The notes under the pieces were generated by a model. It saw nothing but the letters and a program-made list of their open reading frames with translations, did no database searches and was not told where the DNA came from. From Pseudomonadota bacterium (GTDB taxonomy: Bacteria; Pseudomonadota; Gammaproteobacteria; Burkholderiales; JABEVD01): a stretch of 64,000 nt of DNA. The translations under genes were made by a program, and so were the position numbers. The stretch is from positions 124,001 to 188,000 of the forward strand of contig JAJZTQ010000003.1 in assembly GCA_021848825.1 (NCBI GenBank). The letters are read 5' to 3'. Positions within the stretch are counted from its first letter, which is position 1. Every line of letters begins with the position of its first letter. Of this stretch, positions 1 to 64,000 are shown piece by piece.

Positions 1-60
1 TGGTAGAGCACAACCTTGCCAAGGTTGGGGTCGCGAGTTCGAACCTCGTTTCCCGCTCCA
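1..60 (+). tRNA. tRNA-Gly(GCC), 3' part
   Basis: The window opens inside a tRNA gene. The D-arm remnant (GGTAGAGC), an anticodon loop with GCC (TTGCCAA), the T-arm GTTCGAA motif and the 3' acceptor strand followed by an encoded CCA at 58-60 are all present. The first ~15 bases (5' acceptor strand and start of the D arm) lie outside the window. The anticodon assigns it to glycine. Confidence 0.93.
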
Positions 61-138
61 TTTTCATACATCATCCCCATTGCCTGTATTTTTCGATCGT
101 GGCCCAGCCATTGATTGTATCGATGTCAAAATTGCGAG

Positions 139-168
139 TTGACATCATCCCGGAAGGTCACGTAAAGT
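139..168 (+). promoter_or_regulatory. putative sigma-70 promoter of the polysaccharide locus
   Basis: A perfect -35 hexamer TTGACA (139-144) is followed after 18 bases by TAAAGT (163-168), which matches 4 of 6 positions of the -10 consensus. Transcription would begin near 175, too close to the ATG at 178 for a ribosome site but workable for the ATG at 193. Motif inspection only. Confidence 0.4.
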
Positions 169-192
169 TCGGGAAAAATGATAGGGGTAGCG

Positions 193-2613
193 ATGGTTCG
201 GGTATTCCTGGCGGCAGTTTTCTTTCTTTCTTGCAGCTCGGTTTTTGCAGCAGGTCTGTTGCAGGCAGGTCCGATGGGAAACCCATCCCAGTCCGTCATG
301 GCTTTCACCCAGTCTTCCAGTGATGCCGCTGTCGCGCCGGGCGCCTTTCCCTCCGCATCGGGGATTCCGTCACTTCAATCGGCAAGCAGGCTGGATCTTG
401 CCAGCCTGTGCACGCCTGATGCCATTGCGCAGAATCCGCTTCTCGCCAGCAAATGCAGTCAGCAATCCAGTCAGGTCAAAAAAGGTCATCAGCTCTTTCC
501 TCCCCTCAAGGAAACGGAATTCCAGAAGTTCGTGAAGGATACGACAGGGGAGATCCTGCCGCTTTACGGATACAGCATGTTCGATTCCGCGCCAAGCACC
601 TTCGCTCCAGTGGAAGGCGTTCCAGTCACGGCCGATTATGTCCTCGGGCCTGGCGACGAAGTCGTCGTCAAGATATGGGGGCAGCTCGACGCCGATCTTC
701 ACCTCCAGGTCGGCAGGGATGGCGCGATATACATCCCGAAAGTGGGAAGCGTGAATGTGGCGGGTATCCGCTTCCAGGATCTCAAGGGATACCTGAAAGA
801 GGCTGTGGGCAGGTATTTCAGAAACTTCGATCTCGCCGTCAACATGGGGCAGCTGAGATCCATCCAGGTCTATGTCGTGGGGCAGGCGAGAAGGCCGGGA
901 AGCTATACGGTGAGTTCGCTTTCCACACTCGTCACCGCCCTTTTCGCTTCAGGCGGCCCTTCTTCCTCTGGTTCCATGCGCCATATCCAGCTGAAGCGGG
1001 GAGGAAAGGTCGTCACCGAGCTGGATCTCTACGATTTTCTTCTCAAGGGCGACAAGTCGAAGGACATGCCGCTTCTTCCGGGGGATGTGATCTATATCCC
1101 GCCCGCCGGGCCTGTCGCCGCAGTCGCAGGGAGCGTGAAGAATCCTGCGGTCTACGAGCTGAAGGATGATTCCGATCTCGCCAATCTGATCGAAATGGCA
1201 GGCGGCTTGACCACGACAGCTGCCGCTCAGAAAGTCCAGGTGGACAGGATAGATTCGCACAAGGACAGGATGGTCCAGGATTTCGACCTCGACAAGAAAG
1301 GGCTTGCCAGGCGGATCATGGACGGCGATCTTGTCCGGGTTTTCTCCATTTCACCCAAATTCGAGAATGCAGTGACCTTGAGAGGGAATGTTGCCTATCC
1401 TTTCAGGGCGTCCTGGAAGAAGGGAATGAGGATAACCGACCTGATCCCGGACAGGGACGTGCTCGTCACCAAGGACTACTGGGTGAAAAGGGACAGGATG
1501 CACATAGAAACGAAAGTCACCGGAATCGAGGCCGTCAATCCCTATGGCCAGGGTTCGTCTGATGAGAAGTCGAAAGAGAAGTCGAAAGAGAAGTCGAAAG
1601 AGAAGTCGGCCTCGGCATGGCTGCAGGGCGAAGTGGGGCAATCCCTCGCCGGAATCAACTGGGATTATGCGGTCATAGAGCGATTCGACCGGAAGACGCT
1701 CAGGACCAACCTGATTCCCTTCGATCTGGGACGAGCTGTTCTCGATCACGACCCCTCCCAGAACCTCGAACTGGAACCGGGGGATATCGTCACGGTATTT
1801 TCGGTGGACGAAGTGAAGGTTCCGGTGGAAAAGCAGACCAGGCTCGTCACTGTCGAGGGAGAAGTGAACTACTCGGGCGTCTATCAGGCAAGGCCGGGCG
1901 AGACGCTGAGGCAGCTCGTCCAGAGGATAGGAGGGATTACGCCCGATGCCTATCTTTTCGGCGCGGTATTCACAAGGCAATCGACAAGGAAGCTGCAGCA
2001 GCAGCGCCTCGACGAATCGATAAGCAGGATGGAGCAGGACATCGCCAAAGGCACCGCCACTGCCGCGCAGGGAGCGATGGACCAGAAGGCGCTGGATGCG
2101 GCGAAGCTGCAGGCAGACACCCAGCAGGCGATGCTGGAGAAGATGAAGAAAATCAAGGCTACGGGAAGGATAGTGCTGGAAATGCCTCCGGGCGCCGATT
2201 CGGTCAAGGACATCCCTGACATCGCGCTCGAAGACGGCGACAAGCTCTACATTCCAGCCAAGCCTTCGACAGTCGGCGTATTCGGGGAAGTCTACAACGA
2301 GAACAACGCATTCTTCTACAATGCTGGGAAGCGCGTGTCGGACTATCTGGACCAGGCGGGCGGACCGATGCGCGATGCGGATACCGGAAGGATATTCCTT
2401 CTGAGGGCGGACGGTTCGGTGGTCAGCGCACAGGCGGACAGGGGGATATTCTCCGGCAGCTTCGACAGCATGCATCTGATGCCAGGGGATGCGGTCGTGG
2501 TTCCCCAGAAGATCGACATGACGCCAATCGTCAAGAACTTTGTGGACTGGACGCAGATCGTCCTCAACATGGGTGTGGGGCTTGCTTCGCTCAAGGTGCT
2601 GGGGCTGATATAA
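193..2613 (+). CDS. Wza-like polysaccharide export protein with SLBB domains
   Basis: Outer-membrane/periplasmic polysaccharide export channel subunit, 806 residues. The first ~20 residues form a signal peptide (hydrophobic core, then VFAAG). A Poly_export domain follows at about residues 130-210 (YVLGPGDEVVVKIWG, then YIPKVG), and several SLBB-type beta-grasp repeats run to the C-terminus (VVGQARRPGSY, VAGSVKNPAVY, VEGEVNYSGVY, VFGEVYNENN). It is about twice the length of E. coli Wza, as in the large multi-SLBB branch of the family. A Lys/Ser/Glu linker near residues 458-472 is encoded by a tandem repeat. I chose ATG 193 over the in-frame ATG 178 because AGGGG precedes it and it gives a standard signal peptide; 178 would add five residues. 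The Wzz-like gene downstream fits a Wzy-dependent export system. Confidence 0.9.
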   Translation: MVRVFLAAVFFLSCSSVFAAGLLQAGPMGNPSQSVMAFTQSSSDAAVAPGAFPSASGIPSLQSASRLDLASLCTPDAIAQNPLLASKCSQQSSQVKKGHQLFPPLKETEFQKFVKDTTGEILPLYGYSMFDSAPSTFAPVEGVPVTADYVLGPGDEVVVKIWGQLDADLHLQVGRDGAIYIPKVGSVNVAGIRFQDLKGYLKEAVGRYFRNFDLAVNMGQLRSIQVYVVGQARRPGSYTVSSLSTLVTALFASGGPSSSGSMRHIQLKRGGKVVTELDLYDFLLKGDKSKDMPLLPGDVIYIPPAGPVAAVAGSVKNPAVYELKDDSDLANLIEMAGGLTTTAAAQKVQVDRIDSHKDRMVQDFDLDKKGLARRIMDGDLVRVFSISPKFENAVTLRGNVAYPFRASWKKGMRITDLIPDRDVLVTKDYWVKRDRMHIETKVTGIEAVNPYGQGSSDEKSKEKSKEKSKEKSASAWLQGEVGQSLAGINWDYAVIERFDRKTLRTNLIPFDLGRAVLDHDPSQNLELEPGDIVTVFSVDEVKVPVEKQTRLVTVEGEVNYSGVYQARPGETLRQLVQRIGGITPDAYLFGAVFTRQSTRKLQQQRLDESISRMEQDIAKGTATAAQGAMDQKALDAAKLQADTQQAMLEKMKKIKATGRIVLEMPPGADSVKDIPDIALEDGDKLYIPAKPSTVGVFGEVYNENNAFFYNAGKRVSDYLDQAGGPMRDADTGRIFLLRADGSVVSAQADRGIFSGSFDSMHLMPGDAVVVPQKIDMTPIVKNFVDWTQIVLNMGVGLASLKVLGLI
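1564..1608 (+). repeat. 12-bp tandem repeat inside the export gene
   Basis: The unit GAGAAGTCGAAA occurs three times, with a fourth partial copy, and encodes a Glu-Lys-Ser-Lys periodic linker. Since 12 is a multiple of 3, slippage would change linker length without breaking the frame. It lies between SLBB modules, in a position expected to be flexible. Confidence 0.85.
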
Positions 2614-2751
2614 GAACGTCGGCGCGAGGTGAGATGAGTGGCCAGGTACAAGCAAGGAAAAGAGGTGCATTTGCGATAACTTCTTGCTCTTTGCGGCTTG
2701 CCCCTTCCAGCTTGCTCCTTGTTTCCGCCCTTCGGCTCACCGGAATGACAA

Positions 2752-3942
2752 ATGCAACAAACTGAAAATATGGAACCACATTCCGACGATGAAATCGACA
2801 TTCTCGATCTGCTGATCGTCGTCGCAAAACACAAGAAAATGATCCTGCGCAATACTTTCATTGCAGCAGTCATTGCTATTATTTACAGCTTGCTCCTCAC
2901 CAAGATTTACACTGCTTCCACCACGATCCTGCCTCCCCAGCAGAGTCAATCGACTGCTACAGCGATGCTCGGCCAGCTTGGGGGACTGGCGGGGATGGCA
3001 GGCGCTTCCCTGGGAATAAAGAATCCGGCTGACCTTTATATTGGCATGCTGAAAAGCAGCAATGTGCAGGACGATCTCGTCAAGCGCTTCAATCTCAAGG
3101 CGCTCTACAACGCAAAAATCGATGAAGATGCCAGGAAGGCGCTCCAAGGCAGCACCGTCGTATCTGCCGGGAAGGACGGGTTCATCAAGATCGAGTTTTC
3201 TGACAAGGATCCGAAGCGGGCCGCAGAAATTGCCAATGCCTATGTCGATGAACTCGACAGGGTGACATCAGGTCTTGCCGTGACCGAGGCTTCGCAGAGG
3301 AGGCTTTTCTTCGAGACGCAATTGAATTCAGTGAAGGAAAACCTTGCGAAGGCCGAGTATGACCTCCAGCAAATGCAGGCAAAGAGCGGGATGATTCAGG
3401 ATTATCCTCAGGAGAAGGAGATCGCCGAATCGAATGCAATGCTGAGGGCTCAGATCTCGGCGAAGGAAGTCCAACTCTCGGCAATGGGGATTGGGGTCAC
3501 GCAAAGCAACCCCGAATATCTGCGCCTGAAGCAGGAAATCGCGAGCCTCAAGGACAGACTGAAAGGCGCAGATGCGGCCGACGTTTCTAGTCCGGCGATG
3601 TCGAAGGAAAGCCTGGAATACATCGAGAAATTCAGGAACGTCAAATACGATCAGGCGGTTCTGGAGATGCTCTTCAAGCAGTACGAGGCTGCCAAGATAG
3701 ACGAGGCAAAGGATTACCCTGTGATCCAGGTTCTCGACAGGGCCGTCCCTCCGGAAAGGAAGTCGAAGCCGAAGCGTGCACTCATCGTCATGCTTTCGAC
3801 AGTTACGGCATTCATGATTTCGATATTGTGGGCATTTTTCAGGGATGCCGCAGAAAAAGCAAACTCCGATCCTGAGCGATCAGGAAAGGTTCGGGAATTG
3901 AAGGCGATGCTCTTCATCAGAAAGAAGAGGGCTTCCGTTTGA
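2752..3942 (+). CDS. Wzz-family chain-length determinant / polysaccharide co-polymerase
   Basis: Inner-membrane co-polymerase that sets chain length with a Wzy polymerase, 396 residues. It has the family layout: an N-terminal transmembrane helix at about residues 35-55 (RNTFIAAVIAIIYSLLL), a long periplasmic part with heptad-like helices (about 180-330), and a second transmembrane helix near 345-365 preceded by PPERKSKPKRAL, the usual proline-rich motif before TM2. There is no C-terminal tyrosine kinase domain, so it is a Wzz/PCP-1- or PCP-2b-like form. The ribosome site is weak (only a short GGA upstream). The gene ends overlapping the TTG start of the next gene. Confidence 0.88.
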   Translation: MQQTENMEPHSDDEIDILDLLIVVAKHKKMILRNTFIAAVIAIIYSLLLTKIYTASTTILPPQQSQSTATAMLGQLGGLAGMAGASLGIKNPADLYIGMLKSSNVQDDLVKRFNLKALYNAKIDEDARKALQGSTVVSAGKDGFIKIEFSDKDPKRAAEIANAYVDELDRVTSGLAVTEASQRRLFFETQLNSVKENLAKAEYDLQQMQAKSGMIQDYPQEKEIAESNAMLRAQISAKEVQLSAMGIGVTQSNPEYLRLKQEIASLKDRLKGADAADVSSPAMSKESLEYIEKFRNVKYDQAVLEMLFKQYEAAKIDEAKDYPVIQVLDRAVPPERKSKPKRALIVMLSTVTAFMISILWAFFRDAAEKANSDPERSGKVRELKAMLFIRKKRASV

Positions 3943-4937
3943 ACAAGATTCTGGTTACAGGCGCTGACGGATTCATCGGTTCCCATTTGACCGAAGAATT
4001 GGTCAGAATGGGGCACGATGTCCGCGCCTTCGTGCTCTACAATTCTTTCAATTCATGGGGTTGGCTGGACCATTGCGGGAAGGACGTGAAAGGTAAGTTC
4101 GAGGTGTTTGCCGGAGATATTCGCGATCCCCATGGCGTTAAGGAGGCCATGAAGGGCTGTGACATCGTCATGCACTTGGCAGCCCTTATCGCCATCCCGT
4201 ATTCCTACCATTCGCCTGATACCTACGTCGACACGAACGTGAAAGGAACGCTGAACGTCGTGCAGGCCGCCAGAGAACTGGGGGTGGGAAAGGTGGTTCA
4301 TACCTCTACCAGCGAGGTTTATGGAACGGCAAGATATGTTCCGATCGACGAGAATCATCCGCTGCAGGGGCAGTCTCCCTATTCCGCGACGAAGATAGGG
4401 GCGGACCAGATCGCGATGTCTTTCTACAATGCATTTGGCACACCCGTTTCCATCATCAGGCCGTTCAACACCTACGGCCCGCGCCAGTCTGCACGCGCTG
4501 TCATTCCTACGGTGATCACCCAGATTGCGAGCGGAAAAAGAAAGCTGAAGCTAGGTGCGTTGCATCCTACCAGAGACTTCAATTATGTCGCAGATACGGT
4601 TCGCGGGTTCATTGCCGTGGCTGAGTCGGAAAAGACGATCGGAGAAGTAGTCAATGTAGGCAGCAACTTCGAAGTATCCATAGGCGATACTGCAGCTTTG
4701 ATCGCCATGGTCATGGGGAAAGACGTCGAAATAGAAACTGACGGAATCCGCCTCCGTCCGGAAAAGAGCGAGGTTGAGCGCCTATGGGCGGACAATGCCA
4801 AGGCGAAGGCGCTTGCAGGGTGGGAACCACGATACGGCGGGAAGGAAGGATTCGAGCGAGGCCTGGCGGAAACCGTTTCCTGGTTTTCAGAGCCTGACAA
4901 TCTCAACCGCTATAAGGCCGACATCTATAATCTTTGA
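3939..4937 (+). CDS. legB: LegB-type NAD-dependent nucleotide-sugar 4,6-dehydratase
   Basis: Extended SDR of 332 residues. The Rossmann motif GADGFIGSHL is at residues 8-17; STSEVYG and the YSATK active-site YxxxK follow at about 125-150. LegB enzymes convert a nucleotide-linked GlcNAc to its 4-keto-6-deoxy form, the first committed step to legionaminic acid. The assignment rests on the sequence and on the gene order LegB-LegC-NeuC-NeuB. The start is TTG, overlapping the stop of the wzz-like gene in TTGA, and the first residues (NKILVTGADG) match the family N-terminus exactly. A closely related GDP-mannose dehydratase-like enzyme would be the alternative, but the neighbours argue for LegB. 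Confidence 0.87.
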   Translation: MNKILVTGADGFIGSHLTEELVRMGHDVRAFVLYNSFNSWGWLDHCGKDVKGKFEVFAGDIRDPHGVKEAMKGCDIVMHLAALIAIPYSYHSPDTYVDTNVKGTLNVVQAARELGVGKVVHTSTSEVYGTARYVPIDENHPLQGQSPYSATKIGADQIAMSFYNAFGTPVSIIRPFNTYGPRQSARAVIPTVITQIASGKRKLKLGALHPTRDFNYVADTVRGFIAVAESEKTIGEVVNVGSNFEVSIGDTAALIAMVMGKDVEIETDGIRLRPEKSEVERLWADNAKAKALAGWEPRYGGKEGFERGLAETVSWFSEPDNLNRYKADIYNL

Positions 4938-4940
4938 ATA

Positions 4941-6134
4941 ATGGCCGATTTCCCTCAAACCGTCGTCGAAGCGCTCAGATCAGTCATCGGCCAGGGAACC
5001 GTCTCTCTCCACGAGCCCGAATTCTCGGGAAATGAATGGGCCTATGTGAAGGAGTGCCTTGACACTGGGTGGGTCTCTTCAGTCGGCAAGTTCGTCGACA
5101 GCTTTGAAGGCATGCTTGCCGACTACACGGGGGTGAAACATGCTGTGGCGACGGTCAATGGCACGGCCGCGCTTCACGTATGCCTCAAGCTGGCTGGCGT
5201 CGAAAGGGACGAGGAAGTGTTGGTTCCAGCGTTGACCTTCGTTGCGACGGCGAATGCAGTCAGTTATTGCGGGGCGATTCCTCATTTCGTCGACAGCAGC
5301 GAAATCACGTTGGGAATTGACCCGGAAAAACTCAAGCCCTACCTCAAAGAAATCGCAGAAATCCGGAATGAGGGGTGCTTCAACAGGAAAACGGGGCGGC
5401 GTATCAGGGCCGTCGTTCCCATGCATACTTTCGGCCATCCGGTTGATCTGGATCCTCTTTCCGAACTCTGCGAAGAATATCGGCTTGTCCTCGTCGAAGA
5501 TGCTGCGGAATCCCTGGGTTCTTATTACAAGGGAAGGCATACGGGAAATGTCGGCAGAATTTCGGCATTGAGTTTCAACGGGAACAAAGTGATAACTACA
5601 GGTGGGGGAGGCGCGATTCTGACGAACGATCCCGATCTTGCGAAGCTTGCAAAGCACGTCACCACTACAGCGAAGATTCCGCACAGATGGTCATTCTCGC
5701 ATGACATGGTCGGCTACAATTACCGTCTCCCCAATATCAACGCAGCGCTGGGTTGCGCCCAGCTCGAACGCCTTCCTGATTTCATAGAAAGCAAGCGGAG
5801 GCTCGCCGAACATTACAGCCGGGCATTTCTGGGAATCGAAGGGATTCGTTTTTTCGCTGAACCGCCATTTGCAAAAAGCAATTATTGGCTCAACGTACTG
5901 CTCTTGGAAAAAGAGCAGGCGGGGAAACGCGACGAGTTGCTGGAAGCCACGAACAGCATTGGGATCATGACCCGTCCGTCCTGGACACTCATGCACCGTC
6001 TCGAAATGTATGGTCATTGCCCGAGGATGGATGATCTTTCAGTAGCGGAAGATCTTGAAGTGCGTCTGATCAACATTCCGAGCAGCTCGCGGCTGGGCGG
6101 AATGCGGGAAGCCAGAAGGAATGACCCCGCATGA
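4941..6134 (+). CDS. legC: LegC-type PLP aminotransferase (nucleotide sugar C4)
   Basis: DegT/DnrJ/EryC1-family aminotransferase, 397 residues, that should transfer an amino group to C4 of the 4-keto sugar made by LegB. The PLP lysine is K216 in SFNGNK, followed by the glycine-rich TTGGGGAIL; the aspartate that contacts the cofactor ring nitrogen is in VEDAAESLGS. The N-terminal stretch (SLHEPEFSGNEWAYV) and the ~50-residue insertion after the first substrate loop are typical of LegC rather than PseC or ArnB. It starts 3 bp after legB and its stop overlaps the next ATG. Confidence 0.88.
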   Translation: MADFPQTVVEALRSVIGQGTVSLHEPEFSGNEWAYVKECLDTGWVSSVGKFVDSFEGMLADYTGVKHAVATVNGTAALHVCLKLAGVERDEEVLVPALTFVATANAVSYCGAIPHFVDSSEITLGIDPEKLKPYLKEIAEIRNEGCFNRKTGRRIRAVVPMHTFGHPVDLDPLSELCEEYRLVLVEDAAESLGSYYKGRHTGNVGRISALSFNGNKVITTGGGGAILTNDPDLAKLAKHVTTTAKIPHRWSFSHDMVGYNYRLPNINAALGCAQLERLPDFIESKRRLAEHYSRAFLGIEGIRFFAEPPFAKSNYWLNVLLLEKEQAGKRDELLEATNSIGIMTRPSWTLMHRLEMYGHCPRMDDLSVAEDLEVRLINIPSSSRLGGMREARRNDPA

Positions 6135-6679
6135 CCGATATCGAAAAAATCGAAAACCTCAAGGATTTGATCATTGAGGTCAGGGGCAATCAAGTCTTGC
6201 TCGACAGCGACGTGGCTCGTATCTATGGCGTCGAAACGAGGGACATCAACAAGGCCGTTGCGAACAATCCCGACAAGTTCCCCTCGGGATATTTCATCGA
6301 ATTATCGAAACCTGAGAAAGATGAACTGGTGAAAAGTTTCCACCGGTTCGACAGGCTCAAGCACTCCACGGCCAACCCCAAGGCTTTTGCCGAAAAAGGA
6401 CTGTATATGCTTGCCACGATACTCAAAAGCCCGCAAGCAACCCGCGCAACAATCTCGATAGTCGAGACTTTCTCGAAACTGAGGGAGTTGTCCAGAAACA
6501 TCAAGGAGCTGTCAACGATAAAGGACAAGGCAGATCAAAAATCGCTCATGCATAAAAGCGGTGAACTGATCGCGGAAATATTCGATGACGATTTGCAAAC
6601 AAGCGATACCGAAACATCGATCGAATTGAATTTCGCAGTTCTGAAGTTCAAGCACACGATAAAGAAGAAAAAGCCATGA
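6131..6679 (+). CDS. ORF6N-domain (KilA-N-like) DNA-binding protein
   Basis: 182 residues. The first ~90 residues match the ORF6N domain: IIEVRGNQVLLDSDVARIYGV, then NKAVANNPDKFPSGYFIEL and a GLYMLATILKS helix. ORF6N proteins come from phages and mobile elements and are believed to bind DNA; no cellular role is settled. The C-terminal half is charged and predicted helical, ending in a lysine run. The gene is stitched into the sugar operon by 4-bp ATGA overlaps with legC upstream and the NeuC gene downstream, so it is cotranscribed and translationally coupled. It has no obvious part in nonulosonate synthesis. Confidence 0.8.
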   Translation: MTDIEKIENLKDLIIEVRGNQVLLDSDVARIYGVETRDINKAVANNPDKFPSGYFIELSKPEKDELVKSFHRFDRLKHSTANPKAFAEKGLYMLATILKSPQATRATISIVETFSKLRELSRNIKELSTIKDKADQKSLMHKSGELIAEIFDDDLQTSDTETSIELNFAVLKFKHTIKKKKP

Positions 6680-7836
6680 GGAAGATCTGCGTGGTAACAG
6701 GAAGCCGGGCCGAATACGGGCTATTGTACTGGCTGATGAGGGAAATCCTGGATGATCCCGACTTGGAACTCCAGACCATCGCTACGGGCATGCACCTTTC
6801 TCCGGAGTTCGGGCTGACTTACAGGGCGATAGAGGCTGACGGATTTGCGATCGATGCCAAGGTCGAAATGCTTTTGTCGAGCGACACGCCCGTGGGGGTT
6901 GCTAAATCAGCGGGGCTAGGCGTCATCGGGTTTGCAGATGCGTTCGAGCGATTGAAACCAGATATCCTCGTTCTTCTCGGCGACCGTTTCGAAATTCTGG
7001 CGGCGGCGCAGGCTGCGCTCGTCATGAGAATCCCGGTTGCGCACATCGCGGGAGGTGACGTTACCGAGGGCGCTTTCGACGAGTCGATCCGCCACAGTAT
7101 TACGAAAATGGCGCATTTGCACTTCGTGACTAATGAAATTGCTGCTCGCCGTGTGCATCAGCTCGGGGAAGATCCTTCGCGTATTTTCAACGTGGGCAGC
7201 CCGGGGCTGGATTTCGTCAAGCGGTTCGAGAGAATGGACAGGCAGAGGCTGGAAAAAGAGCTGAATTTCCGCTTTCTGAAGAAGAATTTGTTGGTGACAT
7301 TTCATCCCGTTACGCTGGACGATGAGCCTGCGGAAGTGCAGTTCGAGGAGTTGCTCAAGGCGCTCGAAGGGCTCGGGGAGGATGTAGGCATCATATTTAC
7401 CATGCCAAACTCGGATACCGGGAACCATGTCCTTTTCGCCTTGATAGAGCGGTTCGTGGCTATTCATGCCAATTCGAAAGCGTATGTTTCTCTCGGTCAG
7501 GTCAGGTATCTGAGCGCCATGGCGGAAGTCGATGTGGTCGTCGGCAATTCCTCCAGCGGCCTTTACGAGGCCCCTTCTTTCGGCAAACCAACCGTCAATA
7601 TCGGCGATCGTCAAAAGGGGAGATTGATGGCTCAATCGGTGATTTGCTGCCAGCCTGACGCGGTTGCTATTGCAGAAGCCATTACACTTGCTCTGGAAAT
7701 GGACTGCTCTGGCGTTATCAACCCGTATGGTGACGGAGGCAGCTCGATTCGCATCAAGGAAACACTCAAGGAAATCGGAAACCCGGCACAGCTTTTGAAA
7801 AAGCGCTTTTTCGATTTTGGAAACGATCATGAGTAG
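6676..7836 (+). CDS. legG: NeuC/LegG-type hydrolysing UDP-sugar 2-epimerase
   Basis: 386 residues with the UDP-GlcNAc 2-epimerase (GT-B-like) fold: N-terminal VVTGSRAEYGLLYWLM, HIAGGDVTEGAFDESIRHSI in the middle, and GNSSSGLYEAPSFGKPTVNIG near the C-terminus. The hydrolysing branch releases the free 2-epimerised sugar, here probably 2,4-diacetamido-2,4,6-trideoxymannose, for condensation by the next enzyme. It overlaps the ORF6N gene by 4 bp and the NeuB gene by 8 bp. LegG is preferred over NeuC (sialic acid) because legB and legC are in the same operon. Confidence 0.9.
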   Translation: MRKICVVTGSRAEYGLLYWLMREILDDPDLELQTIATGMHLSPEFGLTYRAIEADGFAIDAKVEMLLSSDTPVGVAKSAGLGVIGFADAFERLKPDILVLLGDRFEILAAAQAALVMRIPVAHIAGGDVTEGAFDESIRHSITKMAHLHFVTNEIAARRVHQLGEDPSRIFNVGSPGLDFVKRFERMDRQRLEKELNFRFLKKNLLVTFHPVTLDDEPAEVQFEELLKALEGLGEDVGIIFTMPNSDTGNHVLFALIERFVAIHANSKAYVSLGQVRYLSAMAEVDVVVGNSSSGLYEAPSFGKPTVNIGDRQKGRLMAQSVICCQPDAVAIAEAITLALEMDCSGVINPYGDGGSSIRIKETLKEIGNPAQLLKKRFFDFGNDHE

Positions 7837-8908
7837 GAGGGTTTACGTTATTGCAGAGGCTGGGGTGAACCACAACGGTTCAATCGCAGCTGCGCTTGAT
7901 CTGGTCGATGCCGCCGCCGACGCAGGAGCAGATGCCGTCAAATTCCAAACCTTCAGGACGGAGAAAGTGGTCAGTCGTCTTGCACCCAAAGCGGAATACC
8001 AGAAAAAAACAACGGGGGCAGAAGAATCGCAGTACGAAATGATCAAGAAACTGGAACTGGACGAATCAGCCCATGTCGCCCTGATCGAGCGCTGCAGATC
8101 GAAAGAAATAGCGTTCCTTTCCACGCCTTTCGATCCGGAGAGCCTCGACATGCTTGCAAACAGATTCGAACTGCCGCTCATCAAGATTCCATCTGGCGAA
8201 ATCACCAATGCCCCTTTTCTGCTGGAGATCGCAAGAACCGGAAAACCCGTGATTTTTTCTACAGGCATGAGCAACCTCGAGGAGATTGAAGAAGCTTTGG
8301 GTGTTCTCGCTTTCGGTTATCTGGATTCCCGAGAACCGCCTTCCATGAGCGCCTTCATGAAAGCGTTTGAATCGACCGAAGGCAATGCTATGTTGAAGGA
8401 GAGGGTAATCCTGCTGCATTGCACCACCGAATATCCTGCTCCTTTTGGGGAAATCAACCTGAAGGCGATGGAAACGATGAGGAATGCTTTCGGTTTGCCT
8501 GTAGGCTACTCCGACCATACCGAAGGAATCGCAGTGCCGATCGCGGCTGTTGCACTGGGGGCAGTTGTGATCGAAAAGCATTTTACGCTTGATTGCAATC
8601 TGCCTGGTCCGGATCACAAGGCGAGTCTCGAACCATGTGAGTTGAAGCAAATGGTGAAATCTATTCGTGAAGTGGAGGTGGCGTTGGGATCTTCGATCAA
8701 ACAGCCAACCGCTTCAGAATTGAAAAACAAGGCGGTTGCCAGGAAGAGCCTAGTCGCCGCACGGGATATAAGCAAAGGGACGCCGTTTTCTGAGGAAAAC
8801 CTTGCCGTCAAACGCCCTGGCGACGGGATAAATCCAATTCGTTATTGGGAATGGCTCGGGAAGGAAGCCCAGAGGGATTATTCACAAGACGAACAGGTGC
8901 GGGATTGA
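7829..8908 (+). CDS. legI: NeuB/LegI-type nonulosonate synthase
   Basis: Condenses phosphoenolpyruvate with the 6-deoxy diacetamido mannose to form the nine-carbon acid, 359 residues. The TIM-barrel NeuB domain begins with VIAEAGVNHNG and includes AVKFQTF, STPFD, KIPSGE, STGMS, HCTTEYP and GYSDHTEG, the metal/PEP-binding signatures of the family. A C-terminal SAF (antifreeze-like) domain covers about residues 295-359 (RKSLVAARDISKG, PGDGINP). ATG 7829 was chosen because it gives the conserved N-terminus; TTG 7817 would add four residues. Its stop overlaps the next start. Confidence 0.92.
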   Translation: MSRRVYVIAEAGVNHNGSIAAALDLVDAAADAGADAVKFQTFRTEKVVSRLAPKAEYQKKTTGAEESQYEMIKKLELDESAHVALIERCRSKEIAFLSTPFDPESLDMLANRFELPLIKIPSGEITNAPFLLEIARTGKPVIFSTGMSNLEEIEEALGVLAFGYLDSREPPSMSAFMKAFESTEGNAMLKERVILLHCTTEYPAPFGEINLKAMETMRNAFGLPVGYSDHTEGIAVPIAAVALGAVVIEKHFTLDCNLPGPDHKASLEPCELKQMVKSIREVEVALGSSIKQPTASELKNKAVARKSLVAARDISKGTPFSEENLAVKRPGDGINPIRYWEWLGKEAQRDYSQDEQVRD

Positions 8909-9543
8909 AGTATCCCGTGATAATCATTGGTGCGGGGGGGCATGCAAAGGTACTGATCAACGCCCTGCTTCTCAGTTCCTTGGAGATAATCGGGCTGACG
9001 GATTCAAATCCGGAGAAACATGGAACGTTTTTGATGGATGTCCCGATAATCGGCGATGACGGAGAGATCATGAGATATCCTGCTGATTCGGTCAGGCTGG
9101 TGAATGGCATCGGATCAGTGAATATCGTCCTCAAGCGCAGACAGGCGTATATGCGCTTCAAGGAGCAAGGGTATTGTTTTGCGGAAGTGGTGCATCCGTC
9201 TGCGGTTGTCGCATCCGATGTCGTTTTGTCCGAAGGAAGTCAGATTATGGCTGGCGCCGTCATTCAGCCTGGAAGCTCGATCGGGGTGGGGGCCATCATT
9301 AATACGGGCGCTTCGGTGGATCACGATTGCAGGATCGGTGATCATGCCCATATTGCCCCCGGCGTTACGATTTCAGGAGAAGTTGAAGTCGGTGAGAATA
9401 GCCATATCGGAAGTGGGACAGTGATCATACAAGGGGTGAAGATTGGCCGTGAATGCCTGGTTGCAGCCGGATCGGTGGTTGTTCGCGATGTGCCGAATGG
9501 TGCTGCCGTGCTCGGCGTTCCTGCAAGGGAGAGGAAGAGGTAG
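8905..9543 (+). CDS. NeuD/PglD-like sugar O/N-acetyltransferase
   Basis: 212 residues. The N-terminal Rossmann-like domain (VIIIGAGGHAKVL) and C-terminal left-handed beta-helix of hexapeptide repeats (from about residue 95) are the PglD/NeuD architecture; the last turns (GSGTVIIQGVKIG, AAGSVVVRDVP) are classic. No other N-acetyltransferase for the 4-amino group was found near legC, so this is the best candidate for the LegH role (4-N-acetylation of the LegC product). A NeuD-like O-acetyltransferase is the alternative. The start is TTG overlapping the NeuB stop as TTGA; there is no in-frame ATG at the conserved N-terminus. Confidence 0.82.
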   Translation: MKYPVIIIGAGGHAKVLINALLLSSLEIIGLTDSNPEKHGTFLMDVPIIGDDGEIMRYPADSVRLVNGIGSVNIVLKRRQAYMRFKEQGYCFAEVVHPSAVVASDVVLSEGSQIMAGAVIQPGSSIGVGAIINTGASVDHDCRIGDHAHIAPGVTISGEVEVGENSHIGSGTVIIQGVKIGRECLVAAGSVVVRDVPNGAAVLGVPARERKR

Positions 9544-9545
9544 TT

Positions 9546-10604
9546 ATGACTTCATGGAAAGATATTCTGCTTCCTCCCAATGCGTCGATCAGGGATGCGA
9601 TAAGGGTATTGGACAACAGTGCAAAACAGATCGTGCTCATTGTTAACGAAGATAAGGTTCTGCTCGGCACGGTGACGGACGGTGATGTCCGGCGTGGCTT
9701 GCTGCGCGGATTGAGTCTGGACAGCCCAATCGACAATATCACTCGTCGTAAAGCGATGGTCGTTCCACCCCAAATGAACCGCGATATGGTTCTGCACTTG
9801 ATGCAGGCCAATGCCATTGGCGCATTGCCGGTCGTCGACGAATCGAGGCGTGTGGTAGGCTTGCATCGTCTTAACGAGTTGCTCGCGCCAGCTAACCGCC
9901 CAAATATGATGATTATCATGGCCGGCGGGCGCGGAACAAGACTCAGGCCGTATACAGAGAATTGCCCCAAGCCATTGTTGCCAGTGGCCGGCAAGCCTAT
10001 GCTCGAACATATTATCGAACGTGCCAAACGGGATGGCTTCCAGCACTTTGTTCTAGCCATCCATTATCTCGGTCATATGATTGAAGACTGTTTTGGTGAC
10101 GGGAGTCGACTGCAGGTGTGCATTGACTATTTGCGTGAGGAATCACCTCTTGGAACTGCCGGTGCGATAGGCTTGTTGAGTCCGCGGCCTGCTGCCCCGT
10201 TCGTTGTTTCTAATGGCGATGTCCTTACGGATATCCGCTATGGTGAATTGCTGGATTTCCACAGTCGGCATGATGCGGCAGCTACTATGGCAGTACGTCT
10301 GCATGAATGGCAGCACCCCTTTGGTGTTGTTCGTACCGATGGAGTAGACATCATCGGCTTCGAAGAAAAACCTATTACACAGAGCCACATTAACGCTGGG
10401 GTCTATGTGTTGGAGCCTAGTGCTCTCGATCTCCTAAAAAGGAATGAGCGCTGCGATATGCCTACCCTATTTTCCCGCCTGCAGGAACGAGATGCCCGTA
10501 CTATCGTATATCCGATGCATGAGCCGTGGTTGGATGTGGGCAGGCCGGACGATTATGATCAGGCGAATGCCGTCGAACATGATATTTTTCAACAAAACAA
10601 ATAA
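9546..10604 (+). CDS. ptmE: PtmE-like CBS-domain sugar-1-phosphate nucleotidyltransferase
   Basis: 352 residues. Two CBS motifs occupy about residues 1-115 (LPPNASIRDAIRVLDNSAKQ ... GTVTDGDVRRGLLRG). A nucleotidyltransferase domain follows from about residue 120, with the signature MAGGRGTRLRPYTENCPKP. C. jejuni PtmE has this layout and makes GDP-glucosamine for the legionaminic pathway, so the same role is inferred: supplying the nucleotide sugar used by LegB. It starts 2 bp after the NeuD-like gene. Arginine codons shift here from mostly AGR to mostly CGN, marking the beginning of a compositionally different stretch. Confidence 0.82.
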   Translation: MTSWKDILLPPNASIRDAIRVLDNSAKQIVLIVNEDKVLLGTVTDGDVRRGLLRGLSLDSPIDNITRRKAMVVPPQMNRDMVLHLMQANAIGALPVVDESRRVVGLHRLNELLAPANRPNMMIIMAGGRGTRLRPYTENCPKPLLPVAGKPMLEHIIERAKRDGFQHFVLAIHYLGHMIEDCFGDGSRLQVCIDYLREESPLGTAGAIGLLSPRPAAPFVVSNGDVLTDIRYGELLDFHSRHDAAATMAVRLHEWQHPFGVVRTDGVDIIGFEEKPITQSHINAGVYVLEPSALDLLKRNERCDMPTLFSRLQERDARTIVYPMHEPWLDVGRPDDYDQANAVEHDIFQQNK

Positions 10605-11093
10605 ATTGAGAATGATCAAGGGCAATCGCATATTGCCAATCATTCCGGCGAGGTGGTTCGAAAGGTTCGTCCGACAAGAGTCTGGGCGGGATATTGGGGG
10701 GAGCCGCTTATCCCGTGGGGCATTGGACGGGCATCGGGGCGCAAACATGTTGACTCTAGGCCAGTATGGGTTGTTCGAACTTGCGAAGAATGCATCGCCA
10801 TGGGGTGCCTATGCGCTATTGGTGCGATCCAATGAGCTGGCCACGGTCCCTCGTCAAGTATGCACGTTCTGTTCAAGAGATTGGTTATGTAAAGAGAAGC
10901 AAGGTCTGGAGGGTGATTACGTGGTTTTACTGGAATCCACAAGACGATTGCGCGACGCAGGCGATATCGCTGGTGCCGCAGATTATTAACCGGTAATAAG
11001 GGCCTTGAAAGCGTCGTTGAGTTGTTCCCAGTTGAATGAGCGGCAGTGATGCAAGGGTACAAGGTTTTCCAATAGCTTCGGAGTAGTAAAGCA
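10605..11093 (+). other. 489-bp spacer with short unrecognised reading frames
   Basis: No gene is supported here. Three frames carry short open stretches: frame 1 continuing to 10989, frame 3 at 10653-10835, and frame 2 at 10766-10996, which encodes Trp- and Tyr-rich sequence (RYWCDPMSWPRS, WRVITWFYW). None has a good ribosome site or a family signature I know. The alternation of plausible protein-like segments between frames suggests a decayed gene with frameshifts. It sits exactly between the nonulosonate core genes and the amidotransferase module. Confidence 0.4.
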
Positions 11094-12218
11094 ATGACAA
11101 TAGATTTGAAGAACGTTCATTGGTGTAGCAATTGCCTGGCGATGTCGACCCGCCCCAGGATTTCCTTCGATGGGCGAGGCTGGTGCAATGCGTGCGTCTG
11201 GGCGGAGAAGAAGGCGACGCTGGATTGGGGCGCGCGGCAAAGGGAATTGGAGGCACTGCTGGACAGGCACAGGCGGAAGGACGGCAGGTTCGATTGCTTG
11301 GTGCCGGTTAGCGGCGGCAAAGATGGCTCCTATGTCGCCTACACCCTGAAACACAAATACGGGATGAACCCGCTGGCAGTGACCGTAACTCCAGCACTCT
11401 CGCTGGAGCTCGGAGATCGTAACCTGCGCGCCTTTGTAGAAAGCGGTTACAGCCATATGTCTATTAACCCGGGACATGAGGCAATGCGAAGACTGAACAA
11501 GATCGGTTTTGTCGAAATGGGGTTTCCTTATTATGGCTGGTTGATCGCGATCCACACTGCGGTGGCGCGCGCGGCGATGGGGTTCGGCATCGGGCTGATC
11601 TTCTATGGTGAGGATGGTGAGGTTGAATACGGCGGCTCCACCGAAACCGCGAGGAACCCGGTCTATGATGTCCAATATCAAAAAAAGGTCTATCTGGAGG
11701 GGGGGTACGAGAAGGTATTGCTGGCTTCGGGCCTGCCGGAAAGCGATCTGTTTTTCTTCCGCTTTCCGCAGGATGCAGAACTTGGCGCTCACCCGATTGA
11801 GTTGACGCACTGGTCCTATTTCGAAAACTGGGATCCATACCGCAACTATCTTGTGGCGAAGGAGCATTGTGGCTTGATGGAGGCGGAGGACTCCAATGCC
11901 GGGACGTTCACCAACTTTGCGCAGAATGACCAGGCCTTGTATGCACTGCATACTTATCTGATGTACCTGAAGTTCGGGTTTGGCCGCGCCAACCAGGATG
12001 CATGCATAGAGATACGCCGCGGCGCGATGGATCGCGCACAGGCAGTCAATCTGGTTCGACTCTATGATGGCCATTATCCGGAAGAATTTATCCAGCTTTA
12101 CCTGGACTATTACCAGATGACAATGGCAGAATTTGATGCGGTACTGGACCGATACGCCAACCGCGAGCTGTTTGAAAAGTTGGATGGGCGCTGGAAGCCG
12201 AAGTATACAGTCGTATGA
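11094..12218 (+). CDS. PseA/WbpG-family N-acetyl sugar amidotransferase
   Basis: ATP-dependent amidotransferase of 374 residues that should turn an acetamido group of a sugar into an acetamidino group. Two CxxC pairs (C11/C14 and C31/C34) probably bind zinc. The PP-loop ATP pyrophosphatase motif SGGKDGS is at 73-79. WbpG in Pseudomonas (with HisH2 and HisF2) and PseA in Campylobacter are the characterised relatives. The following hisH and hisF genes, the first overlapping by ATGA, complete the glutamine-dependent complex. Within this locus the likely substrate is the nonulosonate or its nucleotide-linked form. Confidence 0.88.
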   Translation: MTIDLKNVHWCSNCLAMSTRPRISFDGRGWCNACVWAEKKATLDWGARQRELEALLDRHRRKDGRFDCLVPVSGGKDGSYVAYTLKHKYGMNPLAVTVTPALSLELGDRNLRAFVESGYSHMSINPGHEAMRRLNKIGFVEMGFPYYGWLIAIHTAVARAAMGFGIGLIFYGEDGEVEYGGSTETARNPVYDVQYQKKVYLEGGYEKVLLASGLPESDLFFFRFPQDAELGAHPIELTHWSYFENWDPYRNYLVAKEHCGLMEAEDSNAGTFTNFAQNDQALYALHTYLMYLKFGFGRANQDACIEIRRGAMDRAQAVNLVRLYDGHYPEEFIQLYLDYYQMTMAEFDAVLDRYANRELFEKLDGRWKPKYTVV

Positions 12219-12841
12219 GAAATTCCCGTATTACTGTAATTGACTATGGGATGGGAAACATCTGGTCCGTGGTCAATGCGCTCCGATATCTCGGCAGCTT
12301 GGTGCATGTTAGCGGCGACCCTAAAGAGGTGGCTGCTGCAGATGCCTTGCTGCTGCCCGGTGTGGGTTCCTTCAGAAAGGCAATGTTGTCGCTTGAGATG
12401 TCAGGACTCGACCAAGCGATACTGGAAGCTGTTCAGGGTAAGGGAAGGAAGATACTGGGCATTTGCCTCGGGATGCAGCTGCTGGGAACCCGTGGGTCGG
12501 AAGATGGTGATACCCGGGGACTAGGGCTGGTGGCAAACCCGGTTGATAGATTTGCGATTGGAGAGATCGGCGCAAACAAGATACCACATATCGGTTTTGA
12601 TGTGGTGCATAGTAAGCCGGGGTCAGTTCTTTTTTCCGGACTCTCTGAGACAGCCGACTTCTATTTCGTCCATTCGTACCGCATGCTTTCTCGTGGTTTG
12701 ATCGGCACGGCGGCGACATGTACGTATGGAGTCGAGTTTCTCGCCGCGTACGAGCAGGGGAACATATTTGCCACCCAGTTTCATCCTGAAAAAAGCCAGA
12801 CCAACGGCCTGATGCTTCTGAGGAATTTTTTGGCCGAGTGA
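12215..12841 (+). CDS. hisH: HisH-like glutamine amidotransferase subunit
   Basis: Class I glutaminase of 208 residues. The catalytic triad is visible: C84 in ICLGMQLLG, H190 and E192 in FHPEKSQ. The N-terminus (VIDYGMGNIWSVVNAL) is the canonical HisH start. It would hydrolyse glutamine and pass ammonia through the partner HisF barrel to the PseA/WbpG-like enzyme upstream. No other his genes are present, so a role in histidine synthesis is unlikely here. Overlaps the upstream gene by 4 bp and leaves 4 bp to hisF. Confidence 0.9.
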   Translation: MRNSRITVIDYGMGNIWSVVNALRYLGSLVHVSGDPKEVAAADALLLPGVGSFRKAMLSLEMSGLDQAILEAVQGKGRKILGICLGMQLLGTRGSEDGDTRGLGLVANPVDRFAIGEIGANKIPHIGFDVVHSKPGSVLFSGLSETADFYFVHSYRMLSRGLIGTAATCTYGVEFLAAYEQGNIFATQFHPEKSQTNGLMLLRNFLAE

Positions 12842-12845
12842 TGAG

Positions 12846-13670
12846 ATGCTAAAAAAACGCCTGATCTTCACGTTGCTCTACAACCAGGGCAGCTTCATGC
12901 TGAGCCGCAACTTCCGTTTGCAGAAGGTGGGCAACTTGAAGTGGTTGCAAACCAACTATGACTTTTCTCATATCTCATTTTCGATTGATGAATTGATTGT
13001 TCTGGACATTGCGCGGGGCGAGCGGGATACCCAAGCATTTTGCGAAATGCTGAAGGCTTTGACGGAAGGGTGCTTTGTCCCAATTGCTGCCGGTGGGGGC
13101 ATACGCACGGTAGAGCATGCACGTTCTTTGCTTCGTTCCGGCGCTGACAAAGTCGTGGTCAATACGGCACTGTATGACAACAGGGAACTGACTGCTGATC
13201 TGGCCAGTGAATTTGGGCAACAATGTGTGGTGGCATCCATGGATGTCAAACATCAGCGGGAAGGGGGCTATCAGGTCATGGTCGATAACGGAGCGAGGCG
13301 GCTGTCGGGGACTGCAGAACATTGGATTGAACAAGTCGTTAATGACAGCGTGGGGGAACTGTACCTGAATTCTATAGATCGAGACGGAACCGGCCAGGGC
13401 TATGATTTGCGGATGCTCGATCTGCTCCCTACTTCCATGTCGAAGCCAGTCATCCTAGCAGGTGGCGTAGGCAATTCAACGCATCTGGCAGAAGGATTGG
13501 CGGATGCTCGTATTGATGCGGTAGCGACAGCGCATTTGTTCAATTTCGTGGGCGATGGATTGAGGCAGGCAAGGAATGCCCTTATTGGAGGAGGGGTGGA
13601 GCTGCCGCAATGGGATTTGCGGCAGCTTGACGACATTCTTGGCAAGCAACAGGCTGGAGTGACGGCATAA
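12846..13670 (+). CDS. hisF: HisF-like barrel subunit, sugar-amidination type
   Basis: TIM-barrel partner of HisH, 274 residues. It keeps barrel signatures such as AAGGGIRTVEHARSLLRSGA, MDVK, SIDRDGTGQGYD and LAGGVGN. The N-terminal strand that in histidine-pathway HisF carries the first catalytic aspartate (CLDV) reads LLYNQG here, so that acid is missing, while the aspartate in ASMDVK is kept. This fits a HisF2 that delivers ammonia rather than making imidazole glycerol phosphate. Slightly longer than HisF (about 255). Confidence 0.88.
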   Translation: MLKKRLIFTLLYNQGSFMLSRNFRLQKVGNLKWLQTNYDFSHISFSIDELIVLDIARGERDTQAFCEMLKALTEGCFVPIAAGGGIRTVEHARSLLRSGADKVVVNTALYDNRELTADLASEFGQQCVVASMDVKHQREGGYQVMVDNGARRLSGTAEHWIEQVVNDSVGELYLNSIDRDGTGQGYDLRMLDLLPTSMSKPVILAGGVGNSTHLAEGLADARIDAVATAHLFNFVGDGLRQARNALIGGGVELPQWDLRQLDDILGKQQAGVTA

Positions 13671-13671
13671 C

Positions 13672-14706
13672 GTGGAGCTCAAGAGGATACTGATAGTAGG
13701 GCTTGGCAGCATCGGCAAGCGGCATTTGCGGCTGGCACGGGAAATGTTCCCTGAAGCAGATATTCGAGTGCTGCGTCATCAGGATTGCGACCACATTCCT
13801 GATCTTGCCGACGGCTGTTTTTTCGATATCGGCAGGGCTGTCGAATGTGCTCCTCAGATAGCAGTGATCGCCAATCCAGCCCCCTTTCATGTCGCTACAG
13901 CTTTGACGCTGGCCAATTCTGGCGCGGATCTGTTGATCGAAAAACCGATCGCAGCGAATGTGGATGGCGTCGCTGAATTGCTTGCAACCGTGCGCAGAAA
14001 GAATGTCACCTTACTGATCGGATACAATCTGAGATTTATGCCGTCCCTTCGGAAATTCCGGGATTTGTTGAATGCTCAGGAAGTGGGGCGGGTGTTGTCG
14101 GTGCGTTGCGAGATCGGACAGTACCTGCCGTCCTGGCGCCAAGACAGGGATTATCGGCAGGGGGTATCGGCCCGGCAACGGCTCGGCGGTGGGGCGCTGC
14201 TGGAGCTCAGTCATGAAATTGACTATTTGCGCTGGATTTTCGGTGAGATCGAGCAGGTACAAGCCGTGGTTGGCCGACAAAGCTCGCTTGAAATCGATGT
14301 TGAGGACACTGCTCATCTGATTCTGGGTTTCACGCCGGAAGCGGACGGACGACAACTCGTGGGAACGTTGAACATGGATTTCGTGCGGCACGATACTACT
14401 CGTTTATGTACAGCCATATGCGAGAACGGCAGTTTGCGTTGGAACGGGCTGACTGGCGCCGTGGAAAAATTCGCAAGCGGTGAGAAGGAATGGCGGGAGC
14501 TATTCCGTCATCAGGGCCAGCGCGACGACAGCTACCTCGAAGAATGGCGACACTTTGTCGATTGCATCGAGGGCGAGGCTGAGCCTCTCATTACCGGAAA
14601 AGACGGCCTGAGGGTGCTCAAGGTAATTGATGCGGCGCGCCGGGCATCGGAAACCGGCTCTCGGGCGATGGTTGCCGCCTGTGCCGACGGAGAGGCAATG
14701 CGATGA
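13672..14706 (+). CDS. Gfo/Idh/MocA-family oxidoreductase
   Basis: NAD(P)-dependent sugar oxidoreductase, 344 residues. The Rossmann motif VGLGSIGKRHLRLA is at residues 9-22; the catalytic lysine is in LLIEKPIA (EKP motif); the C-terminal domain has the family histidine in ELSHEIDYLRW. Start is GTG just after the hisF stop. The following genes encode a CMP-acid synthetase and an SDR, the same trio as C. jejuni ptmF-ptmB-ptmA, so it is probably the PtmF counterpart, thought to help provide the glucosamine precursor. The exact reaction is not known from sequence. Confidence 0.83.
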   Translation: MELKRILIVGLGSIGKRHLRLAREMFPEADIRVLRHQDCDHIPDLADGCFFDIGRAVECAPQIAVIANPAPFHVATALTLANSGADLLIEKPIAANVDGVAELLATVRRKNVTLLIGYNLRFMPSLRKFRDLLNAQEVGRVLSVRCEIGQYLPSWRQDRDYRQGVSARQRLGGGALLELSHEIDYLRWIFGEIEQVQAVVGRQSSLEIDVEDTAHLILGFTPEADGRQLVGTLNMDFVRHDTTRLCTAICENGSLRWNGLTGAVEKFASGEKEWRELFRHQGQRDDSYLEEWRHFVDCIEGEAEPLITGKDGLRVLKVIDAARRASETGSRAMVAACADGEAMR

Positions 14707-15407
14707 AGGCAACGGCATTCATTTTCGCGCGCGGCGGCTCCAAAGGACTGCCAGGTAAGAATATCCGGATGCTTGCCGGCAAGCCGCTGATAGCATGGTC
14801 AATCGAACACGCCTTGACCGTCAACCGGATTGATCGGGTACTCGTTTCTACGGATTCCGAAGAAATTGCTGCCGTCGCCACACAATATGGCGCGCAAGTG
14901 CCTTTCTTGCGTCCGACCGAACTTGCTCGTGACGATAGTCCGGAGTGGGCGGCGTGGCGTCATGCCCTGAATTACCTCAAGCGATCGGAAGGCAGGCTGC
15001 CGGAGGTCATGGTATCAATACCGACTACGGCGCCGCTTAGACTGTCAATGGATATTGAGAATTGTCTGGGCGAATACGAGAAGGGTAACGTGGACATGGT
15101 GATTACTGTCTCGACGGCGCATCGCAGCCCATATTTCAATATGGTAAAGATGAATATTGACGGGACTGTAGGGCTGGTCATTCCGCCGGCATCTACAATT
15201 GGGCGCCGCCAGGATGCGCCGGAGGTATTCGATATGGCGACAGTGTGTTACGTAGCCCACCCGGAGTTTGTGTTGACGCATAATTCCATTTTTGAAGGGC
15301 GGGTGCGAGCGGTAAAAGTCCCGCCGGAGCGCGCGATAGACATTGATACGCTGCTTGATTTTCAAATGGCTGAATGCTTCATGGGCTTGAGGGTGCAAAA
15401 TACATGA
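14703..15407 (+). CDS. legF: CMP-nonulosonate synthetase (NeuA/LegF/PtmB type)
   Basis: Activates the nine-carbon acid with CTP to CMP-sugar, 234 residues. The N-terminal ARGGSKGLPGKNIRMLAGKP is the acylneuraminate cytidylyltransferase signature; VSTDSEEIAAVA and PTTAPLR follow at the expected spacing. There is no C-terminal hydrolase domain, as in the short NeuA forms. It overlaps the Gfo/Idh gene and the SDR gene by 4 bp each, so the three are translationally coupled. LegF is chosen from pathway context; sequence alone would only give acylneuraminate cytidylyltransferase. Confidence 0.87.
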   Translation: MKATAFIFARGGSKGLPGKNIRMLAGKPLIAWSIEHALTVNRIDRVLVSTDSEEIAAVATQYGAQVPFLRPTELARDDSPEWAAWRHALNYLKRSEGRLPEVMVSIPTTAPLRLSMDIENCLGEYEKGNVDMVITVSTAHRSPYFNMVKMNIDGTVGLVIPPASTIGRRQDAPEVFDMATVCYVAHPEFVLTHNSIFEGRVRAVKVPPERAIDIDTLLDFQMAECFMGLRVQNT

Positions 15408-16207
15408 ATACTGTGAGTGCACTGATGAAACTTGAGGGGCGGCGCGCACTGATCACCGGGGCGACGGGAAAACTTGGGAGTGTCATTGCCGACACTTTGG
15501 CCGAGTTGGGCGCCAGCCTGGTGCTGGTTGACCGCCCGGGTGCGGACTTCGAGACGCTTGGTGAAAGCCTCACACAAAGATGGGGCGTCAGAGTCCGGTC
15601 GTTGCCCTGCGATCTTGAAATCCAGAAACAGCGTGCCGAGCTGGTTGAAGCTCTGAAGAACGACGGGGAAGGGCTCAATATCCTGGTCAACAACGCGGCA
15701 TTTGTGGGCACTTCTGACCTGCGAGGCTGGGGCGTTCCTTTTGAGCAGCAGACGGTAGAGACTTGGCGGCGTGCCCTGGAAGTCAACCTGACGGCTGCAT
15801 TTGACCTGTGCCAAGGACTGTTTCCCGTCCTCAGGGCATCTGCTGAGCCTAGCATTGTCAACATTGCCTCGATTTATGGGGAATATGGCCCCGATTGGGG
15901 ATTATATGAAGGGACAAAAATGAGCAACCCTGCTGCTTATGGCGCATCCAAGGGCGGACTTATCCAATTTACCCGCTGGTTGGCGACCACTGTCGCGCCG
16001 GATGTCAGGGTAAATGCTATTTCCCCTGGTGGGATTTTCAGGAATCAGCCTGAGGTATTCGTGCAACGGTATGCGGCTAGGACGCCTCTGGGGCGCATGG
16101 CGACCGAGGACGATTTTCGCGGCGCAGTTGCATATTTGGCAACGGATCTTTCCCGATATGTCACGGGGCAGACTTTAAATGTGGATGGAGGATGGGGGGT
16201 ATGGTAG
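15404..16207 (+). CDS. ptmA: short-chain dehydrogenase, PtmA-like
   Basis: SDR of 267 residues: cofactor motif TGATGKLGSVIA at about 18-29, NNAAFVG, the catalytic serine in VNIASIYG, and YGASKGG as YxxxK; the C-terminus TGQTLNVDGGWGVW is typical of classical SDRs. C. jejuni PtmA, next to PtmB and PtmF, is needed for legionaminic acid production. ATG 15404 gives the right N-terminal length and overlaps the previous stop. It is the last gene of the tight run; 149 bp of non-coding sequence follow. Confidence 0.82.
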   Translation: MNTVSALMKLEGRRALITGATGKLGSVIADTLAELGASLVLVDRPGADFETLGESLTQRWGVRVRSLPCDLEIQKQRAELVEALKNDGEGLNILVNNAAFVGTSDLRGWGVPFEQQTVETWRRALEVNLTAAFDLCQGLFPVLRASAEPSIVNIASIYGEYGPDWGLYEGTKMSNPAAYGASKGGLIQFTRWLATTVAPDVRVNAISPGGIFRNQPEVFVQRYAARTPLGRMATEDDFRGAVAYLATDLSRYVTGQTLNVDGGWGVW

Positions 16208-16356
16208 TACGGAACCGAAGAGAAATATCTGAGAGCTATATGATGGATAAGATGTTCGGTCTTGATGTGTTCTTAGGGAACTGGATTTCTTTAGCCTAAT
16301 GTTGTTGCAATGATTTGCGGAAAATGTGCACTGCAACCATAAAGGAGACGTTTGTC

Positions 16357-17880
16357 ATGGAACAGCAAAAGAGCAGGACCATAGAAAATCTGAAGGATGC
16401 TTTCGACGCCAGGAAGAACTACTATAGCAACCGTGCTTCATGTATTTATCCCGTCCATCTTCGTCCTGGCACTGATCTTCACATCGTATATCTGAATTAC
16501 TGGACCCTGAAAAACGGGATTTCAGCAGATAAGCTGCTCATCAATTTTCGCGTCTACGACAAAGCGGGGTTTTTGGTTTTGCGAGAAACGCAGTCAAGTG
16601 TTGCGAGTCATAACCAAATATCGATTCGCAAGATATTGTCCGAGCGGACGATGTCTGATCTAGACAATTTCGATGGCATGGTTGAAGTGGAAACAATCTC
16701 CACTGCAAATATTCGATTTCCGTTCCCCGGGATCATCGGCATCTATCAGGCGGGGACGCTTTTTAGCACTGTACACGCGGCCGGGCGAGTGAAGAACCCG
16801 GACGAACCGCAGCGGGTCATATACACGCAAGAGTCGGATTGGACATGTAAATTCGGAGAAAACGTTACGCCGTTCTTTCATTATTTCAACGGGCCGACTG
16901 TTCCCCGGAAGGATACAATCTCGGTTGTATTAAGGGCGGCAAATGGGAAGCCAATCGAGACGAAGGACGTGTCAATTGCGCACTTGCCCGCCTTTGGCTC
17001 GGAGCTGTTTCTTGTTTCTGATCTGTTCGACAACGCATTGCTCAAGGATGGTTGCTTTGTATCTGTGTCTGTCGAGCACAATTCGATATTTCCGCGACTG
17101 GTGGTAGGGAATTACTTCAGGGATGCGCATTATCTCGAGGTGACACACTCATTCCCGATCATCGAGAAGAACGATTACTGTCGGCTAGATGAGAAAGTTT
17201 CATTTCAATCCATGCTTTGTGCTTACACCAACGCTGAATTGGATCTGAAGGTGCACGTGTTCCCAACAAATTGCGAGGGGGATTTTACTGCAAAGATCAT
17301 GCATCAACGACATGATCACCCCGCATTGGTTGAGAAGGTCGGTTTCGTGAATTACACGCAAGAGATGCTGTCAGAGCCGATCACGTACCAGCTTGAAGAC
17401 ACGGAAAGATTCCTGTGCGTGCAGATGTCTGGCGCTCGCGTTCCTTCTCGTTTCAATGGCTCGTACATTTACACGGTGAAGCATTTGGACTCGGCATACA
17501 GTACAGATATCGCGGATGGCGCAGATTCGTCGGCCTACCCGCCCAAATACAGGCACTGGGGATATGCCTTGGTTGACGAGGGATTCGACACCGCTATTCT
17601 GGTTAGAAATAGCACCCACCATCCTGCATCAACTCGTGCTAGCAATGGGGTGCTGAAACTATATGGCGATGACTTCCAAAAATTCGTGAATGTTCGAGTG
17701 GAGGCGGAGTCTGCGGCCTCGATCAAGGTATCTGAACATATTAACCTCGGTAAACAGGAAAAAGGGCAGCGGCCGCGCTTTATCAGTTGGTTGCTTGAAA
17801 TGGAAGAGCCTACTTGTGAGACGTTTTGGGTAGGATACCGTGAGACTGATGGCGCAATATTCGGCGACCATGGGATGTAG
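16357..17880 (+). CDS. protein of unknown function in the nonulosonate locus
   Basis: 507 residues, not recognised. The ATG at 16357 is preceded by AAAGGAGA at good spacing and is preferred to the in-frame ATG at 16315. There is no signal peptide or transmembrane helix. The protein looks soluble, mostly beta, with many aromatic residues and repeated hydrophobic-charged alternation, as in carbohydrate-binding or beta-sandwich proteins. Motifs that may help a search: SNRASCIYPVHLRP, FRVYDKAGFLVLRETQ, YTVKHLD and RHWGYALVDEGFDTA. It lies between ptmA and an acetyltransferase, so it may process or bind the polysaccharide or its precursor. Confidence 0.7.
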   Translation: MEQQKSRTIENLKDAFDARKNYYSNRASCIYPVHLRPGTDLHIVYLNYWTLKNGISADKLLINFRVYDKAGFLVLRETQSSVASHNQISIRKILSERTMSDLDNFDGMVEVETISTANIRFPFPGIIGIYQAGTLFSTVHAAGRVKNPDEPQRVIYTQESDWTCKFGENVTPFFHYFNGPTVPRKDTISVVLRAANGKPIETKDVSIAHLPAFGSELFLVSDLFDNALLKDGCFVSVSVEHNSIFPRLVVGNYFRDAHYLEVTHSFPIIEKNDYCRLDEKVSFQSMLCAYTNAELDLKVHVFPTNCEGDFTAKIMHQRHDHPALVEKVGFVNYTQEMLSEPITYQLEDTERFLCVQMSGARVPSRFNGSYIYTVKHLDSAYSTDIADGADSSAYPPKYRHWGYALVDEGFDTAILVRNSTHHPASTRASNGVLKLYGDDFQKFVNVRVEAESAASIKVSEHINLGKQEKGQRPRFISWLLEMEEPTCETFWVGYRETDGAIFGDHGM

Positions 17881-17940
17881 GCGTGACAAGGCGCGCGGCC
17901 AGAACTTGTGTTTGCAGCGCGGTAGGGAAATTAAGGACTA

Positions 17941-18603
17941 ATGACAACTAGTAGAAAGGCATATGGCGTGTTTGAAGGAGTGGAATATTACTTGATAAAT
18001 CAAGTAAAAAGCATTCTCTGCTATGAGAACCAACAATTCAATAATGCGCTGCGAAAAATCCTGCCTGCGGCGTCTGAACGATACTTGCACTGTTTTACCC
18101 GAAAAAAAGGAAAGTACAAACCAAAACACATTTATTACCATTCGGACGAGTACACTTCATATTTATACTTCGTCGCGAATGAGCTTTGGGTTCAGACGAG
18201 CGAACCCGAATATGCGGAAAAGCTCTATATGTTGAATCGGTTTCTGAATTCCGTTGATATATTCTACGATCGCAAAATGCCGGAAATATTCCACTTGGAA
18301 CACCCGATCGGTGCGGTAATCGGGCGTGCTGAAATCGGAAATTATTTTGTGGCGCACCAAGGCGTGACCGTTGGCGGTAATATGGATCTGGAGTTGCCAG
18401 TGATTGGTGAGAATGTGGTGTTATATACGGGATCAATGGTGATAGGCAGATGCACTATAGGAGACAACTGCCAGATCGGAGCTGGGGTGATCTTGATGAA
18501 TGAAGATGTCGAATTGGGTTCAACGGTGATTGCAGCGGAAAGAAAAAAATGCATTACATCACGCCGTGATTTTAAGTCACATTTTTTTAATACTTCCTTA
18601 TGA
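17941..18603 (+). CDS. serine-acetyltransferase-like hexapeptide transferase
   Basis: 220 residues with an all-helical N-terminal half and a C-terminal left-handed beta-helix (from about residue 120): HPIGAVIGRAEIGNYF, HQGVTVGG, then IGRCTIGDNCQIGAG. The histidine in HQGVTVGG corresponds to the catalytic one in CysE-type enzymes. In a polysaccharide locus such proteins usually O-acetylate or N-acylate a sugar. It lacks the last canonical coils, ending with a basic tail. Base composition is distinctly AT-rich. It overlaps the sulfotransferase gene by 4 bp. Confidence 0.75.
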   Translation: MTTSRKAYGVFEGVEYYLINQVKSILCYENQQFNNALRKILPAASERYLHCFTRKKGKYKPKHIYYHSDEYTSYLYFVANELWVQTSEPEYAEKLYMLNRFLNSVDIFYDRKMPEIFHLEHPIGAVIGRAEIGNYFVAHQGVTVGGNMDLELPVIGENVVLYTGSMVIGRCTIGDNCQIGAGVILMNEDVELGSTVIAAERKKCITSRRDFKSHFFNTSL

Positions 18604-19451
18604 ATATATCTCTTGTTATTTTAAGCGGTGCTATGCGCTCAGGTACTTCGGTACTAGGAAAGGTTCTCGGCTCTTTTGACCAAGTCGAGTTCTTCTACGA
18701 ACCAATGACCTTTGTCCGCCTGTTGTTAAACAAGTCCTCTCACGCGCTAGTTGACGATTATCTATATTTTGATTTGTTGATGCCTTCATTGGCCGGTAGG
18801 AATATCAACTTAAATCCGCATGATGACAGCTCGATTCACCACTACAAATCGAAGGCGTTTATTGAAAACAGACTCTCCAGGTCGTGGCCGTCTGATGTGA
18901 TTCATGAAGCAAATGACAATGTTACTTGCCTGGTGAAATATCCATCCTATGTGAACGAGATTGCCGATTTTGAATCGAAATCCTTTCCCACAAAGAAAGT
19001 GTATATAGTACGCGAGCCAGTCGGCAATGTGCTGTCCCTTCTACGCAAGAAATGGTTTAGCGACAGCGTCATTGAAGGGGGGGTTCGTGGTGATTTTAAG
19101 CGCGTAGAGAATCGAAATGCGCCTTTGTGGTTGTCTGATCAGGACGTGGATGCTTTTTTTCGGTTGAATGAAACTGGGCGATGCCTGTTCTACTACAACA
19201 AGGTTTTGGGCGTGGATTTGGACAAGTATCTCGTGGTTGTGAGCTATGAAAGCCTGTGCAATCGCCCGGCAGAAGCGGTGACAAATATTGGTCGAAAACT
19301 GGGCATCAAAGCAGGTCAACTGACGGATGTTTTAGTTGAGGGAATGCGGCCGGAACAAATCCAATCCTTGGATATGACCGAACAAAATAAGCTTGTTTAT
19401 GATGAGGCCATGTGGAATTACAAGCGAGTTCTAAATAGAGTCAATGTCTAA
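18600..19451 (+). CDS. sulfotransferase-family protein
   Basis: 283 residues. The PAPS 5'-phosphosulfate loop is at residues 9-20 (SGAMRSGTSVLG), and the 3'-phosphate-binding arginine region appears as YIVREPVGNVLSLL. It should transfer sulfate from PAPS, here presumably to a glycan sugar. It overlaps both neighbours, by 4 bp upstream and 8 bp downstream. No PAPS-making genes are in the window. Confidence 0.75.
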   Translation: MNISLVILSGAMRSGTSVLGKVLGSFDQVEFFYEPMTFVRLLLNKSSHALVDDYLYFDLLMPSLAGRNINLNPHDDSSIHHYKSKAFIENRLSRSWPSDVIHEANDNVTCLVKYPSYVNEIADFESKSFPTKKVYIVREPVGNVLSLLRKKWFSDSVIEGGVRGDFKRVENRNAPLWLSDQDVDAFFRLNETGRCLFYYNKVLGVDLDKYLVVVSYESLCNRPAEAVTNIGRKLGIKAGQLTDVLVEGMRPEQIQSLDMTEQNKLVYDEAMWNYKRVLNRVNV

Positions 19452-20598
19452 GAAACTTATCTTTATTGGTTCATTGCCGACTTCGAAATTATTTGGCGAG
19501 AAACTGGATGCATGGTGGTTTAGCAATCACGGTTTTGAGGTCGAGTTTTGGGACCTATCCAAGCTTTTCTTTACGAATGATAGGCTTTCCGCCTATTTCG
19601 GCGGAAAACACGACTATCGCTACATAGGTCCAGGCCATCGGATATTTGAGAATGTCGATGAGGCGAAAGGAGCGCTCTCGGAAATTGCCGACGGAACGAT
19701 AGTTTGGCACATCAGTCGCTTCTACAAATTGGCCCCCGATGACTGGATTTTCGCAGAGTTGCGGCGCCGAAATATTTCCTACTGTCTGCAGCATTTCGAT
19801 ACGCTCATCGAGCCGACCTCTATTGGTCAAAAGCCACGATATTGGTTGCGCACGCAACGGCAAAGATACCTCAACAAGCAATTGGCTCCTGAGTTTGTCG
19901 TTGGGTCCGGCCGGCTGGGCAGGAAGCAGTCGCAGTCGGTGGTTCCACAGGCTCGATTTGTCAGCATCCCTTCGATCAAGGTACTGTGGCGGCCGTCAGA
20001 ACCCATAGCAGATGGGGCGTACAATCTTTTTGTAGATGAAAATGTTGATTATGCGCCAGATGCGAACATGTTGGGTTATACGATTTCAAGCGACCCGGAC
20101 GCCTACTATGCGCGAATGAACAAATTGTTCGACGATATAGAAGAGTGGAGCGGGAGTCCGGTTATCATCGCGGCATCAGGTAAATATCATTACAAGCAAG
20201 ATAGATTCAACGGGCGACCCCTGATCTATGGACAGACACTTCGATTAATACAACATGCTCGTGGAGTCATTGGCCACATGTCACTGGCTTTGGAACAATG
20301 CTTAGTATCAGAAAAACCACTGCTCGTCGTGGATGACCCGAGCTTTACGGTAGAAAAACGTAGAGGGTATCCACTCTCCTTGATTCATTTATTGATCAAG
20401 CCAATCAACGTAGAGGAGGTCTCCAAGCAAACGTACCTCCAGGCAATGTCGCTCAAAATGGAAAATATGCGCAATTTGGTTCTCGATTATCTCAAAGAAG
20501 ATTCGGTAACATCTGACTATTATTCCATTATCAGTAGCGAACTCGGCGTTGATGCGAAGTTCGAACGGCGCCAGACGTCCGAAAAGGCGGGTAAATGA
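19444..20598 (+). CDS. unknown protein, possibly a GT-B-like transferase
   Basis: 384 residues, not assigned to a family. The N-terminus KKLIFIGSLPTSKLFGEKLDAWW looks like the first beta-alpha unit of a GT-B glycosyltransferase, and the C-terminal part (ARGVIGHMSLALEQCLVSEKPLLVVDDP) resembles the nucleotide-sugar-binding half of surface-glycan transferases. No signal peptide or membrane helices. It overlaps the sulfotransferase gene by 8 bp and the ABC transporter gene by 4 bp, so it is a working part of the operon. A nonulosonyl (sialyltransferase-like) transfer would fit the need of the locus but is only a guess. Confidence 0.65.
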   Translation: MSKKLIFIGSLPTSKLFGEKLDAWWFSNHGFEVEFWDLSKLFFTNDRLSAYFGGKHDYRYIGPGHRIFENVDEAKGALSEIADGTIVWHISRFYKLAPDDWIFAELRRRNISYCLQHFDTLIEPTSIGQKPRYWLRTQRQRYLNKQLAPEFVVGSGRLGRKQSQSVVPQARFVSIPSIKVLWRPSEPIADGAYNLFVDENVDYAPDANMLGYTISSDPDAYYARMNKLFDDIEEWSGSPVIIAASGKYHYKQDRFNGRPLIYGQTLRLIQHARGVIGHMSLALEQCLVSEKPLLVVDDPSFTVEKRRGYPLSLIHLLIKPINVEEVSKQTYLQAMSLKMENMRNLVLDYLKEDSVTSDYYSIISSELGVDAKFERRQTSEKAGK

Positions 20599-22343
20599 TC
20601 TATAGGTTACTGGGCATAACGGATCGCACGCGCCTAGTGTCGTTAATAGGCATGATGCTAATCGGCAATATCCTGGAAGTATTCGGACTGACCCTGTTAA
20701 TCCCGATTATTGAATTATTCCAGGGCAAAGAGAGCTCGATAAGCCGGTTCACCGCTGTGATCTCCGGTTTTGTCACGAGACTGGGTATTAAAGCGGAACT
20801 GCCTGCTTTTCTCGTCCTGTTTTGCTTGCTGTTTTTGATCAAGGGCGCCCTGATGCTGTGGATACGCCACGTCAGTGTAAAGATGGCTGCGAATATGCAG
20901 CATGATCTACGGATGCGCTTATTGGGGGGGTTGTTGCTTGCCAACGCTGGCTTTGTGCATGAATACAAGCAAGGTGCATTGCTCAGCGTACTCGGGGATC
21001 ACATCATTCGTACCGGCCAACTCCTGTTTCTCGCGGTGCAATTAGTGACGCAGTGGATGACAGTGGCGGCCTACCTGATATTTGTCTTGTTCGTCTCCTG
21101 GAAATTGACATCGGTATCGCTGGTGTTTGGCGCTTTGTTGGCGCCGGTCATTCTCTGGATGGGACGCAAAGCAAACTGGCATGGGAAAGAGTATACGCAT
21201 TTGCAGGAGGAGGCGCAGCATCGTGCATTGGAAGGGCTGCAAGCGAAGAAGCTGGTGAACGCCATGAACTGGCGAGATGCATTGGAACGCCGCTACGGCG
21301 AAATAAGCACCGGCGTGCGTGATCACTGGCAATGGATGGCTTATTGGTCAAATGGTCAAGGTCTGGTTATTCAACCGCTGTCCGTAATCATTCTGAGCTT
21401 GATTATCTGGTTGTCCATGCGCTTCAACTTGTCCGTGGCGATGCTTGGCGGATTTGTGTTGGCCTTTACAAGGCTGTTGCCAGCGGTTCAAGCGGCTGTA
21501 GCTATCGGTGGGGATATACAAGCGAATAAACCAAGTATTGAGAGAGTGTTTGAACTGCTTGAACAGGTTGAGTCCGCACGCGAACATTGTGGCAGTGTGC
21601 CTTTTGAGGGAATGAAACGCGCCATCAAACTTGAAGATGTTCATTTCCGCTACCCTGGGCGGGACTCGCTCATCAACGGCCTGGATCTCGAATTTCCGAA
21701 AGGAGCCACCGTTGCACTGGTTGGCCGTTCTGGAGTTGGCAAAACAACCATTGTAGATTTGCTTATCGGCTTATACCTGCCTGAAGCCGGACGAATCATG
21801 ATAGATAATACGGATCTTGTACAAATCGATTTGCGGCAATACCGTAAGCGTATCGCTTATGTACCGCAAGAAGCGGTATTGTTTCACGATACAATAAGAA
21901 ATAACTTGATTATCGGCCTGGAACGGAGGGTATCTGACGAGGAATTACGGGCAGTGTGTGAGCAAGCTGGCGCTTGGGAGTTCATCGTTGCGCGTACCGA
22001 TGGTATGGACGCACTTATTGGGGATCGTGGCGTGCAACTGTCTGGTGGTCAGAGACAACGTCTTGCCTTGGCTCGTGCTTTGTTGCGCGAGCCGGAAATT
22101 CTTATTTTAGATGAGGCTACCAGTGCGCTGGATCTGGAAAGTGAACGTTGGATAACGAGAACGCTAACTAATCTGCAGGACACTGGGCGATTGACCATAA
22201 TTGTCATCGCCCATCGCTACAATACGATTCGTCATGCCGATCGAATAGTGGAAATAAGCCATGATGGTGCGAAATTATTGGGCAATTGGCAAGAGTCGGA
22301 GGCGTACCTCTTGCGTGAATCCCAGTCGCTTACGATTTCCTGA
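20595..22343 (+). CDS. ABC half-transporter, MsbA/PglK-like
   Basis: 582 residues with an N-terminal transmembrane domain of about six helices (to residue ~320) fused to an ATPase. Walker A GRSGVGKTT is at 377-385, the signature LSGGQ at 482-486, Walker B and D-loop in ILILDEATSALD, and the H-loop histidine in VIAHRYNT. The family includes MsbA (lipid A) and PglK, which flips lipid-linked oligosaccharide. As no Wzx flippase is seen in the locus, it may flip the undecaprenyl-linked repeat unit. Arginine codons are mainly CGN, unlike the backbone. Confidence 0.88.
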   Translation: MIYRLLGITDRTRLVSLIGMMLIGNILEVFGLTLLIPIIELFQGKESSISRFTAVISGFVTRLGIKAELPAFLVLFCLLFLIKGALMLWIRHVSVKMAANMQHDLRMRLLGGLLLANAGFVHEYKQGALLSVLGDHIIRTGQLLFLAVQLVTQWMTVAAYLIFVLFVSWKLTSVSLVFGALLAPVILWMGRKANWHGKEYTHLQEEAQHRALEGLQAKKLVNAMNWRDALERRYGEISTGVRDHWQWMAYWSNGQGLVIQPLSVIILSLIIWLSMRFNLSVAMLGGFVLAFTRLLPAVQAAVAIGGDIQANKPSIERVFELLEQVESAREHCGSVPFEGMKRAIKLEDVHFRYPGRDSLINGLDLEFPKGATVALVGRSGVGKTTIVDLLIGLYLPEAGRIMIDNTDLVQIDLRQYRKRIAYVPQEAVLFHDTIRNNLIIGLERRVSDEELRAVCEQAGAWEFIVARTDGMDALIGDRGVQLSGGQRQRLALARALLREPEILILDEATSALDLESERWITRTLTNLQDTGRLTIIVIAHRYNTIRHADRIVEISHDGAKLLGNWQESEAYLLRESQSLTIS

Positions 22344-22526
22344 CTGGGAAAGGGGCGCCGTGATCAATGCTGTTGGATAAGTTACGTATGCCAGATACTG
22401 GACGAACTGCTGCGACCATCAGCGGTACTCTATCCTGTTTCTATGGCATGTGTTTTCGTCGACTGAGCCTTGAATTATTTGCAAGCATTTTGGGCGATTT
22501 TGCAGACTGGAAGAGAAGGGTGGCGG

Positions 22527-23336
22527 ATGGAAAATGGAGCTCTGGAAAAGTTTTACTCAACATGGTCAACAAAATCCGAGGCTGATGTAACGTACGATAT
22601 TGAAGCCGCAATGCGCAAAGCAGACGTCATAGTGAGCGATTTGCCGCGTGAATTCGTTGAAAGATTATACAGCGTTCTTGATTTCGGCTGCGGATATGGG
22701 GCGTTCCTGACTCGCTTCAAGCAGAAAGCCGGCGTTGAGATGGGCTTTGGGGTCGACTTTTCCGGGAGTGCAATCCATATTGCGCAGGAGAAGTATCAGC
22801 ATGAATCGCTTAAATTTTACAAACTTGCATCACTAGATTTGGCTGAAAATCTAGCATATCTCAATTCCATCGTACCGCAGGGTGTGGATTGTGTCTTACT
22901 CATAGACTTGTTGGAGCATGTTCCTGATTGCAGAGCCCTTGTGGATGGATTATCGAAATTCACAAAGTATTTTGTCATCAAACTGCCGGTAGAATCCTCT
23001 TTAATGGATAACTATTTCCTTACGAAGGAATACCCGAGTCCCTTGCACAGCAATGGGCATCTGCGTGAATTTGATCCAAACAATGTTCATTATTTTATTC
23101 GGCAGTTGGGTTTAACCCCGATTTACGAAACGCTTTATGTTTACCATATCGATGATGCGTTCCCACCTTGCCCGGAGAATGCTCCTCTTAAACAAAGGAT
23201 AGTGCGCAAGGGGCTTAAAATATTTAAACATATGGCTTCTTGGTTTCTTCCGCGCAAGATCTTTATGAAGCTGGTTGGAGGGGGTGGATATTTTTGTATT
23301 GCTACCTTTGACCATGCGCATGTATTAAACCCCTAG
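22527..23336 (+). CDS. SAM-dependent methyltransferase
   Basis: Class I methyltransferase of about 269 residues. Motif I is VLDFGCGYGAFL at about residues 49-60; the acidic end of strand 2 (GFGVDFSG) and motif IV region (DCVLLIDLLEHVPD) follow. The start at 22527 is preferred because AGAAGGG lies just upstream; ATG 22470 in the same frame has no such site. Probably methylates a sugar or a sugar precursor. Separated from the ABC gene by 183 bp and from the next methyltransferase by 10 bp. Confidence 0.82.
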   Translation: MENGALEKFYSTWSTKSEADVTYDIEAAMRKADVIVSDLPREFVERLYSVLDFGCGYGAFLTRFKQKAGVEMGFGVDFSGSAIHIAQEKYQHESLKFYKLASLDLAENLAYLNSIVPQGVDCVLLIDLLEHVPDCRALVDGLSKFTKYFVIKLPVESSLMDNYFLTKEYPSPLHSNGHLREFDPNNVHYFIRQLGLTPIYETLYVYHIDDAFPPCPENAPLKQRIVRKGLKIFKHMASWFLPRKIFMKLVGGGGYFCIATFDHAHVLNP

Positions 23337-23346
23337 GGAGAATGCC

Positions 23347-24099
23347 TTGACTACAACGCTGGCTCAACAAGAGGCGGAGGATCGCTTTCCTCGGAGCTTC
23401 ATAGACGATATCGCTAAGATCGACGTCGCGTCGAATTATTTCTCTCCAGTATGGGAAGAGACGGTTACCAATGTCGGAAAGTTTGAGAAAATGCTCGACA
23501 TCGGGTGCGGGAATGGCATATTTTCCGGCGAAGCCAAAGCGAGAACCGGATGCATCCTTTACGGGGTAGACGGAAGCGATTACGCTTTGCAGCAGGCGCA
23601 ATCAGTAGGCTTTGAGCAACTGGAGCATATCGATGACTTCAACATTGACAGGCTGCCGTTTGAATCCGAACAGTTCGACTTCTGCCTATGCAAGGACCTG
23701 CTTGAGCACTTGCTGCACCCTCAATTCGTTCTGACCGAGGCCGCGCGCGTGCTGAAGCAAGAAGGCTATCTGTTAGTGCACGTACCCAATCACTTCACAT
23801 TGCAGGGTAGACTGCGCTTCCTGTTCGATAACGATATCGATACTTACCACTACTTCCCCGGTGCCAAGCGTTGGGACTTCCCACATATCCGGTTTTTTAC
23901 GCATCAAAGCTTGGTTGAGTTGCTAGCGCTGGAGGGGTTTAAGGTTGTTAGAGATTTGAGCCACCACTTCGCGGTCATACCGGGCGGACGGCTATTGCCA
24001 GGCAGCTTCAGAAGGAAATTGACAGCCCGTTATCCTTCCTTATTCGCTCAGGGGTTTACACTGTTGGTGCAAAAGCATTCTCGCTCTTCCGGAATCTAG
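23347..24099 (+). CDS. SAM-dependent methyltransferase
   Basis: Class I methyltransferase, 250 residues. MLDIGCGNGIFSGEA is motif I, LYGVDGSDYALQQA motif II, and DFCLCKDLLEHLLHP the motif IV region; YLLVHVPNHFT is motif VI. The start is TTG with AGGGAG six bases upstream; the nearby ATG at 23342 is in another frame and terminates at once. Unlike the preceding methyltransferase it keeps a full seven-strand domain and little else, so the two are not recent duplicates. Confidence 0.83.
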   Translation: MTTTLAQQEAEDRFPRSFIDDIAKIDVASNYFSPVWEETVTNVGKFEKMLDIGCGNGIFSGEAKARTGCILYGVDGSDYALQQAQSVGFEQLEHIDDFNIDRLPFESEQFDFCLCKDLLEHLLHPQFVLTEAARVLKQEGYLLVHVPNHFTLQGRLRFLFDNDIDTYHYFPGAKRWDFPHIRFFTHQSLVELLALEGFKVVRDLSHHFAVIPGGRLLPGSFRRKLTARYPSLFAQGFTLLVQKHSRSSGI

Positions 24100-24119
24100 C
24101 TGTTTGTAGGCACAGTCAA

Positions 24120-25337
24120 GTGAAGATACTCATTTTTACAGAGAATGGCTATTGCGGAGGTTTGGATTCATTTCTTGTTACGCTGGTCAACCACTGGCCT
24201 AATGATGATGACGATCTGACTATTCTCTGCAATGCATCTCATCCTGGTTTGCCGGTGATCAGGGCCAGTGTTTCCAGGCCATGTACAGTGGATACTCACA
24301 AGGTGCCTACTTATCTCGATCTGAGGCGCCGTACCGAAGGGAATTCATTCCTTGAATTAGTCAGAAAGATTTTTTCCCCGTTACTTAGATACTCGTATTT
24401 CTGGTTTTACCTTAGAAGGCTTGGATCCTTGTTCCATCAGATCGATGCGGATCGTTTGATGGTCGTGAATGGAGGGCATCCCGCTTCCGACATATGCCGC
24501 GCGGCTGTCGTTGCTTGGGGTACAGAAAATCACAAGCCAGCCGCAATATACAATTTCCACAACCTCGCCACTCCCGTGCGTTGGTTTGAAAAATGGCCAG
24601 AGAAGGTGGTTGACCGGCTTGTTTTCCGTCATTCCAGAGCAATCATAGGGGTATCAAGGATATGTGCAGAGTCGTTAAGAGAGCGGATGGGAGACGATGG
24701 TATGGCCAAAGTGTCTTTCATTTACAATGGGATTTCGCTGCCTGTTTCGTTTTCGCAAACTCCCGATTTAAGGAGTGAACTCGCAATTCAGGCCGATTCC
24801 CCGCTTTGTGTAATGCTCGGCACGTATGAGCCGAGGAAAGGGCACGACTTCTTGCTGCAGGCATTCCAGAAAGTGGTAGCAGAGGTTCCGAATGCGCGTC
24901 TGCTGATTTGCGGTTATGGTTATGCCAAAGAAATCGATGCGGTCAGACGCCTTGTCGAGAAATATGCACTTACCGGCAATGTGACATTGCAGGGATTCAG
25001 AAACGACGTTGGTTCTATATTGAAGCAATCCGATTTGCTGCTGGTTGCCTCCCAGGCCTATGAATCATTCGGCCTCACAAGCGTAGAGGCAATGGCTAGC
25101 AAGGTCCCAGTGATTGCGACTAGAATTGGCGGCATACCTGAGGTGGTCAACGACGGAGAAGGCGGGTTCTGCATGGAAGCGAATGATGTCGCAGGCTATG
25201 CAAATCTTGTCGTGAAATTCCTGACAGATCCTGCGCTTCGAAAAGTTCAGGGAGATAGAGGATATCAGCGTTATTGTAGGATGTTTTCAGGTCAACGGAT
25301 GGCCGCGGATTATGCTGACGTCGTCCGGTCCTCCTGA
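24120..25337 (+). CDS. family 4 glycosyltransferase
   Basis: GT-B retaining glycosyltransferase, 405 residues, with GTG start. The N-terminal KILIFTENGYCGGLDSFLVTL carries the glycine-rich acceptor loop; the C-terminal donor domain has GTYEPRKGHDFLLQAF and the EX7E motif in ESFGLTSVEAMASKVPVIATRIGGIPEVV. It adds one sugar to the growing lipid-linked unit on the cytoplasmic face. It is the last gene of the compositionally distinct block; a 300-bp sequence with only small reading frames follows. Confidence 0.87.
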   Translation: MKILIFTENGYCGGLDSFLVTLVNHWPNDDDDLTILCNASHPGLPVIRASVSRPCTVDTHKVPTYLDLRRRTEGNSFLELVRKIFSPLLRYSYFWFYLRRLGSLFHQIDADRLMVVNGGHPASDICRAAVVAWGTENHKPAAIYNFHNLATPVRWFEKWPEKVVDRLVFRHSRAIIGVSRICAESLRERMGDDGMAKVSFIYNGISLPVSFSQTPDLRSELAIQADSPLCVMLGTYEPRKGHDFLLQAFQKVVAEVPNARLLICGYGYAKEIDAVRRLVEKYALTGNVTLQGFRNDVGSILKQSDLLLVASQAYESFGLTSVEAMASKVPVIATRIGGIPEVVNDGEGGFCMEANDVAGYANLVVKFLTDPALRKVQGDRGYQRYCRMFSGQRMAADYADVVRSS

Positions 25338-25415
25338 TGAAAAAATTGATCAAATAATTGAGAAAATGGACGTCGCAACACTGACAATGAAGAGACGCGA
25401 TAACAATAAGTCTAA

Positions 25416-25565
25416 ATGGTGGTTTCTGTGACTCTGGCAGATCTTGGCGTGGGTACGTTCGATGGCTTATGGTCTTGTTCAGAGTCTGTGGCGAATTTGG
25501 TCCATGAATGCCGGCAATCAGGTGTCGGCGTCAGGGAAAGATTTGTTTTGGAGGGGGAAAAATGA
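25416..25565 (+). CDS. small ORF (49 aa) in the spacer before rfbF
   Basis: An ATG-started frame of 50 codons (MVVSVTLADLGV ... VLEGEK). Not recognised. The stop TGA overlaps the ATG of the next small ORF (ATGA), and the GGAGGGGG near its end forms a strong ribosome site for that ORF. Either a real small protein in a coupled chain or a remnant of a deleted gene. No evidence for expression beyond the arrangement. The stretch 25338-25415 before it holds nothing I recognise. Confidence 0.3.
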   Translation: MVVSVTLADLGVGTFDGLWSCSESVANLVHECRQSGVGVRERFVLEGEK

Positions 25566-25639
25566 GTCAGCTCCTTTTCGAATCCGTGACGCGCCGGGAA
25601 ACGCGTAATTTTTTGATGCTGGATGGGGGGAGCTTATGA
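25562..25639 (+). CDS. 25-aa leader-like ORF coupled to rfbF
   Basis: Starts with ATG at 25562 after an unusually strong purine-rich site (GGAGGGGG, spacing about 5) and encodes a short arginine-rich peptide (MSQLLFESVTRRETRNF...). Its stop overlaps the ATG of rfbF (TTATGA), so ribosomes finishing it could restart on rfbF. It may be a translational coupling leader or the fused start of a lost gene. Confidence 0.4.
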   Translation: MSQLLFESVTRRETRNFLMLDGGSL

Positions 25640-26412
25640 AGGTTGTGATCTTGTGCGGAGGGCAGGGGACGCGCATTCGCGATGTTGCAGACAACATACC
25701 GAAGCCCATGATCCCGGTCGGGGGACTCCCCATACTTTGGCACATCATGAAGTATTACGCGTCCTGGGGTCACAATGAATTCATCCTTTGCCTCGGATAC
25801 AAGGGTATGGCCATCAAGGATTTCTTCCTCAATTACGAAGCGCATACCCGGGACTTCACGCTGCACCTGGGCAAATCCAAAATGATCGAATACCATACGC
25901 TCCACGACGAATCGGACTGGCGTGTGACGCTCGCCGATACCGGGCTCGGCGCCATGACGGGAGCGCGCATAGCGCGCATACGGAAATACGTCGGCGATGA
26001 GGATTTCATGCTGACCTATGGAGACGGCGTGGGCGATGTGGACCTTCGGCAGCTTCTCGAATTTCACAGGAGCCACGGCAAAGTCCTGACGGTGACCGGC
26101 GTCCGGCCTCCCGGCCGATTCGGCGAACTGGTCGGCGAAAACGGCCGGGTCGTCGAGTTCAACGAGAAGCCGCAGGCTACGGGAGGCAGGATCTCGGGCG
26201 GATTCTTCGTGGCGAATTCCAGGCTGTTCGACTACCTCGAAGACAGGGAGGATCTCGTATTCGAGCAGGGCCCGATGAGAAAACTCGTTGAGGATTGTCA
26301 GCTCATGGTGTTCGAACACGACGGATTCTGGCAGCCCATGGATACCTACCGGGATTACATCTACCTGAACGGATTGGCGGATAACAATGAAGCGCCCTGG
26401 ATCAAGTGGTGA
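25636..26412 (+). CDS. rfbF: glucose-1-phosphate cytidylyltransferase
   Basis: Makes CDP-glucose from CTP and glucose 1-phosphate, 258 residues, the full length of the family. N-terminal VILCGGQGTRIRDVADNIPKP is the nucleotide-binding signature; IMKYYASWGHNEFILCLGYKG and VTGVRPPGRFGEL are characteristic of RfbF rather than RmlA. The next gene is the CDP-glucose dehydratase, confirming the pathway. The ATG overlaps the stop of a tiny upstream ORF. Confidence 0.93.
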   Translation: MKVVILCGGQGTRIRDVADNIPKPMIPVGGLPILWHIMKYYASWGHNEFILCLGYKGMAIKDFFLNYEAHTRDFTLHLGKSKMIEYHTLHDESDWRVTLADTGLGAMTGARIARIRKYVGDEDFMLTYGDGVGDVDLRQLLEFHRSHGKVLTVTGVRPPGRFGELVGENGRVVEFNEKPQATGGRISGGFFVANSRLFDYLEDREDLVFEQGPMRKLVEDCQLMVFEHDGFWQPMDTYRDYIYLNGLADNNEAPWIKW

Positions 26413-26413
26413 C

Positions 26414-27472
26414 ATGAAAAGATACGAAATATTCAGGGGACGCCGCGTTCTTGTTACGGGAGATACCGGTTTCAAGGGGTCATGGCTCTGTCTCTGGCTG
26501 CATCAAGTCGGGGCGCAGGTCCTGGGCTATGCCCTTCCGCCCTTGAGGGAGGAGGATCACTACAATCTTCTGGGACTGGATGAATTGATCGAGCATGTCA
26601 CCGGCGACATCCGGGACGGCGAACTGGTTCTTTCGACCTTCGAACGGTTCCGGCCCGAGATCGTCTTTCATCTGGCTGCCCAGCCGCTCGTGAGGTATTC
26701 CTATTCAGAGCCGAAGGAGACATTCGATGTCAATGTGGCAGGCTCCGTGAATATCCTCGATGCGGTCAGGACATGTCCTTCGGTGAAGGCGCTGGTTTAC
26801 GTGACTTCCGACAAGTGCTATCGCAACAACGAATGGATATGGGGCTATCGAGAGATCGACGAGCTCGGCGGGCACGATCCCTATAGCGCATCCAAGGCTG
26901 CAGCGGAACTGGTGTTTTCTTCATATCAGGATTCCTTCTTTCTTCAGCGCCCGGATTTCGGCGCTGCATCGGTGCGAGCCGGCAACGTGATAGGGGGAGG
27001 GGACTGGGCGCTCGACAGGATCGTCCCGGACTGCATCAGGGCGCTGAGGAACGGACAGCCAGTGGTACTGCGGAACCCCTCGTCCACTCGCCCCTGGCAG
27101 CATGTGCTCGAACCGCTCTCGGGATATCTCGAGACCGCTGCGCGCCTTCTGCAAGAACCCAGGGCGTTTTCTGGGGTATGGAATTTCGGCCCCGATACCC
27201 GTTCTGTCAGAACGGTCGGCGATCTTGCCCGGATGATAGTTTCAGAATGGGGTGGGGGCAGCATCGAAATCGCCGAATCTGGAAATGCGCCTCATGAAGC
27301 GCGTCTCCTGCATCTGAATTGCGACAAGGCCAATCAGCTGTTGCAATGGCGCCCGAAATGGGGTGCGGACCGAGCCATTTCCGAAACCGTGAGATGGTAC
27401 CGGAAGGTGCACGAAGGGAAAAATGCCAGGGAAATTTCAGCCCGGCAAATCATGGAATACATGGAGACTTGA
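26414..27472 (+). CDS. rfbG: CDP-glucose 4,6-dehydratase
   Basis: Extended SDR of 352 residues that forms CDP-4-keto-6-deoxyglucose. The cofactor motif TGDTGFKGSWL starts at residue 15; YVTSDKCYRNNEW and DPYSASKAA (YxxxK) are diagnostic of CDP-glucose dehydratase. ATG 26414, one base after the rfbF stop, gives the normal N-terminus; ATG 26387 would overlap rfbF and add nine residues. It ends exactly one base before the ATG of the epimerase-like gene. Confidence 0.92.
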   Translation: MKRYEIFRGRRVLVTGDTGFKGSWLCLWLHQVGAQVLGYALPPLREEDHYNLLGLDELIEHVTGDIRDGELVLSTFERFRPEIVFHLAAQPLVRYSYSEPKETFDVNVAGSVNILDAVRTCPSVKALVYVTSDKCYRNNEWIWGYREIDELGGHDPYSASKAAAELVFSSYQDSFFLQRPDFGAASVRAGNVIGGGDWALDRIVPDCIRALRNGQPVVLRNPSSTRPWQHVLEPLSGYLETAARLLQEPRAFSGVWNFGPDTRSVRTVGDLARMIVSEWGGGSIEIAESGNAPHEARLLHLNCDKANQLLQWRPKWGADRAISETVRWYRKVHEGKNAREISARQIMEYMET

Positions 27473-27922
27473 ATGATCGAAGGCGTCAGAATCACCCCCC
27501 TCAAACAGATCCTCGACGAGCGGGGGAAAATCATGCACATGCTGAGATGCGATGCGGATGGCTTCGCCGGATTCGGGGAAATCTACTTTTCCTGCGTTCA
27601 TCCGGGCGCCATCAAGGGATGGCATATCCACAAGGAAATGGTGCTCAATTATGCGGTTCCTCACGGCAACATCAAGTTCGTGCTGTATGACGACAGGGCG
27701 GGGAGCGCGACTCGCGGCGAGCTTCAGGAGATTTTCCTCGGTCCCGACAATTACTGCCTGGTCACTGTGCCTCCCATGGTCTGGAACGGCTTCAAGGGGA
27801 TAGGAGGGGAAATGGCCATCGTTGCAAACTGTTCGTCCATTCCCCACAGAGCCGACGAGATCGACCGGCTCGATCCCTTCGATCCGTCCATTCCATACGA
27901 CTGGGATATCAAGCACAGATGA
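27473..27922 (+). CDS. dTDP-4-dehydrorhamnose 3,5-epimerase-like cupin
   Basis: 149 residues with the RmlC-like jelly roll: RGKIMHMLRC, GEIYFSCVHPGAIKGWHIHK with the active-site histidine, YAVPHGNIKFVLYDDR and VPPMVWNGFKG. It is shorter than RmlC (about 180), as in the subgroup found with CDP- and other 4-keto sugars. Between rfbG and a reductase it should epimerise the CDP-4-keto-6-deoxyhexose at C3, C5 or both. It overlaps the reductase gene by 4 bp. Confidence 0.83.
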   Translation: MIEGVRITPLKQILDERGKIMHMLRCDADGFAGFGEIYFSCVHPGAIKGWHIHKEMVLNYAVPHGNIKFVLYDDRAGSATRGELQEIFLGPDNYCLVTVPPMVWNGFKGIGGEMAIVANCSSIPHRADEIDRLDPFDPSIPYDWDIKHR

Positions 27923-28860
27923 GGAAAAGGGTTCTGATCACGGGAGGCATGGGGTACATCGGCGGAAGGGTGGCGGCGAGTCTGCTCCAGGAAGGCTGTG
28001 GCGTCGTGCTCGGCGGCCGAAATGCCGGAACTCCTCCTGACTGGCTTCCGCAGGCGGAAGTCTTTCCCATGGACTGGCATTCAGGCGAAAGCCTGCGCTC
28101 CGCCTGTCATGGGGTCGATACGGTCGTCCATCTTGCTGCGATGAATGACAGCGAGTGCGCAAGGGACCCCGTCGCTGCGCTGGAAGTCAACGGGGTGAAC
28201 ACCGTGCGCATGGTCGAAGCGGCGAAAGCGGCGGGGGTGTCGCGCTTCATCTATTTCTCCACTGCGCACATCTATGGAGCGCCGCTCGCCGGATGCATCG
28301 ACGAATCCACCCTTCCCCGTTCCCGGCATCCCTATGCAAGCAGCCACCGGGCTGCGGAGGATGTCGTGCTTGCTGCAGCAGGACATCTGTCTCCAGTCGT
28401 GTTGCGCCTTTCGAACGGCTTCGGCGCGCCCATGCATCGCGGCGCAAATTGCTGGAAGCTGCTAGTGAACGATTTGTGCAGCCAGGCAGTCGCTGACCGT
28501 ACCATGACATTGAGATCGTCCGGCTTGCAGAAGCGCGACTTCATCACGATGCGCGATGTTGCCGGAGTCGTCTCGCATATGATGGATCTGGACAGGACGG
28601 TTCTCGGGGACGGGATCTATAACGTCGGCGGCGGCAGATCGATGCGCGTGCTGGAAATGGCCGAGGCAATCCAGAGAAGATCCGTGGAAGTCCTGGGATA
28701 TCTGCCTGAAATCGTTCGACCGGAGCCGGCCGAGAGCGAAGCAAACCCTGATCTCGAATATCGAATCGGCAAGCTTCTGGCTACAGGCTTTTCGTTCCAG
28801 GGAGATTTCGAAGGGGAAATCGACTCTACGCTTCGCCTCTGCCGGGACGGTGCGCCATGA
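27919..28860 (+). CDS. NAD(P)-dependent nucleotide-sugar reductase/epimerase
   Basis: SDR of 313 residues: VLITGGMGYIGGRVA at the N-terminus, HLAAMND, YFSTAHIYG and HPYASSHRAAE. In the usual YxxxK the lysine is replaced (YASSH), although a tyrosine is in place, which is worth noting for the catalytic assignment. By position it should reduce the 4-keto group to complete the CDP-6-deoxyhexose. No rfbH-type 3-dehydrase is in the window, so a 3,6-dideoxy sugar is not expected. Overlaps both neighbours by 4 bp. Confidence 0.8.
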   Translation: MRKRVLITGGMGYIGGRVAASLLQEGCGVVLGGRNAGTPPDWLPQAEVFPMDWHSGESLRSACHGVDTVVHLAAMNDSECARDPVAALEVNGVNTVRMVEAAKAAGVSRFIYFSTAHIYGAPLAGCIDESTLPRSRHPYASSHRAAEDVVLAAAGHLSPVVLRLSNGFGAPMHRGANCWKLLVNDLCSQAVADRTMTLRSSGLQKRDFITMRDVAGVVSHMMDLDRTVLGDGIYNVGGGRSMRVLEMAEAIQRRSVEVLGYLPEIVRPEPAESEANPDLEYRIGKLLATGFSFQGDFEGEIDSTLRLCRDGAP

Positions 28861-29735
28861 AGCAGCCCACAGTAAGCGTCGTCATTCCGACCTATAATCA
28901 CGCGTCTTTCCTCAAAAAGGCGCTGCAGTCGGTGATCGAACAGAGCTTCCAGGACTGGGAAGCGGTGGTGGTCAACAATTTCTCCGAAGACGATACGGCG
29001 GAGGTGGTGGCTTCGTTCGGGGATCCGAGGATCAGGCTTGTCGATTTCAGGAACAACGGCATCATAGCGGCATCAAGGAATCACGGAATCGGGCTTTCAC
29101 GCGGCGAATATGTGGCATTCCTGGATTCCGACGACATATGGTATCCGGACAAACTGCTCAGGTGCATCGAAAAGCTGGGGGAGGGGAATGATGTAGTTTG
29201 TCATGGAGAAAACTGGACACAAGAAGGCGTTCCGTTCAAAAAGGTATTTTATGGTCCGCTGGCCGCAACTGGCTATGAAGCTTTGCTGAAAGACGGCAAC
29301 TGCCTGTCGACATCGGCAATAGTTGCCCGGAAATCCGTTCTGGAAAGCGCAGGCAATTTCAGCGAGGATCCGGAAATCGTCACGGTCGAGGACTACGACC
29401 TCTGGCTAAGGCTCGCCGAAAGGAAAAGCCGGTTTGCCTTCGTGGAGGAGATTCTCGGAGAATACACGCTCCATCCGGGAAACCAGAGCAAGGCCGTGCT
29501 GAGGAACATGAATGCCGAACTGGCCGTGCTGAAAAACCACTATTCTTCCCGGGGCGAGATACCGAAAAGCCGTCAGGCGCTGCTTTATTTCCGCTCGGCT
29601 CGCGCCTTGCAGCGGCAGGGAAGCCATAGAGAAGCTTTGCTCTGGCTTTTCAGGTCGTGGAAAACCTTTCCTTTCATCTTGCGCGCCTACGTTGCGAGCC
29701 TCATCAGCATGGCACACTTGTGCAAGGGCGGCTAG
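28857..29735 (+). CDS. family 2 glycosyltransferase
   Basis: GT-A inverting glycosyltransferase, 292 residues. The start VSVVIPTYNHASFLKKALQSV and the metal-binding DSDDIWYPDKL (DXD) are standard. The acceptor domain has DYDLWLRLAE (ED-type motif). It has no transmembrane segment, so it acts on the cytoplasmic face. It follows the CDP-sugar genes by a 4-bp overlap and could be the transferase for that sugar. Confidence 0.88.
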   Translation: MKQPTVSVVIPTYNHASFLKKALQSVIEQSFQDWEAVVVNNFSEDDTAEVVASFGDPRIRLVDFRNNGIIAASRNHGIGLSRGEYVAFLDSDDIWYPDKLLRCIEKLGEGNDVVCHGENWTQEGVPFKKVFYGPLAATGYEALLKDGNCLSTSAIVARKSVLESAGNFSEDPEIVTVEDYDLWLRLAERKSRFAFVEEILGEYTLHPGNQSKAVLRNMNAELAVLKNHYSSRGEIPKSRQALLYFRSARALQRQGSHREALLWLFRSWKTFPFILRAYVASLISMAHLCKGG

Positions 29736-29738
29736 GTC

Positions 29739-30710
29739 TTGGAATACTTTTTTTCGCATGCGCGGACTGCGCTGAAGTACGGATTGAAGGCGCTGAACCT
29801 CGACGCAGGCGACGAGATTCTGGTTCCTGCCTATGTTTGCGATGTCGTGATCCATCCCTTGAACGAGTTGGGAATAAAACCGGTGTTCTATCCGGTTTCA
29901 GGCGATTTGAAGCCCGCATGGGAGAGGCTTCCCGAACTCGTGACCGGGAAAACAAAAGGCGTTCTCGCCGTTCATTATTTCGGACAGCCCCAGGAAATCG
30001 CGAGATTCATGGAATTCTGCAAATTGCATGGAATCCTTCTGATCGAAGACAATGCCCATGGCTTTGGGGGCAGTCTCCAAGGGAAGCCTTTGGGAACGTT
30101 CGGCGATATCGGGATCAGTTCCCCCAGGAAAATCCTCGGATGGCGAAACGGCGGCATATTGCATCTGAATTGGGAGGCGGCTTTCCCGGAATTGCCTCTC
30201 CAGCCCGGCAAGCTGCGCTGGAAACTGAGATCAGCGCTCAAGCGCCTCGCATGTTCCAATGGGGCAATCTGCAATTCGTTGAGGCGCATGCCCGATTTTC
30301 ATTCGCAGGATGTCGGAAGGGAACAGCCCATTCCTTCCTGGAAAATGGACGGAGAGTACGGGAGCACCCTCCGGAATCTGGATGTTTTGCCGCTCAGGGA
30401 AAAAAGAAGACAGGTATGGCGGGTATGGAAGCAATGGGCCGAAGGGAATGGTTTGACGCCCGTTTATCCGGAGCTCTCCCCGGAGGCCTGTCCATTGGAA
30501 TTTCCAGTGCATACCCGATCGGCGGAAGAAAGCAGGAACTGGTTCGAATGGGGCTGGAAGCGGGGACTTTACGTACATTCCTGGCCGGCATTGCCGAAGC
30601 AGGTGATCGAGTCGGACAACGAAACCATGAGGCTTTGGGAGACGCTTGTCTGCTTTCCCATCATGCCCGAAATGGATGCAGGCCGGCTTTCGAAGAGGCT
30701 CGGTATCTGA
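29739..30710 (+). CDS. DegT/DnrJ/EryC1-family PLP enzyme
   Basis: 323 residues, somewhat short for the family (about 370-400). N-terminal AGDEILVPAYVCDVVI, IEDNAHGFGG for the cofactor aspartate, and the PLP lysine K131 in SSPRKILGWRNGG. The lysine context is divergent (SSPRK for the common SFxxxK). TTG start three bases after the previous stop, with a weak ribosome site. The following acyltransferase gene overlaps it by 1 bp, so it may make the amine that the next enzyme acylates, or act as a non-catalytic relative. Confidence 0.78.
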   Translation: MEYFFSHARTALKYGLKALNLDAGDEILVPAYVCDVVIHPLNELGIKPVFYPVSGDLKPAWERLPELVTGKTKGVLAVHYFGQPQEIARFMEFCKLHGILLIEDNAHGFGGSLQGKPLGTFGDIGISSPRKILGWRNGGILHLNWEAAFPELPLQPGKLRWKLRSALKRLACSNGAICNSLRRMPDFHSQDVGREQPIPSWKMDGEYGSTLRNLDVLPLREKRRQVWRVWKQWAEGNGLTPVYPELSPEACPLEFPVHTRSAEESRNWFEWGWKRGLYVHSWPALPKQVIESDNETMRLWETLVCFPIMPEMDAGRLSKRLGI

Positions 30711-31780
30711 TGCATGTACGGCTCTGCAGGGAAATTGCGCCGCTCGAGGAGGTCTGGCTGAAACTCCAGTCGGAGGGGGCTTGCCATGTTTTCCAGACCT
30801 TCGGCTGGATAACCGACTGGATGGAAACTGTAGGAAGGGCGCAGGATATCCAGCCTTTCATCGTTACGGTCAACCTGGGCGAATCGCCTTGCGCGATCAT
30901 TCCATTGTGCGTTCGTCGAGTATTTGGGGTTCGAATTCTGACCATGATGGGAGGTTTTCATGCGGATTACGCCGGGGCGGTGGTGGGGAAGGATTTCTGC
31001 GCGGGTGGGTTGTGGGATGAGATCGCGATTCTGGCCAGGAAGGAAGATGTCGATCTCATATGGGTGCGCAACATCCCTGAGAAAATAGAAGACATGCCCA
31101 ACCCTCTTTTCGCCGAATCGTGCCTTCTGAATGACGCGGCGCATGCCGTATCGATAGACGGTTCCTGGCTCGATTTCTACGACTCGAGAGTGAAGCCGCG
31201 CATACGCGCGGACTCGAGGAGGCAGCTGAAGCGACTCTCCCAGATCGGCGAATTGAAATTCATGATCGCGCAGGACGGGAACGAAAGAAATTTTCTTACC
31301 GAAGTCATGATCGAACAGAAGCGGGCGAGATACAGGGCGATGGAGGTCAAGGATCAGTTCGTCGACTCGGTCAACAGGGAATTCTACCTCAGAAGAAATA
31401 AAGCAACGATAGGCCCTCGCCCCCATGTTTCGGCACTGAAACTCGATGACAGGATCCTCGCCGTACATTGGGGGGAGATCCATCACGGCAGGTATTATTA
31501 CCTGATGCCGTCGCATCATCCGGAATGGGAGAAATATTCCCCGGGGCGCCTGCTTCTCGAAAATCTTCTACAATGGTGCTTTGCCGAAGGATTGAAGATT
31601 TTCGACTTCACCGGCGGAGGGGAAGCGTACAAGCTCGAATGGGCGAGTGTCGAAGTTCAACTATTCAAATATGAACTTTCCTTGACCTTGAAAGGCAAAC
31701 TATTCATGATGGCTTCCGACTATTACAGGAAACACGGGCGAAGGATCTTGTCTTCGCTGGGAAAAATATGGAAGCGCTGA
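30710..31780 (+). CDS. FemAB/CelD-like GNAT acyltransferase
   Basis: 356 residues. The C-terminal half shows the acetyltransf_6/FemAB-like pattern: RRQLKRLSQIGEL, YYYLMPSHHPEWEKYSPGRLLLENLLQWCFAEG, then FDFTGGGEAYKLEWASVEVQL. Such proteins attach amino-acyl or acyl groups to amino sugars or peptides. The frame stays open upstream to 29657, but that part is antiparallel to nothing and overlaps the DegT gene; ATG 30710, on the DegT stop, is the logical start. Confidence 0.8.
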   Translation: MHVRLCREIAPLEEVWLKLQSEGACHVFQTFGWITDWMETVGRAQDIQPFIVTVNLGESPCAIIPLCVRRVFGVRILTMMGGFHADYAGAVVGKDFCAGGLWDEIAILARKEDVDLIWVRNIPEKIEDMPNPLFAESCLLNDAAHAVSIDGSWLDFYDSRVKPRIRADSRRQLKRLSQIGELKFMIAQDGNERNFLTEVMIEQKRARYRAMEVKDQFVDSVNREFYLRRNKATIGPRPHVSALKLDDRILAVHWGEIHHGRYYYLMPSHHPEWEKYSPGRLLLENLLQWCFAEGLKIFDFTGGGEAYKLEWASVEVQLFKYELSLTLKGKLFMMASDYYRKHGRRILSSLGKIWKR

Positions 31781-32775
31781 AAAGTCTCGTTCGGTCATCC
31801 TATTATTGGGTGGCGAGGATGCCCGGGATCAAGCTGCTCTCGAAACCCTGGAAAGGAACGGGCGCCATACTCTGCTACCACAGGGTGCTTCCCGGGGAGC
31901 GGGTAAGGTCGGATGTTTCGCCGAACAGGGGGCTTGCCGTTTCCGTCGAGCGATTCGAGGAACAGATGAGGCATCTCTCGGAAAACTATAATGTGGTTTC
32001 CATGGATAGAATGGTCGAGCATGTCGAGAATGGCGGGAAAGAATTCCTCGTCGCGGTCACCTTCGATGACGGCTACAAGGACAATTTTCAGTATGCTTAT
32101 CCCATACTGAAAAAATACGGCATCCCCGCCACCATCTACGTCATCACCCGGTTTCTCGAGGGGGATACTTCGATGTGGTGGAAGGAACTTTGGGAGAGAT
32201 TGGCGGAAGTCGGAGAATTCGAAGTTGAAGTCTGTGGCGAAAGGCGATCGTGGCGAACGCAAGGTCATTCGGCGAAAGTGCAATGCTTCAGGGAAATGCG
32301 GAAAATATTGCTTGGTTCAGAGAAGGAAATCTATCTTGATCTGTTGCGCCAGATCTCCGGGGATTCTCCGAAGCAATATCCGGAAGACTGCATGACAGCG
32401 GAAGAAGCCAGGCTTCTCGATAAAGATGATCTGATCACCATCGGAGCCCACACCCATTCCCATTTCTGTCTCGCAAGTCTTTCGGAGAATGAGGTTGCCG
32501 AGGAGATGATGAAATCCAGGGAAATCCTGGAAAAGGCACTGGATCACCCGGTAATGCATCTGGCCTATCCTTATGGCAAACCGGATGAAGCAGGGGAAAA
32601 GGATTTCAGAATAGCGAGGGGATGCGGGTTTTCATCAAGTGTCGTCACGAAGGTAGGGAACATTTCAAGCGGTCATGATGCCATGTCGTTGCCCAGGCTC
32701 GAAATCAAGGATCAATTGGATGGCCGGCGATTCGAAGGCGTCCTATCCGGTTTCTCGGCGATGGTGGGGAGATGA
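31768..32775 (+). CDS. polysaccharide deacetylase (NodB domain)
   Basis: 335 residues. NodB motif 1 is TFDDGYKDNF at 98-107; motif 2 is GAHTHSHFCL, where the histidines would bind metal; LAYPYGKPDEAG is motif 3. ILCYHRVLP near residue 35 is the usual entrance of carbohydrate esterase family 4 proteins of export loci. There is a short hydrophobic segment but no clear signal peptide, so it may act in the cytoplasm or be membrane-associated. Overlaps the acyltransferase gene by 13 bp and the polymerase gene by 4 bp. Confidence 0.88.
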   Translation: MEALKSLVRSSYYWVARMPGIKLLSKPWKGTGAILCYHRVLPGERVRSDVSPNRGLAVSVERFEEQMRHLSENYNVVSMDRMVEHVENGGKEFLVAVTFDDGYKDNFQYAYPILKKYGIPATIYVITRFLEGDTSMWWKELWERLAEVGEFEVEVCGERRSWRTQGHSAKVQCFREMRKILLGSEKEIYLDLLRQISGDSPKQYPEDCMTAEEARLLDKDDLITIGAHTHSHFCLASLSENEVAEEMMKSREILEKALDHPVMHLAYPYGKPDEAGEKDFRIARGCGFSSSVVTKVGNISSGHDAMSLPRLEIKDQLDGRRFEGVLSGFSAMVGR

Positions 32776-34079
32776 TCGATGCAGGTACATTGAAAGTGGA
32801 TGGTTCCAGCGGAAATATGGGAGGGCATGCGGGCTTGTCCACCAGAATGGCTACGAGCTGGGTTATCCTGTCCCTTTGCTTCAGTTCGATATCCTACTAC
32901 ATTAATCACCTGTTTTTCCCCACGAGTGCCTTTGTCGAGATATTCATTCTGGTCAATTTCGTGATCCTGATCCTGTTCCAGAGGAGCAGGATGCTTCATC
33001 TGCCTTCGAGGGTCGTGACGATGGGCGTCTGGGCGATGTACTCCGTAGCGATAATTACCTATCTATTGCTGATATCCGTTCTCAAGGATTCTGGCTTCGA
33101 CAAAGAGTTGTATCGCCTCTTGGTGATCCCCGTCATGCTGTTTTCACTTTCATTGTTGCAGGTGGACTACATCAAGATCTTTCGTGCAGTTTACATTCTG
33201 GCCGTGATCGCAGGAATATACGAGATAGTGGAAATTTGGATGTTCAATTATGTACTAAGCGGAGATTTCACGAGCTTCTTTCTTCATTCCGCCTTGGCTT
33301 CATACGATAATTCTCAATATACGCGGGACGTGAATTTTTTCGGGTTGTTTACCTTTTTGAGACCATTCGGACTATTCGGCGAAACCCAGAAGTCACCTTT
33401 TATATTTGCCCTCGGGGCAATTGCCCACTGGTATGTCTCAAAGAACGATGGCAGGAACATGGGCAAAGCGTCGTGGCCGCACTTTTATAGCCTCATGATG
33501 CTTTTCTTCGCATTTATTTCCGATGGAACAACCGGGTTTGTAACGATGATTGTCGTTTATATGGTTCTGTTCGGCAGGGATGTAATAGGGCGCTTCGGCG
33601 CTTACTTTTTCATGCTTGCTGTGTTTGCCGCTATTGCTGTTTTTTTCAACACAAATCCGGGATACGGGAGTCCACTGTCGAAGGATGTCGATGCCTTTTT
33701 CAATGAAGGACCTCTGGAGATTCTCTTCGGAGCGGGTTTTTACGATCCTCAAAATGCTATTTCGATTTTGGGGATGGCGCACGAGCATTATTTCATGCGC
33801 ATATTGATCCAGATGGGTCTGTTCTTGACCGCCGCATTCCTGGCCTTTTTCATGGCAACGATAAGTTCGAAAAAGGAGCTGTCCAGATGGAAATGGGCCA
33901 ATGTTCTTACGCTCTTATTGATGACATCGCATTATTCCATTCTTAACGTCTATTTCGTGATGATTGCGGTTTCGATGTTCATGCTGGCGTTGGCAAATCA
34001 TCGAAGTTGGAATATTCCGCATCAGAGAGTCAAAGAACGTTCACTTGATTTGAAGCCGAAGAGATGTGCAGAGTCCTGA
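32772..34079 (+). CDS. Wzy-like polymerase / O-antigen ligase-type membrane protein
   Basis: 435 residues with about ten hydrophobic helices and one large periplasmic loop (about residues 165-195 and again 285-345), the layout of Wzy and WaaL proteins. The loop holds RPFGLFGETQKSPF and AHEHYFMRILIQMGL, arginine/histidine patches common in this group. Sequence conservation in Wzy is very low, so assignment comes from topology and position among glycosyltransferases and a Wzz homologue. The gene overlaps its upstream neighbour by 4 bp and the next by 16 bp. Confidence 0.75.
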   Translation: MIDAGTLKVDGSSGNMGGHAGLSTRMATSWVILSLCFSSISYYINHLFFPTSAFVEIFILVNFVILILFQRSRMLHLPSRVVTMGVWAMYSVAIITYLLLISVLKDSGFDKELYRLLVIPVMLFSLSLLQVDYIKIFRAVYILAVIAGIYEIVEIWMFNYVLSGDFTSFFLHSALASYDNSQYTRDVNFFGLFTFLRPFGLFGETQKSPFIFALGAIAHWYVSKNDGRNMGKASWPHFYSLMMLFFAFISDGTTGFVTMIVVYMVLFGRDVIGRFGAYFFMLAVFAAIAVFFNTNPGYGSPLSKDVDAFFNEGPLEILFGAGFYDPQNAISILGMAHEHYFMRILIQMGLFLTAAFLAFFMATISSKKELSRWKWANVLTLLLMTSHYSILNVYFVMIAVSMFMLALANHRSWNIPHQRVKERSLDLKPKRCAES

Positions 34080-35137
34080 TGCTCTCCAGCCGTTCCGATC
34101 ATGGTGGAGGTCCCAAGCATATTGCGACGCTGGTGACTTCCTTGTGCAGAAGTCATGAGTTTCTCGTCGCTGCACCTGAAATAGGACATTACAGCGATGT
34201 CTTTTCACGGACCAGCCTGGCAAGGTTCGATCTGCCGCACAGACGGTTTTCTTTCTTTGCTTTGTTCAGGCTTTGCCTTTTTGCGAGGCGATATAAGGTC
34301 GATGTGATTCATTCCCACGGCCGTGGCGCCGGATATTATTCGCGCCTGGTTCGAATGATTCTCCCGGGCGTCAAAGTGATTCATACCCACCACGGTTTCT
34401 ATTTTCAGCGTCTTGATGGAATGAAACGTTTCGTTCTAATTCAGATCGAAAAATTCTTTTCAAGATTTACAGACACATACGTATTCGTATCCGAGTCGGA
34501 ATCTCGAGCCGCTGCAAGCGTAGGTCTCTACTACCCCGAAAAAAGCCATCTGATTTCAAATGGCATCAGTGTTTATCCGTTGCTTGAAAGGAAACCGCCT
34601 TCAGGCGGAAAAACCATCATTACTGTCACTAGACTGGAAAAGGAAAAAGGGAACGACATTCTCCTGCAGGTTATCGCCGAATTATCTCGCGCGCGTGATG
34701 ACTTTTCCATTAGAATCGTCGGCGACGGCCCTGAAAGGCAGGGTCTGGAAATGATGGCGGCTGAACTCGGGATACTCGACCATGTGGAATTCCTCGGCGT
34801 GCGAGAAGATGTTCCTCAACTGCTTGTGGCGTCAGATATCTTCGTATCGGCTTCTTTGGGTGAGGCGCAGGGAATTGCGATAATGGAAGCGATGATGCAT
34901 GGCGTTCCAGTTGTGGCGTCCAGGGTGATGGGCCATATCGACATAATCGAGCATGAAAGGAACGGTCTGCTTTTCGACTTGGATTCAGTCGAAGATGGTG
35001 CCGGGTGCATTTCAAGAATGATAGAAGACACGGGGTTATGGGAGCTTATAAGGTCGAGAGGCCATCAGCATGCATCGGAAAAATACAGCAAGGAAACGAT
35101 GGCAAATAAAATCGCAGCGCTTTACCGACCTGAATGA
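34064..35137 (+). CDS. family 4 glycosyltransferase
   Basis: GT-B retaining transferase of 357 residues. N-terminal LMLSSRSDHGGGPKHIATLV is the glycine-rich loop; HSHGRGAGYYSRL and HTHHGFYF follow; the donor side has VTRLEKEKGNDILLQ, GDGPERQGLEMMA and the EX7E motif in SLGEAQGIAIMEAMMHGVPVVAS. Nothing in sequence fixes the donor or acceptor. It is the last gene before the ATPase insertion. Confidence 0.87.
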   Translation: MCRVLMLSSRSDHGGGPKHIATLVTSLCRSHEFLVAAPEIGHYSDVFSRTSLARFDLPHRRFSFFALFRLCLFARRYKVDVIHSHGRGAGYYSRLVRMILPGVKVIHTHHGFYFQRLDGMKRFVLIQIEKFFSRFTDTYVFVSESESRAAASVGLYYPEKSHLISNGISVYPLLERKPPSGGKTIITVTRLEKEKGNDILLQVIAELSRARDDFSIRIVGDGPERQGLEMMAAELGILDHVEFLGVREDVPQLLVASDIFVSASLGEAQGIAIMEAMMHGVPVVASRVMGHIDIIEHERNGLLFDLDSVEDGAGCISRMIEDTGLWELIRSRGHQHASEKYSKETMANKIAALYRPE

Positions 35138-35161
35138 CTTGAGGTTTGAGAATAGTGTGGC

Positions 35162-35186
35162 ATCACAGAAGGTGTGATAGTCTTTT
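35162..35186 (+). terminator. weak intrinsic terminator candidate
   Basis: A 6-bp perfect stem (ATCACA / TGTGAT) with a GAAGG loop is followed three bases later by TTTT, 25 bp after the glycosyltransferase stop. The stem is AT-rich and short, so termination would be partial at best. Confidence 0.35.
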
Positions 35187-35373
35187 AATCAATATTGAAA
35201 ACTAATGAGGTTAAGGCTGGGAAGGACGGTGGAAGACGCCGGTTACCGAAGTGGTTTGTCAGTCTGCACCATTTGCGATTATGCTTGGCGACGCGCAGAA
35301 TGGCGTTGGCGATTTCTAGATTGGAGTTAGCTCGGTGCATCTATTCTGATGCAACCCTGAAAATGCGGCCAAG

Positions 35374-35553
35374 ATGATTATTTATCTTTATCCGTATTGG
35401 GCGGGCCCGAATCAGCAATTCAACGGGAAGGAAGTATTCCAGTCGGTCAAAAATTCACACAACCTGCGCATAGCGATCGTTCACGAGTGGCTGACCATAT
35501 ACGCGGGCGCCGAACGCCTGCTGGAAAAGATGCAGTTCGATCTTGGCGAATAA
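35374..35553 (+). pseudogene. 5' fragment of a glycosyltransferase gene
   Basis: A 59-codon frame whose residues from about 25 on (KNSHNLRIAIVHEWLTIYAG) match the N-terminus of the intact glycosyltransferase at 36968, then runs into unrelated sequence and a TAA. The codon matching the start of the intact gene is TCG here instead of TTG. The rest of the gene is missing. The stretch 35138-35373 before it carries no gene I can see. Confidence 0.75.
35426..35535 (+). repeat. 110-bp diverged direct repeat, copy A
   Basis: Matches 36951-37060 base for base without gaps, with 14 mismatches by my count (about 87% identity). Covers the ribosome-site region and the first ~31 codons of the glycosyltransferase gene. 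Copies A and B bracket the ATPase gene. Confidence 0.85.
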
Positions 35554-35613
35554 GATCCCGTCATCAGCAGCGAATCTGCTCCGCAAAAGCGCTTGTTTAC
35601 TTTCCCGGTTTTG

Positions 35614-35647
35614 TATGATTAAATTTACTCATAGTATTGAGTAAATT
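35614..35647 (+). promoter_or_regulatory. -10 element and perfect palindrome ahead of the ATPase gene
   Basis: TATGAT at 35614-35619 resembles a -10 element. Directly after it, AATTTACTCA (35622-35631) and TGAGTAAATT (35638-35647) form a perfect 10-bp inverted repeat with a 6-base spacer, ending 4 bp before the ATG at 35652. The position, over the transcription start and the ribosome site, suggests an operator for self-control; a role as target or end of a mobile unit is also possible. Confidence 0.5.
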
Positions 35648-35651
35648 GAGA

Positions 35652-36833
35652 ATGTCCTATCGTCGACCTGCATTCAAGGTACTTTCCGGCCGGCTTGCAG
35701 AGCCGCGCCGCTTCATTCACGTGGTGACCGGGCCGCGCCAGGTGGGCAAAACCACGCTGGTACAGCAGGCCTGCGACAGCGCGGGTTTGCCCGTGCAATT
35801 TGCCAGTGCGGATGAGCCCACCTTGCGCGGCGCGGAGTGGATTGCGCAGCAATGGGAGATTGCGAGATTGAGGTGCAATGAACAGGGCGGCATTCTGGTG
35901 CTGGACGAGGTGCAGAAGATAGGCGGCTGGTCGGAAACGGTCAAGCGTCTGTGGGACGAAGATACGCGGAGGAAACATGCGCTGAAGGTGGTGTTGCTCG
36001 GTTCGGCCCCATTGCTGCTCCAGCGAGGTCTTTCGGAAAGCCTGGCGGGACGCTTCGAGGTGCTGCATCTGCCGCACTGGTCTGCGGCAGAAATGAGCGA
36101 GGCCTTCGGCTGGTCGGTTGATCAGTGCATTTTTTTCGGGGGCTATCCCGGTTCGGCGCCCCTGATCGACGATCAGGATCGCTGGGTCCGATATGTGCGG
36201 GACTCGCTGATCGAGACAACCTTGTCGCGTGACGTGTTGCTGTTGTCGCGAGTGGACAAGCCGGCTTTGCTGCGCCGCATGTTCGAGCTGGGATGTCGCT
36301 ATTCCGGGCAGATTCTCTCCTATACCAAGATGATCGGGCAGCTGCAGGATGCAGGGAACACGACTACGCTGGCGCATTATCTGGATTTGCTGAGCGCTGC
36401 CGGAATGGTGACCGGCTTTTTCAAATATGCGGGCGAGACCGTGCGAAGCAGGGGTTCCAGCCCCAAATTGCAGGTTCTGAATACGGCGCTTTTCTCCGCG
36501 GTGTCGAACTATCGCTTCGACGAGGCGCTGAAAGATCGGGAGCACTGGGGCAGGCTGACGGAGTCGGCGGTGGGGGCACATCTCGCCAATGCTGCGGCAA
36601 GCGGGCAATGCGAGGTTTTTTATTGGCGGGAGCGCAACCGCGAAGTGGATTTCGTGGTTCGCGCAAGGCGCAAGCTGATAGCGATTGAAGTGAAAGGCGG
36701 GCGTGCCCGTGATGTATTGCCGGGAATGCAGGCATTCGCGGAGGCATTCAAGCCGGACCGCATGCTCCTGGTCGGAGGCGACGGCGTCGCCGTGGAAGAA
36801 TTCCTGCTGTCTCCCCTTGAAAAATGGTTCTGA
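35652..36833 (+). CDS. AAA ATPase with DUF4143-type C-terminus
   Basis: 393 residues. Walker A GPRQVGKT at 27-34 and Walker B ILVLDEVQ at 81-88; VVLLGSAPLLL is the sensor-1 strand. The C-terminal part is nuclease-like: EVFYWRERNREVDFVVRARRKLIAIEVKGG matches the D..ExK core seen in DUF4143/restriction-like folds. These proteins are common accessory genes in bacteria and archaea; function is unknown. In-frame TTG at 35637 would start inside the palindrome, so ATG 35652 was chosen. Nine of its first twelve arginines use CGN codons, unlike the neighbouring genes, and it is flanked by direct repeats, so it is probably a late insertion. Confidence 0.87.
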   Translation: MSYRRPAFKVLSGRLAEPRRFIHVVTGPRQVGKTTLVQQACDSAGLPVQFASADEPTLRGAEWIAQQWEIARLRCNEQGGILVLDEVQKIGGWSETVKRLWDEDTRRKHALKVVLLGSAPLLLQRGLSESLAGRFEVLHLPHWSAAEMSEAFGWSVDQCIFFGGYPGSAPLIDDQDRWVRYVRDSLIETTLSRDVLLLSRVDKPALLRRMFELGCRYSGQILSYTKMIGQLQDAGNTTTLAHYLDLLSAAGMVTGFFKYAGETVRSRGSSPKLQVLNTALFSAVSNYRFDEALKDREHWGRLTESAVGAHLANAAASGQCEVFYWRERNREVDFVVRARRKLIAIEVKGGRARDVLPGMQAFAEAFKPDRMLLVGGDGVAVEEFLLSPLEKWF

Positions 36834-36950
36834 ACACAGCCTGCAAGGGGCGATTACCCGCTGTCCGCCGACAGCGTTGCTCGGCAACAGGAGAAACTGG
36901 TAGCATGAATCCCTTTCCCTGGAACACGTAAGACCGGGGAAGGTCTCAAT

Positions 36951-37060
36951 GGAAGGAAGCATTCTAGTTGGTCAAGAATTCACACAACCTGCGCATAGCC
37001 ATTGTTCACGAATGGCTGACCGTGTATGCAGGCGCCGAGCGCGTGCTGGAAAAGATGCTG
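36951..37060 (+). repeat. 110-bp diverged direct repeat, copy B
   Basis: The intact copy, overlapping the start of the glycosyltransferase at 36968. See copy A at 35426 for the comparison. Confidence 0.85.
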
Positions 37061-38119
37061 GATTGTTTCCCCGAGGCGGATCTGTTCGCTGTCGTTGATT
37101 TCTTTCCTGAGGGCAAGCGGGATGTTATCCGGAACAAGCCTGTTGTCACCTCATTCATCCAGAATCTGCCGTTTGCTGAAACGAAATACCGAAATTATCT
37201 GCTGCTGATGCCATTGGCCATCGAGCAGTTCGATCTGTCCGCTTACGATATCGTGATATCGAGCAGCCATGCCGTCGCAAAGGGAGTGATCACAGGGCCG
37301 AATCAGCTTCATTTGTGCATGTGCTACTCGCCTATCCGTTATGCCTGGGATCTTCAGCATCAGTATCTACGGGAATCCGGATTGGACCACGGAATCAAGG
37401 GCTGGGTCGCCAGAATGATGCTGCACAAAATGCGCATCTGGGATGTCCGAACGGGCAACGGGGTCGATGGCTTCATGGCCATTTCCAATTTCATCAGGAG
37501 AAGAATACGGAAAACCTACGGGCGCGATGCGACAGTCATCTATCCCCCTGTCGACGTCGAGGCATTCTCCGTAAATCGAGAGAAGGAAGAATTCTACCTC
37601 ACTGCCTCCAGGATGGTTCCCTACAAGAAAATGGACCTGATCGTTGAGGCCTTTTCGTCCATGCCTGACAAGCGTCTCTTCGTCATCGGGGAGGGGCCCG
37701 ATTTCGAGAAAATCAGGGCAAAGGCCGGTTCGAATGTGACCCTGCTGGGATATCAGCCGCATGAGGTGCTGGCGGATTACATGCAGCGTGCGAAAGCTTT
37801 CGTTTTCGCTGCCGAAGAGGACTTCGGAATTGCCCCGCTCGAGGCTCAAGCATGCGGAACGCCCGTGATTGCCTACGGCAAGGGTGCGGCTCTGGAGACG
37901 ATCCGGGGTTTGCATCAGAGCGACCCAACGGGGGTTTTTTTTCAAGAGCAGTCTGCAGAGGCAATTTCAGACGCCGTTGTCGAATTCGAAGCGAACGCGG
38001 AAAAAATCGCGCCTGAGGCTTGCAGGAATAATGCCCTGCGCTTTTCCCCTGAGCGCTTCAGGGCAGAGTTCACGAGTTTTGTCGTGGAAGCCGCAGAGCT
38101 GTTCTTCGGAGCGAAATGA
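36968..38119 (+). CDS. family 4 glycosyltransferase, WbaZ/mannosyltransferase-like
   Basis: 383 residues. N-terminal IAIVHEWLTVYAGAERVLEKM and CYSPIRYAWDLQHQYL are typical of the WbaZ branch, which often transfers mannose. Donor side: SRMVPYKKMDLIVEAF, GEGPDFEKI, and EX7E in EEDFGIAPLEAQACGTPVIAYGKGAALETI. Start is TTG; the GGAAGGAAG ribosome site lies within the repeated segment. It now stands alone between the ATPase gene and a 240-bp promoter region. Confidence 0.88.
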   Translation: MVKNSHNLRIAIVHEWLTVYAGAERVLEKMLDCFPEADLFAVVDFFPEGKRDVIRNKPVVTSFIQNLPFAETKYRNYLLLMPLAIEQFDLSAYDIVISSSHAVAKGVITGPNQLHLCMCYSPIRYAWDLQHQYLRESGLDHGIKGWVARMMLHKMRIWDVRTGNGVDGFMAISNFIRRRIRKTYGRDATVIYPPVDVEAFSVNREKEEFYLTASRMVPYKKMDLIVEAFSSMPDKRLFVIGEGPDFEKIRAKAGSNVTLLGYQPHEVLADYMQRAKAFVFAAEEDFGIAPLEAQACGTPVIAYGKGAALETIRGLHQSDPTGVFFQEQSAEAISDAVVEFEANAEKIAPEACRNNALRFSPERFRAEFTSFVVEAAELFFGAK

Positions 38120-38164
38120 CAGGATGTTCATACTCCGCTCGGAGATCTTTCGCTCGATGTGTAA

Positions 38165-38193
38165 TTGAATTGCAACAATGCATCGGTTATAGT
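38165..38193 (+). promoter_or_regulatory. putative sigma-70 promoter
   Basis: TTGAAT (38165-38170), 17-base spacer, TATAGT (38188-38193). The hexamers are identical to those of the promoter at 40267. It would give a leader of about 190 bases before the epimerase gene. Confidence 0.45.
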
Positions 38194-38279
38194 TCGGGCT
38201 GATGCGGATCGGCATAACGATTGAGACAGCAAGAGCTGCCATGCAGCAGAACCTGTGACAAAAATAAGCAAATGCCGGG

Positions 38280-38306
38280 TTGATTTTTGCGGATCCTGCC
38301 TATAAT
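38280..38306 (+). promoter_or_regulatory. second promoter candidate, TATAAT
   Basis: A perfect -10 TATAAT at 38301-38306 with TTGATT at 38280-38285; the spacer is 15 bases, shorter than ideal. Either this or the promoter at 38165 serves the epimerase/sugar transferase pair. Confidence 0.35.
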
Positions 38307-38394
38307 GGAGATACCGTTTTCGATATGGAATCTTCCGGGAAGTGCCGGAAATCCCTGAATGTGTTGGATTCTGAATAAGAACAAGGATGATCGG

Positions 38395-39396
38395 GTGATC
38401 GAAACTGCTCCGGAAATGCGCTGTCTCGTGACGGGTTCCTCCGGTTTCATAGGCAGGAAGCTGTGCAGGAAGCTGCTGGATGACGGATTCGAAGTGAAAG
38501 GTGTTGTCAGAAGGGAGACCGCCTTTCCTGAATTCGAGGGGCTTCGCTTCACAACAATAAGCGCCGGAGAGATAGGCGAAAAAACAGACTGGGGCGATGC
38601 GCTCGACGGGGTCGATATCGTTTTTCATCTCGCAGCCGAAGGGGGATCCCGGCATGACTCGGAAGAAGAACGGATGCGCAAGCTGAAAAGCGTGAATGTC
38701 TCGGGCACTTCATGCCTCGCCCATGCCGCCTCGGCAATGGGCGTTCGCCGCTTTGTTTATCTGAGCTCTATCAAGGCCAATGGGGAAAGCACCCCTTTTG
38801 ACGAGCCTTTCACCGAAAGGACCCTCCCGTCCCCATCTACGCCCTATGGCGTCTCCAAGCTGGAAACCGAACGAACGCTCTGGGGTGTTTCCGAAAAAAC
38901 GGGATTGGAGGCGGTTGTCGTTCGTCCCCCCCTCGTGTATGGCGAAGAAGTGAAAGGAAACTTTCTCGGACTCCTGAAGCTTGCATCCAGCGGACTGCCT
39001 TTGCCTTTTTCGAGGGTCATGAACCTGAGAAGCCTCATTTACGTTGAAAACCTCCTCGATATCCTCGTTCTATGCGCCATTCACCCAGGGGCGGCGGGGC
39101 AGACGTTTCTCGTGCATGACGGAGAGGATATTTCGACGGGGGAACTGATCGAATGCCTGGCCGAAGGCATGGGGGCGCGCGCTAGGCTGGTTTATTTTCC
39201 ATCACGCCTGATTGAAGCAATCGGGCGTCTGAGCGGGAAGGCGCATCTCGTCGATCGTCTGATCGGTTCGCTCAGGGTGGACAGCGCCCGGATACGGAAT
39301 GAACTCGGCTGGTCTCCGCCCTATTCTCTCCGGCAGGGATTGGCCAACACGGCATCCTGGTATCGCCTCCAAGGCATGGGCAGAATCGCTGCATAA
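38395..39396 (+). CDS. NAD-dependent epimerase/dehydratase
   Basis: Extended SDR of about 333 residues. Cofactor motif VTGSSGFIGRKL near residues 10-21; HLAAEGG; SSIKANGE; and YGVSKLETE as YxxxK. GTG 38395 has AAGGA seven bases upstream and is preferred to ATG 38359. Members adjacent to initiating sugar transferases often make or modify the first sugar (for example UDP-GalNAc or UDP-QuiNAc derivatives); the substrate cannot be read from the sequence. It leaves 21 bp to the sugar transferase gene. Confidence 0.82.
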   Translation: MIETAPEMRCLVTGSSGFIGRKLCRKLLDDGFEVKGVVRRETAFPEFEGLRFTTISAGEIGEKTDWGDALDGVDIVFHLAAEGGSRHDSEEERMRKLKSVNVSGTSCLAHAASAMGVRRFVYLSSIKANGESTPFDEPFTERTLPSPSTPYGVSKLETERTLWGVSEKTGLEAVVVRPPLVYGEEVKGNFLGLLKLASSGLPLPFSRVMNLRSLIYVENLLDILVLCAIHPGAAGQTFLVHDGEDISTGELIECLAEGMGARARLVYFPSRLIEAIGRLSGKAHLVDRLIGSLRVDSARIRNELGWSPPYSLRQGLANTASWYRLQGMGRIAA

Positions 39397-39417
39397 AGAC
39401 AACAAACAGGGAAAAAA

Positions 39418-40173
39418 ATGACGGAAGGGTACACAAGATATCAAATCATCAAGAGGATATTCGATATCCTGATTTCGCTCATGCTGCTCGTCGTCTTTTC
39501 CCCGGTTCTGCTGCTCGCCGCAATCATGGTCCTTGTTCTTGAGGGAAGGCCCGTATTGTACGTATCGAAGCGACTTGTTTCCATGGAAAAGATGGTCTCC
39601 ATTCCCAAATTCCGCACCATGGTCAAGGACGCGAAGTCCGATAAATACAAGCTGGAAGAAAGGTTCATGCGGGATGGCTTCCTGGATATCCCCCTTACCT
39701 GCGAAGTGTATACGGGGATAGGGAGAATCCTCGAGCGTACCCAGGTCGTTGAATTGCTCCAACTCCTCATGGTTTTGAGAGGGTACATGAGCTTCATCGG
39801 CAACAGGCCGCTCCCTCTTGGCAATGCGAACATGCTCAGGAAATTCCCGGGATGGGACGGGCGTTTCAAGTCCCCGGCTGGCATTTCAGGAATTTCCCAG
39901 GTCGTCGGAAAATACAGCCTCGAGCCTCGGGAGAGGCTCGATCTGGAAAGGATGTATTCGCAGGTTTACAAACATGGCAACGTGGTGAAGTGCGATCTCG
40001 CCATCATTTACCATACCGCGAGACTGCTCTTGACGGGAAAAACACTCCCCTTGGAGAAGGCGAAAAAACTGCTTTTCGATTCGATGAGATCGGAGGAATC
40101 GAGGCAAGCCATGGAAGAGGAATTGAATGAGTGGGAGCTGGATTCGATGCTTCAGCAAGAAAGCGAAAAGTGA
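39418..40173 (+). CDS. polyprenyl-phosphate sugar-phosphate transferase-like protein
   Basis: Bacterial sugar transferase (PF02397-type), 251 residues, expected to start the repeat unit by moving a sugar phosphate to undecaprenyl phosphate. N-terminal KRIFDILISLMLLVVFSPVL is the re-entrant membrane helix; PKFRTM and SPAGISGISQVVGKY are family motifs. The usual catalytic pair Asp-Glu in a DELPQL context reads V111-E112 here (QVVELLQ), so the aspartate is absent, and GPRP is GNRP. It may use another acid, act differently, or be inactive. A helical charged tail follows. Confidence 0.83.
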   Translation: MTEGYTRYQIIKRIFDILISLMLLVVFSPVLLLAAIMVLVLEGRPVLYVSKRLVSMEKMVSIPKFRTMVKDAKSDKYKLEERFMRDGFLDIPLTCEVYTGIGRILERTQVVELLQLLMVLRGYMSFIGNRPLPLGNANMLRKFPGWDGRFKSPAGISGISQVVGKYSLEPRERLDLERMYSQVYKHGNVVKCDLAIIYHTARLLLTGKTLPLEKAKKLLFDSMRSEESRQAMEEELNEWELDSMLQQESEK

Positions 40174-40266
40174 TTCCCTTTTGAGGGATTGTATATGGGT
40201 GAAACTGGTGCATATTTCCAATCGGGCGGCCATGATCGATAGAAATGTGAAGTTTTTTTGAACGGC

Positions 40267-40294
40267 TTGAATTTCGTGAGGGATGGTGTATAGT
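40267..40294 (+). promoter_or_regulatory. putative sigma-70 promoter of the glycine-rich protein gene
   Basis: TTGAAT (40267-40272), 16-base spacer, TATAGT (40289-40294), then a 33-base leader with the strong ribosome site AGAAGGGGAGAG before ATG 40328. Confidence 0.55.
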
Positions 40295-40327
40295 TTCAGC
40301 ATGGATAACTAAGAAGGGGAGAGTCCC

Positions 40328-40672
40328 ATGAAAAGAACAGCAATATTGATCGCAGCCTTGTACGCCCTGTCCGTGGTTCCTTCCGCTATGGCGACTGCCC
40401 CGACGGTGAACCCTGACTCCGGCGGTGCAGTTGGCGGTGGCGGTGGCGGTGCTGGTGCAGGCGGTGCGGGCGGTGCGGGCGGTGCCGGTGCTCCTGGTGG
40501 TGACGCAGCAGGCGCAGCAGGCGAAGCAGGCGCCGGAATAGGCGTCAATACCGGAGCGCTCATCGGCGCGGCTGGTCTTGCAGGCGTTGCGGCAGCCGTT
40601 GGTTTGGCGACCGCTTCGAGCTCGAGCGTAACTCCTTCGACTTCGACTTCGACTTCGACTTCGACGCAGTGA
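40328..40672 (+). CDS. secreted glycine/alanine-rich repeat protein
   Basis: 114 residues. A signal peptide (KRTAILIAALYALSVVPSAMA) is followed by a Gly-Ala-rich region built from short repeats (GGAGGAGGAG, DAAGAAGEAGAG), a hydrophobic stretch (GALIGAAGLAGVAAAVGLA, about residues 75-95) and a Ser-Thr tail coded by a hexanucleotide repeat. No known domain. It has its own promoter and terminator inside the export locus. It could be a surface-anchored or matrix protein; the hydrophobic segment could insert in a membrane. Confidence 0.85.
   Translation: MKRTAILIAALYALSVVPSAMATAPTVNPDSGGAVGGGGGGAGAGGAGGAGGAGAPGGDAAGAAGEAGAGIGVNTGALIGAAGLAGVAAAVGLATASSSSVTPSTSTSTSTSTQ
40636..40665 (+). repeat. hexanucleotide repeat TTCGAC x5
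   Basis: Five perfect copies of TTCGAC encode the Ser-Thr tail of the glycine-rich protein. In-frame, so slippage would only change tail length. Confidence 0.85.
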
Positions 40673-40689
40673 TCTGAAATTCCAGGAAT

Positions 40690-40724
40690 GCCCCGGCGCG
40701 ACAACCGCGCCGGGCTTTGTTTTG
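40690..40724 (+). terminator. intrinsic terminator
   Basis: A GC-only 9-bp stem (CCCGGCGCG / CGCGCCGGG) with loop ACAAC, followed by CTTTGTTTTG. It lies 18 bp after the glycine-rich protein gene and ends that transcript. Confidence 0.82.
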
Positions 40725-40755
40725 CCATTCAGGACAGCCATTTTAAAATATCTGA

Positions 40756-41382
40756 ATGAAATTCCGGCTGCCCTTCCTGCTTTGCTGCAGCATTTTTTCG
40801 GGTTGCTCAACGCTCGGCGACAACCCCATATTCACAACGACCGCTCAGCTCGCCAAGAGGGAATTCGGAAGCTCGAGCGGCAAATCCGGGCGCCTCGCAT
40901 TCGACCCCCATTACCATTACTTGCAGCTGATCGTAAACGGCCAGGCCGTTTACCTGGCGCTGGGCAATGTCGATCACGGCACCGAGGTCTGGTACAGCGC
41001 CCAAGGTGAAGTGCTGCGCATCAGAAACGGGCGGATGGCGGGGATCATGGGAACCTCCACCGAATGGCGCAACGTGGTCCTTCCCGAATTCCCTTCCTGG
41101 TCGGAAATCGAAAGACTCAAGGTTTACAGGTGGGCGCGGCGCATGGATATCATGCCCGGCTACAAATACGGCATGCTCGACCAGCTCACTCTGCATGCGA
41201 TCGCGCCCGTCGCCAGCAGCAATCTCCATGAAATCGATCCTTCAAGGCTCGCCTGGTTCGAGGAGAGTTCGAATCATCTGCCGCCTTCGAGATATGCGGT
41301 GGACCTGGAGAAGAACCTGGTCGTCTACGCCGAGACCTGCCTTTCCCAGGATTTTTGCTTTTCCTGGCAGAGATTGCGATGA
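40756..41382 (+). CDS. YjbF/GfcB-family lipoprotein
   Basis: 208 residues. Lipoprotein signal peptide with cysteine at residue 17 (IFSGC); the body (DPHYHYLQLIVNGQAVYLALG, TEVWYSAQGEVLRIRNGRMAG) matches the YjbF/GfcB group that accompanies exopolysaccharide export in group 4 capsule and yjbEFGH loci. Anchored in a membrane, periplasmic side. Its stop overlaps the ATG of the next gene, a GfcC/YjbH-type protein, which is the normal partner. Confidence 0.83.
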   Translation: MKFRLPFLLCCSIFSGCSTLGDNPIFTTTAQLAKREFGSSSGKSGRLAFDPHYHYLQLIVNGQAVYLALGNVDHGTEVWYSAQGEVLRIRNGRMAGIMGTSTEWRNVVLPEFPSWSEIERLKVYRWARRMDIMPGYKYGMLDQLTLHAIAPVASSNLHEIDPSRLAWFEESSNHLPPSRYAVDLEKNLVVYAETCLSQDFCFSWQRLR

Positions 41383-44300
41383 AGAAGCGGCTCCTCCTGC
41401 TCTCCCTCCTCGTCTCTTCCCAGCTCCAGGCGAAAAGGCTTTCGGACTGGCTTCTGGAGCAGAAGCCTTCGCCCGATGCCTATCCCCTCGGCCTTTCATG
41501 GACTGTCCCTGCCGAAAAGGTTCCACAGAACGACCTCAAGCACGGATTGCTGAAAGCGCTGGACGGGATGGGAAAGAATCGGCTCGCGGCACTGGTTTCC
41601 TCCCTCCCCGTGACGGGGAGGGTCCCGGTCGGAAATGCCGATGCGCGATGGCTGCAGGTGAACCCTGCCATGGATCCCGTGATCCATCCGGAGGACAGGA
41701 TTTTCCTGCCGGAGAGGCCGAAGACAGTCGCCGTCCTGACCCCGGATGGCAGGCTTTGCAGGGTGATCCATGCCGCAGGATTGCATGCCGGAGACTACAT
41801 CAGGCGATGCGGCGCCGATTCGGGTGTGGATTGGGCCTATGTCGCCGAGCCCGACGGAAGGACAAGGAAAATCGGGATAGCGCTCTGGAATTTGCAGAAG
41901 CAGGACGAGCCCGCGCCGGGTTCGTGGATCTGGGCGCCCGATCGCAGTTTTCCGGATGAATTCTCCGAAAAGCTGGTCGCTTTTCTGGCCACCCAGGGGC
42001 CGGTCCCGGATCTTTCGCCCATCACGCCCCAGGCTTCTCCATTTTCTTCTCCTTCAAAGTCGCCGGTCATCTCGACCCTTTTCCCTGATCAGGATCTGCC
42101 GGTCACGGCGAACGACTGGGGGGAGGCGGGGCTCCTGCAGACGCCCACTGCCCGGATGAGAAGGGCGGGGGATTTTTCCTTCACTGTCAGCAGGGTCTAT
42201 CCCTATACCAGGGGAAACATATTCTTCCAGCCCTTTTCCTGGATGGAGGCGGGGTTCCGCTATACCAACATCAGCAACAGGCTCTACGGCCCTGTTTCCT
42301 TCAGCGGAAACCAGGCATACAAGGACAAGAGCATAGACGTGAAATTCAGGGTGAACCGCGAATCGGCATGGCTCCCTGACCTTTCCATGGGATTCAGGGA
42401 TATCGCGGGTACAGGCCTCTTTTCAGGCGAATATCTCGTCGGTTCGAAGCGGACAGGACCTTTCGACTGGAGTCTGGGACTGGGTTGGGGATATGTGGGG
42501 AACAGGGCGGATCTCGGCAATCCCGTAGGCGCCATTATTCCTTCGTTCGATGTCAGGAAGGTGTCGGCCACCACCGGCAATTTCGCATTCGGATCCTATT
42601 TCCATGGCCCGACCGCCGCATTCGGAGGCGTCCAGTATCAGACGCCCTGGGATCCCCTGATCCTGAAGCTGGAATACGACGGGAACAATTACCGGAATGA
42701 GCCTCTCGACAACCCGCTGCCGCAGAGCAGCCCATGGAATTTCGGGGTTGTGTACAGGTGGGGGAGGAACATCGACATCACGACAGGCGTCGAGCGGGGA
42801 AACACGGCGATGTTTTCGGTCAGCTTCCATGCGGATCTCGACAGACTCTTCATGCCAAAGCTGGCCGATCCGCCCCCCGTCCCGGTAAAAGCCCTCCGCC
42901 CCGATGTGAATCCTGACTGGATGAATACCGCGAAGGACATCAAGGCGCAGGCGGACTGGCAGGTCTCCAAAATCCAGAAGGATGGAAACGATCTTTCGGT
43001 GACGGTGGATGATGCCCATCCCGTCTACTGGAAGAACAGGCTCGACAAGGCAGTCTCTGTTCTCCACCGGGACAGCCCGTCGGACGTGGACCATTTCAGC
43101 ATCGTCTACAGGGAGCACGGCGCCAAGGTGGCTGAGCACGATGTCGACAGGCAGGCATGGGTCGACAATCGCACCGAGTATCTGCCGCCATCGGAGAAAA
43201 AGAACCCTGTCGTGGCAAGGGATCCCGATGCGGAAGCGCAGGGTGTCGAACTCTTCAAGTCGGATCCGCCCATGTTCGACCCACATCTCGGGATGAACTT
43301 CAACTACTATCTCGGCGGACCGAACGGCTTCGTCTTCTACCAGTTCGCGCCTTCAGCCAGCGCAACGCTGAATTTCACCCGGAACACATGGCTGCAGGGA
43401 TCGGTCCAGTATGACGTACTGGACAACTACAACCAATGGACGGACGACGGCACCAGTCTGCTTCCGAGGGTCAGGACCTACGTCAGGGAATACATGACGA
43501 CCTCCAGGTTGACCATGCCGAACCTCCAGTTCACTCATGTCGGAAGGCTGACTGAAAACCAGTATTACAGCGTCTACGGCGGCTATCTCGAGATGATGTT
43601 CGCCGGTGTGGGGGCGGAATGGCTCTATCGACCTTTTGATGGCAGGACGGCTTTCGGGGTGAATGTCAACGAAGTGCAGCAGCGCGATTTCGCCCAGAAT
43701 TTCAATCTGCAGAATTACCGGGTATTGACCGGGCACGGCACGCTTTACTGGGACACGGGTTGGCAGAACGTGCTCGGAACGCTGAGCTTCGGCCGCTACC
43801 TTGCAGGGGATATCGGCGCCACAATCGATTTCTCCAAGGTTTTCGACAATGGCGTCACGGTGGGCGCCTTCTTCACCAAGACGAATGTCTCGGCAGCACA
43901 GTTCGGAGAGGGAAGCTATGACAAGGGTATTTACCTCCAGATCCCCTTCGACGCGATGCTCATGAAGTCTTCAGACACAGTAGCCAATTTCGTTTGGAAG
44001 CCGCTGACGAGGGATGGCGGCGCGATGCTCGCGAGAGCCGTCACCCTTTACGACGTGACGAGCGTGAGGGATCCAAGGGCATTGCAATATCAGCCCGCCG
44101 CCGTGCCTGACGACTATCAGCCGCCGGAAAAAAGGAATGATGAATGGAAGCCAAAGGTAGACCTGCCTGTGCCTTCCATCCAGCCCAAGCCTGATTCGAA
44201 CCAGTGGCAAGGCAAGGGGCAGGATTATCGCAGGAGCCTGGAGGAAGAACTCTACGGCGCCGGATTCGGCAACATCCGTGTTTCGCTCGACGGCAGCAGC

Positions 44301-45311
44301 AGGCTTTCGGTCTTTCTCTCCAACGAGAACCTCCGCCCGGACAGCCTTGCGGTTGGAAGGGCTGCAAGGATCATTCTTTCCCGCGCCCCGCTTGATGTAC
44401 GCGAAATCAGGATCGAATTCGCAGAGCATGTCCATGCGGACGTGATCTACGAATTCCTCGATCCTGACAGGCTCAAGGCCTATTTCGACGGCAGGATAGG
44501 AAAGGAAGACCTGAGGCAGTACGTGAAGGTGCAGTATATGAATCCGACTGCCGTGCAGAATGATCCGCTTTACGAGCTGGACGACATGAAGCCGACAGAT
44601 ACGAGCTTTTCGCAGGCTTTCATGCCGGACACGAGGGTCGTATCGCGCGTCGAGCGGGATGTCTTCAATGCGGGCAAGATCGCATCTCAGACTGACTGGG
44701 TCAAGACAGGCGCGATCGGGGCGGGGCTCGTCCTGGGAAGCGCGCTTTTCGACAAGAGCGCATACAAGTTCGCCTTGAATCATGCGTCCAGCAGCATCCT
44801 CAGGAATTTCGATTCAGTCGGCAATGCCCTTCCCTGGGTGGAGAGCGCAGGCGTCGCATTGGCAGCCCTGGGAAGCTCGGATCCGCAGCTTTCGAGGACA
44901 GGCTATGCGTCATCCGAAGCTGTGGTGACTTCGTTCGGCCTGGTGCTCGGATTGAAGACTGTCATCGGACGCGCGAGGCCCTGGACCGGCCAGGGCAATC
45001 ACAGTTTCCATTTCATGGCGGGCTCTTCATCAAACGGAACGGACGGATTCCCTTCGGGGCATGCCATAGCTGCCTGGTCGGCGATCACGCCATTTGCAGA
45101 GGAATACCACATGCCCTGGCTTTACGGGCTTGGGGTGATCACCGACCTGTCGCGAGTCGGAAGCAGGAACCACTGGGTCTCGGACACGGTCGCGGGAAGC
45201 TTCCTCGGCTACGGCATAGGGAAGTATTTCTGGGAAGCATCCAAGGAAAACGAAGGCCCCCATGTATTCCTCATGCCTTACGGGGCGGGGCTTTCATGGG
45301 ACCTGCCCTGA
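41379..45311 (+). CDS. GfcC-like + YjbH-like outer-membrane protein fused to PAP2 phosphatase
   Basis: 1310 residues. A signal peptide (KKRLLLLSLLVSSQLQA) opens it. Residues ~20-215 resemble the GfcC/YjbG periplasmic beta-grasp protein (RWLQVNPAMDPVIHPEDRIFLP, PAPGSWIWAPDR). From ~240 to ~1060 there is a YjbH/GfcD-like beta-barrel (TANDWGEAGLLQTPTARM, then many amphipathic strands). The last ~170 residues hold the three PAP2 motifs: KTVIGRARP (K1193, R1200), PSGH (1225-1228) and SRVGSRNHWVSD (H1265, D1269). Separate genes in E. coli (gfcC, gfcD) are thus joined with a phosphatase that may work on polyprenyl or lipid phosphates. ATG 41379 overlaps the lipoprotein stop. The domain borders are estimates. 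Confidence 0.82.
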   Translation: MKKRLLLLSLLVSSQLQAKRLSDWLLEQKPSPDAYPLGLSWTVPAEKVPQNDLKHGLLKALDGMGKNRLAALVSSLPVTGRVPVGNADARWLQVNPAMDPVIHPEDRIFLPERPKTVAVLTPDGRLCRVIHAAGLHAGDYIRRCGADSGVDWAYVAEPDGRTRKIGIALWNLQKQDEPAPGSWIWAPDRSFPDEFSEKLVAFLATQGPVPDLSPITPQASPFSSPSKSPVISTLFPDQDLPVTANDWGEAGLLQTPTARMRRAGDFSFTVSRVYPYTRGNIFFQPFSWMEAGFRYTNISNRLYGPVSFSGNQAYKDKSIDVKFRVNRESAWLPDLSMGFRDIAGTGLFSGEYLVGSKRTGPFDWSLGLGWGYVGNRADLGNPVGAIIPSFDVRKVSATTGNFAFGSYFHGPTAAFGGVQYQTPWDPLILKLEYDGNNYRNEPLDNPLPQSSPWNFGVVYRWGRNIDITTGVERGNTAMFSVSFHADLDRLFMPKLADPPPVPVKALRPDVNPDWMNTAKDIKAQADWQVSKIQKDGNDLSVTVDDAHPVYWKNRLDKAVSVLHRDSPSDVDHFSIVYREHGAKVAEHDVDRQAWVDNRTEYLPPSEKKNPVVARDPDAEAQGVELFKSDPPMFDPHLGMNFNYYLGGPNGFVFYQFAPSASATLNFTRNTWLQGSVQYDVLDNYNQWTDDGTSLLPRVRTYVREYMTTSRLTMPNLQFTHVGRLTENQYYSVYGGYLEMMFAGVGAEWLYRPFDGRTAFGVNVNEVQQRDFAQNFNLQNYRVLTGHGTLYWDTGWQNVLGTLSFGRYLAGDIGATIDFSKVFDNGVTVGAFFTKTNVSAAQFGEGSYDKGIYLQIPFDAMLMKSSDTVANFVWKPLTRDGGAMLARAVTLYDVTSVRDPRALQYQPAAVPDDYQPPEKRNDEWKPKVDLPVPSIQPKPDSNQWQGKGQDYRRSLEEELYGAGFGNIRVSLDGSSRLSVFLSNENLRPDSLAVGRAARIILSRAPLDVREIRIEFAEHVHADVIYEFLDPDRLKAYFDGRIGKEDLRQYVKVQYMNPTAVQNDPLYELDDMKPTDTSFSQAFMPDTRVVSRVERDVFNAGKIASQTDWVKTGAIGAGLVLGSALFDKSAYKFALNHASSSILRNFDSVGNALPWVESAGVALAALGSSDPQLSRTGYASSEAVVTSFGLVLGLKTVIGRARPWTGQGNHSFHFMAGSSSNGTDGFPSGHAIAAWSAITPFAEEYHMPWLYGLGVITDLSRVGSRNHWVSDTVAGSFLGYGIGKYFWEASKENEGPHVFLMPYGAGLSWDLP

Positions 45312-45335
45312 TGCGTAGACGGCATATGGCCCTTG

Positions 45336-45352
45336 AGCCTATGATATAGGCT
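45336..45352 (+). promoter_or_regulatory. short palindrome before a lipoprotein gene
   Basis: AGCCTAT and ATAGGCT form a perfect 7-bp inverted repeat around GAT, 7 bp before ATG 45359. It overlaps a possible -35 (TTGAGC, 45333) so it could be an operator or a small attenuating hairpin. No T-run follows. Confidence 0.3.
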
Positions 45353-45358
45353 GGCTAT

Positions 45359-45736
45359 ATGCGCATGAAATTCAACATGATGATGAATTCGAGGATAATC
45401 CCGCTTGCGCTGTTCCTGTCAGGATGCGCTTTCTTCAGTCCGCACAGGCAAAACGTCCCCGATCAGGGGATTCACGAGGCGCTCGTCAGAGACAGGATCC
45501 GGTACGAGGCCGAAGCCTCATCCGGAAGGCCTGGCGCCTATGTCTGCAGAAAAATGAAGGTGGGCATATCGGAAGTCGACTGGATCAAGGGAACGGTTCG
45601 GCAAGTCATGGGGGAGAAGATAGAGGTGCAAGTGGACGATCCAGGGCGTTATCCTCACCAAGTGAACGGCGCCCAGATTTCGGAAGGGACCATTGTCCGC
45701 GATGAAGAAGTGAACTGGATCCCTTGCGTGAAATGA
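45359..45736 (+). CDS. small predicted lipoprotein
   Basis: 125 residues. The signal ends in LALFLSGC, a good lipobox, so the mature part is a ~102-residue lipid-anchored periplasmic protein. It contains VCRKMKVGISEVDWIKGTV and ends in EVNWIPCVK, giving two cysteines that could pair. No family recognised. Several alternative starts (45365, 45377, 45380) are in frame. Its stop overlaps the start of the diacylglycerol kinase gene. Confidence 0.68.
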   Translation: MRMKFNMMMNSRIIPLALFLSGCAFFSPHRQNVPDQGIHEALVRDRIRYEAEASSGRPGAYVCRKMKVGISEVDWIKGTVRQVMGEKIEVQVDDPGRYPHQVNGAQISEGTIVRDEEVNWIPCVK

Positions 45737-46086
45737 AGGGGATGGGGTTTCTTTCCAGGCTGGGATGCGCCATTGAAGGAATACGCATCGCTTTCAGGCA
45801 TGAATCGAGCTTCAGGCTGCAGCTTGCAGCTGCCGCTTTCGCCCTGATGTCGCTCTTCTTTCTGCGGCCTTCCCTCCTTTGGTGCGCGCTTGTGGTCGTC
45901 ATGATTTTTCTCGTGCTCGCGGCCGAACTCTTCAATACCGCAATCGAGCATGTGCTGGACGGCCTCCATCCGGAAAATGCGGAATTCGTCAGAATCGCGA
46001 AGGACTGCGCCGCGGCGGCCGTCCTGGTTCTGTCCATCGCATCGGTTCTCGTCTTCGTCTTCATGGTGATATCGACATGGTCTTGA
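45733..46086 (+). CDS. dgkA: diacylglycerol kinase, DgkA type
   Basis: 117 residues, the normal size for DgkA. Three membrane helices (LQLAAAAFALMSLFFL, LLWCALVVVMIFLVLAA, CAAAAVLVLSIASVLVFVFM) and the active-site motif ELFNTAIEHVLD. It phosphorylates diacylglycerol, or undecaprenol in Gram-positive relatives, in the inner membrane. ATG 45733 sits on the preceding stop. Placement beside polysaccharide genes and a PAP2 domain may hint at lipid-carrier recycling, but this is inference. Confidence 0.9.
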   Translation: MKGMGFLSRLGCAIEGIRIAFRHESSFRLQLAAAAFALMSLFFLRPSLLWCALVVVMIFLVLAAELFNTAIEHVLDGLHPENAEFVRIAKDCAAAAVLVLSIASVLVFVFMVISTWS

Positions 46087-46787
46087 GGATCCTTGCAGCC
46101 CTGTTCGCATTGCTGCTGGTTTCCCGTGCGAATGCCGAATCTCCGATATATATCGAGGAAATGACCTCCCCTGAAGTCTCGGCATCGATCAGGGCGGGCA
46201 GGAACATCGCGATCATCTATGCCGGGAGCACGGAGCAGAACGGCCCCTACATGGTGCTGGGCAAGCACAATTTCATTGCGCATCGCCTTGCCGGAATGAT
46301 CGCGAGACAGCTCGGCAACGCGCTCGTCTACCCTGTTCTTCCGTTCGCGCCAACGGGAGACCCGGAAAAGCACAGCGGCCACATGCGCTATGCCGGCTCG
46401 GTCAGCCTGCGCATGGATGTCTACGGCGCAGTGATCAGGGATGTGGCGTTGAGCGCGATGGCTTCAGGCTTCAGGTATGTGCTGATCATGGGGGACCATG
46501 GCGGCGGGCAGAAGATGCTCTCGGCGGTTGCCGAGGCGCTGGATGCGGCTTCTCGACCTTACGGCGTTCGCGTTTTCTACATCGGGTCGGTCTATGCCGA
46601 AATGCCGGGAGGGCATGCGGGAAGGGAAGACCTATCCATGCTGATGGCCATCGAGGGGAGCAGCAAATGGGTGAGAGCAGGCCTCGTCGCTAAAACCGGC
46701 GCATCCAGGGAGGAAGGAGAGAGGCTGATCAGGGAGCGGGTGAATGCCGCAGTGAGCGAAATAAGGAAGCTTACCGCTGCGCCTTGA
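46077..46787 (+). CDS. secreted creatininase-family protein
   Basis: 236 residues. A signal peptide (VLRILAALFALLLVSRANA) is followed by the creatininase fold: AIIYAGSTEQNGPYMVLGKHN with metal-binding residues, PFAPTGDPEKHSGH, MGDHGGGQ and MPGGHAGREDLS. Known members are amidohydrolases acting on creatinine or cyclic amide substrates; exported forms are uncharacterised. It overlaps the dgkA gene by 10 bp and the convergent hydroxylase gene by 17 bp. Confidence 0.8.
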   Translation: MVLRILAALFALLLVSRANAESPIYIEEMTSPEVSASIRAGRNIAIIYAGSTEQNGPYMVLGKHNFIAHRLAGMIARQLGNALVYPVLPFAPTGDPEKHSGHMRYAGSVSLRMDVYGAVIRDVALSAMASGFRYVLIMGDHGGGQKMLSAVAEALDAASRPYGVRVFYIGSVYAEMPGGHAGREDLSMLMAIEGSSKWVRAGLVAKTGASREEGERLIRERVNAAVSEIRKLTAAP

Positions 46788-47778
46788 AGCCGAAAAGGAT
46801 GCGGGCCGCGCCCTTGAATGGCCTGAAAAGCATGCTGCGAACGGTCTGCCATTGATCCGTCGTGCCGTCGTCGAGTCCGATCGAAAACGCCTCCTCTTTC
46901 CCTTCCGGAACGTAGAGCGTGCCGTAAAACCTGTCCCAGATTGCCAGGTCGAAACCCCTGTTGCAGCCCAGGTGCCTGGCTTCACGGCTGTGGTGGAGCT
47001 GATGATGTGCCGGGCTCACCAGCCATTTTCCGAGAACGGGACCGTAGGTCAGCCAGACAGGCGCATGGCGCAGATTCCCGATCAGGTTGCTCGCCCAGAT
47101 CAGGACATGGAGCCCGAGAAAAAGATAGGCGTTGACCACGCTGCCTGCAAGATGATTGATTGCCCAGGAAACGAGGCCCACTGCCGTCGTGCCGCCCCAG
47201 GCCATGATCAGGAGATCGACGGGGTGAGCCCGGTATGCGGTGATCGGGGTCAGCACTTCGGCCGAATGATGGACCTTGTGGAATTCCCACAATGCCGGGA
47301 TGTCGTGGAGCATGGAGTGGGCGACGAACCGGCCGAAATCGTAGGCGACGAAGAAAAGGAGCGTGTAGGCGAGCTTCCACCACAGCGATGCCGACTGGGC
47401 TGAATGACCGGAAAACCCGAGCAGCCGGTTGAGCCAGGCGACGAAATCGTACTGGTTGAAGAGAAGGAACCCGAACAGCGCCGGGAAAAGAAGCGCATTG
47501 ACGAAATACAGCCGATAATCCGCTTTTGCCGAACGGTGCCACCAGAGCGCTTTCCCGAAACGCCCGGGATCGGGCGGGATTTTCCGGCAGGACAGCGCGG
47601 CGAGCGCGATCGCCGTGGACGAGACCAGGAAAGGCCAGTAGAGGAGCGAATCCCTCTGGATCGGGGCAGTGAATGCCTTTGTCAGGTTGAATGCGGTGAA
47701 GAAAACGGCATGGTCGTACGACTGCATAACCGTGGACGGGATCATCATTCGATGAGCATAACCCAACGGATGATGCAA
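46771..47778 (-). CDS. sterol desaturase / fatty acid hydroxylase family protein
   Basis: Membrane di-iron enzyme of 335 residues. The histidine clusters HSMLH, HKVHH and HQLHHS are in order, with four to five transmembrane helices around them. Family members hydroxylate or desaturate lipids. The start could also be at the Met-Met pair about ten residues in (near 47748). It begins 7 bp after the pilU stop, so it is probably read with the pilus operon, although the function is unrelated. Confidence 0.85.
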   Translation of the reverse strand: MHHPLGYAHRMMIPSTVMQSYDHAVFFTAFNLTKAFTAPIQRDSLLYWPFLVSSTAIALAALSCRKIPPDPGRFGKALWWHRSAKADYRLYFVNALLFPALFGFLLFNQYDFVAWLNRLLGFSGHSAQSASLWWKLAYTLLFFVAYDFGRFVAHSMLHDIPALWEFHKVHHSAEVLTPITAYRAHPVDLLIMAWGGTTAVGLVSWAINHLAGSVVNAYLFLGLHVLIWASNLIGNLRHAPVWLTYGPVLGKWLVSPAHHQLHHSREARHLGCNRGFDLAIWDRFYGTLYVPEGKEEAFSIGLDDGTTDQWQTVRSMLFRPFKGAARILFGFKAQR

Positions 47779-47785
47779 ATCAAAG

Positions 47786-48856
47786 TCATCTGATTCCGCC
47801 CTGGGAGAGGCGGATCCTGAGCTTCAGGTCGGTAGCGGAGTCGGCGTGCTTCAATGCCTCGGGAAGGCTGATCTTGCCTGCGGCATAGAGGTCGAAGAGG
47901 GACTGGTCGAAAGTGCAGACGCCCGGGTCCGTGCTCTTGCCCATAACCGCTTTCATCTCCTCCATGTTTCCTCTTCTGATCAGTTCGGAAAGGTAAGGGG
48001 TGTTGAGCAGGATTTCCACTGCGGGAACGAGTTTTCCGTCGAGGGAAGCGATCAGCCTCTGCGAGATCACCGCTTTCAGGTTGAGCGAAAGATCGAGAAG
48101 AAGCTGTTCCCTCGCGCTGTCCTGGAAGAAATTGAGTATCCTGTCTATCGCCTGGTTGGCATTGCTGGCATGCAGGGTGGAAAGGCAGAGATGCCCCGTC
48201 TCGGAATAGGTGATGGCATGCCGCATGGTCTGGCGGTCGAGGATCTCGCCTATCATGATGACGTCGGGCGCTTCCCGCATCGCGTTCCTGAGCGCAGAAT
48301 CGAAGGACTCCGTATCGATCCCCACTTCCCTCTGGTCGACGACGGATTTCCGGTGACTGTGCAGGAATTCGATGGGATCCTCTATGCAAAGAATATGTCC
48401 CGAATCGTTCTCGTTGCGGTAATTGATCATCGCTGCAAGCGTGGTCGATTTGCCAGAACCGCTCGCGCCGGCAACGAGGATCAGTCCCCGCCTTTCCATG
48501 ACGAGATCTTCCAGCACGGAAGGCAGATGAAGCGCCGCCATGGAAGGGACGTCGCTCCTGATGTACCTCACCACCATGGCGACTTCAGCTCTCTGGAGAT
48601 AGACATTGATCCTGAATCGGCCTATTCCGCTCATGGAGACGGCAAGATTCATTTCCCTTCTTTCCTCGAATTCCCTTATCTGCGCTTCGTTCATCAGGGA
48701 ATAGGCCATTTTCTTCGTCGCTCCGGGAACGAGCGCGATTTCGTCGACAGGGGAAGTGATTCCGCCGATTTTCATGTGAACAGGGGCGCCGACGCTGAAG
48801 AAGAGGTCGGATGCCTTCTTTTCGGCCATGAGCTTCAGGTAATCGAGCGGTTCCAT
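47786..48856 (-). CDS. pilU: PilU-type twitching motility ATPase
   Basis: Hexameric retraction ATPase of 356 residues. Walker A GASGSGKS at 130-137; Asp box IEDPIEF at 158-164; Walker B DVIMIGEILD from 198; His box STLHASNA around 226. The N-terminal KASDLFFSVGAPVHMKIGG is typical of PilU. The sequence MIGEILD has leucine where PilT has arginine. PilU normally works with PilT, which is not in the window. Its start lies 7 bp after the pilV stop. Confidence 0.88.
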   Translation of the reverse strand: MEPLDYLKLMAEKKASDLFFSVGAPVHMKIGGITSPVDEIALVPGATKKMAYSLMNEAQIREFEERREMNLAVSMSGIGRFRINVYLQRAEVAMVVRYIRSDVPSMAALHLPSVLEDLVMERRGLILVAGASGSGKSTTLAAMINYRNENDSGHILCIEDPIEFLHSHRKSVVDQREVGIDTESFDSALRNAMREAPDVIMIGEILDRQTMRHAITYSETGHLCLSTLHASNANQAIDRILNFFQDSAREQLLLDLSLNLKAVISQRLIASLDGKLVPAVEILLNTPYLSELIRRGNMEEMKAVMGKSTDPGVCTFDQSLFDLYAAGKISLPEALKHADSATDLKLRIRLSQGGIR

Positions 48857-48863
48857 TTCCAGC

Positions 48864-49277
48864 TCACGGCGAAGGATTGAGATCGAGAAGAGCGGATTGC
48901 ACAGGGTCGTTATAGCTCATTTCGCTCGAAATCGTCACCGATTCAGGCTGATTGTCGAGACCTGTCCATGCGGTTTTCACTGAAATGACCTTCGTGCCGT
49001 ATGGGTTAGTCGAAACTGACCAGGTCCTAGCATAGACAGCATTGACGCCGTTTACACTGTTGCCGACGGTATCGGTCGCCAGGGCGTCGAACCCGCTTTT
49101 CGTCGAATAATTCCGCAATGTTTCCATCTGCTGCTGGCAGAGCAGGACGGCTTCCGAAAGCTGCCAGGCATAGACCGACTTCCTGACCATGGCATCCTGG
49201 AGCTTCACTGCCCCAACCGTGCCCAGGGCGATCAGGATGAATGCGATCATGGTCTCGATCAGCGTGTAGCCCTTCAT
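48864..49277 (-). CDS. pilV: minor pilin PilV-like
   Basis: 137 residues. Prepilin leader MKG followed by YTLIETMIAFILIALGTVGAVKLQ, cut by the prepilin peptidase after the glycine; E5 of the mature protein is present. C-terminal soluble part contains YARTWSV and VKTAWTG, a pattern frequent in PilV. The start overlaps the pilX stop by ATGA. A long upstream extension of the frame is only shadow sequence. Confidence 0.85.
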   Translation of the reverse strand: MKGYTLIETMIAFILIALGTVGAVKLQDAMVRKSVYAWQLSEAVLLCQQQMETLRNYSTKSGFDALATDTVGNSVNGVNAVYARTWSVSTNPYGTKVISVKTAWTGLDNQPESVTISSEMSYNDPVQSALLDLNPSP

Positions 49278-50407
49278 CAGAAGTCGCTCCATCCCCCAGG
49301 CGCGATCACGTAGATCCCCATCTCCCTGACATGATCGATCACGACCGGGTTGTAGGTCGGATCCGGCGTGCCCGAACCGGAGAAATTCCCATCGGTGATG
49401 ACTCCGCCCCGGATGCTGGTTGTTCCGCCGCCGCTGTTGCTCCATCCCCCCATGACATAGATCACCCCGTATACGACGGTATTCCCGTTGAGCTTGAAAT
49501 TGTTTCCGCCCGGATTGTCGACGACGATCAGAACGGGTTTTTCGGGAGAACCGATCTGGGCGGCGACGGATGCGTTGATGGTGAAGGGCGTCGATGCGTC
49601 TATCCAGATCAGCGATCCGTCCCCGTTGGGCGACTGGATCGAAATGGGGCAGGATCCGTTGCTGCAGATAATGTCCGCATTTGCCTTCACGCTAACCGGA
49701 TTGGCGCCGAAGTACTGCCTGAAAAGATCGGCAGGGCTCATGGCGGCAAGCGCCCCATCGTTCTGGATCACCGAACCCTGCGGGTCGACCATTTCCGGTT
49801 TCTGCAGGGTGACAGGGCCGCCCGAATGGATGCAGACATGGGGTGTTGCGGCCTGGCAGGTGACAGTCACATTGCCGCTGAGATCGACTGTTCCAGTGGC
49901 GACGACAGGCGCATCGGGATTGCCCGAAAAGAGCGAGCGCAATCCCATCACCTGGCTGACCAGCGCCGTGGACTTGCAGCTGGAATTGCATGGGGAGCAG
50001 CCGTCGGAACAGCCCCTGCTCGATATGACGAGCTTCGAGAAGCTTCCGCTGTCGATGTTCATGACCGATGCCGACCATGTGCTGTAACTGCCTGATGCGG
50101 GAGAAAATGTCGATCCGTCTCCGGTGGTCTGCTGGGTGACGGCATTGGGGTCTATCCATCCGTCAGGCGTTTCGGCAAGCGTGACATTGTCGACATCGTC
50201 CTTGACGTAGTCTTTGCGCCGGGTTCCGAGCAGCCCGATGGTCGCCTGGAGCCCGGCTTCCGCAGCCTCGAAGGCTTCGGCCTGTTTCGCATTTCCTGCC
50301 GATACCCGCATGTCCGAGACAGAGACATGTCCGGAATAGACGAGCGCGATCAGGATCAGCATGAGCAGCATCAGGATGCTTGCTAGCGCCTGTCCCTTTG
50401 CCATCAT
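49277..50407 (-). CDS. pilX: pilus assembly protein PilX-like
   Basis: 376 residues. N-terminal hydrophobic helix (ALASILMLLMLILIALVYSGH) as in PilX, with a non-canonical leader (MMAKGQ) and the AFEAAEAGLQ glutamates. The long soluble part is rich in Ser, Thr and paired cysteines (SSRGCSDGCSPCNSSC), far larger than typical PilX (about 170-200). Two starts, 50407 and 50404, overlap the pilW stop. It may serve as an adhesive tip or surface part in place of a missing PilY1. Confidence 0.78.
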   Translation of the reverse strand: MMAKGQALASILMLLMLILIALVYSGHVSVSDMRVSAGNAKQAEAFEAAEAGLQATIGLLGTRRKDYVKDDVDNVTLAETPDGWIDPNAVTQQTTGDGSTFSPASGSYSTWSASVMNIDSGSFSKLVISSRGCSDGCSPCNSSCKSTALVSQVMGLRSLFSGNPDAPVVATGTVDLSGNVTVTCQAATPHVCIHSGGPVTLQKPEMVDPQGSVIQNDGALAAMSPADLFRQYFGANPVSVKANADIICSNGSCPISIQSPNGDGSLIWIDASTPFTINASVAAQIGSPEKPVLIVVDNPGGNNFKLNGNTVVYGVIYVMGGWSNSGGGTTSIRGGVITDGNFSGSGTPDPTYNPVVIDHVREMGIYVIAPGGWSDF

Positions 50408-51060
50408 GAGATCCAGTCGTTCCTGACTCTGACAGAGGCGGGGAGCGTCTTCACGACGGCAGGGTCCTCAGGAAGATGGCCTTGCATCTCGATATTCACC
50501 TTGCGCAGATTGATCGCCCTGCCTTCGACGTCGATGCTTGTCTGATCGAGCGAAAATGCAAGGGAAGTGATGATTTCGCTTTTCTCATCCGTGAGGTCGC
50601 TCCAGACATTCGATGAATCGCCGCACCCTGAAGGCATGACGGAACCGCCGGTCCTGGACTGGATGACGCCGTTCTTCAGCCTGAATCCGAAGACTTCCGT
50701 TGCCGGCTGGAGTATCCCGTCCTTGTTGAGGTCGTATGAAAAAAGGATGCATCCCGCGGTTCTCGTGTCGATGGGGTAATAATCCGTTCCGGAAACCGCT
50801 CCGACGAAGGGGTCGAGCGCCAGGCCGAATTTCCTCGATCCTATCGAAGATGCGGCAGCGCCGTCGTATCCCGCGCGGCGGATGTCCCGGCTCATCGCGA
50901 GCATGGCCGTGTCCATGTCCTGCCCGAGCAGCGCTTCGCGCAGGTATTGCGCATTTCTCGACATGATCGCGGTATAAAGCATCGTTCCGGCAAGAACGAC
51001 GATCAGTCCCAGCGCCATGCCCGCCATCAGTTCTATCAGCGTGAATCCTTTCTTCAGCAT
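50404..51060 (-). CDS. pilW: minor pilin PilW-like
   Basis: 218 residues. Type IV prepilin leader MLKKG and FTLIELMAGMALGLIVVLAG; then DIRRAGYDGAAASS, the arginine-rich motif common in PilW. ATG 51060 overlaps the fimT stop region by 7 bp. Part of the set of minor pilins that start pilus assembly. Confidence 0.85.
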   Translation of the reverse strand: MLKKGFTLIELMAGMALGLIVVLAGTMLYTAIMSRNAQYLREALLGQDMDTAMLAMSRDIRRAGYDGAAASSIGSRKFGLALDPFVGAVSGTDYYPIDTRTAGCILFSYDLNKDGILQPATEVFGFRLKNGVIQSRTGGSVMPSGCGDSSNVWSDLTDEKSEIITSLAFSLDQTSIDVEGRAINLRKVNIEMQGHLPEDPAVVKTLPASVRVRNDWIS

Positions 51061-51545
51061 GCCAGGAGAGATCCGGAAGGCGCATCGGGCTGACAGATTC
51101 TCGCCCGTCCGAGGGCACTGATCCTGACGCTGTAGGATCTGCCGCTGCCGGACGAGAATGTGGCCGTTCCTGCAGTGGAAGTGCTCCTGACGGGATTGAA
51201 GATGAGCGTGTCGTTCGGGAAATTTTCGGTCAGGACGGTTCCTGGAAAATCGCTCGCCGCTGCGCTCCCGATGTTGCAGGAAGCCGGGTTCGATTCGCAA
51301 TCGCAGGCCGATCCTGCGTTGATGCCGTAACACCAGGCCGTTTCGGAAAAGGAGATGAATACGAAAGATTGCCGCCTCGAAGCTTCGGTTTTGGCCAGCT
51401 GAATGTCGGCGAGCAGGGTCTGGGCAGCGCCTTTCGTGCGGCTCGATTGCAGTGCCGATATGAAGGAAGGGAAAAATGCGGCAAGAAGGATGGCCAGCAC
51501 GGCAATCGTCACGATGATCTCGACCAGGCTGTATCCCTTTCTCAT
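51054..51545 (-). CDS. fimT: FimT/GspH-family pseudopilin
   Basis: 163 residues. Leader MRKG, then YSLVEIIVTIAVLAILLAAFFPSF. The C-terminal GspH-like region contains LADIQLAKTEASRRQSFVFIS, the usual motif. Several cysteines (CDCES, C-terminal LLAC) may form disulfides. It overlaps the pilE-like gene by 4 bp. Confidence 0.86.
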   Translation of the reverse strand: MRKGYSLVEIIVTIAVLAILLAAFFPSFISALQSSRTKGAAQTLLADIQLAKTEASRRQSFVFISFSETAWCYGINAGSACDCESNPASCNIGSAAASDFPGTVLTENFPNDTLIFNPVRSTSTAGTATFSSGSGRSYSVRISALGRARICQPDAPSGSLLAC

Positions 51546-51943
51546 TTCTTCCAGCATGTGGCTGCGTTCGGCGTGCCGCTCATGTCCGGCCCGTCCTGGT
51601 TCAGCACGAAAGAGGGGCAGGTCGAGTCGCCCGCCTGGCTCCCCGCGGCGGTCGCCGTGACCGAGTAGGTCAGTGCGGGTGTCGGCGCATCGAGCGCAAT
51701 GCCGTAATATCCCTGAACCGAATTGCCGGAAAAGCCTATGATCGAAAGGCTGCTCGCATAGGCAGGGTGGTTCGCCCTGTATTTTTCCTGGGCCATCTGG
51801 ATCTGAAGCAGGGTGCTGATCGCGTCCGATCTTCTTCCTGCGTAAAGATAATTGCGATAGGCAGGATAGGCGGCTGCAGCCAGGATGCCGACGATCGCCA
51901 TGACGATCAGCAGCTCGATGAGCGTGAATGCTTTTCTGTCCAT
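51542..51943 (-). CDS. pilE: PilE-like type IV pilin
   Basis: 133 residues. Leader MDRKA before FTLIELLIVMAIVGILAAAAYPAY; alanine replaces the normal glycine before the cleavage site. The soluble part has QIQMAQEKYRANHPAYASSL and a cysteine pair (CPSF ... ATC), as in PilE minor pilins. First gene of the operon; a GAGGAG ribosome site precedes it. Confidence 0.86.
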   Translation of the reverse strand: MDRKAFTLIELLIVMAIVGILAAAAYPAYRNYLYAGRRSDAISTLLQIQMAQEKYRANHPAYASSLSIIGFSGNSVQGYYGIALDAPTPALTYSVTATAAGSQAGDSTCPSFVLNQDGPDMSGTPNAATCWKK

Positions 51944-51981
51944 TTTGAACTCCTCGGTTCAATATAGTGCAGCAAAGCCGA

Positions 51982-52010
51982 TTGTGCAGGAGGCCGAATG
52001 TTGGTAGAAT
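51982..52010 (+). promoter_or_regulatory. putative tRNA-Cys promoter
   Basis: TTGTGC (51982-51987), 17-base spacer, TAGAAT (52005-52010), 32 bp before the tRNA start. It overlaps the upstream region of the divergent pilus operon. Confidence 0.4.
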
Positions 52011-52041
52011 CATCGGCTCGCCCTGAATGGGCTGCCTCATA

Positions 52042-52115
52042 GGCGGGGTGGCAGAGTGGTTATGCAGCGGCCTGCAAAGCCGTGGACGCCGGTTCGATTC
52101 CGACCCCCGCCTCCA
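52042..52115 (+). tRNA. tRNA-Cys(GCA)
   Basis: The 7-bp acceptor GGCGGGG pairs with CCCCGCC (52105-52111); anticodon loop CTGCAAA gives GCA; T-arm GGTTCGATTCC; CCA is encoded at 52113-52115. Full cloverleaf of 74 bases. Confidence 0.95.
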
Positions 52116-52158
52116 ACTGTCGATGTGCCGTCCCTGCGGAAGCAATCACATTGACACG

Positions 52159-53220
52159 ATGAATGCATTTCAAATAAAGATTCTTGCAATCGTGAGCATG
52201 GTTGTCGATCATGCAGGCCTGTTTTTCTTCCCGAAGTATTTTGTTTTGCGCATCTTGGGTCGGCTGGCGTTTCCATTGTTTGCCTGGTTCATAGCGAATG
52301 GCGCCCGATATACGAGCAATGTGAAGGTGTATTTTCTGCGCTTGCTCGCACTCGCCCTGCTTACCCAAATCCCATTCTGGTATGCCAATCATCTGGCGGA
52401 CATTCCCCAGTATTTCAATGCGGTTTTTACGCTATGCCTGGGACTTGCCGCCATCATGGTGATACAACGGGTGTCTAATCGATGGCTATGGGGCATCGCC
52501 ACGCTTGCATGTGCGGCTCTTGCGGCAATTTGCAACACCGACTATGGAGCCGAGGGCGTGCTGTCAATCGTGGCCTTCTACATATTCAGAAATGATTTCA
52601 GGTATGTAGCGATTTCTCAGGCGGTTGTCATCGGTATTCTGCCCATGTTGGTCTCTCAGCTGGAGTCGAAAGAAATAATCGATCTTTCGCGCATCTACCT
52701 GAGCTCGTCGATCGAATGCGTCGGACTGCTCTCGTTGTTTGCCATTTACTTGTATGACAACAAGCCTGGAATACGGGCGAAGTATCTTTTCTACGGCTTC
52801 TACTTCTTCCAGTATGTGGTGATTGTTGCGGTATTCATGGTGCTGCTTGACGGGAAACCCTACTATCCGGTTGTTCGTCTGTTTCCTTCGCAGAATATCT
52901 CCCTGCTTTTCATAGGGAACCCGGAAAGTGACGCGAAGAAATGCAGCGTCGAAAATAAGCGTGTCACAGAAGCGCTGCGTCTGAAATGCCCCAGGTGCGT
53001 CGTGACCTTGTCCGAATGCAGAAGAAACCTGTATTTGTCCTGGCAGGACGCTATCGAGGACAAGCCTGACGAACTGTTCACCGTGCGCACGGATGCGAGC
53101 CACGTCATGATTGAAGCCGATAAATCCGTTGCACATGAGATATGCCAGGAGATGGCGAGACAGATCGATGCTCAGAAGGGGCAGCATGCCCAATGCATTC
53201 CACCGCGAAGCGGCGTATGA
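52159..53220 (+). CDS. TraX-family membrane protein with C-terminal extension
   Basis: 353 residues. The TraX domain fills residues 1-250 (FQIKILAIVSMVVDHAGLFFFP, GRLAFPLFAWFIANG, YGAEGVLSIVAFYIF) with about eight helices; F-pilin acetylase TraX is the named member and chromosomal copies are common. An unusual ~100-residue soluble extension follows, with cysteines (LKCPRCVVTLSEC) and a charged helix, not part of the standard domain. ATG 52159 gives the usual N-terminus; the open frame further upstream runs into the tRNA-Cys. Confidence 0.83.
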   Translation: MNAFQIKILAIVSMVVDHAGLFFFPKYFVLRILGRLAFPLFAWFIANGARYTSNVKVYFLRLLALALLTQIPFWYANHLADIPQYFNAVFTLCLGLAAIMVIQRVSNRWLWGIATLACAALAAICNTDYGAEGVLSIVAFYIFRNDFRYVAISQAVVIGILPMLVSQLESKEIIDLSRIYLSSSIECVGLLSLFAIYLYDNKPGIRAKYLFYGFYFFQYVVIVAVFMVLLDGKPYYPVVRLFPSQNISLLFIGNPESDAKKCSVENKRVTEALRLKCPRCVVTLSECRRNLYLSWQDAIEDKPDELFTVRTDASHVMIEADKSVAHEICQEMARQIDAQKGQHAQCIPPRSGV

Positions 53221-53247
53221 AGCAGGCGGTTCGTGGAGTAGAATGGG

Positions 53248-53274
53248 CGCGCCTCCCTTCTTCAGGGAGGCGCG
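53248..53274. other. perfect 11-bp stem-loop
   Basis: CGCGCCTCCCT and AGGGAGGCGCG pair around TTCTTC-type loop bases (TCTTC). It lies 28 bp after the TraX gene. There is no T-run, so it may protect the transcript end or act in a factor-dependent terminator. The rest of 53221-53491 shows no gene. Confidence 0.55.
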
Positions 53275-53491
53275 AGGCCCTGCCCTGATGGTGCAGTCGG
53301 ATCGGCCGACAGCCAGAGCATGCGCTTGCAAGTCATGGCGGCAAGATTTCGACGCCGCCTCGCGCCGGAATCAGCCGACAGGATGAACGCTTTAGACGGT
53401 TTCTGCCAGCAAATCAGTGCGCTGGCGTGACGGGGTTTTGACCAAATCCTTGTAGTATGGACTATCCTTGTAGTCATATGGAGGAGGAGCG

Positions 53492-55963
53492 ATGAGCAAA
53501 CATGCGAAGCCGGATCATTTCGAATACCAGAAGCTCGGCATAGACGCAGATTCAGTCAGGCATTCCCTAGCCAACAGGCTGACCTATACGGTGGGCAAGG
53601 ATCCCTCCACGGCGACAAATCGCGACTGGTTCCATGCGCTTGCCAATGTCGCGAGGGACAGGCTGGTCGACCGCTGGATGGAAACCATGCGCAGCTATCA
53701 TCTTGCTGACGCGAAGCGCATCTATTATTTCTCGCTGGAATTCCTGATCGGGAGAATGCTGGTGAACGGCATCAGCAATGTCGGATTCCTGGAAGAATGC
53801 AGGGAGGTGCTCGATGAAATGGGGCTGGATCTCGAGGAGCTGAAGGAAATAGAGCCCGATGCCGCGCTCGGAAACGGCGGGCTGGGAAGGCTTGCAGCCT
53901 GTTTCCTCGATTCCATGGCGACCCTCGCGCTTCCGGGATACGGCTGCGGCATCCGGTACGAATACGGCATGTTCAACCAGCGCATAGAAAACGGCGCTCA
54001 GGTCGAGCATCCCGACAACTGGCTGCGCTACGGCAATCCATGGGAATTTCCCCGCCCGGAAGTGCTTTATCCCGTCAAGTTCTTCGGCAGGGTGGTGGAA
54101 TTCGCCGAGGAAGACGGAAAGATGCATCACCACTGGGTGGAAACGGAGGATGTCATGGCCATGGCCTACGATACCCCCATTCCAGGCTACGGCAACGATG
54201 TCGTCAACAACATGAGGCTTTGGGCTGCGAAGGCGACCCGCGACTTCGATCTCAGGTATTTCAACGAGGGCAATTACATCAAGGCGGTCGAGGAGAAGGA
54301 CGATTCGGAGAATCTCTCCCGCGTGCTGTATCCGGACGACTCGACCCGGGTGGGGAGGGAGCTCAGACTCAAGCAGCAGTATTTCTTCGTGAGCGCGTCC
54401 CTGCAGGATATTCTCAGGCGATTTCTGGAAAACCACGACGGCTTTTCGACATTTCCCGAAAAGGTCGCGATCCAGCTCAACGATACCCATCCTGCGATAG
54501 CGATACCTGAACTGATGCGCCTTCTGATTGACATCCACGGGCAGCAGTGGGAAGAGGCATGGGACATCACCCTCAACACTTTTTCCTACACGAACCATAC
54601 GTTGATGCCCGAGGCGCTGGAAACCTGGCCGCTTCCCCTCTTCGAAAGAGTGCTGCCGCGCCATCTCCAGATCATCTATGAAATCAATCACCGCTTCCTC
54701 AGGGATGTCATGCATCGCCATCCGGGCGATGCCGAACTGGTGAGAAGGATGTCCATCATAGACGAGTCTGGGGAGAGATATGTACGCATGGCGCATCTTT
54801 CCATGGTCGGCTGCCACAGGGTGAACGGCGTGGCCAGAATCCACACCGAATTGATGAAGAAGACGATATTCGCCGATTTCGAAAGAATCTTTCCCGGAAA
54901 GATCGTCAACATGACGAACGGCGTGACGCCCAGATTGTGGCTGAAGCAGGCGAACCCAAGCCTTTCGAAACTGATTTCAGACCATGTGGGGAGCGAATGG
55001 CCGAAGAATCTCGATCTTCTGGAGGCGCTCGTCCCGCTTTCCGGAAGCGCCAAATTCAGGAAGGCATTCAGGGATGTGAAGAAGATCAACAAGGAAAGGC
55101 TCGCATTCCTGGTCAAATCCCGCCTCGGCATCGAAATCGATCCTGCTTCGATGTTCGATGTACAGGTGAAGAGAATACATGAATACAAGCGGCAGCTGCT
55201 CAATGTGCTTCATGTCATCACCCGCTACAACCATATCCGCCACAATCCGGGGCTCGACATCCTGCCGAGGACCGTGATTTTTTCGGGAAAGGCGGCGCCA
55301 GGCTATGCCATGGCGAAGCTGATCATCAGGCTGATCAACGATGTCGCCGACATCATCAACAACGATCCCACCGTGAACGGACTGCTGAAGGTGATCTTCA
55401 TCCCGAATTACGACGTTTCCACCGCGCTCGATATCATTCCCGCAGCCGACCTCTCCGAGCAGATCTCGACTGCGGGAACGGAGGCTTCAGGCACTGGAAA
55501 CATGAAGCTCGCCATGAACGGCGCGCTGACCATAGGGACGCTGGACGGGGCGAACGTGGAGATCAGGGAGGCTGTCGGCGAGGAAAACATTTTCATATTC
55601 GGTCTCACCGCAGAAGAAGTCGCCGAAAGGCGAATGCAGGGCTTCAGGCAGAACTGGCAACAGAATCAGAAGCTGAGGGAAGTGCTTGACATGATAGGCT
55701 CGGGTTTCTTCTCTCAGACCGAGCCCGATTGCTATCTGCCCATCATCGCTTCCCTTACCCAGAACGGCGACCATTACCGTCTGCTCGACGATTACGACGC
55801 CTATGTCGATTGCCAGGAAAGAGTGGACAGGCTTTATCGCGATCAGGAGGACTGGTCCGGACGCGCGATACTCAATGTCGCCAGAATGGGGAGATTCTCG
55901 AGCGACCGGACCATCAGCCAATATGCCGAGGAAGTCTGGGCCGTCTCCGAGGTATCCAAATAG
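53492..55963 (+). CDS. glgP: glycogen/starch/alpha-glucan phosphorylase
   Basis: 823 residues, full length. Cleaves alpha-1,4-glucan with phosphate to glucose 1-phosphate. N-terminal KRIYYFSLEFLIGRML, ALGNGGLGRLAACFLDS and the PLP lysine K672 in GTGNMKLAMNGAL; VKRIHEYKRQLLN is also diagnostic. Strong ribosome site GGAGGAGGAG. It could feed glucose 1-phosphate to the CDP-glucose and other sugar pathways, though no direct link is visible. No other glycogen genes are near. Confidence 0.95.
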   Translation: MSKHAKPDHFEYQKLGIDADSVRHSLANRLTYTVGKDPSTATNRDWFHALANVARDRLVDRWMETMRSYHLADAKRIYYFSLEFLIGRMLVNGISNVGFLEECREVLDEMGLDLEELKEIEPDAALGNGGLGRLAACFLDSMATLALPGYGCGIRYEYGMFNQRIENGAQVEHPDNWLRYGNPWEFPRPEVLYPVKFFGRVVEFAEEDGKMHHHWVETEDVMAMAYDTPIPGYGNDVVNNMRLWAAKATRDFDLRYFNEGNYIKAVEEKDDSENLSRVLYPDDSTRVGRELRLKQQYFFVSASLQDILRRFLENHDGFSTFPEKVAIQLNDTHPAIAIPELMRLLIDIHGQQWEEAWDITLNTFSYTNHTLMPEALETWPLPLFERVLPRHLQIIYEINHRFLRDVMHRHPGDAELVRRMSIIDESGERYVRMAHLSMVGCHRVNGVARIHTELMKKTIFADFERIFPGKIVNMTNGVTPRLWLKQANPSLSKLISDHVGSEWPKNLDLLEALVPLSGSAKFRKAFRDVKKINKERLAFLVKSRLGIEIDPASMFDVQVKRIHEYKRQLLNVLHVITRYNHIRHNPGLDILPRTVIFSGKAAPGYAMAKLIIRLINDVADIINNDPTVNGLLKVIFIPNYDVSTALDIIPAADLSEQISTAGTEASGTGNMKLAMNGALTIGTLDGANVEIREAVGEENIFIFGLTAEEVAERRMQGFRQNWQQNQKLREVLDMIGSGFFSQTEPDCYLPIIASLTQNGDHYRLLDDYDAYVDCQERVDRLYRDQEDWSGRAILNVARMGRFSSDRTISQYAEEVWAVSEVSK

Positions 55964-55968
55964 TCTGT

Positions 55969-55974
55969 TATAAT
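55969..55974 (+). promoter_or_regulatory. -10 element of tRNA-Leu(UAA)
   Basis: TATAAT ending 13 bp before the tRNA start, with no clear -35 at the proper distance. Confidence 0.35.
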
Positions 55975-55987
55975 TTTCGCCCTGCCA

Positions 55988-56076
55988 GCCCGGATGGTGA
56001 AATTGGTAAACACATCGGACTTAAAATCCGACGAAAGGAAACTTTCCTGCCGGTTCGAGTCCGGTTCCGGGCACCA
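55988..56076 (+). tRNA. tRNA-Leu(UAA)
   Basis: Acceptor GCCCGGA pairs with TCCGGGC; anticodon loop CTTAAAA gives UAA; a long class II variable arm; T-arm GGTTCGAGTCC; CCA is encoded at 56074-56076. Confidence 0.95.
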
Positions 56077-56084
56077 GGATATTT

Positions 56085-57689
56085 TCAAGCCTTGTGAAAC
56101 TGGTAGAGCCATGTTTCCGTGAGGGTTTCGTTCTGATGGCGAAGAAAGAGGCGGATCTCGACGGCTTCATCGCTGGCGGGCTCGGCAAGGTCGAAAAGCG
56201 CCCGCCAGAGTCCCTTCGTTCCTTCCGGATCGGGTTCCGTTCCGACATTCGATACCCTGCCGCCTGACGCCGTCACGACCGCTTCCGGTCTTGCGCCCTG
56301 CGGCAGCCCTGCAAGCAAGTCTCCCTTGAACTCCACAACGAATTTGTGCGAGCCCTTCGGGCGTTCGGCCGGCTCTCCTCCGCGCCCGATATGAGTCGCC
56401 ACACATCGCGCAAGCGGCATGTCGATCGGCGCATCGGCCTGCCAGTAAAGGCGGTAGCGATATCGGTGGCTTGATCCTGCCTCTGCCTTCTTTTCCGGGA
56501 CCCACATTGCGACGATATTGTCGTAGATCTCTTCTTCCGTATGCAGTTCGACCAGCTGCACCGCCCCTTTCCCCCAGTCGCCGATCGGTTCGATCCACAA
56601 CGACGGCCTTCTTTCATAGTGCACGGCGTCCAGATATTCGCCGTATCGCCGTTCCCGCTGCATCAGGCCGAATCCCCTGGGATGGTCGTCGGAGAAAGCC
56701 GAGACGCCAATACCCTGCGGATTGACGAGGGGGCGCCAGATATGTTCTCCAGATCCTGTCCAGAGAAAAAGGCCGTCCGAATCGTGCACTTCAGGGCGCC
56801 AGTCCTGCTGGAACGGCTTGTCTTTTCCGGAAAACCAGTACATGGAAGTGGCGGGCGCAATCCCGAATCGGGCGATGTCGCGCCGCAGGAAGAGATTCGC
56901 CTCGACATCCATGATGACGCCCGTTCGCCTCGTCAGGGCGAATCGGTATGCGCCTGTCAGGCTGGGCCCGTCGAGCAGGGCATAGACGATCATCGTGTCT
57001 GCATGATTTTCGGCAGGTTCGAAATAGAAATGGGTGAACGCCGGGAATTCCTCCTGCATACCCTGCTCGACCACATTGACGGCAATGCCCCGTGCGGAAA
57101 GCCCGTACTGGTACTCATCGCCGATGGCCCTGAAATAGGATGCGCCGAGGAACGCGGCCCAGTCGTTTTGCCGCCAGTCGAGGCGAGACCCTTTCAGCCT
57201 GCTTTCCTGCATCTTGAAGCCGGCGAAATGCGTTTGCTGTCCAAGCCGGGTCGCCGGGCTGTCCTGAGGCATGTCGAAAAGATTTCTGTCGTAAAGGATT
57301 TCGCGCATCGGCGAATAAGGATGGGCGGGGTCTGTGGCCCTCTCCAGCCTGTACATCCTTACCGAAAACTGGAAAAAGCGGCCGGGATGGAAGAATTCGA
57401 TCGGATACTGTCCCGGCCCGCCTGCGAAGAGCGCCTCCTCAGGCTTGAAGCTGATCCTGCCATGGGCTTCCCAGTCTATCTTCCCGAGAATGTCCCGGTC
57501 GGGCTGCAGGGATGGCTGGTAGGGCTGCATCGCCAGGCCCCTTGCCTTTTCCATCAGCGATTCCCATGAAAACGATTCCTCAGGACCCAGCTTCAGGTCT
57601 GCTGCAGGCGCATCCTGCCAGGGCAGTGCGGCAGAAGCGGCGGCAGAGGCCAGCAGCCCCAGGAATTGACGGCGGTCGAATTCAGGCAT
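56085..57689 (-). CDS. opgD: glucan biosynthesis protein OpgD (MdoD)
   Basis: Periplasmic protein for osmoregulated periplasmic glucans, 534 residues (E. coli OpgD 551). A Tat signal opens it (DRRQFLGLLASAAASAALP). The OpgG/D domain follows: FSWESLMEKARGLAM, FHPGRFFQFSVRMY, DEYQYGLSARGIAV, FWGFSGKD-like YWFSGKDKPF and RPSLWIEPIGDWGKGAVQL. It follows opgH by 36 bp on the same strand. Its 3' end meets tRNA-Leu(UAA) at 8 bp. Confidence 0.92.
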   Translation of the reverse strand: MPEFDRRQFLGLLASAAASAALPWQDAPAADLKLGPEESFSWESLMEKARGLAMQPYQPSLQPDRDILGKIDWEAHGRISFKPEEALFAGGPGQYPIEFFHPGRFFQFSVRMYRLERATDPAHPYSPMREILYDRNLFDMPQDSPATRLGQQTHFAGFKMQESRLKGSRLDWRQNDWAAFLGASYFRAIGDEYQYGLSARGIAVNVVEQGMQEEFPAFTHFYFEPAENHADTMIVYALLDGPSLTGAYRFALTRRTGVIMDVEANLFLRRDIARFGIAPATSMYWFSGKDKPFQQDWRPEVHDSDGLFLWTGSGEHIWRPLVNPQGIGVSAFSDDHPRGFGLMQRERRYGEYLDAVHYERRPSLWIEPIGDWGKGAVQLVELHTEEEIYDNIVAMWVPEKKAEAGSSHRYRYRLYWQADAPIDMPLARCVATHIGRGGEPAERPKGSHKFVVEFKGDLLAGLPQGARPEAVVTASGGRVSNVGTEPDPEGTKGLWRALFDLAEPASDEAVEIRLFLRHQNETLTETWLYQFHKA

Positions 57690-57725
57690 GGTGGTATTCT
57701 TCTTTTCAACAAACGGCTGTTTTCA

Positions 57726-59588
57726 TCACGCCCTTGCCAGGACGGCGGGAACGCTGCACTCTTCCGGAATCAGCAGCCATCGCTGGCGGCGAAGCAAGCG
57801 TCCCCATCTTGGCTGACTCGTGATCACGGTGATGTGAGGCGCCAGCAGCAGCGGCAATCCTACCGGCAGCAGCCAAAGCACTGCCCGAGGATGGTAGCAA
57901 AGCGTGACCAGCAGCGCCAGGGAAGTGGCTGCGATGACAGGAGTGAAGCGGTCGAAGGCGTCCCGCCAGGGAACCGATCTGGCTTCGCGGGTCGGGGATT
58001 TCCACTCGAGCCTGAGCCCGGTCAGCGCCGTCACCACGAAAAGCGTATGGGCCACCATGCGGATCGGGGCCTGCAGCGCGGAAAGAAGCGCCTCCAGCAG
58101 AACGCTCTTCATCAGCGCAGCAGTACCGCCGAAGGCCGCCTGTTCTTCCTGCTTGAGGATCGCGATGACCGCGAGCACCCGGGGCATGAAAAGCAATGAC
58201 AGGGTGAATGTCCACAGCATCTCCATGGAAGAAGACATGCCCAGCCAGGGGAGGAAGGTGACGACGGGGATGTTCGGCTCAAGCAGGCGCAGGGCGAGGC
58301 TCACTGCGACGAATCCGAGCCAAAGCGGAGCGGAAACATAAGCCATGGCGCCGGTGAATATCATGCCGCGATGCACGGCCTGGAAACCGGGTTCGGCGAT
58401 CAGACGGAAATTCATCAGGTTGCCCTGGCACCAGCGCCTGTCGCGCTGCAGTTCTTCCATCAGATTGGCAGGTTGCTGCTCGTAACTGCCGTCCAGATCC
58501 GAAACCAGCCAGATGTAGTAGCCGGCCCTGCGCATGAGGGCAGCTTCGACGAAATCATGGGAAAGAATCTCGCCTGAAAGTCCGCCATTTCCCGGAAGTC
58601 TGGCCAGCGCACAATGCTTCATGAAAGGTTCGACCCGGATGATGGCGTTATGTCCCCAGTAATGCGATTCGCCCAACTGCCAGAACTGCATGCCGGCGGT
58701 GAACAGGGAGCCGGCTACGCGCCCTGCAAACTGCTGGATTCGGGCATGGAAAGTCGTAACCCCGCAGGCGCGCGGCGCGGTCTGGATGATGCCTGTCTTC
58801 GGGTTCGATTCCATCATGGCGACCAGCTTCGCGAGCGTATTGCCTGTCATCACGCTGTCTGCATCGAGAACGACCATGTATCGGTAATTTTTCCCCCAGC
58901 GGCGGCAGAAGTCGGCCACGTTTCCCGCCTTTTTCCGCGTGCGGCGCTGGCGCCTGCGGTAGTAAAGGCGGAAGCTTCCGCCCAGCCGCTCGCGGAGCGA
59001 ACGCCATGCGGCCATTTCTTCACGTTGCAGATCCGGATCGTAGGTGTCGGAAAGCACGTAGACATCGAAAAGCGCCCCATGTCCGCTTGCTGCGAGCGAC
59101 TCGCAGGTTGCCTTCAATCCGGCAAAGACCGGGCCCACAGGTTCATTGCAGATCGGCATGATGACGGCAGTCCTGGCATCCGCGCTCAGATTGTCTGGAT
59201 TTGCATCGGCAGAGGAGAGCCTGTGCGGATCAGGATGAAGCAGGGCCCGGAATCCCATCAGCGCCGTGATGAATCCGGCCGTCACCCAGCCGAACAGCGC
59301 CACGAAAAGGGCGAGCTGGATGAAATGAAGGACGGGATGCGCATATTCGAAAGGCTGCGCATAAGAAAGAAGGTCGACTGCAAAGGCCGAACTCAATGCG
59401 ATGATGATGATCAGCATTCCCCTTCTTCTGAAGGCGGCATGTTGCCATGGCTGGATCGGCTCATCGGCATCAGTCGAATTGTCCGTGAACGCGAGCTTCA
59501 GGCCTTGCCAGAATCCTGTCCATGGGCGAGGCACCATGCTGCCTCGACAGATCGGAGGAAAAGCAGGAGTAGATGATTGCAGGGTCAT
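57726..59588 (-). CDS. opgH: glucan glucosyltransferase OpgH (MdoH)
   Basis: Membrane glucosyltransferase that makes the beta-1,2-glucan backbone, 620 residues, shorter than E. coli OpgH (847) at both ends. Family 2 motifs: IMPICNEPV, LDADSVM (DXD) and RDRRWCQGNLMNFRL (QxxRW region). Six or more membrane helices. ATG 59588 has AAAGG eight bases upstream; ATG 59606 is an alternative adding six residues. The frame stays open further upstream without a good start. Confidence 0.9.
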   Translation of the reverse strand: MTLQSSTPAFPPICRGSMVPRPWTGFWQGLKLAFTDNSTDADEPIQPWQHAAFRRRGMLIIIIALSSAFAVDLLSYAQPFEYAHPVLHFIQLALFVALFGWVTAGFITALMGFRALLHPDPHRLSSADANPDNLSADARTAVIMPICNEPVGPVFAGLKATCESLAASGHGALFDVYVLSDTYDPDLQREEMAAWRSLRERLGGSFRLYYRRRQRRTRKKAGNVADFCRRWGKNYRYMVVLDADSVMTGNTLAKLVAMMESNPKTGIIQTAPRACGVTTFHARIQQFAGRVAGSLFTAGMQFWQLGESHYWGHNAIIRVEPFMKHCALARLPGNGGLSGEILSHDFVEAALMRRAGYYIWLVSDLDGSYEQQPANLMEELQRDRRWCQGNLMNFRLIAEPGFQAVHRGMIFTGAMAYVSAPLWLGFVAVSLALRLLEPNIPVVTFLPWLGMSSSMEMLWTFTLSLLFMPRVLAVIAILKQEEQAAFGGTAALMKSVLLEALLSALQAPIRMVAHTLFVVTALTGLRLEWKSPTREARSVPWRDAFDRFTPVIAATSLALLVTLCYHPRAVLWLLPVGLPLLLAPHITVITSQPRWGRLLRRQRWLLIPEECSVPAVLARA

Positions 59589-59606
59589 TCCAATTGCCTT
59601 TGTCAT

Positions 59607-60118
59607 TGCATGAGGCAAGTATTGCAATGAGCGTGCCAGCGAGCTGCAACCTGCTGATTCGACGATGATCCTGGCATCCTGTTGAGCATTCCGGGCGCGG
59701 GAATTTTGCAGCAGGCGTCGTTCGAGGGCGACATGCGTCGCGCCCGGATTCCTGAATGTGAATGCAACTATCTGAAAAATATTGAAGATATCTGTGTCGT
59801 CGCGATGAGACAGGCAAAGGGCTTGGGGATTCAGCAAGCCTTTGCGTCAGCGCGGATAGGACCGCGATCCGAATCCGGAAGACCTGGCGAAGCAGTCGGA
59901 GTCATGCACAAGAAACGCAACGCATGGGTTATAATGGGGCAGCCGGAGATTTTTTTCTTCTGTGGCGGGAATTCATCATCTTTCCTGATGACCATGAGTC
60001 CAATCATGTTCATGCATAGAGTTCAATCCCGAAAATTTTGTGCCATTGAGTGCCGGAAATTGGCGTCATAAGGAGTGACGCGAAATCATGCAGGATTGTT
60101 CAAGTGACTGATTTTACT
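59607..60118. other. 512-bp intergenic region upstream of opgH
   Basis: No convincing gene on either strand. Plus-strand frame 59682-60071 has atypical composition and no ribosome site. TATAAT occurs at 59930 on the plus strand without a -35. Contains the divergent control region of opgH and the flank of tRNA-Leu(CAA). Confidence 0.6.
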
Positions 60119-60205
60119 TGGTGCCGGGAGGGGGAATCGAACCCCCATGGTGTCACCACCGCGGGATTTTGAGTCCCGTGCGTCTACCAATTCCGCCATC
60201 CCGGC
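60119..60205 (-). tRNA. tRNA-Leu(CAA)
   Basis: Read on the minus strand: acceptor GCCGGGA with TCCCGGC, D-loop TTGGTAGA, anticodon loop CTCAAAA (CAA), long variable arm, T-arm GGTTCGATTCC and encoded CCA (60119-60121). Confidence 0.95.
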
Positions 60206-60259
60206 AAGGGAAGCGAAGGATTATCCTTCAAAGCGCATTTTTCTGCAACAAGGTCTCCC

Positions 60260-62364
<2,105 letters not shown>

Positions 62365-62403
62365 TAGAATCGGGATTTTGCGTATGCGTCCGAGGAGAAA
62401 AGC

Positions 62404-62730
62404 ATGTTCATAAATTCCGCCTATGCTGAAGGCGCGGCGGCACAGCCGGCTTCAGGATTGATGAGCTTCGCACCGCTTGTCGTCATCTTCGTCGTGTTCT
62501 ATTTCATGCTGATCCGTCCCCAGATGAAGCGCAGCAAGGAAATGAAATCGATGCTCGAAGCGCTTCAGAAAAACGACGAAGTGGTGACCTCTGGTGGCGA
62601 GCTCGGGCGGGTGGTCAAGGTCGGCGAGCATTACGTGACGATAGAGATTTCGGCCAATGTCGAGGTGCTGGTACAGAAATCCGCGATCCAGTCGGTATTG
62701 CCCAAGGGCACGATCAAAGCAGCGAACTGA
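62404..62730 (+). CDS. yajC: preprotein translocase subunit YajC
   Basis: 108 residues. One N-terminal membrane helix (APLVVIFVVFYFMLIRPQ) then a small cytoplasmic domain with RSKEMKSMLEALQKNDEVVTSGG, the family motif. Ribosome site GAGGAGA. Partner of SecDF, encoded next. Confidence 0.94.
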   Translation: MFINSAYAEGAAAQPASGLMSFAPLVVIFVVFYFMLIRPQMKRSKEMKSMLEALQKNDEVVTSGGELGRVVKVGEHYVTIEISANVEVLVQKSAIQSVLPKGTIKAAN

Positions 62731-62732
62731 AA

Positions 62733-64000
62733 ATGAACAGATATCCTTTGTGGAAGAATGCGTTGATCGCGCTTGTGCTGGTCGCAGGCCTGATCTATTC
62801 GCTTCCCAATCTATTCGGCGAATCGCCCGCAGTCCAGATTTCATCCACGACCGGATCGGCCAAGGTCGACACGGCGCTGGTGACCCGCGTCGAGAACATG
62901 CTGAAATCCGCGAATCTTCAGGATACCGGCGTCTATCTCGACCCCGCCACGCTGAAGGTCCGTTTCAAGAGCACCGACACGCAATTGAAGGCCAAGGATG
63001 TGCTCCAGAATCAGCTCGGCCAGGACTACGTGGTTGCGCTCAATCTGGTGTCGAGATCCCCCGCATGGCTCCAGAGCCTCGGCGCGCTGCCGATGTATCT
63101 GGGTCTCGATCTCAGGGGAGGGGTGCATTTCCTGATGCAGGTCGACATGAAGGCTGCCGTCACCATGGCGATGGACAGAAATCTCGGCGAGATCAGGGCT
63201 GATCTCAGGGATGGGGACATCCATTATTCCGGGATCATGAGGCAGGGAGACGAGATAGACATCAAGTTTCCCGACAAGGATTCTGCAGACAAGGCGTCTA
63301 GCGAAATTTCCAAGCAGTTTCCGGATCTATTGCTGACCGGGTCGGGTTCGGGCAGCGAATACGGCGTCACTTTGACGCTCAAGCCCGCCGCAGTGAAGAG
63401 CATCCAGGATTTCGCCATCCAGCAGAACATCACGACTCTCAGGAACAGGGTGAACGAACTCGGCGTGGCCGAGCCCATCATCCAGCAGCAGGGTGCGGAC
63501 AGGGTGGTGGTGGAGCTTCCCGGCGTGCAGGATACGGCGAAGGCGAAAGACATACTCGGACGGACGGCGACCCTGGAAATCCACATGGTCGACGACGAGC
63601 ATGATCTGAAGGCCGCGATTGCAGGGGAGGTCCCATTCGGCGACGAGCTTCTGAAGGACAGGGATGGCAATCCCATCCTCGTCAAGAAGAACGTCGTCCT
63701 GACAGGTGAGCATATCAACGATGCGAAGCCAGGGTTCGACAACAGGACCAACGAGGCGGCCGTTCACATCAATCTCGACAGCACGGGTTCCCGCATCTTC
63801 AAGCAGATCACCGCGGACAACGTCGGAAAGAGGATGGCCATCCTCCTGATAGACAGGGGACGCGCCGAAGTCGTCACGGCACCCGTGATCAGGGAGGAAA
63901 TAGGGGGCGGGCGCGTGCAGATTTCAGGGCACATGACGACGAGCGAAGCGCATGACGTCGCGCTTCTCCTCAGGGCCGGCGCGCTTGCCGCCCCGATGGA
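62733..64000 (+). CDS. secD: protein translocase subunit SecD, 5' part
   Basis: The frame runs off the window after 422 codons of an expected ~620. N-terminal helix (ALIALVLVAGLIYSLPNLFG), then the periplasmic P1 domain: LGLDLRGGVHFLMQVDM, TLRNRVNELGVAEPIIQQQG and ELPGVQDTAKAKDILG are SecD signatures. It starts 2 bp after yajC. The membrane domain lies outside the window. Confidence 0.95.
   Translation, partial: MNRYPLWKNALIALVLVAGLIYSLPNLFGESPAVQISSTTGSAKVDTALVTRVENMLKSANLQDTGVYLDPATLKVRFKSTDTQLKAKDVLQNQLGQDYVVALNLVSRSPAWLQSLGALPMYLGLDLRGGVHFLMQVDMKAAVTMAMDRNLGEIRADLRDGDIHYSGIMRQGDEIDIKFPDKDSADKASSEISKQFPDLLLTGSGSGSEYGVTLTLKPAAVKSIQDFAIQQNITTLRNRVNELGVAEPIIQQQGADRVVVELPGVQDTAKAKDILGRTATLEIHMVDDEHDLKAAIAGEVPFGDELLKDRDGNPILVKKNVVLTGEHINDAKPGFDNRTNEAAVHINLDSTGSRIFKQITADNVGKRMAILLIDRGRAEVVTAPVIREEIGGGRVQISGHMTTSEAHDVALLLRAGALAAPM

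Follow-up and report, generated by a model that had tools for sequence, protein, structure and literature searches.

A GfcD/YjbH-type double barrel fused to a GfcC-like domain and a putative soluble-type PAP2 phosphatase domain in a polysaccharide cluster

The window, the whole 64,000-nucleotide stretch of DNA that was analysed, is a polysaccharide cluster with genes for an OPX export protein (178..2613, + strand; Poly_export and SLBB domains, with Wza_C not found), a Wzz-type co-polymerase (2752..3942, +; PF02706 and PF13807), an initiating transferase and a Wzy-like protein. The co-polymerase carried only Wzz and GNVR matches, with no kinase domain found, and no etp-etk pair was seen among the ORFs scanned, which were a part of those in the window. 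Further along, a small protein with a Ser/Thr-rich ...STQ tail (40328..40672, +) was named YjbE/GfcA-like because by eye it resembles YjbE of E. coli, a Pfam search of its product returning no meaningful match. After it lies a gene (40756..41382, +) that the initial annotation had called a YjbF/GfcB-like lipoprotein. That name held up: searched alone, the protein matched YjbF PF11102 weakly and below cut-off (2.4e-4), and a 12-sequence profile of the gene matched GfcB/YmcC (PDB 2in5) at 6.8e-5, the next chain, an unrelated one, coming at 6.2e-3. Its 3' end overlaps, in an ATGA, the start of a single frame of 1310 codons (41379..45311, +) that is open without interruption from its ATG, as had been claimed, and whose first 18 residues (41379..41432, +) were judged by eye to be a Sec-like signal sequence. 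NCBIfam assigned 0 families to this protein and phmmer with the whole sequence found 0 matches in the PDB; from its translation, Pfam matches and full-length conservation in other genomes we describe it as a 1310-residue fusion of GfcC, a YjbH double barrel, a second middle domain and PAP2.

By profile comparison the N-terminal domain (residues 19-235; 41433..42083, +) is GfcC-like, in agreement with the beginning proposed earlier. GfcC_C (PF06251) matched residues 136-187 above its cut-off (E-value 1.2e-5, 25.7 bits against 20, with the whole protein; 8.1e-7 with the domain searched alone), and a profile of 15 sequences from related loci matched residues 60-210 of the 236 in GfcC (PDB 3p42) at 1.2e-13, with the runner-up at 0.24. 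The GfcC N-terminal model PF20616 found no match at E ≤ 1 in the fusion protein, whereas it matched the E. coli GfcC control at 5.1e-51, and both ends of GfcC fall outside the profile match; the name is used here despite this, for the coverage of 3p42 residues 60-210. Next comes a near full-length match to YjbH (PF06082, profile positions 2-657 of 658; E-value 1.5e-239, 797.7 bits against a cut-off of 24), which comprises the double barrel and its own middle domain (MD1). The long YjbH-like barrel anticipated at residues 240-1060 is thus present, but it extends over residues 244-895 (42108..44063, +), and residues ~925-1066 (44151..44576, +) are a second YjbH-type middle domain (MD2). A conserved pore-plug segment at residues 879-903 (44013..44087, +) was located by aligning the protein to GfcD and YjbH of E. 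coli, and corresponds to GfcD 674-698. Barrels of 12 and 13 strands with a lateral gate have been reported for GfcD and for models of five homologs, and a plug after the last strand is defined in the GfcD model (PMC11494523).

MD2 was recognised from a part-profile match to PF06082 (profile positions 252-390 in one search, and 254-370 at an E-value of 9e-6 in another), from a tree and from a structure prediction. In the tree of middle domains, which was midpoint-rooted and had long inner branches and 18 of 48 branches starred, MD2 fell among middle domains from a different YjbH lineage and MD1 with those of E. coli GfcD and YjbH, a split of 100/100 that rules out, under this rooting, an origin of MD2 as a tandem copy of MD1. 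Because the tree places MD2 with a separate YjbH-PAP2 lineage, the protein looks chimeric. AF2 run on residues 897-1310 with a two-sequence alignment gave a mean pLDDT of 40.8, the MD2 block (residues ~947-1056, pLDDT 63-81) being the sole part at useful confidence. A VIA-align comparison of this AF2 model placed MD2 closest to ring-building motifs (FliF, Z up to 7.9; EscJ, 7.5; PrgK, 7.3), with middling scores that a ribosomal protein (7.5) and sex-pheromone precursor lipoproteins (7.8) equalled; the absence of PAP2 folds from the matches carries no weight.

The C-terminal domain (residues 1080-1310; 44616..45308, +) matched PAP2 PF01569 at residues 1182-1288 with an E-value of 6.7e-13 (49 bits against a cut-off of 27.2, whole protein), or 3e-14 when searched alone, and all three PAP2 motifs lie at the residues first reported (K1193, R1200-P1201, P1225-S-G-H1228, S-R1259, H1265 and D1269). 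A phosphatase attached to an outer-membrane export barrel, as first proposed, is predicted at the level of architecture. K1193, R1200, P1201, S1226, R1259, H1265 and D1269 were kept in 35/35 sequences of the clade and H1228 in 33 of them, being lost in L069 and L071; a clade-specific stretch TPxAxEYxxPxLY had its T, P, A, Y, L and Y in all 35. These counts come from 35 of 38 alignment rows, the stand-alone proteins L007, L014 and L017 being left out, and the rows counted include the stand-alone L053, a contig-edge piece (L040), two copies from genome G007 and the near-copies L010/L011 and L031/L057/L082. Identity with the domain of the window fell as low as 28% in an alignment of 31 rows. In a PAP2 tree the fusion sequences grouped in a single clade (88/88) that excluded 17 of the 18 stand-alone ones and had the remaining one, L053, nested inside it; the tree drew on 13 of the loci L087-L104, the others of these 18 having been removed by a motif filter, and its bootstrap had not converged.

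The initial annotation had worried that the inner-membrane helices usual in PAP2 proteins are weak here, a concern that does not apply if the domain is of a soluble type, which is what it looks like. No 19-residue window with hydropathy above 1.6 occurred in 30 of 31 clade domains, including that of the window, and the stand-alone PAP2 proteins L003, L004, L006 and L014 of the genus, used as membrane-type controls, had 2, 3, 3 and 4 such peaks. Searched against the PDB, the PAP2 profile matched 9htz, a PAP2 family phosphatase, best (1.4e-4), followed by the acid phosphatases 9jq0 (3.2e-3) and 1d2t (6.4e-3), all three of which we take to be soluble enzymes; the membrane protein LpxE came further down (0.1). 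Eight PAP2-type chains scored 0.11 or better, 9htz, LpxE and six named acid phosphatase, the last presumably of class A. The soluble-type assignment follows from the lack of hydrophobic helices together with a profile nearest to acid phosphatases, and the same two lines argue against an integral-membrane PAP2 of the PgpB/BcrC/LpxE type. Vinculin chains also appeared in this search, at 0.48 and worse, and were taken as chance. Since AF2 gave no usable model of the PAP2 block (pLDDT 21-35), its fold and position are drawn from sequence profiles and the published GfcD model.

Of nine genomes of the genus, five have the same fusion, and YjbH shares one frame with PAP2 in 32 of the 53 YjbH-bearing genomes of a 399-genome sample of the order, the order-wide sorting being of loci retrieved from the search matches, a part of all matches listed. 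That a frameshift or assembly error has merged separate genes, an outcome that the initial annotation had named as refuting the fusion, is ruled out by this recurrence, and we give it next to no credence: nothing at the window suggests it, although one relative, L038, has a start that seems truncated or misassembled. PAP2-less YjbH proteins occur at 12 loci of the same order, so the phosphatase is not needed by every such pore. Searches of plasmids with residues 888-1310 gave no match, and of 29 pattern matches to the PAP2 profile in viral contigs none was confirmed. Among genome contigs the search found L045 and no other, and this contig is apparently identical to G007:C118.

Immediately downstream are a small lipoprotein-like gene (45359..45736, +) with a conserved VCR...NWIPC domain, recognised with a home-made HMM and here given the name WIPC, and a gene for a DgkA-type lipid kinase (45724..46086, +; PF01219, 4.8e-29), the second dgkA copy of this genome, the other lying on contig C41. 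In raw locus counts, uncorrected for relatedness, a WIPC gene follows the fusion directly in 18/33 loci and a DgkA gene lies 3' of it in 10/33, in five families; one or both were found at 22 of the 33, with neither directly behind at the other 11. Directly behind PAP2-less YjbH genes, WIPC or DgkA was found at 0 of 12 loci, L083 having only 466 bases downstream; at L081, also PAP2-less, a MORN-WIPC gene lies upstream. These partners had been overlooked in the initial annotation, as had MD2, the chimeric origin of the protein and the frequency of the fusion. Several fusion loci have OPX and Wzz genes or the shared partner genes.

As in the group 4 capsule system (gfcABCDE-etp-etk), a gfcB/yjbF-like lipoprotein is encoded next to the functions of gfcC and gfcD, and the locus shares with GfcD/YjbH of E. 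coli (group 4 capsule, yjbEFGH; PF06082) the complete double barrel and plug, with YjbE- and YjbF-like genes upstream in identical order. Here, in contrast, GfcC is fused in front, and a second middle domain and PAP2 are added behind the plug. The join of GfcC to YjbH is already known from OtnG of Burkholderia thailandensis, described in PMC8592465 as a GfcC-GfcD fusion of 995 aa, a length that would leave no room for MD2 and PAP2. We found no description of a PAP2 addition to YjbH or GfcC in the open-licence PMC papers, the literature covered by our search; a paper on Staphylococcus epidermidis that mentions YjbH and PAP2 and another with PAP2 and WbfB were judged unrelated, and PMC12419801 contains neither YjbH nor GfcC. 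With the acid phosphatases 9jq0 and 1d2t, and by profile 9htz, the domain shares the PAP2 motifs and the lack of membrane helices; those proteins are separate enzymes, which we assume to be of class A and exported, whereas here the domain is the C-terminal part of a pore and carries the TPxAxEYxxPxLY stretch.

We tentatively favour a tethered phosphatase that takes phosphate off the outgoing glycan or its lipid anchor, a candidate substrate, although we hold this at somewhat below even chances. By analogy with the published GfcD model, the chain would turn back after the last strand and place the plug inside the C-terminal barrel, and because MD2 and PAP2 follow the plug they would sit on the periplasmic side, where that barrel opens. 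Polysaccharide of the Wzy-type cluster arriving at the pore could there lose a phosphomonoester to PAP2, the most likely target being a reducing-end phosphate or a lipid-anchor phosphate left from the polyprenyl-diphosphate carrier, and maturation would in this way be coupled to transit of the pore. The periplasmic side may be organised by GfcC, YjbF and the WIPC partner, and DgkA, where present, may re-phosphorylate a lipid alcohol freed by the pathway. The PAP2-less YjbH loci, the MORN-WIPC gene at one of them (L081), the loss of H1228 in two relatives, the unusable AF2 model of PAP2 and the partnerless fusions count against the tethered phosphatase. A stronger version, which we regard as rather doubtful, is a pore that finishes its own cargo, with PAP2 at the periplasmic mouth clipping the glycan or lipid-anchor phosphate on entry and DgkA of the same operon re-phosphorylating the freed lipid. 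For ordinary GfcD/YjbH pores, unlinked phosphatases may carry out this step in trans.

Lipid phosphates are substrates of many PAP2 enzymes, and with DgkA encoded behind the fusion in five families, PAP2 might act on lipid carriers or phospholipids (e.g., undecaprenyl (di)phosphate or phosphatidate) in place of a glycan, DgkA reversing the reaction or salvaging its product. This seems unlikely to us for a domain of soluble type whose tethering at the outer membrane would hold it remote from the carrier pool, in a genome that already encodes BacA and four other PAP2 proteins; given these, a role as the cell's sole Und-PP phosphatase is likewise unlikely. The DgkA neighbours would also fit a phosphotransferase adding phosphate or a phospho-head-group to the glycan, with DgkA recycling the diacylglycerol by-product, as E. 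coli DgkA does for periplasmic head-group transfer, and class A acid phosphatases are able to transfer phosphate. However, the motif set of the domain is that of hydrolases, and the known head-group transferases of the PAP2 superfamily are multi-pass membrane proteins, and we consider this reading quite unlikely.

Two further readings give the tether less meaning. Acid phosphatases are a broad-range group and most of the nearest solved relatives bear that name, which would suit a general periplasmic enzyme for phosphate scavenging that is incidentally anchored on an abundant outer-membrane barrel; the single clade of fusion domains, set apart from nearly all stand-alone ones, and the export or shared partner genes at several fusion loci make this improbable in our view. 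A chiefly structural MD2-PAP2 that gates or docks the pore, and in which catalysis is secondary or lacking, would agree with its attachment behind the plug and with the missing H1228, but the other catalytic residues stayed invariant while identity to the window domain drifted so far in the clade, and we judge it very unlikely.

Among multi-barrel proteins of the outer membrane, GfcD homologs are described as forming the largest group (PMC11494523); work in E. coli states that no direct data assign GfcD a function (PMC8592465). An enzyme domain joined to the pore, its active-site motif intact, would be a chemical hint to the cargo of GfcD/YjbH pores, and it bears on how a polymer leaves its diphosphate lipid carrier, or is finished, before it exits the cell. 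The pore-plus-phosphatase design recurs across many related bacteria and so offers an enzymatic clue to a widespread, poorly understood pore family, for which the fusion loci also supply two candidate partner families, WIPC and DgkA.

The window's frame 41379-45311 (+) is uninterrupted and encodes 1310 residues, with an ATG start and a Sec-like signal sequence (residues 1-18) followed by a GfcC-like domain (19-235), a YjbH double barrel (244-895; Pfam YjbH E=1.5e-239), a plug segment (879-903, by alignment with the published GfcD plug), a second middle domain (MD2, residues about 925-1066) and a PAP2 domain (1080-1310; Pfam PAP2 6.7e-13). A 15-sequence N-terminal profile matched GfcC (PDB 3p42) at 1.2e-13, with the runner-up at 0.24, and the Pfam GfcC_C match in the fusion protein was 1.2e-5. 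Since PF20616, the N-terminal GfcC model, found no match in the fusion yet gave 5.1e-51 for an E. coli GfcC control, this part is, judged by sequence comparison, a diverged GfcC. The preceding gene, whose end overlaps the fusion start in an ATGA motif, is YjbF/GfcB-like (profile match to PDB 2in5, 6.8e-5; an unrelated chain came next at 6.2e-3), and the small gene 40328-40672 resembles, by eye, YjbE of E. coli, with which it shares a Ser/Thr-rich ...STQ tail at the end. With YjbE-, YjbF-, GfcC- and YjbH-like parts in series, the window therefore keeps the E. coli yjbE-F-G-H gene order, although G and H are fused and extra domains are appended. Just 5' of the YjbF-like gene (40692-40749) there is a terminator-like hairpin of nine G-C pairs and then a promoter-like site, which could mark yjbF, the fusion and the two genes that follow it (a small WIPC-domain gene and dgkA) as one unit; such sites barely exceed the shuffled count.

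The initial annotation had worried that the inner-membrane helices usual for PAP2 domains were weak here, a concern that falls away because the domain appears to be of a soluble type by both hydropathy and profile. No 19-residue stretch of the window's PAP2 domain has a hydropathy above 1.6, and the same holds for 29 of 30 other clade members (L067 is marginal at 1.64), whereas the stand-alone PAP2 controls from the genus (L003, L004, L006 and L014) have 2-4 such peaks. A further stand-alone protein, L007, has a single peak, read as a signal peptide because its PAP2 part alone reaches a maximum of 1.21. A 31-sequence PAP2 profile searched against the PDB matched 9htz (1.4e-4), 9jq0 (3.2e-3) and 1d2t (6.4e-3), all phosphatases by name, with LpxE coming later at 0.1; that PAP2 proteins can be soluble is established more broadly (PMC12419801). 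The domain also looks active: K1193, R1200, P1201, S1226, R1259, H1265 and D1269 are invariant in all 35 clade sequences and H1228 is retained in 33. The exceptions, L069 and L071, are two fusions of one genus in which PSGH has become PSDL, with Leu in place of the histidine, so catalysis there may be altered. In L007 and L017, two short, unfused PAP2 proteins from the window's genus, PSGE replaces PSGH, yet a diverged version of a TP...EY..PW stretch is retained.

AlphaFold models of E. coli GfcD (PMC11494523) show an N-terminal barrel of 12 strands, then a middle domain in the periplasm and finally a C-terminal barrel of 13 strands that has a lateral gate. Because the plug is conserved in the fusion and the extra domains start beyond it, MD2 and PAP2 are expected on the periplasmic side, next to the opening of the C-terminal barrel, a placement supported by the homology of MD2 to domains located between the two barrels. 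The model of MD2 (residues about 939-1026) resembles the ring-building motifs found in FliF, EscJ and PrgK (Z scores reaching 7.9, a range that unrelated folds also attain). We scanned ten chosen OPX proteins (window 178-2613 and nine others; six at loci with a fusion, four next to a YjbH without PAP2), and none had a Wza_C match at E<=5, while the GfcE control gave 1.2e-15; the OPX proteins of L050 and L075 had a sub-threshold GfcC_C match (0.002). As these OPX proteins have no detectable Wza_C helix, the YjbH barrel would be the likely conduit through the outer membrane. A published survey (PMC9603273) counted YjbH homologues next to OPX genes of classes 1 and 2, with none next to class 3.

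Full-length fusions were found in 5 of the 9 genomes of the genus, the other four being 62-80% identical to the window's. Among 399 sampled genomes of the order, 53 had a YjbH match at E<=1e-3: in 32, a single frame encoded both YjbH and PAP2 (33 loci, as G007 adds a partial extra copy), 12 had YjbH without PAP2, one (G206) had MD2-PAP2 interrupted by a contig end, two (G272 and G082) held fragments and were unsorted, and the weaker matches in G107, G127, G152, G247, G319 and G346 were left out of the sort. Five of the 33 fusion loci begin at a contig end (L015, L031, L049, L056 and L071), and L038, which holds only a barrel end behind an unrelated stretch, may therefore be truncated or the product of misassembly. 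Across 398 genomes sampled from the whole phylum, YjbH occurred in 60, four of them from the order; the fusion-clade PAP2 profile matched 26 genomes at E<=1e-12, in a long frame only in the window's genome and G063, both in the order, and all other matches listed were in frames of <=368 aa. The fusion is thus common in the order, and none was seen beyond it in this sample at that threshold. As to the order itself, the 16S gene is 90.8% identical to the best plasmid-borne match listed, and Burkholderia and relatives reach about 90.3-90.7%, values that would agree with Burkholderiales as GTDB defines it.

The proteins fell into several architectures. The complete form, GfcC-barrel-MD1-barrel-MD2-PAP2 (class A, where MD1 is the middle domain inside the double barrel), was found at 10 loci (window, L010, L011, L012, L045, L046, L047, L057, L058 and L082), and L050 and L054 are the same with MD2 undetected (class A'). 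Class B is GfcC-YjbH only (L048, L051, L052, L055 and L059); class C is barrel-MD-barrel-PAP2 of ~940 residues without GfcC, in 16 genomes (L062-L075, L079 and L080, the start of L071 being cut); and class D is plain YjbH of ~700 residues (L060, L061, L076-L078, L081 and L083). Genome G264 has a class B protein and, on a different contig, a separate 345-aa PAP2 protein (L053) that may, by eye, have a signal sequence; in the PAP2 tree L053 pairs with the fused L023 (100/98) inside the fusion clade, a position that points to a secondary split.

The class A protein itself looks chimeric. When 51 middle domains were placed in one tree, the MD1 copies from GfcC-fused proteins clustered with E. coli GfcD and YjbH and with L060/L061, whereas MD2 (11 sequences, 100/99) fell among those of class C and the remaining class D proteins, the two sets being separated at 100/100. 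A single-sequence MD2 query retrieved class C and D middle domains but not MD1 at the thresholds used. Given the tree and these searches, MD2-PAP2 most likely derives from a class C protein that was stripped of its barrels and fused to the end of a GfcC-YjbH protein from the E. coli-like lineage. Class C chains have their second barrel between the middle domain and PAP2, whereas class A keeps MD2 and PAP2 side by side with no barrel between them; since they were retained together, we infer that they may work as a single module. PAP2 can apparently dispense with MD2 too, as the A' proteins indicate.

A large cluster of surface-polysaccharide genes makes up the window, with OPX, Wzz, nonulosonate genes, an ABC exporter, sugar transferases and an initiating transferase; by our reading 32772-34079, with zero Pfam matches at 1e-4, is a Wzy-like membrane protein. 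Directly 3' of the fusion are a small lipoprotein-like gene (45359-45736) and dgkA (45724-46086), whose called frames overlap. The small protein has a C-terminal VCR...NWIPC domain, which we call WIPC (the window's copy has no Pfam match better than 0.075); WIPC partners include this protein and those at L047, L049, L053, L056, L063, L073 and others. MORN-like repeats, by a loose pattern, precede the domain in 14 of 24 WIPC frames checked, and Pfam found three MORN stretches in each of four frames scanned; the window's copy has no MORN. WIPC lies 3' of the fusion on the same strand at 18/33 loci (some called ORF starts overlap), nearby but elsewhere at three more (L056, L069 and L082), and also 3' of L053, which stands alone, and of L084 at a contig edge. 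DgkA is 3' of the fusion at 10/33 loci, which represent five families (six of these loci belong to the genus of the window), and one or both partners are there at 22/33. Neither directly follows a PAP2-less YjbH gene (0/12, L083 offering just 466 bases downstream); PAP2-less L081 has a MORN-WIPC gene upstream. With 12 PAP2-less loci, or 11 without L083, Fisher p was 7e-5 or 2e-4 for either partner, 0.0012 in both cases for WIPC, and 0.042 or 0.046 for DgkA (0.086 without L015 in the count); none of these tests corrects for relatedness, which leaves the link to DgkA, in particular, weak. A second dgkA in the genome (G000:C41:39914-40216) is ~1.4 kb from the membrane-type PAP2 gene L003.

The most economical reading is that the tethered PAP2 phosphatase would strip phosphate from the glycan on its way out or from the lipid anchor of that glycan, the substrate being a guess, and that DgkA would recycle the lipid alcohol in operons having dgkA. 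GfcD has been proposed to export a lipid-anchored polysaccharide, so the anchor phosphate would be an attractive target. The joining of GfcC to GfcD is already known from OtnG, and E. coli GfcB, GfcC and GfcD bind one another (both from PMC8592465). What is new relative to such OtnG-type proteins is the added PAP2, MD2, the apparent chimeric origin and the partner genes, in a form common within one order; we found none of these four in print in the open-licence PMC literature queried for the PAP2 join.

In the genome of E. coli K-12, appA, which encodes a periplasmic phosphatase, adjoins etk of the gfc operon (L107 1-916, 1031-3211); this adjacency is perhaps chance, but is worth noting with a trans-acting phosphatase in mind. 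Elsewhere in the window, two cluster proteins of 521 and 384 residues (16315-17880 and 19444-20598) have zero Pfam matches at 1e-4, an ORF6N-domain protein (6131-6679; 2.9e-26) is an odd neighbour amid the nonulosonate biosynthesis genes, and dgkA is followed by a creatininase-family frame (45879-46787; 4.7e-29) whose likely internal start resembles a signal peptide.
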